DNA of 39,616 bases, taken from NCBI GenBank assembly GCA_903930565.1, contig CAIYZC010000585.1, positions 1-39,616 of the forward strand, given 5' to 3'. This DNA comes from an uncultured Pedosphaera sp. (GTDB lineage Bacteria; Verrucomicrobiota; Verrucomicrobiia; Limisphaerales; Pedosphaeraceae). Below, one piece after another: positions 1 to 39,616 of this stretch. A program made the position numbers and the translations under genes. Below the pieces are notes generated by a model. That model was not told where the DNA came from, ran no database searches, and worked only from the letters and a program-made list of their open reading frames with translations. The number at the start of each line of letters is the position of its first letter. Within the stretch, counting starts at the first letter, position 1.

Positions 1-256
1 CCGGCAGGAGGGTGACCTTTTCCGGCCGGCCACCCAGGACGCGCACATGCACTTGCGCCAAACCGGGCACCACGGTTGGCGTTTCGATGATGACCCGCAC
101 CAGGAACGGCCCGGCCGGACCTTCGAAGAACACATTCGGGCTGCCGAGATGCGCCGTGGCGGCGAGCGGCCAAAGCAAGGCGGCGGCGAGCCAAAGTCCG
201 CGGGCGAACCGCCGCCGCAGGGCGGCGACGACGGCGGTTACAAAGTGGGAGTTCAT
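1..256 (-). CDS. Signal-peptide protein, C-terminus cut by window edge (FixH/YtkA-like?)
   Basis: An open frame of 85 codons starts at ATG 254-256 and runs off the left edge. The N-terminus is basic (RRRFARG) and is followed by a hydrophobic stretch (LWLAAALLWPLAATA), which looks like a signal peptide or anchor with a possible cleavage after ATA. The visible mature part (HLGSPNVFFEGPAGPFLVRV, then IIETPTVVPGLAQVHVRVLG) is beta-rich. It faintly resembles FixH/YtkA-like periplasmic domains, but I would not name it on that. Its start codon overlaps the stop of the upstream membrane-protein gene as ATGA, so the two are probably translationally coupled and work together at or outside the inner membrane. 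Confidence 0.7.
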   Translation of the reverse strand, partial: MNSHFVTAVVAALRRRFARGLWLAAALLWPLAATAHLGSPNVFFEGPAGPFLVRVIIETPTVVPGLAQVHVRVLGGRPEKVTLLP

Positions 257-1458
257 CGTTTGACTCCGGCCATCCAGTTGCCGAAGGCGAGCGCCAGGCG
301 GCATTGCACGGCGGCCAAACCGGCGGCCACCGCGCCCGCCCGCAGGGTCAGGACATCAAGGACCTCACCTTTGCGTTCCCAGAATTGATGGTTCCAATCG
401 CCCAAGGAGGCGTTGTAATCCCACATCATGTCGCCGCCGAAGAAGGGGTTACGGGCCGCCGGGGAGAGTTGGAACGTGGCGAACGGCCATTGCACCGCCA
501 GGAAGACGAGGAAGAACGCGGCGCCCAGCAACAAAGCCAAGGCCGTGTCCCGCCAAAATCCCCGGCCGCGGCCCAAGGCGCGCAAGAGCAAGTCCAGGGC
601 CAGCGCGGGAAACACGGTCAAAAGGGGAAACGGTTCCGGCACCATGTGGGTGACCGGATTGTAGATCGGTCCGAGCATGGGGTGCGCGGGGAACAGCGGC
701 AAGATCCACAACATCAGCGCCGCGATGAGCATGTAGATGCCGGCGGCGGCGGTGGCGGCCCAACGGAGGCCGGTGGCGCGGGAGGCGGCGACGGGGAAGA
801 ACGGGGCGGTGACGCACACGGCGCGGTAGAACTCCGCCCCGTGCTGGCGGTTGGGGAAGGTCATTTCGAGAATGAACACCGTCACCATGGTCACCAAGGT
901 GCCGCAGGAGAGAAAAAAGAGGGTGTTGGCGATGGCTTGTTGGCCGGGTTCCGCCCGGTTGCGCCAGGCGAGAATCAGGAGCATGGCCCCGATGGCCACC
1001 CCATACATCCCCAAGGCCAGCAGGGAATGCGGCGGGCTGAGGATTTGGACATCCAGGCCGTAGGCGTCATGCCACCAATTATCAAACGGGGCGCTGACCA
1101 GCATGGCCAACGAGCCCCAGATGCAAACCCAACCACCAAAGGAACCGCGAAAGCCCCACAAACGGACCAGGGCTTCCGGTTCGCCTGGTCGCGGCCAAAA
1201 GGTTTGCTGGATCACCAGCGCGCCGCAGAGCATTCCGGGCAGGGCGCCGCCGAGGTAAATCATCATGTGGGCGGGCGTCCAGAAGGTGTCGCGCCCGATG
1301 GTCTCGTGCCAGGAAATGTCCCAGATGACGCCAATGGGGATGCAGAGCGCGGCCAGGACTACGGCAAAACAATGCCAAGGCAGGCGCGAAGCGGCTTGGG
1401 CGTGGGACGCCGGTGCGGCCAAACCGGCCGTGGGCAGGGGTTGAGTGATCGCCGACAT
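253..1458 (-). CDS. Polytopic integral membrane protein of unknown function
   Basis: This is a 401-residue protein with roughly ten hydrophobic segments after a short Ala/Pro-rich cytoplasmic start. Conspicuous motifs are WDISWHETIGRDTFWTPAHM near residues 46-65, FDNWWHDAYGLD in the middle and NHQFWERKGE near the end. The repeated His/Trp/Asp-rich loops between membrane helices could bind a metal or a small ligand, but that is inference. I do not recognise a named family. Its stop codon overlaps the start of the following signal-peptide gene (ATGA), implying one transcript and a joint function. It lies 98 bp downstream of pdxH on the same strand. Confidence 0.8.
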   Translation of the reverse strand: MSAITQPLPTAGLAAPASHAQAASRLPWHCFAVVLAALCIPIGVIWDISWHETIGRDTFWTPAHMMIYLGGALPGMLCGALVIQQTFWPRPGEPEALVRLWGFRGSFGGWVCIWGSLAMLVSAPFDNWWHDAYGLDVQILSPPHSLLALGMYGVAIGAMLLILAWRNRAEPGQQAIANTLFFLSCGTLVTMVTVFILEMTFPNRQHGAEFYRAVCVTAPFFPVAASRATGLRWAATAAAGIYMLIAALMLWILPLFPAHPMLGPIYNPVTHMVPEPFPLLTVFPALALDLLLRALGRGRGFWRDTALALLLGAAFFLVFLAVQWPFATFQLSPAARNPFFGGDMMWDYNASLGDWNHQFWERKGEVLDVLTLRAGAVAAGLAAVQCRLALAFGNWMAGVKR

Positions 1459-1556
1459 GGGCGCAGACTACCCCCAAACCGGCGGGGAAGCAACCCTGGA
1501 GGGCGGGCCCTGAAGGCCAAGCTCCGGCGCGGGGCGGAGTGAGCCGATGGACCGCC

Positions 1557-2207
1557 TTAGGGGCTGAGCCGGGTGATTTCCCAACCGCCGGCGGCGTCGC
1601 GTTCGTATTGCAAGCGGTCGTGCAAGCGGTCCGGACGACCTTGCCAAAACTCGACCCGGTGGGGGGTGAGCGCGTAGCCGCCCCAGTAGGGTGGCAGCGG
1701 CACTTCCGCTCCGTCATACTGGGCCCGGACCGCCGCCAAGCGTTCATGCAGCAAGGCTTGGTCGGCGATGGGTTCACTCTGCCGCGAAGCCCAGGAAGCC
1801 AAGCGGCTGCCGAAGGGGCGCGATTGAAAATAATTGGCGGATTCGTCCCGACTCACCTTGGTGACGGTGCCCGCAATGCAAATCTGTCGTTCCAACTGCG
1901 GCCAAAAGAAGGTCAGGGCCGCCCGGGGGTTGTCCGCCAGTTCGCGGCCTTTGCGGCCCGCATAATTCGTGAAGAAGACGAAGCCGCGGTCATCGGCCGC
2001 TTTCAGCAGCACGATGCGGCTGGAAGGTTGGCCCGCGGCGTCGACCGTGGCCAAGGTCATGGCGTTGGGTTCAAGCACTCCGCCGTCGAGGGCGGCGGCG
2101 AACCAAGTGTGAAATTGGGTCAGCGGGTCGGGCGCGAGATCGGCGCGGCGCAGTCCGGCAAGGGAGTAATTTCGGCGCAAATCGGCGATGGATGCGGGAG
2201 CGAACAT
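1557..2207 (-). CDS. pdxH: Pyridoxamine 5'-phosphate oxidase
   Basis: PdxH is the FMN enzyme that oxidises pyridoxine/pyridoxamine 5'-phosphate to pyridoxal 5'-phosphate in the cytoplasm. The 216-residue protein has the usual length and shows the family motifs in order: YSLAGLRRADLAPDPLTQF at the start, SSRIVLLKAADDRGFVFFTN in the FMN-binding barrel, RQICIAGTVTKVS, the YFQSRPFGSRLASWASRQS segment, and the C-terminal RPDRLHDRLQYER with the substrate-binding Arg and His. It ends in the characteristic RLSP. It is separated from moaE upstream by about 150 bp that include a 9-bp repeat array, so it may have its own promoter. Confidence 0.97.
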   Translation of the reverse strand: MFAPASIADLRRNYSLAGLRRADLAPDPLTQFHTWFAAALDGGVLEPNAMTLATVDAAGQPSSRIVLLKAADDRGFVFFTNYAGRKGRELADNPRAALTFFWPQLERQICIAGTVTKVSRDESANYFQSRPFGSRLASWASRQSEPIADQALLHERLAAVRAQYDGAEVPLPPYWGGYALTPHRVEFWQGRPDRLHDRLQYERDAAGGWEITRLSP

Positions 2208-2262
2208 ACCGGGACAGACTACGCCGCTTTAAAGACCAAAGCGAGCGGGAAAGGGCACCGTA

Positions 2263-2286
2263 TTTAGCCCTGCCCGGAGGGCAAAA
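2263..2286 (-). terminator. Possible hairpin terminator after moaE
   Basis: GCCCT (2267-2271) pairs with AGGGC (2278-2282) around a 6-nt loop. It is flanked by TTT on the left and AAA on the right, so the stem extends across one mismatch. It lies between the moaE stop and the pdxH start. The U-tract is poor in either direction, so this is only a weak terminator candidate. Confidence 0.3.
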
Positions 2287-2291
2287 TTGGG

Positions 2292-2336
2292 AGAATCGGA
2301 CGAAGCAGACGAATCGGACGGATCGAACCAAGCGAG
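2292..2336. repeat. Degenerate 9-bp tandem array (5 units), site A
   Basis: Five consecutive 9-mers can be read: AGAATCGGA, CGAAGCAGA, CGAATCGGA, CGGATCGAA, CCAAGCGAG. The first four follow a common pattern close to CGAATCGGA. The array lies between moaE and pdxH and resembles the arrays at 8150, 13861 and 38141 in period and style, though not in exact sequence. Confidence 0.6.
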
Positions 2337-2355
2337 ATCCGGGCCGCGGTGGCGT

Positions 2356-2799
2356 TCACGCCACGGGGTGTTTCCAGATGGGGACGACGCGTTTCATTTC
2401 GTCGATGAGCCATTGGGCGGCGGCGAAGGCTTCGCCGCGATGGGGGGCGGTGAGTTCGACCCACAGGGAGGGCTCGCCGGCGGCGACGGGGCCGAGGCGG
2501 TGGACGAGGCGCACGGAGGCGATGGGCCAGCGACGGGCGATTTCGTCGAAGAGGACCCCGAACTGGTGGCGGGCCATGGCTTCAAAAGCTTCGTAATCGA
2601 GCGCGCGAATCGGGTGGGCGCCTTCGGTGCCGCGGACCACGCCGGTGAAATGCAGTACGGCGCCCAGCGCGGGATCGCGGGGCCGCGCGGCGACCAAGGC
2701 GGCTTCATCGATCGGAGCGGTGGTGAGGTGGAGTTCGCGGCGCATGCGGGGAAGGGCGGTTTCAACCACCTTGGACGGGGGGGAAGAGGGCGACGGCAT
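2356..2799 (-). CDS. moaE: Molybdopterin synthase catalytic subunit MoaE
   Basis: MoaE is the large subunit of molybdopterin synthase. It uses the MoaD thiocarboxylate to add sulfur to precursor Z (cPMP) in molybdenum cofactor synthesis. The frame shows GAVLHFTGVVRGTEG, DYEAFEAMA, RLVHRLGPVAAGEPSLWVEL, the HRGEAF segment and the active-site Lys pair in MKRVVPIWK. The protein stops three residues after the second Lys region (HPVA), so it lacks the roughly 20-residue tail of the E. coli protein. The start is uncertain: ATG at 2799, GTG at 2769 and ATG at 2745 are all possible. The first overlaps the end of moaD by 38 bp, and the domain itself begins near the last. Confidence 0.93.
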   Translation of the reverse strand: MPSPSSPPSKVVETALPRMRRELHLTTAPIDEAALVAARPRDPALGAVLHFTGVVRGTEGAHPIRALDYEAFEAMARHQFGVLFDEIARRWPIASVRLVHRLGPVAAGEPSLWVELTAPHRGEAFAAAQWLIDEMKRVVPIWKHPVA

Positions 2800-3007
2800 C
2801 GCCTTCGCGCAGGATATAATCGCGGGGCTGGTACTCGACGCCGACGGCGAGGAGCATGGTGTTCTCCAAGGCGGCCAGGCGCGGGAAGCGGACTTGGAGT
2901 TCGCGCACGAGCTCGCGCAGGGTGGCCGGCGCGGATACGGTCGCGGTCGTGTCCGCGCAGCCGGTCAACTCCTTATAGTAGGAGTAAAAGTGGACGGTGA
3001 CGGTCAT
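2762..3007 (-). CDS. moaD: Molybdopterin synthase sulfur-carrier subunit MoaD
   Basis: This is an 81-residue ubiquitin-fold protein that carries sulfur as a C-terminal thiocarboxylate. It starts MTVTVHFYSYYKELTG and ends in the required Gly-Gly (FPPVQGG). The start at 3007 is chosen because its ATG overlaps the hpt stop as ATGA and because it matches the usual MoaD length; an in-frame ATG at 3034 would add nine residues with no family support. The partner moaE follows directly with an overlapping frame. Both moa genes are co-transcribed behind hpt and an AIM24 gene, an unusual setting with no other molybdenum-cofactor gene in the window. Confidence 0.94.
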   Translation of the reverse strand: MTVTVHFYSYYKELTGCADTTATVSAPATLRELVRELQVRFPRLAALENTMLLAVGVEYQPRDYILREGDAVALFPPVQGG

Positions 3008-3594
3008 GGGGCCGGGGCGGGACCGGGAGGGCAAACGGCGGGGTGAAGGATGCCGACAAAGGGAAGCTGGCGGTAGCGTTCGGCGTAGTCCAGCCCGTAG
3101 CCGATCACAAAATGGTCGGGAATCTGGAAGCCAATGTAGTCGGCGGTGACCGGGACCACCCGGCGGGCGGGTTTGTCCAAGAGGACGCAGGTTTTGATTT
3201 CCCGGGGGCCCAGCGCGTGGAGCCGCTGCAGGACGGCTTGGAAGGTGCGGCCGGTGTCGAGGATGTCATCGACCAGCAGCACCGTGCGGCCGCGCACGGG
3301 GAGGCGGAGTTCCTTGGTGAAGGTCAGCGCGCCGGAGGTGGTGCCGTGGCCGTAGCTGGAAACGCCGAGGAAATCCAATTCCAAATGCAGGTCGAGGCGG
3401 CGGACCAGGTCGGCGAGGAAGAGGGCGGTGCCGTTGAGCAAGCCCACGACCACCAGGTCCCGCCCCGCCAGGTCGGCCGTGAGGGCCGCGCCGAGTTCCG
3501 CCACGCGGGCGGCGAGTTGCGGTTCGCTGACAAGGACTTCGGCGATTTCGTCCCGCCAGCGGGCGGGCACGGGCACGGGTGGTACGGGGCTCAT
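3004..3594 (-). CDS. hpt: Hypoxanthine (purine) phosphoribosyltransferase
   Basis: This enzyme salvages hypoxanthine or guanine with PRPP to give IMP or GMP. The 196-residue protein contains the PRPP-binding signature TVLLVDDILDTGRTFQAVL near residues 110-130. Family segments VVGLLNGTALFLADLVRRL, SSYGHGTTSG and TCVLLDKPARR are also present, as is the C-terminal DFVIGYGLDYAERYR-type motif (here DHFVIGYGLDYAERYRQLP). The start at 3594 is supported by an ATGA overlap with the stop of the preceding AIM24 gene; a longer in-frame start at 3750 would add a basic low-complexity segment that belongs to another frame. It overlaps moaD downstream in the same way. Confidence 0.95.
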   Translation of the reverse strand: MSPVPPVPVPARWRDEIAEVLVSEPQLAARVAELGAALTADLAGRDLVVVGLLNGTALFLADLVRRLDLHLELDFLGVSSYGHGTTSGALTFTKELRLPVRGRTVLLVDDILDTGRTFQAVLQRLHALGPREIKTCVLLDKPARRVVPVTADYIGFQIPDHFVIGYGLDYAERYRQLPFVGILHPAVCPPGPAPAP

Positions 3595-4286
3595 TCGTCG
3601 GTGGAGGCGTGGATGTACATGGACTGCAGGCCGACGCGCCCGGGGCCGGTGAAGCGGTTCCAAAAGATCTGGCCGCCGCCGCCGAAGATGCCGATGGTGA
3701 GGCTTTGGAAGATGGTTTCCATTTGGACCGTGGGTTCCTTGTACACCCAACCACCCGGTTCGATGTCGATTTGTTCGCCGGGGGCGAGGACCACCTCGAA
3801 GACATTGCCGTAGCCGTGCAACCAGAGGATGCCCGCCTGTTGGCGGCAGGAAAAGGTGTCGATGAAGAAGCCGCTGCCGCCCAGCAGCATGTTCGCGGCA
3901 CCCCGGACGCGGGTGAAGGTGAAATCAATCGTGTCCGTGGCCGCCAGGAATTGGTGTTCGCGCACGTCCACGGAGCCGCCGGGTTCCAGATGGAGGGCGA
4001 AGACGTGGCCGACGCCGTCCCGGCTGAAGGCGATGCGGCCGGGGCCGCGGGCGCCAGTGAGGAAGACCGGCATGCCCGCCAGCATGCGTTTGAGCAGACC
4101 GCGCATGGGCTTGAGGTGCACCTCCACGGCGGGATCTTTCCAGAGGAGAATGTGGTGCTCGAAATAAATGCCCACGCGGTCGAGTTCCAAGTGGAGCACG
4201 GGCACCAATTCGCCCTCGATGTGGTAGGTGACGCCGCCGAAGGTTTCGTTCAGCGACGAGGTGGTCAGCAGGGTGGGGACGGCCAT
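3591..4286 (-). CDS. AIM24 family (DUF124) protein
   Basis: The 231-residue protein has the Gly-rich double beta-helix style of the AIM24/DUF124 family. Supporting segments are PVLHLELDRVGIYFEHHILLW, GLLKRMLAGMPVFLTGARGPG, VFALHLEPGGSVDVREHQFL, GSGFFIDTFS, VVLAPGEQIDIEPGGWVYKE and IGIFGGGGQIFWNRFTGPG. The biochemical role of bacterial members is unknown; the yeast namesake is a mitochondrial protein involved in inner-membrane organisation. There is no signal peptide, so it should be cytoplasmic or peripheral. It heads the AIM24-hpt-moaD-moaE operon and overlaps hpt by an ATGA junction. Confidence 0.9.
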   Translation of the reverse strand: MAVPTLLTTSSLNETFGGVTYHIEGELVPVLHLELDRVGIYFEHHILLWKDPAVEVHLKPMRGLLKRMLAGMPVFLTGARGPGRIAFSRDGVGHVFALHLEPGGSVDVREHQFLAATDTIDFTFTRVRGAANMLLGGSGFFIDTFSCRQQAGILWLHGYGNVFEVVLAPGEQIDIEPGGWVYKEPTVQMETIFQSLTIGIFGGGGQIFWNRFTGPGRVGLQSMYIHASTDE

Positions 4287-4332
4287 AAGCTGGATTGGGT
4301 CGGTGATGTGGTTTTCTTACCGCGCGGGCAGG

Positions 4333-4554
4333 TTAGCGGTTTCCCCGGGACGGGGCAACCCCCGGTTGCGTGGCGTGCGGGGCCAGGCGATCGCGGAACC
4401 GCCGCGCCGCCCCGGGCACGTCGGCAGGGATGCGGTCGGGGTGCAGGTTGAGCGCCCAGGCAAAGGCCAGGCCGAGGTCGGGGACGAGGGCGCCCGCGGG
4501 CGGTTGCTGCAGCAGTCGGAGGAAGGTTTCTTTTGGTTTCATCGCGGCATTCAT
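4333..4554 (-). CDS. Small hypothetical protein
   Basis: A 73-residue frame starts at ATG 4554, with a second Met at 4542. It has a coherent helical N-terminal half (KPKETFLRLLQQPP, then GALVPDLGLAFAWALNLHPD) and codon choice like its neighbours. It fills the gap between the YaeQ-like gene and the AIM24 gene on the same strand, 46 bp before the latter. No Shine-Dalgarno sequence is obvious and I recognise no family. It could be a real small gene or a chance open frame in GC-rich DNA. Confidence 0.45.
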   Translation of the reverse strand: MNAAMKPKETFLRLLQQPPAGALVPDLGLAFAWALNLHPDRIPADVPGAARRFRDRLAPHATQPGVAPSRGNR

Positions 4555-4648
4555 TGGATCGTTGGCGCGATGGTGCGCCCGGAGGTGGGACAAAGACTGT
4601 CGTTGTGAATAACTGGCGGGCCGGCGGCCGGAGGGGGGCGGGAACGGA

Positions 4649-5197
4649 TCAAAAGGCGAAGACCGAGAACTGCGTATCGAACCAGAGGCCATTGAAATCG
4701 AATTGCAAGGCCGGGGGTTCGAACCCGCCGGTGACCCACAGCAGGTCGTTGCGGGGGCGCAGCAGGGCGCACAATTCGTCGAACATGGCGGGATCGAAGC
4801 CGAGGAGCCGGTAACGGCCGCGCCGGAGATCCTCGCGCGCCATGGCGCGGAGGAGGTGTTCGACGGCCTCCGGGGAGCGCTTGAGAATCCAGATTTCGGC
4901 TTCGGGGACCTTGACCGCGAGCTTGTTGAGTTTGTTCACGCCGCACTCGCCGCATTCGACCCAGAGCCGGGGGCGCAATTCGTAGTCCAACTGCACGAGG
5001 TCGGGCACAAAGGGGATGCTGTCCTGGTGGAGGTGGGCTTCCAGTTGGAGCCGTTCCCGGAAGAACAGAATGTAGGCGAGGAATTTGAGGACGACGTGCG
5101 CCGCCGTTTCCGTGTCCTGTTGGCCGATGATGACCTTGGGGGGCAGGGTCCGGAGATGGTCGCGGCTCTGGAGGCGGAAGCTGTACTTGGTGCTCAT
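4649..5197 (-). CDS. YaeQ family protein
   Basis: The 182-residue length matches YaeQ (E. coli, 181), a fold related to PD-(D/E)XK nucleases whose cellular role is not settled. Recognisable family blocks are ETAAHVVLKFLAYILFFRER with LQLEAHL (cf. the E. coli run around LLAWLKYADERLQF), then RPRLWVECGECGVNKLNKLA, which corresponds to DLWIELGLPDERRIKKA, and a beta strand EIWILKRS. The Glu in WVEC is the likely equivalent of the nuclease-fold acidic residue. The family assignment is from remembered motifs. It starts 3 bp after the L,D-transpeptidase stop, so the two are co-transcribed. Confidence 0.75.
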   Translation of the reverse strand: MSTKYSFRLQSRDHLRTLPPKVIIGQQDTETAAHVVLKFLAYILFFRERLQLEAHLHQDSIPFVPDLVQLDYELRPRLWVECGECGVNKLNKLAVKVPEAEIWILKRSPEAVEHLLRAMAREDLRRGRYRLLGFDPAMFDELCALLRPRNDLLWVTGGFEPPALQFDFNGLWFDTQFSVFAF

Positions 5198-5200
5198 GGC

Positions 5201-6508
5201 CTACTCGGTCACGCGGACGGGGGTGCCGACGGAGACGAGGCGGGCCAGATACGCGGCGTTCCAATTCGCCAAACGGAAGCAGCCGTGGGACTCCGTGCGA
5301 CCGACATCCTCGGGGGCCGGGGTGCCGTGAATGCCGTAGCCGGGACGGTCCAAACCGATCCACGCCACGCCCACGGGATTGTTCGGGCCGGGGGGGAGGA
5401 TGAGCCGGTGGTTGATTTTGCGGGCTTCCTCGGATTCGGGGAAGACGGCGGGATCAAACGTGTAGGTGGGGCGCAGGGCCACGCCGGCGACGTGCAGATC
5501 GCCCACGGGCCGCTTCTCCACGCGATGGGCGATGCTGCACGGGAAGTGGACGAGGAGCCGGCCGCCGGCGTCAAAGGCTTCCAGGGTTTTGTCCGCCAGT
5601 TGGATGCGGATCAGGGCGGCTTTGGCCCGGGGTTCGGGATAGACGGAATTGGGCAATTGCAGCCGCGCGCCGGCGCGGACCGCGCCCCAGTCCAAGCCCG
5701 GGTTGAGACGGCGGATGAGCCGGGGGTGGGCGAAGCTTTTTTCGGCCACCAATTCCAGGAGGGATTCATATTCCAAAGAGCTCTGGCGGGATTTGGCCAG
5801 CCACGAATGCGGGAGGGGGTGGAGGCGGGCGAGGTCGTTCGAGGTGATGGTGTAGGTGACCAAGGGGGACTGGGGGAGCAGCAGGCGGCCGGCGGTGGCG
5901 GGGTCCAACTCGCCGGTGGCGGGCAGGAGCTGCTGCTTCTGAAAGGCCAGGAGCGCGGCCCGCGTCTGCGCCCCCGGCGCGCCGTCGAGCGAGCCGGACG
6001 AGATGCCATGCGCCAGCAGGGCAACCTGGGCTTCGAAGGCGTTTTGAACGGGCCGCGGCCAGGTGTCGGGCGGGGGCGGTGGGGTGACCGGTGGTCCATT
6101 GGTGGGGAAGGCGGGCGGCGCGGTCGACCCGACGGGCGGTGGAACGGGGGGGATGGTGATGGCGGTGGCGGCGGGGACGGAATTGGCCACCGGTGGCGGC
6201 GCGGTCGGCGGGAGCGGGTAGGAAAACGCCGGCGGGGGCACGGGCGGCGGGGTGGCGGCCCGATTGGTGGCCGGAGCTGGTGGTGGCGTGGGAGTCGGAC
6301 CAGACCGCACCGGAGCCGGGCTGGCGGGGGCGCGGGGCACCACCGGTCGCGCGGGCATCGGGCCGGCCGGAACGGGGCGGGGGGATTCCGAGGTGCGCCA
6401 CCAAACCCAGGCGATGGCCCCAATCAGCGCCAGCGCCAGCAACCAGTACAGCCCGTGAACCAGCGAGCTTCGCTGGTGCGGCAGCTGGTATTTGGGGCGG
6501 CGGCGCAT
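5201..6508 (-). CDS. L,D-transpeptidase (YkuD) with peptidoglycan-binding domain
   Basis: This is a 435-residue envelope protein. It has a cytoplasmic basic N-terminus, one membrane anchor (LYWLLALALIGAIAWVWW, about residues 20-38) and a very Pro-rich linker (about 42-150). A PG_binding_1-like domain follows (LDGAPGAQTRAALLAFQKQQ), then a LysM-like or spacer segment, then the YkuD catalytic domain with HGTPAPEDVGRTESHGCFRL near residues 394-413. The nucleophile is Cys410 and the motif SHGCFRL is intact. Enzymes of this family form 3-3 crosslinks in peptidoglycan or attach proteins to it. The long proline linker probably spans the periplasm. The YaeQ-like gene follows after 3 bp. Confidence 0.93.
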   Translation of the reverse strand: MRRRPKYQLPHQRSSLVHGLYWLLALALIGAIAWVWWRTSESPRPVPAGPMPARPVVPRAPASPAPVRSGPTPTPPPAPATNRAATPPPVPPPAFSYPLPPTAPPPVANSVPAATAITIPPVPPPVGSTAPPAFPTNGPPVTPPPPPDTWPRPVQNAFEAQVALLAHGISSGSLDGAPGAQTRAALLAFQKQQLLPATGELDPATAGRLLLPQSPLVTYTITSNDLARLHPLPHSWLAKSRQSSLEYESLLELVAEKSFAHPRLIRRLNPGLDWGAVRAGARLQLPNSVYPEPRAKAALIRIQLADKTLEAFDAGGRLLVHFPCSIAHRVEKRPVGDLHVAGVALRPTYTFDPAVFPESEEARKINHRLILPPGPNNPVGVAWIGLDRPGYGIHGTPAPEDVGRTESHGCFRLANWNAAYLARLVSVGTPVRVTE

Positions 6509-6583
6509 GGGGGAAAAAGATGACAGTCGTTGGCGCGCGCTGTCAACCGCCCAATCGGCGGCCGGCGGAGGCGGCGGGGGGGC

Positions 6584-8077
6584 TTACAATTCGAAAAAAG
6601 CCTTTAATCGGCAGGCAAAGGTGTTTTGGAATTCATTTTGGCGGGCCAGGGCGGTGGTGGGATCCAGGCGGGCGGCCACCATGGCCTCCGTGCTCATTTG
6701 CCGGCGGGCCAGCAGGGCGCTGAGTTGTTCCAGAAGCTCGGGACTTTCGCGCAGGCTGGCCGCCAGACCGGCTTTGTCAATTTCCACAGTGTCACAATCC
6801 GAACGGGCTTTCACGGTGGCGCTCCGCGGCTCGCCGGTGAGGAGGGACATCTCGCCAAAACAGTCCCCGGCACCCAACTCGGCGATCGGCAGGGGGCCCT
6901 TGGTCCGCGCCACGGTGACCTGCGCCTCCCCGCGCACCAGGATAAACATGGAAGCGCCGGCGTCGCCCTGGCGGATGATGGTTTCATGGGCGCCGTAGCG
7001 CGTGAATCGGCCGGCCGCCAGGAGGGTGTCCAATTGCGCTTCGGTGAGGCATTGGAAGAGGGGCTGTTGCCGCAGGCTGTGGCGAATCACCGGCGTCACG
7101 CCGGGGCGGTTTTCCCGGGCGGGCGTGTCCCGGTGCAGGGTTCGCACGGGGTAGGGGATGCGCAAACCGTGGCGTTGGAAACTGTACCAAATGGTGGTGC
7201 GGATGGTATCGCAGACCGCGGGGTAAAGTTCGTGGTCATCCATCCAGAACTTCAATTCGTATTCCACGGCGAAATCGCCGAAATTCTTGAGAAAAACCAA
7301 GGGCGCGGGCTCGGCCACCACGCCGGTGGCGGTGGCGGCGGCGGCCTGGAGAATTCGTTTAACCTCGGCCGGGGGGGCGGAGTATTCGGTGTTCACTGTG
7401 AGCCGCATGGCGTGGCGGCGCTGGGGTTGGTTGAGGTTGGTGATGGTGGCCTTGGCCAAGTCGCGGTTGGGCACATCGATGGTGATGTCATCGAGGGTGC
7501 GCAGGCGGGTGGAGCGCCAGTTGATTTCCAAGACCTTGGCGTACTGGTTTTCCACCCAGAGCCAATCGCCCAAGACGTAGGGTTTGCCCAGTTGCAGGGC
7601 GATGCCGGAGACCAGGTTCCCCATTAGGTCCTGCATGGCGATGCCGACAATGACCGCGATCACCCCCGGCGTCAGCAGGCCCTTGAGCGTTTGGTCATAA
7701 CCGACATCCAGCACAACGAACACCGCGACCACGAGGAGCACGAGGCGGGCGAGGTCGCTGAGGAATTTGGGGATTTTGACCCGGTGGCCTTTTTCGAAAT
7801 ACAATTCCCACAGGAACCGGTCGATCATCGCACTGGCGAACAAGGCTCCCAGGAGGACGGTGGCCGCACCCAGGTGTTTGATGAAAGGCCAGTCGAACTG
7901 GAGGGCCAATCCAGGAACGTAAAGGGAGAGGCAGGCGGCAAAGAGTTGGTAGGCCCAACCCAAGCGCACGCCGTGGCGGCGTTTCAGGCGGCGACCGAGC
8001 GCGAGCAGCAGCCAGTAGATGGCGGGTACCGCCACCACCAACAGACCGACGCGCACGGAATACATCTCGAACACCAT
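6584..8077 (-). CDS. MscS-type channel with C-terminal cyclic-nucleotide-binding domain
   Basis: The 497-residue protein has four to five membrane helices. The MscS pore region (VIAVIVGIAMQDLMGNLVSG, about 139-158) and beta domain (LGDWLWVENQYAKVLEINWR, TLDDITIDVPNRDL) follow. A cNMP-binding domain occupies about residues 338-455. Its phosphate-binding cassette, FGEMSLLTGEPRSATV, keeps the key Glu409 and Arg418, so it could bind cAMP or cGMP. This layout is that of the bCNG branch of the MscS superfamily, thought to be ligand-gated rather than strongly mechanosensitive. I chose the start at 8077 because GGTGGGG lies just upstream and residues before it come from a 9-bp repeat array. Confidence 0.92.
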   Translation of the reverse strand: MVFEMYSVRVGLLVVAVPAIYWLLLALGRRLKRRHGVRLGWAYQLFAACLSLYVPGLALQFDWPFIKHLGAATVLLGALFASAMIDRFLWELYFEKGHRVKIPKFLSDLARLVLLVVAVFVVLDVGYDQTLKGLLTPGVIAVIVGIAMQDLMGNLVSGIALQLGKPYVLGDWLWVENQYAKVLEINWRSTRLRTLDDITIDVPNRDLAKATITNLNQPQRRHAMRLTVNTEYSAPPAEVKRILQAAAATATGVVAEPAPLVFLKNFGDFAVEYELKFWMDDHELYPAVCDTIRTTIWYSFQRHGLRIPYPVRTLHRDTPARENRPGVTPVIRHSLRQQPLFQCLTEAQLDTLLAAGRFTRYGAHETIIRQGDAGASMFILVRGEAQVTVARTKGPLPIAELGAGDCFGEMSLLTGEPRSATVKARSDCDTVEIDKAGLAASLRESPELLEQLSALLARRQMSTEAMVAARLDPTTALARQNEFQNTFACRLKAFFEL

Positions 8078-8149
8078 GTCCCCACCATCACAAATCCGCC
8101 CCCGCGCCTCAAGTTTTTGCGCGCGGGAACGGCCGGGCCACCGCCAATG

Positions 8150-8185
8150 GACCAAATGGACGGTCGGGACAGAATGGACGGCGCT
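8150..8185. repeat. Degenerate 9-bp tandem array (4 units), site B
   Basis: Four consecutive 9-mers each begin GAC: GACCAAATG, GACGGTCGG, GACAGAATG, GACGGCGCT. The array lies between the carB1 stop and the start of the MscS-like gene. It would produce a spurious N-terminal extension if the channel gene were started upstream of 8077. Confidence 0.55.
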
Positions 8186-8245
8186 ACCCGACCGCACCAA
8201 TCCAGCCCGGGGCTGGGTGAATCGGTCGGGTGCGGAACAACCGCC

Positions 8246-9760
<1,515 letters not shown>

Positions 9761-9906
9761 AGAACGGCATGAATTAACGCCATTTCGGCCCGCTTGTCAG
9801 TTTTAAATTGCGGGGGGCGGCGCACGGGATGGAGGGGATGGGCGGCCGCCGGGGGACACGGCGGAATTCACCTGTCAAAACCGCCGCGCCGGGCTAGGTT
9901 AAGGGC

Positions 9907-10377
9907 ATGGCGTTGGTGCGCATTTTGGTTGATGGCTACAGCCTCCTGCACAAGTGGCCGGAAGTGGCGGAGGGCAAGCCGCGGTATTCGGCGGAGGCCC
10001 GCGAGGAATTAGTGCGGGTGCTGACCGCGTACCGGGACGCCATCGTCACCCCCATCACGATCGTTTTCGACGGCAACCGCCGCGACAGCCGCGGCGCGAG
10101 CCTGGAGTCCACGCCCGAATTGGAAATCATCTACTCCCGGGCGGGGCAAACCGCGGATCAAATCATTGAACGGGTGGCCCACCGCATGGCCCCTTATGGG
10201 CAAGTGCTGGCCGTGACGGATGATTTCGCCGAGCGGGACACGGTGATCGCCCTGGGGGGCTTGGCCTCCAGTTGCGACAACTTCATCCGCAGCATCGGGG
10301 ACGCCCTCGGCACGGTTGCCGAGGACATCACGGCTTACAATCAGCGCGAGCGCGCGCGCTTTCAGCGGCGGTCCTGA
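9907..10377 (+). CDS. YacP-like NYN domain protein (putative endoribonuclease)
   Basis: The 156-residue protein consists of a PIN-like NYN/YacP (DUF901) domain. It has the N-terminal Asp motif VRILVDGYSLLHKWPEV, a middle strand ITIVFDGNRRDS, and the acidic VTDDFAERDTV motif followed by SSCDNFIR. These supply the Asp cluster expected for metal-dependent RNase activity. The Bacillus homologue Rae1/YacP is a ribosome-associated mRNA endonuclease; the same job is inferred here. It is divergent from carB1, with a 146-bp intergenic region, and convergent with the hydrolase gene downstream (12 bp apart). Confidence 0.88.
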   Translation: MALVRILVDGYSLLHKWPEVAEGKPRYSAEAREELVRVLTAYRDAIVTPITIVFDGNRRDSRGASLESTPELEIIYSRAGQTADQIIERVAHRMAPYGQVLAVTDDFAERDTVIALGGLASSCDNFIRSIGDALGTVAEDITAYNQRERARFQRRS

Positions 10378-10389
10378 TGCTCACCGGCA

Positions 10390-12390
10390 TCAGGGGAGCG
10401 GCGAATACTGCCACTGTTCGTCAAAGAATCCGGCGGCCGTAACCGCGTCCTGGGCGGTCATATCCAGGAGCGCGTAATCCGGCAGCTTGGGAATTTGGAG
10501 GGCATTGCTGGTGGGGGCTTCGTCGGCGAACGTGAAGCCGCTGTTGACCACCACATACCGCTGCGGGTTGAGGGGATTGGGGTAGATGAACACCGGGGCG
10601 TTGGTCGCGGACGACCAAGTGTTCGGCCCCAAGCGGATGTGCCGGGAATCCCATTGGATCGGCAACCGGTCCGCGATCCGCGCGAGCAGTCGATTGCAGC
10701 CGGGATCGCCCCAGAGGATCAAATTATTGTTCGCGATGTCCTCGGCGGTGATTTCGGTGTCCTTTTTCACCCGCGGCTCACCCCGGAACTGCAGGCGCCA
10801 TTCCCGCAGGGCGGCGCGTTCGCGGGCGGACGCCCAAGCGCTAAACTGCGCTGAGAAAGGGACGCCGGTGGGGTGGACCATGATGAAAGAATCCATGAAC
10901 GCGTCGTCAATCGGCCCCTGCAAACCGTGGCCTTTGTGGAGTTCGAGCGGAAAGCTCATGGTCACCGGGGTCCACGTTTGCGACAGCCGCTCGAAATGTG
11001 CCGTCCAGGAACGATCCTTCGCCACGGCGGGAACCGTCAGATCCTGGCCGTCGATCGTCACGGTCGGACGCGTTCCGATGGCGAACGGAGCCAACCCGGC
11101 GGGCATGGCCAGGGTGAGGGCGGTCACGTTGGTGGTGGTGAGCGTCACCCGGTTGGTGGATTGGATTTCGGCTTCCACACGGGCGCGGTTCCAGTGTTTG
11201 TCCAAGCCATCCACCGTCACCCAGGCTTGTTGGTTGTAGCGCATGGTCCAGGTGGTGAAGCGCACCTTTTTGGGCAGCGGGTCGCGGCCCTGGGCGGCGA
11301 GGGCGTCCATCCGGCGGGCGACTTCGGCCTTGGCTTTGGCTTCGTATTTGTGCGCGGTGTTGGCGCCGATGATGTGCGTGAGCTCCAGCCCTTCCAATTC
11401 CATGGCGTGGGCCATCAGGTCCGCCGCTTCCTTTTGACCGTCGATCTCGCCGCTGTAGGCCACCACGGGGCAATTGTACAAGTTGGCCGCGTAATCGGTG
11501 ATGTCATACAGGTGCCACGTGCGTTGTTCGTACCAGGAAGGGTTGGTTTTGCGCGGGCGCTGATAGATCTTTTGGAAGATGGCCGTGTCCACAAAGCCCG
11601 CGCCGGGGTTCGCCGCCGCCCAAAGCGAGGCGTAGTGGCCGGCCAGATGCCAGGCCACCGCACCGCCCATGGAGAAGCCGCGCACGCTCACGCGGTTGGC
11701 ATCGATGGAATAGTGCGTTTTGGCGTTGTCCCACGCCTCGAAGGTGTCGGTTTCGCCCGCGAATTTGTTGGCATTGCAATACCGGCCGTAGGGGTGCAGC
11801 ACCAGGGTGTCCGCCGGGGCGAATTCGCCGGTCTTGGTTTCGCGGTCGGTGATGAAACTGAGTTCGCTCAAGTTGGCGCCCCGGCCGTGAAACCAAAAAT
11901 CCAAGCGGTAGGCGCGGCCGTTCTTCGGGTCGTAGCCGGCGGGCACCAGGATGCCGTAGGGTTGCACCGAGCCGTCGATTCGGGAGCGGTAGCCGCGCAC
12001 GATCAGGCCGGTGGCGGTGTCCCACGGGGCTTTGCCTTGAGCCAGGGCTTGCGCCCGTTCATGGCCTTCGGCGAGCAGCTTGCGCGCGTCCGCGAATTCG
12101 TTGGTGCGGTAGAAAATGTCGTCCTCCAACGCGTAGCGGACCGCGTTGAAATAGATTTGCACATCCGGCAGCAGGGCTTGCGCGGCGGGCTTGGCCTGGA
12201 GTGCGGCGATTTCGCGGCCGAGGGCGGCCACGCCCGCCTTGAGTTCCGCCTGGATGGCCGGCGGCACGGCGATGCCGGGCGGGGGCATGCGGGGGACGAC
12301 TTTCGGGGCGGGGGGGGCGTCGGCGCTGAGCAAGGTGCCGGCCGCGGCCAGCCAGCAGGCCGCAAAAAGACTGGTTCTGAGGGCGATCAT
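10390..12390 (-). CDS. Secreted alpha/beta hydrolase (prolyl-oligopeptidase-like esterase)
   Basis: The 666-residue protein begins with a clear signal peptide (MIALRTSLFAACWLAAAGTL, cleavage near LSADA). A helical N-terminal domain follows to about residue 120. Next is an alpha/beta-hydrolase domain with the oxyanion region LDFWFHGRGAN (about 163-173) and the nucleophile elbow VRGFSMGGAV (Ser240). Candidate Asp and His partners lie in YSGEIDGQ and NTAHKYE. A C-terminal region of about 300 residues is beta-rich and may bind substrate. Similar large secreted hydrolases are common in Planctomycetes and Verrucomicrobia; the substrate is unknown (esterified carbohydrate or peptide are both possible). 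It stands alone and divergent from the DUF5009 gene, so the 209 bp between them should hold promoters for both. Confidence 0.85.
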   Translation of the reverse strand: MIALRTSLFAACWLAAAGTLLSADAPPAPKVVPRMPPPGIAVPPAIQAELKAGVAALGREIAALQAKPAAQALLPDVQIYFNAVRYALEDDIFYRTNEFADARKLLAEGHERAQALAQGKAPWDTATGLIVRGYRSRIDGSVQPYGILVPAGYDPKNGRAYRLDFWFHGRGANLSELSFITDRETKTGEFAPADTLVLHPYGRYCNANKFAGETDTFEAWDNAKTHYSIDANRVSVRGFSMGGAVAWHLAGHYASLWAAANPGAGFVDTAIFQKIYQRPRKTNPSWYEQRTWHLYDITDYAANLYNCPVVAYSGEIDGQKEAADLMAHAMELEGLELTHIIGANTAHKYEAKAKAEVARRMDALAAQGRDPLPKKVRFTTWTMRYNQQAWVTVDGLDKHWNRARVEAEIQSTNRVTLTTTNVTALTLAMPAGLAPFAIGTRPTVTIDGQDLTVPAVAKDRSWTAHFERLSQTWTPVTMSFPLELHKGHGLQGPIDDAFMDSFIMVHPTGVPFSAQFSAWASARERAALREWRLQFRGEPRVKKDTEITAEDIANNNLILWGDPGCNRLLARIADRLPIQWDSRHIRLGPNTWSSATNAPVFIYPNPLNPQRYVVVNSGFTFADEAPTSNALQIPKLPDYALLDMTAQDAVTAAGFFDEQWQYSPLP

Positions 12391-12599
12391 AGCCCCGCCT
12401 TGTTACCGCATCCCGGTCCGGCCCGAAAGCAAAATCCCATGCGGGGAAGCCGGCGGTGGGCGGCGGATGGCTCAAGGCCTTGCGGGCACAACCGGCGCGC
12501 CGGCGGGCACGCGGGCTTGTGCGGGGCGGCGGAATGGGGGAGGATGCGTCGATCCCGGGGCGGAAAGGCCGCCGCCGCAATGCTGAAAACACCAAACTT

Positions 12600-13853
12600 A
12601 TGACCACGACCATAAGCACACCTGCCGCCACCGAGGCACCCACTCCGGCCGGTGCGGCGCCGGCCCGCGCTCCCTTGCCGAACCGTTTGGCTTCGATGGA
12701 CGCCTACCGGGGGTTGGTCATGTTTTTGATGATGGGGGAGGCGTTTGATTTCGGCCGGTTGGCGCGCAATTTTCCCGAGAGCGGATTGTGGCGGTTCCTG
12801 GCGTGGCACCAATCCCACGTGGAATGGATCGGGTGCTCGCTGCACGACCTGATCCAGCCCTCGTTTTCGTTTTTGGTCGGCGTGGCCCTGCCGTTCAGCC
12901 TGGCGGGCCGGTTGGCGCGCGGGGAATCGTGGGGCAAGATGACCGGGCACGCGTTTTGGCGGGCGCTGCTGTTGATTCTGCTGGGGGTGTGGCTGCGGAC
13001 CGGGCCGGCGCGGAGCATGACCTACTGGACGTTTGAAGACACTTTGTCGCAGATCGGTTTGGGTTACGGGTTTCTGTTTTTGCTGGGGTTTCGGGCGGTG
13101 CGGTGGCAGTGGGTGGCGTTCGGCGTTTTGGTGGTGGGCTATTGGGCCGCTTTTGTGGCCTACCCCTTGCCGGGGGCGGATTTTGACTACGCCAAGGTGG
13201 GGGTGTCCGCGGACTGGCTGCGGGAGCACGGGTTGACCGGGTTGGCGGCGCATTGGCAGAAGAATAGCAATCTGGCGTGGGCTTTCGATACTTGGTGGTT
13301 GAACCTGTTCCCGCGGGAGAAAGTGTTCACTCACAACGGCGGCGGTTACTCGACCCTCAGCTTCATTCCGACCTTGGCGACCATGGTGCTGGGGCTGATC
13401 GCGGGCGGAGTGTTGCGCAGCGTGCGCACGCCGGCGGAGAAAGTGCGCTGGCTGGTGTTGGCGGGCTTGGCGGGCCTGGCGGCGGGATGGTTGGCGAATG
13501 CCACGGGGCTCTGCCCGACCGTAAAGCGGATTTGGACCCCGGCGTGGGTGCTGTTCAGCGGGGGGTGGTGCTGCCTGTTCCTGGCCGCGTTTTACACGGT
13601 GATGGATTGGCGGCAGCACCGCGCGTGGGCGTTTCCGCTGATCGTCATCGGGATGAATTCGATCGCCGCCTACTGCATGGCCCACTTGTTCGAGGGGTTT
13701 ATCAGTCGCAACCTGACAGTCAACTTGGGCTCAAAAATCTTTGGCTTCGCCGGGCCGGGCTACGCGGGAAGTATTCACGGCGCGGCGACGTTTTTGGTGC
13801 TGTGGCTGATCCTGCTTTGGATGTACCGCCGGAAGATCTTTTTGCGAATCTGA
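12600..13853 (+). CDS. DUF5009 / HGSNAT-like membrane acyltransferase
   Basis: The 417-residue polytopic membrane protein has a short Thr/Ala/Pro-rich cytoplasmic start. It then carries the family signature LASMDAYRGLVMFLMMGE, HDLIQPSFSFLVGVALPFSL and about ten membrane helices, ending in a basic tail (MYRRKIFLRI). The family is related to heparan-alpha-glucosaminide N-acetyltransferase, which moves acetyl groups across a membrane to sugars; that role here is inference. The ATG at 12600 is preferred over an in-frame ATG at 12456, which would add 48 residues of Arg/Gly-rich non-family sequence. It is convergent with the CoA-binding gene, with a hairpin between them. Confidence 0.85.
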   Translation: MTTTISTPAATEAPTPAGAAPARAPLPNRLASMDAYRGLVMFLMMGEAFDFGRLARNFPESGLWRFLAWHQSHVEWIGCSLHDLIQPSFSFLVGVALPFSLAGRLARGESWGKMTGHAFWRALLLILLGVWLRTGPARSMTYWTFEDTLSQIGLGYGFLFLLGFRAVRWQWVAFGVLVVGYWAAFVAYPLPGADFDYAKVGVSADWLREHGLTGLAAHWQKNSNLAWAFDTWWLNLFPREKVFTHNGGGYSTLSFIPTLATMVLGLIAGGVLRSVRTPAEKVRWLVLAGLAGLAAGWLANATGLCPTVKRIWTPAWVLFSGGWCCLFLAAFYTVMDWRQHRAWAFPLIVIGMNSIAAYCMAHLFEGFISRNLTVNLGSKIFGFAGPGYAGSIHGAATFLVLWLILLWMYRRKIFLRI

Positions 13854-13860
13854 GTGGTGC

Positions 13861-13891
13861 GATCGGTCGGATCAGACTGATCTGACCGATC
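13861..13891. terminator. Hairpin between convergent genes, probable bidirectional terminator
   Basis: GATCGGTCGGATCAG (13861-13875) pairs with CTGATCTGACCGATC (13877-13891) with a single G-T mismatch (a wobble in RNA) around a tiny loop. It is followed by ATTTTC at 13898-13903 on the plus strand. It sits between the convergent DUF5009-like and CoA-binding genes, where a terminator is expected. It is built from the 9-bp array at the same place. Confidence 0.55.
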
Positions 13892-13905
13892 CGACGGATT
13901 TTCAG
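13861..13905. repeat. 9-bp tandem array (5 units beginning GAT), site C
   Basis: Consecutive 9-mers are GATCGGTCG, GATCAGACT, GATCTGACC, GATCCGACG, GATTTTCAG. The first four begin GATC, and the fifth runs into the stop codon of the CoA-binding gene (13902-13904). The arrangement also folds into a hairpin listed separately. Confidence 0.7.
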
Positions 13906-14273
13906 AAATCCTCGGGGGAAACCCCTGCGCCCTCGATGAGGCTGCAGGCTTGGATCACGTTCAGGCCGAGGGCGGTGGCGGATGCCAACACTTCCGCGGA
14001 TTCCGTTCCGGGGTTGAGCCACAGTTCGTCGCAGCCGCGGGCGGCGATGTCGGGCAGCACTTTGAGCACGACGGCGGGCGGGAGGTAGACCGTGATCATT
14101 TCCGGCCGGCCGGGGACGTCCTGGATGCTTTTGTAGGCGGGCAGGCCTTCGACCGTGGACTCCTTCGGGTTGACGGGCCAGACGGTGCAGCCTTCCCGGT
14201 GGAAGGCGCGGACGGCTTTGTTGCCGTATTTGGATCGGTCGGTGGAGGCGCCAAGGACGGCAACAGTTTTCAT
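13902..14273 (-). CDS. CoA-binding domain protein (YccU/YneT-like)
   Basis: The 123-residue protein is a single Rossmann-like CoA-binding domain. It has MKTVAVLGASTDRSKYGNKA, VWPVNPKESTVEGLPAYKSI, the strand TVYLPPAVVLKVLPDI and the LWLNPGTESAEV motif. Stand-alone proteins of this kind resemble the N-terminal part of acyl-CoA synthetases, but their role is undefined. The start at 14273 is fixed by an ATGA overlap with the stop of the preceding reductase gene. It is the last gene of the pgi - reductase - CoA-binding operon. Confidence 0.9.
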   Translation of the reverse strand: MKTVAVLGASTDRSKYGNKAVRAFHREGCTVWPVNPKESTVEGLPAYKSIQDVPGRPEMITVYLPPAVVLKVLPDIAARGCDELWLNPGTESAEVLASATALGLNVIQACSLIEGAGVSPEDF

Positions 14274-15166
14274 GCGGGGTTGGGGGCGGTGAGGAGTTCG
14301 GCCACGGTGGCGTTGAAATCGGAGGGTTGGAAACCGAGGGAGCCGGTGCGCTCGGAAATCATCCCCGCGCGCAAGGGGCGGCGGGCCTTTTGGCCGAGTT
14401 CGGCCGTGGTGACGGTGCGCAGGGTGAAGGCGGGGTGGGGGACGACGCCGGCCTGGCGGAAGGCCGCGACGAGGCGTTCCGTCCACTCGGGGCGGGTGCA
14501 TTCGGGCCAAGGGCCGCCAAGATGCCAGACGCCGCGTTCCCGAAGTTCCAGCAGGCGGATCACCCAGCGGCCGATGTCCCCGGCCCAGGTAGGGTTGCCG
14601 CACTGGTCCGCAGGCAGGGTCAAGGTGCGGCCCTCCCGCAGGGCGGTGAGGACTTGGTAACCGAAATTCTTCTTTTGCGCTTCGCGGCCGTAAACGCAGA
14701 TGACGCGGGGCAGGAGGGCGGCGCCCTCCGTGGCCGCCAGCACCTGTTGTTCCCCCGCCCATTTGGACTGGCTGTAAACGTTGATGGGGTTCGCCATGGC
14801 CGACTCAGGATAAGGTCCGCTCTCGCCGTCAAAAACGTAACTGGTGGAAATGTAGGCGAACGGGATGCCGGCGACGTGGCACAAACGGCCCAACGCGGCG
14901 GGTTGTTCGGCGTTTTCGGCGAAGGCGCGGGCGGGGTCATCCTCGCAGCCGTCCACCCAGGTCCAACCGCCGGCGTGGATCACGGCATCGGGCCGTTCGG
15001 CCGCGAGCAGCCGGGCCATGGCCGGGGTGTCGGCGCCATCCAAGGGCACCAAGCCCGGCAGCGGATGGCGTCGGTAGGTGCCCACGACCGGGTGACCCGC
15101 CGCCGCCGCCGCGCGCAGTAGATGGGAACCCACCAAGCCCGAGCCGCCGAGAACCAGGACTTTCAT
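14270..15166 (-). CDS. RmlD-like NAD(P)-dependent sugar-nucleotide reductase/epimerase
   Basis: The 298-residue extended short-chain dehydrogenase has the N-terminal nucleotide-binding motif VLGGSGLVGSH (residues 5-15). It also has the DAVIHAGGWTWVD segment, the STSYVFDG motif (107-114) typical of dTDP-4-dehydrorhamnose reductases, and the catalytic Tyr131-x3-Lys135 in YSQSKWAGE. It belongs to the RmlD/RfbD substrate-binding family. No other rhamnose genes are nearby, so the substrate is uncertain; related proteins also include MAT2B-like regulators. It begins 15 bp after pgi and ends overlapping the CoA-binding gene. Confidence 0.88.
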   Translation of the reverse strand: MKVLVLGGSGLVGSHLLRAAAAAGHPVVGTYRRHPLPGLVPLDGADTPAMARLLAAERPDAVIHAGGWTWVDGCEDDPARAFAENAEQPAALGRLCHVAGIPFAYISTSYVFDGESGPYPESAMANPINVYSQSKWAGEQQVLAATEGAALLPRVICVYGREAQKKNFGYQVLTALREGRTLTLPADQCGNPTWAGDIGRWVIRLLELRERGVWHLGGPWPECTRPEWTERLVAAFRQAGVVPHPAFTLRTVTTAELGQKARRPLRAGMISERTGSLGFQPSDFNATVAELLTAPNPA

Positions 15167-15181
15167 CGTGCGGCGGTCGGC

Positions 15182-16780
15182 TCAGGCTTTCTGGTAAGCC
15201 GCTTGGAAGGGGGTGCCGCCGGCGATGCGCCGAATGCCTTTGTCCGGATTGGCGGCGAGATGTTCGCAGATTTTGAACACCGTTTCAAAATCGTCGTGGG
15301 CGCCGATGCCGCTGGCCACCTGGGCGGAGGTGAGGGCGTGGCCCGCTTTTTCCGTGAGGTAGGCGAGGACTTTGTGTTGGAGTTCGATGACGGCGGCGGC
15401 GGCCTTCTTGCCCGCTTCGACGCCGGGTTGGTCGTAGGCGTTGATGCGGATCAGCGAGGCGTAGAGCCCGACGGCGCGTTCGAACAGGGCAATCAGCACC
15501 CCGACCGAGAACGGGGAAACGGTTTGGAGCGTGAGCGTGATGGATTCGCGGCCGCTTTCATACAGGGCGCGGCGGGTGCCCAGGAAGAAACCGCTGAGAT
15601 AATCGCCGGCGGTGACGTTGGTTTCCACCGCGAGGGAGGGTTGCCGGCGGTCCTGGAGCACTTCAATGAAGGTCACGAAGAAATTGAGCACGCCGTCGCG
15701 CAATTGCTGCACATAGGAATGCTGGTCCGTGGCGCCCTTGTTGCCAAAAACGGCAATGCCCTGATGGACGATGTTGCCGTCGCGGTCCTGGGCTTTGCCG
15801 AGGGATTCCATGACCAATTGCTGGGTGTATTTGGCGAAGAGTTCGAGGCGGTCCTTGTAGGGCAGGAGCACCATGTTTTTCGTCCCCTTGCCGTCGCCGA
15901 TGTAATACCACATGAGGGCGAGTTGGGCGGCGGGGTTCTTGACCAAGAAGGGCTGGCGGGTGACTTCGTCGCAGGCGCGGGCACCGGCGAGGAGGGCGTC
16001 GATGTCGAAACCTTGGAGGGCAGCGGGGAGCAGGCCCACGGCGGAGAGTTCACTGGTGCGGCCGCCGACCCAATCCCACATGGGGAAGCGATGGAGCCAG
16101 GCATTGGCGGTGGCGTATTTGTCGAGTTCGCTCAGCGCGCCGGTGACGGCGACGGCGTGATCGGAGAATTTGAAGCCGGCGGCGGCGTAGGCGGCTTGGG
16201 CTTCCAACATGCCGTTGCGGGTTTCCTTGGTGCCGCCGGATTTGCTGATGACCACGGCGAGGGTTTGACCCAATCCGCCGGCGAGTTCGGCGAGGACTTG
16301 ATCCATGCCGTCGGGGTCGGTGTTGTCAAAGAAATGCACGGCCAGCTTGTCTTGGCCGGGCTGGCCGAGGGCGCGGGCGACGAATTGGGGGCCGAGGGCG
16401 GAGCCGCCGATGCCGATGATGAGCAGGTGGCGGAAAGGACCGGCGGCGCCGTGGACCGTGCCGGCATGAACCCGGGCGGCAAATTCCTTGATGGCGGCCA
16501 GCGTTTGCGTGATTTCGGTCCCGATGCTCGCGGTGGGGGCGATTTCGGGGCGGCGGAGCCAGTAATGACCGACCATGCGGTGTTCGCTGGGATTGGCGAT
16601 GCCGCCCTTCTCCAATTCCGCCATGGCGATGAAGGCGTTTTCCAAGGGCACCCGCATTTGCTGGAGGAACTCGGCGCTGAAATTCATGCGGCTCAAGTCC
16701 AGCGCCAGGCCGAGGGTGGGGTATTCCGTGTAATATTGCTGAAACCGTTGCCAGAGTTCGGTGGGGGAAAAGGTATTCAT
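15182..16780 (-). CDS. pgi: Glucose-6-phosphate isomerase
   Basis: Pgi interconverts glucose 6-phosphate and fructose 6-phosphate in glycolysis and gluconeogenesis. The 532-residue length is typical. Visible motifs are the phosphate-binding [46 protein letters not shown] with the SIS-domain signature, the [20 protein letters not shown] segment and the C-terminal [14 protein letters not shown], which carries a conserved catalytic-loop Lys. It heads a three-gene unit with the RmlD-like and CoA-binding genes, suggesting a link between central sugar phosphates and sugar-nucleotide synthesis. The acyltransferase upstream ends 68 bp before it. Confidence 0.97.
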
Positions 16781-16847
16781 CGCGGTGGGAGCTTAGGGTG
16801 GACGGGGCGGCGGGGCAAGTCGTTTGCGGCGCGAGGGGAGTTGATTT

Positions 16848-17963
16848 TCAAGCGGGTGGGGCGGCGGGCTTTTTAGACCCGGAATGGTATTTGGACATGA
16901 AGGGTTCCTCCAAATAACGGAAGCTCAGGGCGCCCAACGGCACGGCGAGGAGGCTGCCGAACGGATGCAACCACGAAGGCAGCAGGCCGCCGATGGTCAA
17001 CGGTTGCTGCCAGAGGTACATCGAGTAGGTGCGGTTACCGAGATAATGAAAGGCGCCGCCGAGGCGGCCGCGGGGCGCGAAGCCGAGCAGGTAGCAGCCG
17101 AGGCAACCCGCCACCAGCGGCGTGCCGGTGAGCACCACGGCATTTTTGCCCGCCAGCAAGAGCACCGGGGTGAGGGCGGCCAGGGAGAGGGCGCCGGCCC
17201 AGGCGCAGGGGGTGGCCAACTCGGTCGCGGCCCGGGGGAAGGTTTCCCGAAGGTATTGGGCGAAGAACCCGGCCATCATCGGCCAAGCGGCGACTTGAAA
17301 GGTGTACTTGATCTCCATATTGGAGCGCCAGATCACGCCGCCCGCCATCAGTGCCGCCAGCAGCAGGCCCCACACGATTACGCGGCGCGCGAAGGTTCGG
17401 CCGCCCGCGAAATAAAGCAACGGCGCCAGGAGATAAAACTGCATTTCGCAGCCCAGGCTCCACAGGTGTCCGGTGAGGTTTTCCCGCACGCCCGGAATGC
17501 CACCGTGATAATAATTGCGGTAATATAATAGCGAGCTGGGCAGGGAATTGAAAAAAGAGCGGCGGAAATCCGGCGGGGCCACAGTCTGACCGACCAAGAG
17601 CACGAGGGCGGCCATGGCGAAGAGGTAAAAATACTTGGCCGGCACCAAACGCCGGGTGCGCCGCACCCAAAAATAGCGCGCCCCGGTCCAAAACCCCTGC
17701 GGTCCGCGGGAGAGGGAACGAAAAACAAGGATGCCGGAGATGAAAAAGAAGAGGTTCACCCCCACGCGGCCGATGCCATCGACGCGGTTGGTGAAGAAAA
17801 AGCCGTGGGAGATCAGGACCAAAAGCAGAGCCAAGCCCCGCCATTGGTCCAAGGCGCGGTCCGGCCCCGATTGCCCGGCGGCGGACGCTGCCGCCCGGCC
17901 GGGAGCGGGCGCACTCTCGGATTCCGCCTTTGCTCCCGCTGGATTCCGGCCATCGCCATTCAT
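16848..17963 (-). CDS. Membrane acyltransferase (acyltransferase 3 / OafA family)
   Basis: The 371-residue polytopic membrane protein belongs to the acyltransferase-3 family, which O-acylates cell-surface polysaccharides, lipid A or peptidoglycan. Signature features are RALDQWRGLALLLVLISHGF with the catalytic-type His, then GVNLFFFISGILVFRSL, RRTRRLVPAKYFYL, LTGHLWSLGCEMQFYLLAP and the terminal FRYLEEPF. I started at ATG 17963 (MNGDGRNPAG); an in-frame ATG at 18158 adds 65 Pro/Ser-rich residues read through the 3' end of the antitoxin gene and is unlikely. It may be transcribed from its own promoter in the 118 bp after the antitoxin stop. Confidence 0.9.
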   Translation of the reverse strand: MNGDGRNPAGAKAESESAPAPGRAAASAAGQSGPDRALDQWRGLALLLVLISHGFFFTNRVDGIGRVGVNLFFFISGILVFRSLSRGPQGFWTGARYFWVRRTRRLVPAKYFYLFAMAALVLLVGQTVAPPDFRRSFFNSLPSSLLYYRNYYHGGIPGVRENLTGHLWSLGCEMQFYLLAPLLYFAGGRTFARRVIVWGLLLAALMAGGVIWRSNMEIKYTFQVAAWPMMAGFFAQYLRETFPRAATELATPCAWAGALSLAALTPVLLLAGKNAVVLTGTPLVAGCLGCYLLGFAPRGRLGGAFHYLGNRTYSMYLWQQPLTIGGLLPSWLHPFGSLLAVPLGALSFRYLEEPFMSKYHSGSKKPAAPPA

Positions 17964-18081
17964 TGGGCGCGACACTAGCGGGGGCGTGGGAACGCGGCCA
18001 AGCTTTTTGTTCGTGGATGGGCGGTGAGGGCGCCTCGCCGGCATCTGGACAGGCGAAGCTGACTGGCAAAAGGTAGTAAAA

Positions 18082-18357
18082 CTAGGGGTTGCCCCCATGA
18101 CGCTCTGCCTGCATCTCCGCGACGAAGTTGGCGATCTCCGCTGAAGTAAGCCGGGCATCGACTTGCAGCATCCGCAGCGCTTCCCGCGGCGTTAGTGTGG
18201 TGGCGGTTGCCGGTGAAGGGGGTGGTTCCAAACGGCGAGCGGGGCGCAATTCGACACAACCCCTGGCGTGGAAGATCTGGATTTGCTCTCCCGCCAAAGC
18301 CAATTCCACCAATCGGCCCAATCCGGGCGAGGCTTCTTCGACCGTCATCACTTTCAT
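18082..18357 (-). CDS. Orphan Phd/YefM-type antitoxin
   Basis: The 91-residue protein has the Phd/YefM N-terminal DNA-binding domain: MKVMTVEEASPGLGRLVELA, then LAGEQIQIFHARGCVELRPARR, matching the family pattern of a short beta/helix dimer unit followed by GE-[VI]-x-[VI]. A Pro/Thr linker and a helical C-terminal toxin-binding-like segment (SAEIANFVAEMQAERHGG) follow. A toxin gene would normally start at or just past its stop, but no PIN, RelE or Doc frame is present before the acyltransferase at 17963. It is therefore an orphan or a relic. The start at 18357 follows the domain boundary; an in-frame ATG at 18444 has no family support. Confidence 0.72.
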   Translation of the reverse strand: MKVMTVEEASPGLGRLVELALAGEQIQIFHARGCVELRPARRLEPPPSPATATTLTPREALRMLQVDARLTSAEIANFVAEMQAERHGGNP

Positions 18358-18511
18358 GAAGATCACGATAGCTCGATTGCCCCCAGCGTGCCAGTAGCAA
18401 CCCGGAATTCCTCGGCATGCGGCAAGATCCGGGTGTTTTCGCAAAGTTGGTGCACAAGGGTGGCGAACCGGTCGATGGAATTTGGGGCAATTGTAGGAAA
18501 AAGTGGAAATT

Positions 18512-18546
18512 CTATAGTCTGACCCCCTTTGGGGGTCAGACTATAG
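18512..18546. repeat. Perfect 16-bp inverted repeat (REP/MITE-like palindrome)
   Basis: CTATAGTCTGACCCCC (18512-18527) and GGGGGTCAGACTATAG (18531-18546) are perfect reverse complements separated by TTT. It lies 42 bp beyond the queA stop. On the queA (minus) strand it is followed by AATTTCCACTTTTTCC, so it might end queA transcription. The core GGGGTCAGACT resembles palindromes that often accompany REP-associated Y1 transposases. No transposase gene is present here. Confidence 0.8.
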
Positions 18547-18587
18547 TTTGGGCCGTTCGGCGCGCGGCGATGGTTTGTAACGGCTGC

Positions 18588-19712
18588 TCAGAGGATCAGC
18601 ATGGCGTCGCCGTAGCTGAAGAAGCGGTAGCCGGCGGTGATGGCGGCGGTGTAGGCGGCGAGGATGTGTTCGCGGCCGGTGGTTTCGCCCGGGGCGGCGA
18701 AGGCGCTCACGAGCATGAGCAGGGTGGAGCGGGGGAGGTGGAAGTTGGTCAAGAGGGCGTCCACGATTTGGAAACGGCACGGGGGATACAGGAAGATCCG
18801 GGTGCGGCCGCTCCCGGGAACGAGGCGGCCACCATGGGCCGCGGCCACGGTCTCCAAAACCCGCACCGAGGTGGTGCCCACGGCGAAGATGCGGCCGCCC
18901 GCAGTCCGGGCGGCATTGACGGTGTCGGCGGTCTCCGGTCCGACGTAATAGCGCTCTTCGTGCATGGTGTGCCCGGCCAAATCCTCCGTTTTGACCGGCG
19001 CAAAGGTGCCCGCTCCGACGTGGAGGGTAACAAAGACTACGGCGACGCCCCGGGCCCGGATTTGGGCCAGGAGTTCCGGAGTGAAGTGCAAGCCGGCGGT
19101 GGGAGCGGCAACGGAGCCGGCGGTGGCGGCGTAGACGGTTTGATACCGTTCCCGGTCGGCGGCTTGGGTGGCGGCGGGGTCGGGACGGGCGATATATGGG
19201 GGCAGGGGCAACTCGCCCAGCGCATCGAGGTGCGCGGCCAAGTCCCCCGAGCCGGTAAAAGTGAGCCGACGGTGGCCCTCGGGGTTGATTTCCCGGACGG
19301 TGGCGGTGAAGCCGGAGGGTTGGCCGGCGGGGTTCAGCAGGGTGATTTCGGATCCCAAGCGGGCGCGCTTGCCAGGGCGGAGCATCGTCCACCAGTCGTT
19401 TTGCGCCACTTCCTCCAAGAGCAGGATTTCGTACTTTCCGCCGGTCACCGGTTGGGCGCCGCGGAGCCGGGCGGGGATGACCCGGGAGTTGTTCAGGACC
19501 AAGACATCGCCCGCCCGGAGTTGGGAGGGGAGGTCGGGGAAGGCGGAGTGGGTCAAAATGGCATGGCGGCGGTCAAAAATCAGCAAGCGCGAGGCGTCCC
19601 GCCGGGGGGCGGGGTGCTGGGCGATCAAATGGGGGGGCAGGACGAAATCGAAGTCCGCCGTGGCGGGCGAAAAGACGGTCGTACTAGCAGTGGTTGGGCG
19701 TGAAATAGACAC
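18588..19712 (-). CDS. queA: S-adenosylmethionine:tRNA ribosyltransferase-isomerase QueA
   Basis: QueA transfers and isomerises the ribosyl group of SAM onto preQ1 in tRNA, giving epoxyqueuosine. The 374-residue protein carries FDFVLPPHLIAQHPAPRRDA, RAGDVLVLNNSRVIPARLRG, the SVAAPTAGLHFTPELLAQI motif, VTLHVGAGTFAPVKTEDLAG with HTMHEERY, GTTSVRVLETVA and FLYPPCRFQIVDALLTNFHLP. All are QueA hallmarks. The start is GTG at 19710-19712 (MSISRPTT); a start closer to the domain (before ADFDF) cannot be excluded. It is divergent from mraZ across a 253-bp region and is followed by a perfect inverted repeat. Confidence 0.96.
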   Translation of the reverse strand: MSISRPTTASTTVFSPATADFDFVLPPHLIAQHPAPRRDASRLLIFDRRHAILTHSAFPDLPSQLRAGDVLVLNNSRVIPARLRGAQPVTGGKYEILLLEEVAQNDWWTMLRPGKRARLGSEITLLNPAGQPSGFTATVREINPEGHRRLTFTGSGDLAAHLDALGELPLPPYIARPDPAATQAADRERYQTVYAATAGSVAAPTAGLHFTPELLAQIRARGVAVVFVTLHVGAGTFAPVKTEDLAGHTMHEERYYVGPETADTVNAARTAGGRIFAVGTTSVRVLETVAAAHGGRLVPGSGRTRIFLYPPCRFQIVDALLTNFHLPRSTLLMLVSAFAAPGETTGREHILAAYTAAITAGYRFFSYGDAMLIL

Positions 19713-19837
19713 GTTAACGATATTAAAAGGCGATTAATTGTCCGAGTCGCCCGCACCCCGGGGGACGGACCGGTGGGGATAGACTGCCCGAGCCCGGGAG
19801 GGCTGCCAAGCGGGAGTTTGGTGCCTTGGCCCGATTT

Positions 19838-19926
19838 TGTGAATAACTCGCGAATAACAAAAATTTATGCACGAAACTATTGACTTCAGTGGGATGAAAT
19901 GGGATGATTTGGGTCGTTGTGAACAA
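19838..19926. promoter_or_regulatory. Three DnaA-box-like 9-mers upstream of mraZ
   Basis: TGTGAATAA (19838-19846) is the reverse complement of TTATTCACA, a full match to the TTWTNCACA DnaA-box pattern. TTATGCACG (19865-19873) and TGTGAACAA (19918-19926) each differ at one position. They cluster in an unusually AT-rich part of the queA-mraZ gap. Binding of DnaA here is only a suggestion. Confidence 0.35.
19880..19908 (+). promoter_or_regulatory. Predicted sigma70-like promoter of the dcw operon
   Basis: TTGACT (19880-19885) and GATGAT (19903-19908) are separated by 17 bp and match the -35 and -10 consensus at 5 of 6 and 4 of 6 positions. They lie about 60-85 bp upstream of mraZ, and the -10 element sits inside the MraZ operator, as expected for an autorepressed promoter. 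The -10 is weak. Confidence 0.55.
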
Positions 19927-19935
19927 CTTGTGGGA
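19890..19935 (+). promoter_or_regulatory. MraZ operator (TGGG[A/T] box array)
   Basis: TGGGA at 19890-19894, TGGGA at 19900-19904 and TGGGT at 19910-19914 are spaced exactly 10 bp apart, with spacers TGAAA and TGATT. This is the known MraZ recognition pattern of three direct TGGGN repeats separated by 5 nt, on the same face of the helix. A fourth TGGGA at 19931-19935 lies 21 bp further on. The array is directly upstream of mraZ and overlaps the predicted promoter, so MraZ should repress the dcw operon here. Confidence 0.88.
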
Positions 19936-19965
19936 CGCGCGCCCAAACTAACTCTGAATAACTGA

Positions 19966-20436
19966 ATGCCCGACGAACCCGTCAGCGATCCGATGTTTTA
20001 CTCATCGGAGTTCCGCCACGGGATAGACGACAAGCGTCGGGTTTCGATTCCGGCGAAATGGCGCCCGGCGCAGGCGGATACGGAGTTCATGCTGATTTTG
20101 TGGCCGAGCGGCGCGGCGGCCGACGCGAACATCCTGGTGTTGCCGCCGGCGCAGGCGAAGGCCTTGGTGAAGAAGATTTCGGAAATGCCGGCGGCGGACC
20201 CCCACGCGCAGAGCCTGCGCCGGTTGATCGGCGGTAAATCCGCCGCGGCCAAGTTGGACAAGAGCGGGCGCATGATGCTGCCCGAAGACATGGCGAAGAA
20301 GGCCGGGTTGGAGAAGGACACGGAAGCGGTCCTCATCGGTTTGGTGGATCGGTTTGAAATATGGAATCCAAAACGCTTTGAAATAGTGAGCCAGGCGGAC
20401 TCGGCCTTGTTGGCGGACGCCTTTAAATTGGTGTGA
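19966..20436 (+). CDS. mraZ: Division/cell-wall cluster transcriptional repressor MraZ
   Basis: MraZ is an AbrB-fold regulator with two SpoVT/AbrB-like repeats that binds TGGG repeats upstream of its own operon. Repeat one is FYSSEFRHGIDDKRRVSIPA and repeat two is KLDKSGRMMLPEDMAKKAGL. The 156-residue length is normal. Two starts are possible: ATG 19966, and ATG 19993, which begins MFYSSEF as in most family members. No strong Shine-Dalgarno precedes either. It is the first gene of the plus-strand cluster and is followed after 4 bp by an unrecognised gene; the operator array upstream is well formed. Confidence 0.95.
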   Translation: MPDEPVSDPMFYSSEFRHGIDDKRRVSIPAKWRPAQADTEFMLILWPSGAAADANILVLPPAQAKALVKKISEMPAADPHAQSLRRLIGGKSAAAKLDKSGRMMLPEDMAKKAGLEKDTEAVLIGLVDRFEIWNPKRFEIVSQADSALLADAFKLV

Positions 20437-20440
20437 TGTT

Positions 20441-21229
20441 ATGAGCTTCGGAAAATTACTGGCGACGGGCAAAAGCCTGATGGGCATGAAGGACACGGTG
20501 AGTCCGTACCGCATGACGGAAGCGGGGCGGCTGCCGCGGTTTGGCAATGGAAAGAACCCCTTTGCGGTGCCCGCACCCGAACCGGACGCGCCCCCGTCCA
20601 GCCCCGCCGCGTCCGCGGCCGTGATCCGGCCGGCGGTGGCGGCCGTGCCGGTGGGGCAGGCGACCCGGGTGGGGGATGCGTCCGTGGTGTTGGCGGCGGG
20701 ACCCGAATTGCCCGCGGTGGCCAAAGCACCGGAGGCGCCGGCGCCCGCGCCCGCGGCACCGATGCCGACCCCGCCGACCCGCGAGAAGCGGGAGACGGCG
20801 TCAATCGCATCCGTCCGGGCGGTGGCGGCCGGCATGGTGGCGGGACATCCCGTGGGCCCGGCTCCGCGCCGGGGCGAGGGGGCGGCGGTGCATTCGTGCT
20901 CGCCGCTGGCGGTGTTTGCTTTGCCGGTGGCCGCGCCGCGGCGCCGGAGTTGGTGGTCCCGGTTGAGCCCGCTCCGCTGGTTCGGGAGCTGGGGGGCCCG
21001 GCGTCGGCCGACGGGGCCGGCGGTGCAGACGGAATTCGCGGTGACCGAGATCCGCGTGATGCGCAACGATCTTTTGGAAGCGGACTTGTTGGTGGTGCCG
21101 CAGCGGCCGGCCGACGGTGGCGCCGCGGCCGCTCCCGCCGCCCCGGCGCCGGTGCCGGGCGCCATGGTGGTGAAACCCGCCCGGACCCCGAATCGTCGCC
21201 GGGGCGCGGGCCCGTCCGGCGCAGCTTAA
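20441..21229 (+). CDS. Unrecognised protein between mraZ and rsmH
   Basis: I do not recognise this 262-residue protein. Its N-terminus (residues 1-41; GKLLATGKSLMGMKD, RLPRFGNGKNPF) looks like a conserved, positively charged module. It is followed by a Pro/Ala-rich linker (about 42-115). A striking Arg/Trp patch, RRRSWWSRLSPLRWFGSWGA (168-187), could sit on a membrane surface. A final structured stretch, TEFAVTEIRVMRNDLLEADL (197-216), precedes an Ala/Pro tail. There is no signal peptide or full membrane helix. The start lies 4 bp after the mraZ stop and rsmH begins 14 bp after its end, so it is an integral member of the operon. A role in division or wall synthesis is inferred only from position. 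Confidence 0.8.
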   Translation: MSFGKLLATGKSLMGMKDTVSPYRMTEAGRLPRFGNGKNPFAVPAPEPDAPPSSPAASAAVIRPAVAAVPVGQATRVGDASVVLAAGPELPAVAKAPEAPAPAPAAPMPTPPTREKRETASIASVRAVAAGMVAGHPVGPAPRRGEGAAVHSCSPLAVFALPVAAPRRRSWWSRLSPLRWFGSWGARRRPTGPAVQTEFAVTEIRVMRNDLLEADLLVVPQRPADGGAAAAPAAPAPVPGAMVVKPARTPNRRRGAGPSGAA

Positions 21230-21243
21230 CGGAAACATGCCCC

Positions 21244-22173
21244 GTGCCAACTTACAGCCACACGCCGGTGATGACAGCGGAGGTCCTGAGCGCCCTGCGG
21301 GTGCGCCCCGGAATCCGGTGCGCCGACGGGACCCTCGGTGGGGGTGGACACGCGGCGGCCATCTTGAACGCGAGCCGGCCGGATGGATGGCTGTTTGGTT
21401 GCGATCGCGATGGCGCCGCGATTGAAGCGGCCACGGCGCGGCTGGCGGAATTCGCCGGGCGCTGGGAAGTGCGACGGGGAAATTTCGCCGATTTGGCGGA
21501 GTTGTCGGGGCGGACGGATTTTGACGCGGTGCTGTTGGACTTGGGTGTGAGCAGCCACCAATTGGACACGGCGGAGCGCGGGTTCAGTTTTCAGCAGGAC
21601 GGGCCCTTGGACATGCGGCAAGACGCGCGCCAGGAGCACACGGCGGCGGACTTGGTGAACGAGCTGCCGGCGGACGAGTTGGCGGACATTTTTTGGGCGC
21701 TGGGGGAGGAACCCCAGGCGCGGCGGTTCGCGAAAGCGATTGAGCTGGACCGGCGGACGCAGCCGTTTCGGACGACGGCGCAATTGGCGGGATTGATCGA
21801 GCGGTTGGCGCCGCGGCACGGGCGCAAGGCGCATCCGGCGACCCGCGTGTTCCAAGCGCTGCGGATGGCGACGAATGACGAGCTCGGGGCGTTGGAGCGG
21901 GGCTTGGCGGCGGCGCTGGCCGTCCTGCGGCCCGGGGGCCGGTTGGCGGTGCTGACCTTCCACTCGTTGGAAGACCGCAAAGTGAAAGAATTTGGGCGGG
22001 CGCGGGCGCGGGATTACACGTTTCCCGGGCTGGTGGACGTGCCGGAGCTGCGGGTGCCGCGGGCACCGGAGCTGTGCTGGGTGGAGCGGAAGGCCAAACC
22101 GCCGGGCGAGGCGGAAGTGGCGGCGAATCCGCGGGCGCGCAGCGCGCAGTTGCGGATTATGGAAAAACTTTGA
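21244..22173 (+). CDS. rsmH: 16S rRNA m4C1402 methyltransferase RsmH (MraW)
   Basis: RsmH uses SAM to methylate N4 of C1402 in 16S rRNA. The 309-residue protein has YSHTPVMTAEVLSAL, the SAM motif CADGTLGGGGHAAAIL, DAVLLDLGVSSHQLDTAERG, FSFQQDGPLDMR, the ATRVFQALRMATNDELGALE helix and the terminal LTFHSLEDRKVKEF motif. I started at GTG 21244 because it gives the family-standard N-terminus (VPTYSHTP); the same frame stays open far upstream but only as a shadow of the preceding gene. ftsL follows one base after the stop. Confidence 0.96.
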   Translation: MPTYSHTPVMTAEVLSALRVRPGIRCADGTLGGGGHAAAILNASRPDGWLFGCDRDGAAIEAATARLAEFAGRWEVRRGNFADLAELSGRTDFDAVLLDLGVSSHQLDTAERGFSFQQDGPLDMRQDARQEHTAADLVNELPADELADIFWALGEEPQARRFAKAIELDRRTQPFRTTAQLAGLIERLAPRHGRKAHPATRVFQALRMATNDELGALERGLAAALAVLRPGGRLAVLTFHSLEDRKVKEFGRARARDYTFPGLVDVPELRVPRAPELCWVERKAKPPGEAEVAANPRARSAQLRIMEKL

Positions 22174-22174
22174 C

Positions 22175-22516
22175 ATGGCTCGTGACGGCAAAGACAGCAC
22201 GCCCCCGGTGGCGGTGCGGACGGTGGTCAAGGCGTTCTTGTTGAGCGCCCTCATCATCGGGGCCGGTTTGGGCTATGTGTGGCAGAAGAACTTGGTGTTC
22301 GAGTTGGCGCAGCAGCGATCGGCCCGCGAGGTCACGCTGCGGCACTGGCGGGACGCCAATGACAAGCTGCGGTGGGATTACCAGCAGATGCTGCGGCCCA
22401 AAGCGCTCGAAGAGCGCGTGCGGGAACTCAAGTTGGGGCTGGTGGCCCCGGCGCCGGGCCAATTGCTCCGGCTGCCGGAACCGGCGGCGGAAGCGCCCGC
22501 GCCGGCCGGACCTTGA
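22175..22516 (+). CDS. ftsL: FtsL-like cell division protein
   Basis: The 113-residue bitopic protein has a short basic cytoplasmic N-terminus, one membrane helix (AFLLSALIIGAGLGYVWQKN, about residues 21-40) and a periplasmic coiled-coil-like stretch (ELAQQRSAREVTLRHWRDAN, then LRWDYQQMLRPKALEERVRE). A Pro/Ala tail follows. Sequence conservation in FtsL is low, so the call rests on topology, size and position between rsmH and ftsI. FtsL acts with FtsB and FtsQ to activate the FtsWI septal synthase. The ATG lies one base after the rsmH stop. Confidence 0.85.
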   Translation: MARDGKDSTPPVAVRTVVKAFLLSALIIGAGLGYVWQKNLVFELAQQRSAREVTLRHWRDANDKLRWDYQQMLRPKALEERVRELKLGLVAPAPGQLLRLPEPAAEAPAPAGP

Positions 22517-22600
22517 GTGACGATTTACCACCGCGCGCGCCGACCTCGGAGAGGAACCGAACGGCGCGTGCGGTTGGTAGCTGATGTAAAAGGCAATGTT

Positions 22601-24514
22601 ATGAGCAATCCGGTGCAAATACGGCGGCGGTGGTTGATCGTCATTCTCCTGGGGATGGCGTACTCCGGCCTCGCGTACCGATTGGTCGATCTCCAGGTGC
22701 TGCGCCGGGCGAACTTGCAGGCGGAGGTGTGGACCAACACGCACCGGATTCTCCAACTGGAACCGCGCCGCGGGGACATCGTGGACAGCCGGGGCAATGT
22801 GCTGGCGACGAGCACCTTTGTAAAAACGGTCTGCGCCGACCCGGCCTTGCTCGGCGACCACGCCGCCGAAGTCGCGCACCGGATCGCGCCGCTGCTCGAC
22901 ATGAACGAAGCCGAACTCGGCCTCAAGCTGACGCCGCGGCCGCATGAGCGGGAGGATGGCCAGACGGTGACCAACCGCTTCGTGGTGCTCAAGCACAAGG
23001 TCCCGCCCGATGTCTGGCAGGCGGTGCATGATTCGATGACCAATTTCCCCTCCCACATCGTGGACCGCAAACCGACGAAGGCGGAAAAGGCCTTTTACCA
23101 CGGGCTGCGGTATTCCGCGATTTTTGTGGACCCCTCCGACGATCAATTGCGGAGCTATCCCAACGGCCATCTGGCGTCCCATATCCTGGGTTACGTCGGG
23201 GACGGCGAACGCAAGGACAGCCACGGGACGTATCATGACATCAAGGGATTGGAGGGCATCGAAGCCATGCTGGACCAGCGGATGAGCGGCACCCGCGGTT
23301 GGCGCGTGACGGAGCGCGACGGGTACCGCCGCGAGCGGGTCGAGTACCGGGAGGAAAATGTGGAACCCCGGGACGGCCTGCATGTCGGCCTGACCCTGGA
23401 CCTGGTCATTCAAGGGATTTTGGAGAGCGCGCTGGCGGAGGCCAAGGACAAGGAAAAGCCGGCTTATATCAGCGGCATGGTCATGCGGCCCAAGACCGGG
23501 GAGATTCTGGCCATGTGCAGCCTGCCGGATTTCGACCCAAACCACATGGAGCACACCACGGCCGATCAGCTCCGCAACCGGTTGATCATGGACTACCATG
23601 AACCGGGGTCGACCTTCAAAATTGTGGTCATCGCCGGGGCGCTGAACGAAAACCTGGTGCATTTGACGGATCATATTAATTGCGAAAACGGCCACTTCCT
23701 GTATGCGGGGCGAATTTTGCACGACAGCAGTCCGCACGGCGATTTGACCGTGGAGGGGGTCCTGATGAAATCGTCCAACATCGGTGCCGCCAAGATCGGC
23801 ATGATCATGGAGCGGCCCCGGTTGGATCGTTACATGCGGGATTTCGGGTTTGGCGCGCCGACCAGCATCCTTTTGCCGCACGAGACCCCGGGCTTGATGC
23901 CGCGGAATTGGACCAAGGATTCCATCGTCCAAATCCCCATGGGACAGGGCGTCTCGGTGACTTCGTTGCAAATGATGATGGCGATGGGCGCGCTGGCGAA
24001 CAAGGGCGTGTTGATGCGCCCGTTGTTGGTGGACCGTTTGTTGGATGCGGGTGGCAATGTCGTGACCCGTTTCCCGCCCGTGGCGGCGCGGCAGGTGGTC
24101 TCCGAAGCCACGGCGAAGCTGATGGTGGAAGCGCTGAAAACCGTGGTCACCAAAGAGGGCACCGCGGTGCGCGCGGCCATGGAAAATTACACCGTCGCGG
24201 GCAAGACGGGCACGGCGCAAAAAGTGCCGTACGCGGCGCACAAGTGGTATGCCTCGTTCGCGGGCTTTTTCCCGGCGGACAATCCCGAAGTCTGCATCTA
24301 TATCGCCATGGACGAACCCCACGATCCCGCGGGGCTGCACCAAGGCGGGCAAGTTTGCGCCCCCGTCTTCAAGCAGGTCGCGGAGAAAGTCGCCAGCTAT
24401 TTGAACATCAAGCCGGACCGCGGGATGGACGCGCCGGCGCCCGCGGCCGGTCCGGCCCCGGTGGCGGGCCAGGGCAAGACGCCCCAGCCCATCAAGACCG
24501 CAATGCTGCGGTAA
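22601..24514 (+). CDS. ftsI: Septal peptidoglycan transpeptidase FtsI (PBP3)
   Basis: The 637-residue class B penicillin-binding protein has a cytoplasmic start and one membrane anchor (WLIVILLGMAYSGLAYRLVD). A dimerisation/pedestal domain begins at LEPRRGDIVDSRGNVLATS, and a transpeptidase domain follows with all three motifs: STFK with nucleophile Ser337, SSN (391-393) and KTG (535-537, in VAGKTGTAQK). It crosslinks septal peptidoglycan together with FtsW. A GTG at 22517, directly after the ftsL stop, would add 28 basic residues; I prefer ATG 22601 on N-terminal style. murF starts 7 bp after the stop, where murE is usually found. Confidence 0.95.
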   Translation: MSNPVQIRRRWLIVILLGMAYSGLAYRLVDLQVLRRANLQAEVWTNTHRILQLEPRRGDIVDSRGNVLATSTFVKTVCADPALLGDHAAEVAHRIAPLLDMNEAELGLKLTPRPHEREDGQTVTNRFVVLKHKVPPDVWQAVHDSMTNFPSHIVDRKPTKAEKAFYHGLRYSAIFVDPSDDQLRSYPNGHLASHILGYVGDGERKDSHGTYHDIKGLEGIEAMLDQRMSGTRGWRVTERDGYRRERVEYREENVEPRDGLHVGLTLDLVIQGILESALAEAKDKEKPAYISGMVMRPKTGEILAMCSLPDFDPNHMEHTTADQLRNRLIMDYHEPGSTFKIVVIAGALNENLVHLTDHINCENGHFLYAGRILHDSSPHGDLTVEGVLMKSSNIGAAKIGMIMERPRLDRYMRDFGFGAPTSILLPHETPGLMPRNWTKDSIVQIPMGQGVSVTSLQMMMAMGALANKGVLMRPLLVDRLLDAGGNVVTRFPPVAARQVVSEATAKLMVEALKTVVTKEGTAVRAAMENYTVAGKTGTAQKVPYAAHKWYASFAGFFPADNPEVCIYIAMDEPHDPAGLHQGGQVCAPVFKQVAEKVASYLNIKPDRGMDAPAPAAGPAPVAGQGKTPQPIKTAMLR

Positions 24515-24521
24515 CCCCTTC

Positions 24522-25937
24522 ATGGAACCCCGAACCCTCCAATTTATCGCCTCGGCCTGCGGTGGCGAACTCCGCGCGGGCGCGCCCGGACGGAGGGTGA
24601 CCGGTCTGACCACCGATTCCCGGAAAGTGGGGGCGGGGGAACTCTTTTTCGCGCTGCCGGGCGACCGTTTTGACGGGCATGATTTTGTGCCGACGGTGGC
24701 CGCCGCGGGCGCCGGAGCGGTGGTGGTGGCGCGGTCGTGGACGGGGAGTGTCGGCGACCATGACTGCGGGGTGGTGGTGGTGGACGACACCAGGCGGGCG
24801 CTGGGGCGCCTGGCCGCGGCGTACCGGGCGCAATTTGCGGCCCGGCGCATCGCGGTGGGGGGATCGAATGGCAAAACCACGACCAAGGAGTTGCTGGCGG
24901 CGGTGCTCGCCGAACGGTTGGCGACGTTGGCCAGTGAAGCAAGTTTCAACAACGACATCGGGGTGCCCCTGACCCTGCTGCGGTTGACGGCGAACCACGC
25001 GGTGGCGGTGCTGGAAGCCGGCACCAATCATCCGGGCGAATTGGCGTTGCTGGTGGCGCTGATCGCCCCGGAGTTCGGGGTCATCACGAGCATCGGGCGG
25101 GAGCACTTGGAGCATTTCGGCGACGTGGCCGGGGTGGCGGAGGAGGAAGGGGCGCTGGCGGCGGGATTGCCGGCGGAAGGGCGGCTGTTCTTGAATGGCG
25201 ACGACCCGTGGAGCGCGGCCTTGGCGGCGCGCAGTGCGGCGCCGGTGATCCGGGTCGGCTGCGGACCGGCGAACGATTGGCGGGCGGAGCAAATCCGCCT
25301 GGACGAACAGGGGGCGGAGTTTTCCGTCCGGGGACCCCGGGCGGAGCTCGCCGGGCAGTACCGGGTGAATTTGCTCGGCCGGCACCAAGTGGGCAACGCC
25401 CTCCTGGCGTTGGCGGTAGCGGCGGAGTTGGGGTTGACGGCGGCGGAAATCCGCCGCGGGTTGGCGGCTTGCCGGCCGGCGCGGATGCGCCTGCAAACGT
25501 GGGATTGGAACGGCGTGCGGGTGCTGGACGACGCCTACAATGCGAACGCCGATTCGATGCTCGCGGCGCTGGCGACCTTGCGGGATTTGCCCTGCGCGGG
25601 GCGCCGGGTGGCGGTTTTGGGGGATATGGCGGAGCTCGGCGGGCAGGCGCCGGCGGCGCACGCCGAGGTGGGGCGCGGGGCGGTTGCGGCCGGGGTGGAC
25701 CGGCTGTTTGCGGTCGGCCGGATGGCCGGAGTGCTGGGGTCCGCGGCGCGGGCGGAAGGCCTGGCGGCGGTGAGTGAGTATGCCGCGCCGGCGGCGGCGG
25801 CGGCGGAATTACGGAGTTATTTGCGCCCGGGGGATGTGCTCCTCCTGAAGGCCTCGCGTTCCACCCGGTTGGAGCGGCTTGGCGAAGCGTTGCGCGCGCC
25901 GGCGGAAGGTGAGTCAGCTCATGTTTTACTATCTTAG
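24522..25937 (+). CDS. murF: UDP-MurNAc-tripeptide:D-Ala-D-Ala ligase MurF
   Basis: MurF adds D-Ala-D-Ala to UDP-MurNAc-tripeptide in the cytoplasm. The 471-residue protein has TDSRKVGAGELFFALPGDRF with DGHDF, the P-loop VGGSNGKTTTKEL (about 112-124), ASFNNDIGVPLTLLRL, EAGTNHPGEL, and the MurF hallmark VLDDAYNANADSM. One oddity: where Mur ligases usually carry the carbamylated Lys in an A-K-G-E motif, this protein reads A-E-E-E-G, with Glu209 at the Lys position in my alignment from memory. A Glu could supply the same negative charge. It overlaps mraY by 17 bp. Confidence 0.95.
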   Translation: MEPRTLQFIASACGGELRAGAPGRRVTGLTTDSRKVGAGELFFALPGDRFDGHDFVPTVAAAGAGAVVVARSWTGSVGDHDCGVVVVDDTRRALGRLAAAYRAQFAARRIAVGGSNGKTTTKELLAAVLAERLATLASEASFNNDIGVPLTLLRLTANHAVAVLEAGTNHPGELALLVALIAPEFGVITSIGREHLEHFGDVAGVAEEEGALAAGLPAEGRLFLNGDDPWSAALAARSAAPVIRVGCGPANDWRAEQIRLDEQGAEFSVRGPRAELAGQYRVNLLGRHQVGNALLALAVAAELGLTAAEIRRGLAACRPARMRLQTWDWNGVRVLDDAYNANADSMLAALATLRDLPCAGRRVAVLGDMAELGGQAPAAHAEVGRGAVAAGVDRLFAVGRMAGVLGSAARAEGLAAVSEYAAPAAAAAELRSYLRPGDVLLLKASRSTRLERLGEALRAPAEGESAHVLLS

Positions 25938-27069
25938 CCAATATTTGCTCGAAACGTCGGCGGGCACGGAATGGGAACCCCTCCTCTCGGGGGTGCGCCT
26001 GTTTCGTTACATCACGTTCCGCGCGGCCGGGGCGGCGCTCACGGCGCTGCTGCTCGGCCTGTGGCTGGGCCCGAAGATGATTGCCTGGCTCAAGGAACTG
26101 AGTTTCGGCCAGAATTACCGGGACAAAGCCGAGGTCGCCGGCAACCTGACGGCGCGGGAGCCGCGCAAAATGGGCACGCCGACCATGGGCGGGCTGCTGA
26201 TCGTCATTATCTTGAATTCCACCACGTTGCTGTGGGCGCAGTGGAATCCGCTGATTTCACTCACGCTGCTCTCCGTCGTGGTGCTGGCGGGGCTGGGTTT
26301 CTACGACGACTATCTGAAGATCACCAAGGCGAGCAGCGGCGGGGCCAAGTCGCGGGTGAAGTTGTATGTGCAATGCGGGCTGGCGTTGTTCATCGGCGTC
26401 TATCTCTGGCGCGTGCCCGCCACCAGCGGCCTGATCACCGAGATCATGGTGCCCTTTTACAAATACCCGGTGGCCACCGGGGTGGGGGGCGTGGGCTTGC
26501 TCCTGACCTTGCTCACCATTGTGGGAAGTTCCAACGCCGTGAACCTCACGGATGGTTTGGACGGCCTGGCCATCGGCTGCACGCTGATTGTCTCCGTGGT
26601 GTTTGTGATTTTGACCTATCTAGCCGGCAACGCCAAACTAGCGGCCTATCTGCAAATCCCCCACGTGAACGGGGCGGGGGAATTGACCGTGTTTTGCGCG
26701 GCGATGATTGGTGCGGGGCTGGCGTTTCTGTGGTATAATTGCCATCCCGCCATGGTGTTCATGGGGGACACGGGTTCGCTCGCCCTGGGCGGCGCGCTGG
26801 GGATTGTGGCGGTGTTGATTCACCAACCTTTGGTGCTGGTGATTGCCGGCGGGGTGTTTGTGCTGGAGGCCGTCTCCGTGATTCTGCAAACCAGTTACTT
26901 CAAATACACCCGGCGGCGCTACGGCACCGGGCAACGGTTGTTTCTGATGGCGCCGTTGCACCATCACTTCGAGAAGAAGAACTGGCATGAATCGCAGGTG
27001 GTGACCCGCTTTTACATTTTGTGCGTGCTGTTCGCCGTGGTGGCGCTGAGCAGTCTGAAAATTCGGTGA
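25921..27069 (+). CDS. mraY: Phospho-MurNAc-pentapeptide transferase MraY
   Basis: MraY transfers phospho-MurNAc-pentapeptide to undecaprenyl phosphate, forming lipid I. The 382-residue, roughly ten-helix protein has PRKMGTPTMGGLLIVIILNS, LAGLGFYDDYLKITKASSGG with the Asp pair, SSNAVNLTDGLDGLAIG, MVFMGDTGSLALGGALG and the cytoplasmic HHHFEKKNW loop. All are diagnostic. The ATG at 25921 has a good Shine-Dalgarno (GGAAGGTGAG) inside the end of murF, with which it overlaps by 17 bp. murD follows after 16 bp. Confidence 0.97.
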   Translation: MFYYLSQYLLETSAGTEWEPLLSGVRLFRYITFRAAGAALTALLLGLWLGPKMIAWLKELSFGQNYRDKAEVAGNLTAREPRKMGTPTMGGLLIVIILNSTTLLWAQWNPLISLTLLSVVVLAGLGFYDDYLKITKASSGGAKSRVKLYVQCGLALFIGVYLWRVPATSGLITEIMVPFYKYPVATGVGGVGLLLTLLTIVGSSNAVNLTDGLDGLAIGCTLIVSVVFVILTYLAGNAKLAAYLQIPHVNGAGELTVFCAAMIGAGLAFLWYNCHPAMVFMGDTGSLALGGALGIVAVLIHQPLVLVIAGGVFVLEAVSVILQTSYFKYTRRRYGTGQRLFLMAPLHHHFEKKNWHESQVVTRFYILCVLFAVVALSSLKIR

Positions 27070-27085
27070 GCCACGAACGATCCGA

Positions 27086-28492
27086 ATGAGTGATTTGAAA
27101 AACAAACCAGTGCTGGTGGTGGGCCTCGGCCGCCGCGGGGCGGCGGCCTGCGAATTGCTGCGCCAGGTGGGCGCGCGGGTCGTGGTGCTCGACCAGGCGG
27201 ACACGCCGGAATTGCGGGTGACCGCGGCCGCGCTGGCCGCCCAGGGAGTGGAGGCGCACTTGGGCGCGGACCGGCCGCCGGGGCGCGACTTCGCCCTGGC
27301 CGTGTTGAGCCCCGCGGTGCGGAATGACAGCCCGATCGCGGCCGAACTGGCGGCGCGCGGGATTCCCGTGATCGGGGAGTTGGAGTTGGGCTACCAACAG
27401 GCCCGCTGCCTCACGCTTGCGGTGGCGGGCACCAACGGCAAGGCGACCACCGGCGAACTCATCGAGCGGATGCTGACCGGCAACCAACGCTCCGCCGTGC
27501 TCTGCGGGCACGGCGCCCGGCCGGTCTGCGCCGTGGCGGCCGGCAGCAGCGCGTTGGATTACCTAATTCTGCAAGTCAACGCCTTCCAACTCGAAAACAC
27601 CGCCACGTTCCGCCCGGCCATCGCCGTGCTGCTGAACCTGGCGGCCGATCATCGCGACCGCTATCCGCGGGCGGAGGATTACGCGCGGGTGATGGCCCGG
27701 TTGTTCGCCAACCAGCAGACTTTTGATTGGGCGATTGTGCAGAGCGAAGCGCTGGCGCGCCTGCGCTCCGCCGGGCTGCCTTTGCCGGCGAAGCTGATCA
27801 CCTTCAGCGCCCAGAACCGGCGGGCCGACTTGTATCTCGACCGGGGCCGGATTTTCAGCCGCCTGCCGGATTGGACCTGGCCGCTGCTGGACTTGGGCCG
27901 TTGCCGTTTGGGCGGGGCGCACAATGCGGAAAACCTCATGGCGGCGCTGGCCGTGGGGCATATCCTGCGGCTGCCCTTGGACGCCATGGCGGATTTGTTG
28001 GCCACGCAGCCCGCGGGCGCGCATCGCTGCGAGCGGGTGGGGGAAGTGGGCGGGGTGACCTACATCAACGATTCCAAAGCCACGAATGTGGATGCGCTGC
28101 AGCGCGCCCTCGAACTGGCCCCCGGCGGGGCGGGCGAACCGAACGTGTGGCTGATCGCCGGCGGCGTGGACAAAGGACTGGATTTCTATGAGGTCGGACC
28201 CCTGATGTCCCAGCGGGTCAAGGGCGCCTTTCTGATCGGCGCGGCCGCCGAGAAGCTGCGCGCCGCCTGGGGCCTATTTACTGCTTGCAACCTGCGCGGC
28301 TCATTGTTAGAAGCTGTGGATGCGGCAGCCGCGGTGGCGGTGCCCGGCGATGTGATTCTATTATCCCCCGCCTGCTCCAGCTTCGATCAGTTTCGAAACT
28401 ACCAGCACCGTGGTGATGTCTTCCGCCAGGCGGTCGCAGAGAGGATGGCCGCCGCGGGTCGTCCGGACGAGAACGGGACGGCGCGGCCATGA
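27086..28492 (+). CDS. murD: UDP-MurNAc-L-Ala:D-Glu ligase MurD, with altered catalytic motifs
   Basis: The 468-residue frame aligns with MurD throughout: VLVVGLGRRGAAACELL at the N-terminus, AVAGTNGKATTGEL, NLAADHRDRYPRAEDYARV, INDSKATNVDAL, IAGGVDKGLDF and LLSPACSSFDQFRNYQHRGD. The C-terminal domain looks normal, but several active-site residues in the first two domains are changed. The P-loop reads GTNGK-A120-TT where Ser/Thr is expected. The GNIG motif is replaced by GHGARP (141-146). The usual E-[LV]-S-S-F-Q is Q163-V-N-A-F-Q. The Lys that becomes carbamylated in E. coli MurD appears as Met203. His189 is kept. The frame is clean, so this is not simple decay. It may be a MurD with unusual chemistry or one that has lost activity. 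Alignment is from memory of family motifs. Confidence 0.9.
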   Translation: MSDLKNKPVLVVGLGRRGAAACELLRQVGARVVVLDQADTPELRVTAAALAAQGVEAHLGADRPPGRDFALAVLSPAVRNDSPIAAELAARGIPVIGELELGYQQARCLTLAVAGTNGKATTGELIERMLTGNQRSAVLCGHGARPVCAVAAGSSALDYLILQVNAFQLENTATFRPAIAVLLNLAADHRDRYPRAEDYARVMARLFANQQTFDWAIVQSEALARLRSAGLPLPAKLITFSAQNRRADLYLDRGRIFSRLPDWTWPLLDLGRCRLGGAHNAENLMAALAVGHILRLPLDAMADLLATQPAGAHRCERVGEVGGVTYINDSKATNVDALQRALELAPGGAGEPNVWLIAGGVDKGLDFYEVGPLMSQRVKGAFLIGAAAEKLRAAWGLFTACNLRGSLLEAVDAAAAVAVPGDVILLSPACSSFDQFRNYQHRGDVFRQAVAERMAAAGRPDENGTARP

Positions 28493-28522
28493 AATCAACA
28501 ACACCCAATTTTGCATCCTTTG

Positions 28523-28553
28523 CCCCGCGGTTTTTTGAGGAAAAACCCCGGGG
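28523..28553 (+). repeat. Hairpin between murD and the LysM gene
   Basis: CCCCG (28523-28527) and GGTTTTT (28529-28535) pair with AAAAACC (28541-28547) and CGGGG (28549-28553), with one C-C mismatch and a TGAGG loop. It is a 12-pair stem in the 122-bp gap after murD. There is no trailing T-run, so it is more likely an mRNA processing or stability element, or an attenuator, than a classical terminator. Confidence 0.6.
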
Positions 28554-28614
28554 CGACCAAACCAAACCAAATCAGCACCTCAAATAAACCGACGCCCCCG
28601 CGCGTCTCACTGCC

Positions 28615-29505
28615 ATGAACACATCCAATCCACTCCTCCCCAAGGGCTCGCTGCTGGAGCAGCAGAGCAAGGGCCGCCGTCGAATCAAGATTTACGTCTA
28701 TTGCGGCATCGCCGTCCACGTCCTCCTTTTCGGCGGCCTGCTCATGCTCGGCTGCGGCAAGGACACCGACACGACCAAGACGACCAAGACCGAAACCGCC
28801 GGCGGGCTGCCGCCCGTCGACGCGCCGATCAGCAATCCGCCCCCGGTGGAGCCGATCCCCGCCACCAGTGGGCCGACGAACCCCGCACCGCTGCCTCCCG
28901 CGCCCGGCAGCTATGCCGCGGGCACCAGCGCCCCCCCCGTCACCCCGTTTGTGCGGCCGGACCAGCCCGTCCTGCCCACCGGCAATCCGGGCCTGCCGAC
29001 CACCGCTCCCGTCACCGGGGCGGCCACCGAGTACAAAGTGGCGAAGGGCGATTCCTATTATACCATTCATAAGAAGTTTGGGGTTTCCATCAAAGCGTTG
29101 GAAGCCGCCAACCCCACGGCCCCGGCCAACAAGCTCAAACCCGGGATGACCCTGCAGATTCCCGCCCCGACCGCGGCCGCTCCGACCGCCGCTCCCGTGG
29201 GTGGCGCGGGCACCGCGCCCGTCACGGCCGCCGCGGACGGCGGCGACACCTACACCGTCAAGTCGGGCGACAACCTGACCAAGATCGCGACCAGCCACCA
29301 TGTGGACTTGAAGGCGCTCCGGGCGGCCAACGGTTTGAAGACCGACCGCCTCAAAGTGGGCCAGAAGCTGAAGCTCCCGGCCGCCAAGCATTCGACGGCG
29401 ACGGCCGCCATCCCGGCGCCGATCGAAACGCCGGCTTCCGTCCCCGCCCCCGTGCCGCCGCCGCTGGGCTCGCCCGCTCCGGCGGGAACGGGCGCCGCGC
29501 GCTAA
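28615..29505 (+). CDS. LysM-repeat envelope protein within the dcw cluster
   Basis: The 296-residue protein has a basic cytoplasmic start (KGRRRIKIYVY) and one membrane segment ending in Gly-Cys-Gly (about 26-48: YCGIAVHVLLFGGLLMLGCG). A Pro/Thr-rich linker follows to about 135. There are two LysM domains, at about 139-183 (YKVAKGDSYYTIHKKFGVSI) and 212-255 (YTVKSGDNLTKIATSHHVDL), then a Pro/Ala tail. LysM domains bind the glycan chain of peptidoglycan, so this is probably a wall-anchored or membrane-tethered protein. The MLGCG segment could be a lipobox variant, but its position after 40 residues makes this doubtful. It sits between murD and ftsW and is flanked by two hairpins. Confidence 0.9.
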   Translation: MNTSNPLLPKGSLLEQQSKGRRRIKIYVYCGIAVHVLLFGGLLMLGCGKDTDTTKTTKTETAGGLPPVDAPISNPPPVEPIPATSGPTNPAPLPPAPGSYAAGTSAPPVTPFVRPDQPVLPTGNPGLPTTAPVTGAATEYKVAKGDSYYTIHKKFGVSIKALEAANPTAPANKLKPGMTLQIPAPTAAAPTAAPVGGAGTAPVTAAADGGDTYTVKSGDNLTKIATSHHVDLKALRAANGLKTDRLKVGQKLKLPAAKHSTATAAIPAPIETPASVPAPVPPPLGSPAPAGTGAAR

Positions 29506-29518
29506 GGATCAAGGGCGG

Positions 29519-29555
29519 CGCCGGCGGCCGGGAGTCCTCACCCCGGCCGCCGGCG
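29519..29555 (+). repeat. Strong GC hairpin between the LysM gene and ftsW
   Basis: CGCCGGCGGCCGGG (29519-29532) is a perfect reverse complement of CCCGGCCGCCGGCG (29542-29555) with a 9-nt loop. It lies in the 78-bp gap after the LysM stop and before ftsW. No T-run follows. It could attenuate transcription into ftsW or protect the upstream message. Confidence 0.65.
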
Positions 29556-29583
29556 TTCCGCCTTACCCCCCAACTTCCCGAAC

Positions 29584-30720
29584 ATGAAGACCGCCGCCAA
29601 CTTGCTTTGCTTCTGCGTCCTCGCCCTGCTTGCCCTGGGCATGGTGATGTTGTACAGCTCGGTGATGGCCGAGCGGGGGGGGATGCATTTGTTGATCAGC
29701 CAAGGGGCTTTCACCCTTGTCGGACTGGCGGCCTGCCTGATCGCCGCCAGCATGGATTACCGCATTCTCAAGGCGTTGGCGTGGCCGTTTTTTGCCGTTT
29801 CGATTTTGCTCTTGGTGCTCGTGTTGATCCCCAATGTGGGCTACCGGGCGAACGGCGCCAGCCGCTGGTTCCGGGAGCCCCATACGAAGGTGCAGTTTGA
29901 ACCTTCCGAGCTGGCCAAGATCGCCTTGATCATTGTGCTCGCGTGGTATGGGGAATATTTCCAGCGCCAGATGGGCACCTTCCGGCGCGGAGTGCTGCTG
30001 CCCGGCGTCTTCATCGGCTTGATGTTGGGTTTGATTTTTGTGGAGCCCGATGTCGGGTCTATGATGCTGTTGGCGAGCGTCAGCGGCGCGTTGCTGCTTT
30101 TGGCCGGGGTGCGCTGGCGGTTTATTGTCCCGCCCGTGCTGCTGGCGTTGACCGGACTGGGCTGGTTTTTGTGGCGGGATCCGATGCGCAGCCGGCGCAT
30201 TCTGGCTTGGTTGGACGTGGAGAAGCACAAATTGGACGTGGGGCTGCAGGGCAAGCAGGCGATGCTGGCTTTCGGTTCCGGCGGCTGGACCGGCCTGGGT
30301 TTGGGCAACAGCCGCGCCAAACTGGGCTTCCTGCCGGAGCACCATACGGATTTCATTTTTCCGATCATTGGCGAGGAACTCGGCCTGATCGCCACGCTGG
30401 CGGTGATCCTGGCCTATGGGTTGATCCTGGGCTGCGGCCTCTATATTTCCTCCCGCGCCCGCGACACCTTTGGGATGTTGCTGGGTTCGGGTATCACCTT
30501 GCTGATCGGTCTGCAGGCGGCGATCAACATCGGGGTGGTGACCAGCGCACTGCCCAACAAGGGCCTGCCGCTGCCCTTCATCAGCTATGGCGGGTCCGAT
30601 CTGGTGATTCTGCTCGCGTGCGTCGGCGTGCTGCTCAGTGTCGGCAGGCATGCGCCCGCGCTCGACGGGAACGTGGTGACCACGGAACCGGACGCCCTGC
30701 CCGAAGCCCAAACCGCATAA
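29584..30720 (+). CDS. ftsW: Septal peptidoglycan glycosyltransferase FtsW
   Basis: FtsW is the SEDS-family glycan polymerase that works with FtsI at the septum. The 378-residue protein has about ten membrane helices. Family motifs are GMVMLYSSVMAERGG, YRANGASRWF, QFEPSELAKIALII, IFVEPDVGSMMLL with the catalytic Asp, KQAMLAFGSGGWTGLGLGNS, LGFLPEHHTDFIFPIIGEEL and the terminal GLPLPFISYGGSDLV. It is separated from the LysM gene by a strong hairpin, and murG starts 7 bp after its stop. Confidence 0.97.
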   Translation: MKTAANLLCFCVLALLALGMVMLYSSVMAERGGMHLLISQGAFTLVGLAACLIAASMDYRILKALAWPFFAVSILLLVLVLIPNVGYRANGASRWFREPHTKVQFEPSELAKIALIIVLAWYGEYFQRQMGTFRRGVLLPGVFIGLMLGLIFVEPDVGSMMLLASVSGALLLLAGVRWRFIVPPVLLALTGLGWFLWRDPMRSRRILAWLDVEKHKLDVGLQGKQAMLAFGSGGWTGLGLGNSRAKLGFLPEHHTDFIFPIIGEELGLIATLAVILAYGLILGCGLYISSRARDTFGMLLGSGITLLIGLQAAINIGVVTSALPNKGLPLPFISYGGSDLVILLACVGVLLSVGRHAPALDGNVVTTEPDALPEAQTA

Positions 30721-30727
30721 TCACACT

Positions 30728-31918
30728 ATGTCCAACTCCGCTCCTTCCTTTCGGGTGGCGATCGCGTGCGGCGGCACGGGTGGTCATCTTTTCCCCGGTG
30801 TCGCCGTGGCGGCGGAACTGCGGGAGCGCGGCTGTGTGGTGCGTCTGTTGATTTCCCCCAAGGAGATTGACCAGCAGGCCGTCCGTACGGCGCGGGATTT
30901 GGAATTTGATGTGCTTCCCGCGGTCGGCTTGACCCGCGGGGGCGCCCTGGCCTTCGCCAAAGGTTTCGCCGGGGCGTACCGGTCGGCGGCCGCGGCCTTC
31001 CGCGTCAACCGGCCCGATGCGGTGCTGGCCATGGGCGGGTTCACGAGCGCGCCGCCGGTATTGGCGGGACGGGCCGTGGGGGCTTTGGCTTTCCTGCACG
31101 AGTCCAACACCATTCCCGGCAAGGCCAACCGCTGGTTGTCCTGGTTGGTGAGCGAAGCGTTTGTGGGATTTCCCGAAGCGGCCGACCGATTGCACACCGC
31201 CCGGAGCCGGATGACCGGTACGCCCGTGCGTCCCGAGTTCAGCGCGGTTCCGGCCGGCCCGGGGGCGGCGCGCGCCGCGGCCCGCCAAGCGCTGGGGCTC
31301 GCGCCGGAGCGGCCCACGCTGTTGGTGACCGGCGGCAGCCAGGGGGCCCGCGGCCTGAATGATTTGGTGCTGGCCGCGCTGCCGCAACTCCGCCAACTGG
31401 TCCCCGATTTGCAGTTGTTCCACCTGACCGGACCGGCCGACGCCGAAAAGGTGACGGCCGCCTGCGCCGCGCTTCAAATACCCGCCGTCGTGCGCCCGTT
31501 CTGCGGGGAGATGCACCTGGCCTTGGCCGCCGCGGACGCGGTGATCAGCCGTGCCGGTGCGTCCTCGCTGGCGGAGATCGCCGCCATGCGCGTGCCCGCG
31601 CTGTTGGTGCCGTTTCCGGCCGCGACGGACAACCATCAGTTTTTCAACGCCCTCGCGTTCGAACAAGCCGGCGCCGCCCGGTTGTGTCCGGCGGCGGGCA
31701 CGACCCCCGGAGCTTTGGCCGCGAGCACGGCCGAGTTGCTGGGGGCCACCCCGGCGGCGGTCGCCATGCGCGGCGCGTTGGCGCAGTGGCATTTCCCCGG
31801 CGCGGCGGCGCGGATCGCCGACGAGATTCTGACGGCCATCGCGCTGGCCCGCGCCCGGGCCGGCGGTCCGCCGGCCCGGATCGCGGCATTGGCCGCCACC
31901 ACTTCCCTTTCCGTATGA
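30728..31918 (+). CDS. murG: UDP-GlcNAc:lipid I N-acetylglucosaminyltransferase MurG
   Basis: MurG converts lipid I to lipid II on the inner face of the membrane. The 396-residue GT-B enzyme has the N-terminal ACGGTGGHLFPGVAVA motif, MGGFTSAPPVLAG, FLHESNTIPGKANRWLS, VTGGSQGARGLNDLV, SRAGASSLAEIAA and PFPAATDNHQFFNALAFEQA with the sugar-nucleotide-binding residues. It has a slightly long Ala-rich C-terminal tail. murB overlaps its stop as ATGA. murC, commonly found between murG and murB, is absent. Confidence 0.97.
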   Translation: MSNSAPSFRVAIACGGTGGHLFPGVAVAAELRERGCVVRLLISPKEIDQQAVRTARDLEFDVLPAVGLTRGGALAFAKGFAGAYRSAAAAFRVNRPDAVLAMGGFTSAPPVLAGRAVGALAFLHESNTIPGKANRWLSWLVSEAFVGFPEAADRLHTARSRMTGTPVRPEFSAVPAGPGAARAAARQALGLAPERPTLLVTGGSQGARGLNDLVLAALPQLRQLVPDLQLFHLTGPADAEKVTAACAALQIPAVVRPFCGEMHLALAAADAVISRAGASSLAEIAAMRVPALLVPFPAATDNHQFFNALAFEQAGAARLCPAAGTTPGALAASTAELLGATPAAVAMRGALAQWHFPGAAARIADEILTAIALARARAGGPPARIAALAATTSLSV

Positions 31919-32892
31919 CCACCCTGTCCGCCAACTTGGATTGCGCCCCCACCGGCGACGCCGCTTCCACCCCGGGGGCGGCACCGCATCCGTGGCTGGC
32001 GGAATTGCGCGCGCGGTTGTCGCCCGCGACCATTTTGCGGGCCGATGAACCCCTGGCCAAGCGCACCACGCTGCGCGTGGGCGGCCGCGCCGATTTCTAT
32101 GCCGAGCCGGTGAACGAACGGGAATTGACCGCCTTGGTGCAGTGGTGCGCCGAACGGCGGTTGCCATGGTTCCTGCTGGGGCGCGGGTCGAATTTGTTGA
32201 TCCGGGATGGCGGCCTGCGCGGTTTGGTGGTGTGCCTGGCGGCGCCGGCTTTCAGCGCGATTGATGTGGTGGGCAACCATTTGCATTGCGGCGCGGGGGC
32301 GCGCTTGAAACAAGTGGCCATGACCGCCAAACAACGCGCTTTGACTGGCTTGGAGTTTTTGGAGGGGATCCCGGGTTCCGTGGGCGGGGCCTTGCGCATG
32401 AACGCCGGGGCGATGGGCAGTTGGACTTTTGACGTGGTGGAGTCGTTGCGTTACATGGACGCCGGTGGCGGGGTGCATGAGGCCGAGGTGGCCGAGGTGG
32501 CCGTGGAATACCGCTGCTGCCCGCTGCTGCGCGAGAACATCGCCCTGGGCGCGGTCCTGCGCGGGCATCCTTCCAGCCGGGAAGTCGTCAACCAGCGCCT
32601 GCAAACGTTCAACAAGAAGCGTTGGGATTCCCAACCCGCCGCGCCGAGCGCCGGTTGCATTTTCAAGAATCCCACCACCGTCCCCGCGGGCAAGCTGATC
32701 GATGAGCTCGGGCTCAAGGGCATGCGGGTCGGCCAGGCCATGGTGTCCCAGGAGCACGGCAATTTCATCGTCAACGAAGGCGGCGCGACGGCGCGGGAAG
32801 TGTTGGACCTGATCGAACTGATCCGCGCGCGGGCACGGCAGGCCCGCGGTATTGATTTGCACACGGAAGTCGAAATTGTCGGCGAGGATTAA
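31915..32892 (+). CDS. murB: UDP-N-acetylenolpyruvoylglucosamine reductase MurB
   Basis: MurB is the FAD/NADPH enzyme that reduces UDP-GlcNAc-enolpyruvate to UDP-MurNAc. The 325-residue protein has LAKRTTLRVGGRADFYAEP, WFLLGRGSNLLIRDGGLRG, GLEFLEGIPGSVGGALRMNA with GAMG, VEYRCCPLLRE, and SAGCIFKNP, where the general-acid residue is Cys248 rather than the Ser of E. coli; Cys is seen in other bacterial MurB proteins. The ATG is fixed by an ATGA overlap with murG. A 30-residue Ala/Pro-rich leader precedes the domain. ddl follows after 4 bp. Confidence 0.96.
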   Translation: MTTLSANLDCAPTGDAASTPGAAPHPWLAELRARLSPATILRADEPLAKRTTLRVGGRADFYAEPVNERELTALVQWCAERRLPWFLLGRGSNLLIRDGGLRGLVVCLAAPAFSAIDVVGNHLHCGAGARLKQVAMTAKQRALTGLEFLEGIPGSVGGALRMNAGAMGSWTFDVVESLRYMDAGGGVHEAEVAEVAVEYRCCPLLRENIALGAVLRGHPSSREVVNQRLQTFNKKRWDSQPAAPSAGCIFKNPTTVPAGKLIDELGLKGMRVGQAMVSQEHGNFIVNEGGATAREVLDLIELIRARARQARGIDLHTEVEIVGED

Positions 32893-32896
32893 GGTT

Positions 32897-33826
32897 ATGG
32901 CGCAATCCAGGCACATCACGGTCATGTTGGGCGGCCCTTCGGCCGAGCGGGAAGTTTCCCTGCGCACCGGCGGCGCGGTGGCCAAGGCCCTGCGCACCCT
33001 CGGTCACACCGTGGATGAACTTGATCCGCGCGGGCTGGACTGGCAATTGCCGAAGGGAACGGAAGTGGTTTTTCTCGCCCTGCACGGGACCTATGGCGAA
33101 GACGGCACGGTGCAGCGGCAGTTGGACGCCCTGGGCGTGCCCTACACCGGGTGCGACGCCGAGGCGAGCCGGTTGGGTTTTGACAAACGCCTCACGAAGG
33201 AACGTTGCGTGGCGGCCGGGGTGCCGACGGCCCGGTTTGTGGTCGTGACCGCGGCGGACGCGCCGTGGCCCGCCGGGTGGCAACCGCCGGTGGTGCTCAA
33301 GCCGGTCCGCCAGGGTTCCAGCGTGGGACTCCAGTTTGTGGACCGCGTCGCCGACTGGCCCGCCGCGCTCGCGGCCGCGTTGCAATTTGATTCCGAGGTC
33401 TTGGTCGAGGAACGGATCGTGGGCCGCGAAACCACGGTGGGAATTTTGGCCGGCGTCGCCCTGCCGGTTGTGGAGGTGCGCCCGAAGTCCGGCGCGTTTG
33501 ATTACCAGAACAAGTACACCGCCGGCGCCACCGATGTTTTTTGCCCCGCCGACTTGGAGCCGACCACGGCCGCGCGCATCCAAGCCGCCGCGCTGGGCGC
33601 GTTCCACGCCATTGGCGGCCGCGATTACGCGCGGGTGGATGTCATGATCCGGCCCCCCGGCGAGCCGGTGGTGCTGGAAGTGAACACGCTGCCGGGCATG
33701 ACCGAGCTGAGTTTGCTGCCCAAGGCCGCCGCCGCCGCGGGCATCAGTTACGCCGAGCTTTGTCAGCGCATGATCGACCTCGCCCTCCGGCATCCGGTCG
33801 GTGGCGGGAAAGGAGCCGACCGATGA
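32897..33826 (+). CDS. ddl: D-alanine--D-alanine ligase
   Basis: Ddl makes the D-Ala-D-Ala that MurF attaches. The 309-residue ATP-grasp enzyme has VMLGGPSAEREVSLRTGGAV, VFLALHGTYGEDGTVQ, LDALGVPYTGCDAEASRLGF with DK, VVLKPVRQGSSVGL, the omega-loop region FDYQNKYTAGATDVFCPA and VVLEVNTLPGMTELSLLPK. The residue after YQNKY is consistent with D-Ala-D-Ala rather than D-Ala-D-Lac specificity, judging from the Tyr in the loop. The start at 32897 is preferred over the longer frame from 32852, which overlaps murB. ftsQ overlaps its stop as ATGA. Confidence 0.96.
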   Translation: MAQSRHITVMLGGPSAEREVSLRTGGAVAKALRTLGHTVDELDPRGLDWQLPKGTEVVFLALHGTYGEDGTVQRQLDALGVPYTGCDAEASRLGFDKRLTKERCVAAGVPTARFVVVTAADAPWPAGWQPPVVLKPVRQGSSVGLQFVDRVADWPAALAAALQFDSEVLVEERIVGRETTVGILAGVALPVVEVRPKSGAFDYQNKYTAGATDVFCPADLEPTTAARIQAAALGAFHAIGGRDYARVDVMIRPPGEPVVLEVNTLPGMTELSLLPKAAAAAGISYAELCQRMIDLALRHPVGGGKGADR

Positions 33827-34797
33827 GCTGGTTCCGTCGCGGGGGCAAAAATCGCCGGAGCACCGGGCGCTCCCAAGTCCTGCCGGTGCGGCTGGAGTTG
33901 GAGAACGTGCGCGCGGGCCGCCTGCGCGTCGTCGCCACGTTGTTGGCGGTGCTGTTTGTCACCGCCGCGGCGATCTACGGCCTCCTGTTCGCGGGTGATT
34001 GGGCGATGCGCCGTTTCGTGTACGAAAACCCGTCCTTCGCGATTCGCCAGATTGAGGTGCAGACGGACGGGGTGATTTCCCGTGACGAACTGCGCCGCTG
34101 GGCGGGCGTGCAGCGGGGCCAAAATCTGCTGGCCTTGGATTTGGCGCGCGTGAAGCGTGATTTGGAACTCGTTTCCCATGTCCGCTCGGCGGCGGTGGAG
34201 CGCGTTTTGCCCGATACCCTCCGCCTGCGGGTGACGGAACGGGAGGCGGTGGCGCGGGTGTTCGTGGGCCGCTTGGGCCGCGACGGCCAATACGAGATGA
34301 CGACCCTGCACTTGGATGACGAGGGTTACGTCTTGGAATTGCTGGAGCCACGGCAGCGCGCCACGCCCCAGCCCGACACCGATGATTCCCTGCCGCTGAT
34401 TTCAGGGATCAACCCCAATGATTTGGCGCCCGGCCGGCAGGTGAACCTCCCCGAGGTTCATGCCGCGCTGGACTTGGTGGCCGCGTTCGACCACTCGTCC
34501 ATGGCGACCGTCGCCGATTTGCTGCAGGTGGACGTTTCCTCCCCCGAGGTTTTGGTGGTCACCACGACCCAGGGCAGTGAGATCACCTTTGCGTTTGCGG
34601 ATTTGGACCGCCAGTTGCGCCGTTGGCGCGGGATTTATAACGAGGGGCAGCGGATCAGCAAGGCGATCGCCCGGCTGGACTTGGCCGTGCCCAATTATAT
34701 TCCCGGGCTGTGGGTGGAAGCGTCCAATCAGCCCCCCTTGGAGCCCAAACCCAAGCACCACCTCATCAACCACCGGAGGAGAAATGTTCGATCCTGA
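33823..34797 (+). CDS. ftsQ: FtsQ/DivIB-type cell division protein
   Basis: The 324-residue bitopic protein has a basic cytoplasmic start (MSWFRRGGKNRRSTGRSQ) and one membrane helix (LRVVATLLAVLFVTAAAIYG, about 35-58). A POTRA domain follows (FAIRQIEVQTDGVISRDELR, GVQRGQNLLALDLARVKRDL, VRSAAVERVLPDTLRLRVTE), then a beta domain (ITFAFADLDRQLRRW) and a basic tail. FtsQ links FtsL/FtsB to the divisome. The start is fixed by the ATGA overlap with ddl. The end contains the Shine-Dalgarno of ftsA and overlaps the ftsA start by 14 bp in another frame. Confidence 0.93.
   Translation: MSWFRRGGKNRRSTGRSQVLPVRLELENVRAGRLRVVATLLAVLFVTAAAIYGLLFAGDWAMRRFVYENPSFAIRQIEVQTDGVISRDELRRWAGVQRGQNLLALDLARVKRDLELVSHVRSAAVERVLPDTLRLRVTEREAVARVFVGRLGRDGQYEMTTLHLDDEGYVLELLEPRQRATPQPDTDDSLPLISGINPNDLAPGRQVNLPEVHAALDLVAAFDHSSMATVADLLQVDVSSPEVLVVTTTQGSEITFAFADLDRQLRRWRGIYNEGQRISKAIARLDLAVPNYIPGLWVEASNQPPLEPKPKHHLINHRRRNVRS
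34775..34781 (+). promoter_or_regulatory. Strong Shine-Dalgarno of ftsA
   Basis: GGAGGAG lies two bases before the ATG at 34784, inside the 3' end of ftsQ. It is the strongest ribosome-binding site in the cluster and settles the ftsA start. It suggests ftsA is translated more efficiently than the coupled genes before it. Confidence 0.8.
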
Positions 34798-35995
34798 TTC
34801 CTTGATTGTCGGTTTGGAAATCGGCACGTCCAAAATCTGCGCCGTGGTCGGCGAGGTCAACGAAGCCGGCGCCTTGAACCTGATCGGTATCGGCCAGGCC
34901 AAATCCCGCGGCGTGCGCAAGGGCGAGGTGGCCGATCTCGACAGCACCGCCGAAGACATCCGGGTCGCCATTGTCGAAGCCGAAAAGTCCGCCGACGTGG
35001 AAATCCGCAGCGTTTTTCTCGGCGTCACCGGGAGCCATATTCGCGGCTTCAACAACCTGGGTGTGCTCCAAGTGGTGTCCGTGGACCGGGCCATCACGCC
35101 CGAGGACGTGCAGGACGTGGTCAAAAACGCCAAGGCGATCAACCTGCAAAAGGAGAATCACCTCATTCACGCCGTCCGCCAGCACTTCCACTTGGACGAC
35201 CAGGACGGGGTGGTGAATCCCGTCGGCATGACGTGCACCAAGCTGGAGGTGGACATGCATGTGGTCCACGGCAATTTCAACCGGCTGCAGAATCCGATCC
35301 GGGCCGTGAAGAGCCTGCAATTGGAGGTGGATGCGGTCGCGTTCAACGGCCTGGCCTCCGCGCTCGCCCTGCTTACCCCCGAGCAAAAGGAAATGGGCGC
35401 GCTCGTGATCGATTTGGGCGGCGGCACCACGGATTACGCGGTCTACGCCGGCGGCATCCTCAAGCACACCGGCGTGCTGGCCGTGGGCGGCGACCACGTC
35501 ACCAACGATCTCGCCTACGCTTTGAAAGTCCCCATGGGCCGGGCGGAGAGCGTCAAGCTGGAGCACGGCGGCGCGTTGGTGGACGACACCTGCCGCGGGC
35601 GCACCGTGCCCTGTGAGAATGATCTTGGCCTGCCGGTGAAGACCGTCAATCTGGAGCACCTCCGGCGCGTCATGCACCTGCGGTTGGAGGAAATTTTCCA
35701 ATACATTGAGCAGGATTTGGCCCGCGCCGGCCTCCTTGACCGCCTGCCCGCCGGAGTGTTCCTCTGCGGCGGCGGCGCCCGCACGCCGGGTATTGAGAAG
35801 CTCGCCGAACGCGTGTTCCAGCTCCCCGCGGTCGTGGGCAAGACCAATTCCCTCAACGGACTCAAGTCCGCGCTGGACCAACCCGAATTCGCCACCGCCA
35901 TTGGCTTGGTTCGCTTCGGTTCCTTCCAGCACAAAAAGCGCGGCGGCTTCCTGCCGGAGGCGCTGCGGCCGATCGTCGAAATCTTCCGGAAATAG
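34784..35995 (+). CDS. ftsA: Cell division protein FtsA
   Basis: FtsA is the actin-like ATPase that tethers FtsZ to the membrane. The 403-residue protein has the phosphate-1 motif LIVGLEIGTSKICAVVGEV, SHTF-domain segments (FLGVTGSHIRGFNNLGVL), ALVIDLGGGTTDYAVYAGG (phosphate 2), AVGGDHVTNDLAYAL, VFLCGGGARTPGIEKLAERV (adenosine motif) and a C-terminal amphipathic-helix-like tail (LPEALRPIVEIFRK) that could contact the membrane. The start is set by a strong Shine-Dalgarno within ftsQ. ftsZ follows after 20 bp. Confidence 0.97.
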   Translation: MFDPDSLIVGLEIGTSKICAVVGEVNEAGALNLIGIGQAKSRGVRKGEVADLDSTAEDIRVAIVEAEKSADVEIRSVFLGVTGSHIRGFNNLGVLQVVSVDRAITPEDVQDVVKNAKAINLQKENHLIHAVRQHFHLDDQDGVVNPVGMTCTKLEVDMHVVHGNFNRLQNPIRAVKSLQLEVDAVAFNGLASALALLTPEQKEMGALVIDLGGGTTDYAVYAGGILKHTGVLAVGGDHVTNDLAYALKVPMGRAESVKLEHGGALVDDTCRGRTVPCENDLGLPVKTVNLEHLRRVMHLRLEEIFQYIEQDLARAGLLDRLPAGVFLCGGGARTPGIEKLAERVFQLPAVVGKTNSLNGLKSALDQPEFATAIGLVRFGSFQHKKRGGFLPEALRPIVEIFRK

Positions 35996-36015
35996 GCAAC
36001 CCCATCTTTCGCACC

Positions 36016-37335
36016 ATGGACACCCAACCCCTCCCGGCCGCCGCGTCCGCCCCTGCTTCCGCTCCCGGCGCCGCCCGGCAGTTTTCGATCAAGGTGATCG
36101 GCGTCGGCGGCGGCGGCGGCAACGCCGTCAACCAAATGCTGGGTCAGAATTTCGTCGGCGTTCATTTCGTGGCCGCCAACACCGACGCCCAGGCACTGGC
36201 CGGTTTGGGCGCGGTGGAGCGGTTCACCCTGGGGGTCGGCCGCACCCGCGGACTGGGCACCGGCGGCGACCCCGAAGTGGGCCGCGCCGCCGCCGAGGAG
36301 GATGCCGAGCAAATCCGCGCCGTGTGCGCGGGGGCGGATGTTGTTTGTATCGTGGCCGGTTTGGGCGGCGGCACCGGCACCGGGGCCGGCCCCGTCATCG
36401 CCCGGATCGCCAAGGAAGCCGGTGCGCTCGTACTGGGGATCGTCACCCTGCCGTTCGAATTTGAAGGCTCCCGCCGTCAGCGCCAAGCCCAACTCGGGCT
36501 GCGCGACTTGAAACAAGCCGCCGACGGCGTCATCTCCTTTCCCAATCAAAAGGTGTTCCGCCTGGTGGATCCGAACACCAAAATGCCCGAGGCGTTCCGC
36601 ATCACCAACGACCTGCTCTCCCAGGGCGTTCGCGGCATCTGGCAATTGCTCACCCAGCCCGGGCTGATCAACGTTGATTTCAACGACCTTTGCACGGTGC
36701 TGCGCGATCGCCACGAGGAAAGCTCGCTGGCCACCGTCGAAGCCGGCGGCGACAACCGCGCGCAGGAAGTGCTCGACAAAATCGGCAATCATCCTTTCCT
36801 CGAAGGCGGCCAGGTCCTCTCCGAAGCCGACGCCGTCCTGATCAGCCTCGCCAGCGGTCCCGACCTGACCATGGCCGAGATCAACCGCGTCATGGAACAT
36901 TTCAACCGGCAATGCGAGAACGCGCACATCATCATGGGTGCCGCCATTCGCGAGGACGCCGGCGACCGCCTCTCGGTCACGGTCGTCGCCTCCCGCCGGG
37001 CGCATCGGCCCGGCCCGCCGCCCTCCGACCTCCGCGAAACCGCGCATCCGCCGCTGGAATTTGACGGCGAACTCGACGCCAGTTCCGTCGCCCCCCGGGG
37101 CGCGTCCCGTTTCGTGCCCCCCGCGCCCGCGCTCACCGCCGAGCAAACTCAGCAACTCCTCCTGAGCCAATCCGGCAACGGCGCCCGGCGCAAAGGGAAA
37201 GGCAACCAGATCCAAGGCCAGTTGCCGCTCGAAGTCATTTCCCGTGGTCGTTTCGAAAAGAGCGAGCCCACCATCCACAAAGGTGAGGACCTCGACGTCC
37301 CCACCTATATCCGTCGCGGCGTGCCCTTGAACTGA
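36016..37335 (+). CDS. ftsZ: Cell division GTPase FtsZ
   Basis: FtsZ polymerises into the cytokinetic ring. The 439-residue protein has KVIGVGGGGGNAVNQML, the tubulin signature GLGGGTGTGAGPVIA (about 116-129) and the T7 loop NVDFNDLCTVL with Asp221 and Asp224 for GTP hydrolysis of the neighbouring subunit. The C-terminal linker is moderate in length and ends in a conserved tail: GRFEKSEPTI followed by DLDVPTYIRRG (426-436). That tail is the FtsA-binding peptide and looks like verrucomicrobial FtsZ. It is the last gene of the operon; no clear U-tract terminator follows. Confidence 0.98.
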   Translation: MDTQPLPAAASAPASAPGAARQFSIKVIGVGGGGGNAVNQMLGQNFVGVHFVAANTDAQALAGLGAVERFTLGVGRTRGLGTGGDPEVGRAAAEEDAEQIRAVCAGADVVCIVAGLGGGTGTGAGPVIARIAKEAGALVLGIVTLPFEFEGSRRQRQAQLGLRDLKQAADGVISFPNQKVFRLVDPNTKMPEAFRITNDLLSQGVRGIWQLLTQPGLINVDFNDLCTVLRDRHEESSLATVEAGGDNRAQEVLDKIGNHPFLEGGQVLSEADAVLISLASGPDLTMAEINRVMEHFNRQCENAHIIMGAAIREDAGDRLSVTVVASRRAHRPGPPPSDLRETAHPPLEFDGELDASSVAPRGASRFVPPAPALTAEQTQQLLLSQSGNGARRKGKGNQIQGQLPLEVISRGRFEKSEPTIHKGEDLDVPTYIRRGVPLN

Positions 37336-37830
37336 GTGAGGGGGGGGCGGCGGCTTCTCAAACGGACTGTCCGGTCGCGTTCCTTTGGCCGCCAACGGTT
37401 GGCCGCATCCCGGTTTTGCAACCTGCCATCAGCGTGGACCTTTCGACCTGCGCGGGCCAAAAAGTTCGTGGACGCCTGTAGTAATGGGCGCCCAACTCCG
37501 AAGAGCGCGACGTACCATTCCGGGTACCTTGCCTTTTTATCCTCCCCGCCTTGGATGGACTAATTGTCATTAACCCTCCGGGTTAAAGGCCTGGCCGATG
37601 AGCCTCGGGCGACTTGAACGCCAACTGGCTTTACCCAGGGGGCGAGGCTCGCCCCGCTGGCTTCGAAGTTCAACGCTGCATGCCCAACCCCTTGGCTTCA
37701 AGATTGCTGCAAGGTTGGAACCCGGTGCGCTGATTTGACGTGGAGAAGCGAAGCGGGGAACGATGGGTTCACGCACGCCACCACCCCAAAGGGTGGGCTG
37801 GTGGATGTGGCCGGAAGGCCGGGGGAAGAA
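37336..37830. other. Intergenic region after ftsZ, no convincing gene
   Basis: About 500 bp without a supported gene. It holds two small palindromes: TTAACCC-TCC-GGGTTAA (37570-37586) and GGGGCGAG-G-CTCGCCCC (37639-37655). Two minus-strand open frames (37358-37570 and 37570-37776) abut each other and show composition unlike the neighbouring genes. They may be fragments of a dispersed repeat rather than genes. The first palindrome could end ftsZ transcription but lacks a T-run and is 235 bp away. Confidence 0.4.
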
Positions 37831-37905
37831 TGGTGCGCGGTAGAGGTTTCGAACCTCTGACCCCTACCGTGTCAAGGTAATGCTCTACCACTGAGCTAAC
37901 CGCGC
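37831..37905 (-). tRNA. tRNA-Val (anticodon GAC)
   Basis: Read on the minus strand, a complete cloverleaf is present. The acceptor GCGCGGT pairs with ACCGCGC. The D arm is GCTC-AGTGGTA-GAGC, the anticodon stem is TTACC/GGTAG with loop TTGACAC (anticodon GAC), and the T arm is AGAGG-TTCGAAA-CCTCT. The discriminator is A and the CCA end is encoded. GAC reads Val codons GUC and GUU. Length is 75 nt including CCA. Confidence 0.97.
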
Positions 37906-38140
37906 AGACCGGTGATGAATTTAACAATCCGGTGACGGGCTGCAAGCAGAAATCGGTGGGGGAGGGGCGGAATTTTTGCTTTGGGGGGCCGGGGTGGGGG
38001 ATGGGGGCAAAAAACGGGCAGTTTTTGCTTTGCCATGGTGGTGACAGATTGGTGAATTTGGCTGATATTTCTTGCATTGCGGAGTGAAAATCCAAAATGT
38101 TGAATTCGGAAGTGGGAGGGGGCGACGGGTTGGCAAAATG

Positions 38141-38176
38141 CGGAATACTCGGAATACTCGGAATATGCGGAATAGT
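38141..38176. repeat. 9-bp tandem array (4 units) directly before a start codon, site D
   Basis: Units are CGGAATACT, CGGAATACT, CGGAATATG, CGGAATAGT. The first two are identical, and the last ends exactly at the ATG (38177) of the secreted-protein gene. Any ribosome-binding site of that gene must lie inside the array, which offers only CGGAAT as a weak match. Confidence 0.85.
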
Positions 38177-39616
38177 ATGAAACGAAAATCATTGCAAAAA
38201 AGCGCCCTCAAACGGGCGGTCCTGGCGGTGCCGGCGGCGGCGTTGATGCTGGGCGCGGCGCAAGCCGGAACGACCGTGGGCATGAACTTTATGGCCTGGT
38301 ACTACGACTCCGGAACCACGCCCCAGACCATTGGGTTCGGCAGCGGCTACCAGACCACCGGCTGGCCGGTCACCGCCATGGCCTTCGGCGTGCCCGCCAC
38401 GAGCTGGTATGGAACGTCCTCCCCCGACTTGCTGGACGCGTATTACGTGGCCATCAACAACACCTATGCTTTCGGCCCCACCACCAACCTGAACGCGACC
38501 TTAACGGCCCCCGGGGTGTGGCAGTCCGGGATTGGCGAATTGGTTCATGGGTTCCATCCCGAGCAGGTGACCCCGGGGAATGACGAAGTGACGTGGAATT
38601 ATTTGTTCAGCGACGCGAGTTCCTCCCCGAGCGTGACGATCACCGGGTTGGCGACGCAGTTTCCCAATGGGTACGCCGTGCAGACGATTGCGGCCCATTC
38701 CGGGGTGGTGAACTTCAACGGGGTGACCTTCACGGACGGGGCCACAGCCAATGACGTGCCGTACGCGACGACGTATTACGAGGCCAATCCGCAGTCCGAC
38801 GGTTACGTTTCCGGCGGGACGATCGGGCTCAGCGCACCGAGCGGCACGTTCAAGAGCGACACCCTGTTCATCAACTGCGACCCCGAGGCGGGCGGCAGCA
38901 ATTCGGTGCTGTCGGCGTTCATCATCACCGACCAACCGGTGGTGACGCGGTCCGTGCCGGCGAGCCTGTTGATCCTGGGGGGCAATCCCATCAACCTGCC
39001 GGCGGCCAGCATTGTCGGCATCGGTTTGAGCTACCAATGGCAGCTCAACGGGGTCCCCATTCCGAACGCGGTGGGGCCAACCTACAGCAAAGCCGCCGCG
39101 GGCATGGCCGACTCCGGCACCTACCAAGTGGTGGCGACGAGCAGTTATTTTCCGGGGCAGTCCGTGACGGGGGTGGTTGCACAGGTGAGCGTGGTGCCCC
39201 TGCACCCGCCGCAAACTTCGACCTTCGATGCGAACCTGACGGCCACGGGAGCGCAGGACGGTTCGGGCACCTGGGCCTACGCGGTGACGAATTGGTGGAA
39301 TGGTTCGCGGGATGATTATTGGAACCCGACGGATTCCGCCGTTTTCGGCCTGAACGGCGCGGGGGCCTATACCGTCACCTTGGGTGACAACCTCACGGTC
39401 GCCCAGATCACGTTCAATACCGGCGGCTACACCGTTACGAACAGCGGCAGCCAAACCCTCACGCTGGCGGGCACGGGGGGCATCACGGCGAACCGGAATG
39501 CGACCATCTCCGCGCCCCTGACGGTGGCGGTGCCCACCAACTCGTTCATCAAGTCCGGCACGGCCTATTTGCGGCTGATCGGCGCCTTCACCTGCCCGAG
39601 CAACACGGTGGTCGCG
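38177..39616 (+). CDS. Secreted Ig-like / autotransporter-associated beta-strand repeat protein, 3' end beyond window
   Basis: The frame is open for 480 codons from ATG 38177 to the window edge. A signal peptide is clear (MKRKSLQKSALKRAVLAVPA, then AALMLGAAQA, cleavage before GTTVG). The first about 260 mature residues (VGMNFMAWYYDSG and onward) are unrecognised and rich in aromatic and Thr/Gly residues. About residues 280-340 look like an Ig-like domain (YQWQLNGVPIPNA, DSGTYQVVATSSYF). From about 355 the sequence has the pattern of autotransporter-associated beta-strand repeats (DDYWNPTDSAVFGLNGAGAY, TVTLGDNLTVAQITFNTGGY). Such proteins in Verrucomicrobia are often very large surface or secreted proteins; function is unknown. 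Confidence 0.88.
   Translation, partial: MKRKSLQKSALKRAVLAVPAAALMLGAAQAGTTVGMNFMAWYYDSGTTPQTIGFGSGYQTTGWPVTAMAFGVPATSWYGTSSPDLLDAYYVAINNTYAFGPTTNLNATLTAPGVWQSGIGELVHGFHPEQVTPGNDEVTWNYLFSDASSSPSVTITGLATQFPNGYAVQTIAAHSGVVNFNGVTFTDGATANDVPYATTYYEANPQSDGYVSGGTIGLSAPSGTFKSDTLFINCDPEAGGSNSVLSAFIITDQPVVTRSVPASLLILGGNPINLPAASIVGIGLSYQWQLNGVPIPNAVGPTYSKAAAGMADSGTYQVVATSSYFPGQSVTGVVAQVSVVPLHPPQTSTFDANLTATGAQDGSGTWAYAVTNWWNGSRDDYWNPTDSAVFGLNGAGAYTVTLGDNLTVAQITFNTGGYTVTNSGSQTLTLAGTGGITANRNATISAPLTVAVPTNSFIKSGTAYLRLIGAFTCPSNTVVA

Follow-up and report, generated by a model that had tools for sequence, protein, structure and literature searches.

Sequence analysis of the dcw cluster of an uncultured Pedosphaera sp. 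suggested that the stepwise route on UDP-MurNAc, in which MurC adds L-Ala, MurD adds D-Glu and MurE adds meso-DAP, has been abandoned in this genome and in several related lineages, a reading to which we assign a probability of about 0.7: murC and murE are deleted, glutamate racemase is gone, MurD is a pseudoenzyme, a remnant or absent, and Mpl is the sole known peptide ligase left on UDP-MurNAc. The lineage seems to build or obtain its stem peptide by some other way. The source organism is a Pedosphaera-like soil/freshwater bacterium of the order Limisphaerales (Verrucomicrobiota), and the window, the whole stretch of DNA that was analysed, is 39,616 nucleotides long.

MurC, MurD and MurE are antibiotic targets and, to our knowledge, are regarded as essential for the making of any peptidoglycan wall; no description of this ligase loss was found in the literature. 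If the reading is true, a widespread environmental order has FtsZ, FtsI, MurF, MraY and MurG but no MurC, MurD or MurE, and its stem peptide is supplied otherwise, by an undiscovered tripeptide-making system or through dependence on the wall peptides of other bacteria.

The genes of the cluster and the altered positions of the murD homologue, here called MurD*, lie in the window as follows:

22517..24514, + strand: ftsI-type transpeptidase; its end lies 8 bases ahead of murF, at the site of murE in complete relatives
24522..25937, + strand: murF; 410 bits, P-loop GSNGKTT and LEAGTN intact
25921..27069, + strand: mraY (profile scan)
27086..28492, + strand: murD homologue (MurD*), 468 aa; by its residues a MurD-fold pseudoenzyme (S116A, N138H, E157Q, S159N, K198M)
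27428..27451, + strand: MurD* P-loop GTNGKATT; Ala at the expected Mg/ATP Ser/Thr of GxxGK[ST]T
27506..27523, + strand: MurD* GHGARP in place of GNIGxP; the UMA-contacting Asn, N138, is H142
27572..27589, + strand: MurD* QVNAFQ in place of E[LV]SSFQ; the Mg-binding Glu, E157, is Q163
27692..27694, + strand: MurD* Met203 in place of carbamylated Lys198
28615..29505, + strand: conserved cluster gene for a LysM-repeat protein (identified by eye)
29584..30720, + strand: ftsW (profile scan)
30728..31918, + strand: murG; its stop and the start of murB overlap (ATGA), at the site of murC in complete relatives
31915..32892, + strand: murB; preceded by or fused to a murC frame in complete relatives
32897..33826, + strand: ddl (profile scan)
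33823..34797, + strand: ftsQ (named by position and resemblance)
34784..35995, + strand: ftsA (named by position and resemblance)
36016..37335, + strand: ftsZ (profile scan)

In MurD, Glu157 and the carbamylated Lys198 are Mg-binding, Asn138 of the GNIG loop contacts UMA, and the P-loop Ser/Thr is the Mg/ATP residue. The original prediction was that the MurD of this cluster has lost several catalytic motifs while its frame and C-terminal domain stay intact. The codons that it named proved right, and direct reading gave K119 (AAG, 27440), A120 (GCG, 27443), H142 (CAC, 27509), Q163 (CAA, 27572), N165 (AAC, 27578), H189 (CAT, 27650) and M203 (ATG, 27692); S116, N138, E157 and K198 are lost. The 468-aa frame is open, and the retained motifs are NDSKATN (28067), AGGVDK (28157) and SPACSS (28364). 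Alignment to E. coli MurD, in E. coli numbering, gave the changes S116A, N138H, E157Q, S159N and K198M, and left K115, T117, H183 and R302 unchanged together with the C-terminal D-Glu/ADP residues D317, K319, T321, K348 and S415; the motif letters of the E. coli reference sequence match alignments to solved MurD chains.

An AlphaFold model of MurD* (pLDDT 86.8, pTM 0.75) has the three-domain Mur ligase fold and aligned with solved MurD structures over its full length (Z approximately 36-38). Since the model aligns end to end, nothing points to a register shift at the catalytic positions, and the structure-based check that had been proposed found none of these residues displaced. MurD* scored 323 bits against the NCBI profile model TIGR01087 (cut-off 212), so an automatic pipeline would label it a working ligase, a name under which the dead enzyme and the absent pathway go unnoticed. 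MurD* thus shares with MurD (UDP-MurNAc-L-Ala:D-Glu ligase, TIGR01087) the fold, the domain order, the dcw position, the C-terminal glutamate/ADP site and an above-cut-off HMM score, but it lacks the P-loop Ser/Thr, N138, E157 and K198, and the partner that makes its substrate, MurC, is absent from the genome. Judged by its sequence, MurD* is a MurD-fold pseudoenzyme, and D-Glu ligation is very probably not what it is retained for.

Every one of the 8 family genomes carries these changes, the 7 relatives being 62-80% identical to MurD*. In the same genus (G001, 80% identity) the motif letters are identical to those of the window; the other six members read GKG(T)T, CGH.[AS]RP and Q.N[SA]FQ, with N, T or Y at the K198 position. 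All complete-pathway MurD proteins of the order that were tabulated read GKTT, GN[IV]G.P and E.SS[FY]Q, with Lys at K198. Values of dN/dS for MurD* against three family members were 0.16, 0.20 and 0.12, rough figures given a dS near saturation, and lay within the range found for MurF, MurG and FtsW in the same three pairs, which indicates that the protein is kept. The dN/dS check asked for beforehand therefore pointed to purifying selection, and assembly errors at these codons are ruled out by seven relatives that carry the changes under such selection.

MurD decay was also found outside the family, with A, H, V or I at the K198 position. The motifs read GKG, GHGARP and QLGVFH in G034; GQRSRP, QVKVQQ and Met in G057; GSPDHP, EVTVPQ and Met in G039; GKE, GHTGCP, QANALQ and His in G049; and GGSG[QH]A, EVNSFQ and Val/Ile in L063/L074. 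In L073 nearly all motifs are lost, the C-terminal residues too, and approximately 475 codons are still open; in G028 the GNIG loop alone is altered. Genomes G031 and G017 have only a C-terminal MurD stretch between mraY and ftsW, and G048, G055 and others have nothing of MurD at that site. Remnants were located as follows:

L052 12497-12742, strand -: MurD C-terminal remnant between mraY and ftsW
L050 12852-13214, strand -: MurD C-terminal remnant between mraY and ftsW

One of the decayed forms (L063, 3786-6358 and upstream) comes from a MAG labelled Akkermansia muciniphila that MraY places within the Limisphaerales; its MurE (VTGGKSRACT, ELDPEM) and MurD are both decayed and its cluster is without MurC.

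The Mur-ligase middle domain, PF08245, was found in four proteins of the genome of the window: MurF, MurD*, Mpl and a putative FolC, assigned by score and length. Complete relatives have six (MurE, MurF, MurD, MurC-MurB, Mpl and a FolC-like protein). Throughout the family of the window the only matches are MurF, MurD*, Mpl and a FolC-like protein, and in seven other families only MurF and Mpl, with a FolC-like match in most. By PF08245 and TIGR01087 searches and by dcw synteny, MurC and MurE are absent from this genome. A second MurD, proposed as the enzyme that would carry out the D-Glu step, did not materialize: neither this genome, 95.8% complete, nor the rest of its family gave another MurD with TIGR01087, the remaining matches being MurF and Mpl.

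Across the order, 293 genomes were surveyed, nearly all of them drafts or MAGs. Among the 154 good ones, 111 had at most four Mur-ligase middle domains and 43 had five or more; these are counts rather than classifications, and some low counts will reflect draft gaps. Twenty of the 42 families are wholly reduced. Named genomes (Pedosphaera sp., Limisphaera sp. SKYG106, UBA6082 and others) have the same cluster minus only murE, murD and murC, with the order FtsI-MurF-MraY-FtsW-MurG-MurB-Ddl otherwise unchanged; an exact excision of this kind is no assembly gap. Decay of MurD, its reduction to a C-terminal remnant or its absence accompanies the loss of MurC and MurE in nearly every genome examined, while the sequences of MurF, Mpl, MraY, MurG, MurB and Ddl are retained. 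MurD would have lost its catalytic parts because the whole branch dropped three otherwise essential peptidoglycan peptide steps. In the MraY tree the family of the window falls within a group of 21 rows, all of them reduced; by parsimony the reduced state takes 7 changes, on weak branches that would allow fewer origins. Genomes G046 (L142) and G106 (L141) have a MurE with largely intact motifs, MurC, MurD and MurI being gone.

A survey from 2025 describes the dcw genes as highly conserved in Verrucomicrobiota (PMC12283558). Within the PVC superphylum, Planctomycetia with dcw gene loss (Pirellulales, Isosphaerales and Gemmatales) likewise lack murC and murD, but they are without murA, murF, murG and ftsW as well (PMC12283558), whereas the Limisphaerales described here keep the rest of the dcw cluster, ftsZ included, and are without the middle ligases only.

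The Mpl (murein peptide ligase) of this genome carries the family motifs and scored 445 bits (TIGR01081, cut-off 389). Mpl is ordinary in the reduced genomes, with EGDEYD[TS][AS]FFDK, F[GA]HHP, EPR[ST]NTTRR and [ST]NGG conserved and the tripeptide-specific AFFDK, F[GA]HHP, EPR[ST]NTTRR and SNGG kept. Published rates show a strong preference, with 260/min for the DAP tripeptide, 0.7 for L-Ala and 1.4 for L-Ala-D-Glu (PMC3060825). In E. coli and Psychrobacter Mpl serves recycling, and net synthesis is carried out by MurC, MurD and MurE; here it has no MurC or MurE beside it. Mpl would be the only known ligase left to make the UDP-MurNAc-tripeptide needed by MurF, a tight deduction from absence, as the count took in every Mur-ligase middle domain.

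Glutamate racemase (MurI, TIGR00067) was above cut-off in none of 18 reduced and in 8 of 9 complete genomes (Fisher p = 4e-6, kinship ignored). The search for a dedicated D-Glu source covered MurI, by this profile. Chlamydia makes D-Glu by DapF (PMC5885031), so the absence of MurI is weak evidence on its own. Chlamydia resembles the reduced Limisphaerales in being without glutamate racemase and differs from them in keeping the MurC-F ligases and using DapF for D-Glu (PMC5885031).

The reduced genomes more often encode a protein like dipeptide epimerase (E < 1e-28; 15 of 18, against 2 of 9 complete genomes; Fisher p = 0.004, kinship ignored); three of the 18 have no strong match. For the protein of this genome the nearest solved entries include 3iji, deposited as a muconate cycloisomerase, and 1jpd, an L-Ala-D/L-Glu epimerase; it scores below the NCBIfam equivalog cut-offs and is a putative dipeptide epimerase. 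The known role of L-Ala-D/L-Glu epimerase (YcjG/YkfB, DgcA-like) is murein peptide breakdown; the reduced-genome protein is an enolase-fold protein that resembles dipeptide epimerase. Its neighbours resemble LdcA, DacB and NamZ in G062; a ROK-type kinase is its neighbour in the genome of the window (all by eye). With such recycling genes around it in some genomes, the epimerase may merely degrade recycled peptide. Two further arrangements were seen: a FolC-like gene divergent from the adjoining dipeptide epimerase gene in L123 and L129 (G013, G100), and, in L122 and L133, a second, DgcA-like epimerase type adjoining a DUF1611/DgcN-like gene, as in D-glutamate catabolism (by eye).

These observations are best explained if UDP-MurNAc-tripeptide is no longer built stepwise: Mpl, as the main entry, would load a ready-made tripeptide and MurF would finish the chain. 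The free tripeptide would come from further ligases, perhaps via L-Ala-L-Glu and the dipeptide epimerase. That many Limisphaerales join L-Ala and L-Glu, epimerise the product, add DAP by other ligases and load the tripeptide in one step through Mpl, a full precursor pathway with no MurC, MurD, MurE or MurI and, in one family, a dead MurD as structural subunit, is a tentative proposal that we hold at somewhat less than even odds. The MurE of G046 and G106 speaks against a route by tripeptide only, which does not require it; there a dipeptide may also enter, or MurE may be about to be lost.

No tripeptide-making enzyme was found among LAL, RimK, NRPS and permuted ATP-grasp candidates. Matches to LAL-type ligase (PF13535) were weak only, did not track the loss and, in reduced genomes, lay largely at Ddl loci. 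RimK (PF08443) showed no pattern with the loss, and three of the four matches read were pyruvate carboxylase. An NRPS is present in G114, but PF00668 is absent from 10 reduced genomes; permuted ATP-grasp (PF14403) is absent from at least 10. The E. coli YbdK (GCS2) query gave no match in 1.68 Mb of the approximately 2.3 Mb of G114, and no conserved neighbourhood around mpl or the epimerase gene was seen across families. In some query sequences (E. coli YcjG, MurD, MurE, MurC, OppA and others) single letters may be off, which is immaterial for a homology search. By eye, L166 (460-6258; G114, 2.3 Mb genome) has an NRPS of two modules that includes a thioesterase, next to a phosphopantetheinyl transferase-like gene.

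The main rival to this proposal is an external peptide supply. The reduced bacteria would be murein-peptide auxotrophs that take up foreign peptidoglycan fragments and the products of their own turnover and load them via Mpl, the only known entry left. The loss of MurI fits, the epimerase stands together with LdcA-, DacB- and NamZ-like genes in G062 (the last three by eye), and peptide-binding proteins (PF00496) occur in most reduced genomes. They are, however, no commoner there than in complete genomes and are missing in G015, G046, G055, G106 and G114; no AmpG-, OppA- or OppB-like protein was found in the 1.68 Mb of G114, and genome sizes of 2-9 Mb also weigh against scavenging, which we regard as rather unlikely. 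It is improbable that enzymes other than Mur ligases add L-Ala, D-Glu and DAP singly to UDP-MurNAc, with Mpl only recycling. Up to three new enzymes and a D-Glu source would be needed, with MurI absent, when Mpl already offers a single-enzyme solution; yet the LAL, RimK, NRPS and permuted ATP-grasp searches gave no replacing ligase, so the substrate of such an enzyme is left free, and the largely intact MurE of G046 and G106 looks as if single steps were separately replaceable.

The role of MurD* was considered in the same way. Retention of K115, T117, H183, R302 and the C-terminal site, and the conservation within the family of GH.[AS]RP and Q.N[SA]FQ, as might be needed for a new function, would suit a ligase whose chemistry is altered or whose substrate is new, and MurC and Mpl do function with Glu in place of the carbamylated Lys (PMC3060825). 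In MurD*, however, no Glu is found at K198, where the residue drifts (M/N/T/Y/A/H/V/I), and E157 is Q; further residues are lost elsewhere (L073), or the whole gene, and UMA cannot be made without MurC. Since MurC, MurE and glutamate racemase are gone too, a UMA substrate is not to be expected, and a dedicated source of D-Glu is not seen either. The altered metal chemistry once offered as an explanation is unlikely given the free drift at K198 and the variation of the P-loop residue, and a ligase of any such kind is very improbable. A decaying, functionless relic would account for the graded series that runs from the loop change of G028 through the motif loss of family f1 and the remnants of G031 and G017 to the absence in G048 and G055, and for the close sisters in the MraY tree without MurD (L061, L062); against it, the frame is open in 8 of 8 family genomes at 62-80% identity, with dN/dS in the range of working neighbours, and we consider it doubtful.

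Repurposing as a regulator or scaffold, the remaining suggestion of the original prediction, has become plausible because purifying selection of the ordinary kind keeps the gutted protein conserved; the role itself we can only infer. In Thermotoga, MurD, MurE and MurF bind MurG and MreB (cited in PMC6420597). If MurD* were a structural part of such an assembly, its conservation at full length without an active site would be explained, and it probably survives as a structural partner, which may be that of a MurG/MraY/MurF assembly.

Two features of other enzymes were observed in passing. The carbamylated Lys position of MurF, which we take to read AKGE in E. coli, is EEG or similar in the window and in relatives across the order, the complete-pathway L067 included; the active site of these MurF proteins otherwise looks intact. 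On the - strand of the window (6584-9760) the large subunit of carbamoyl-phosphate synthase looks split in two frames, 8246-9760 by Pfam and a putative 6584-8200, and G114 also has a 527-aa CarB-like half.
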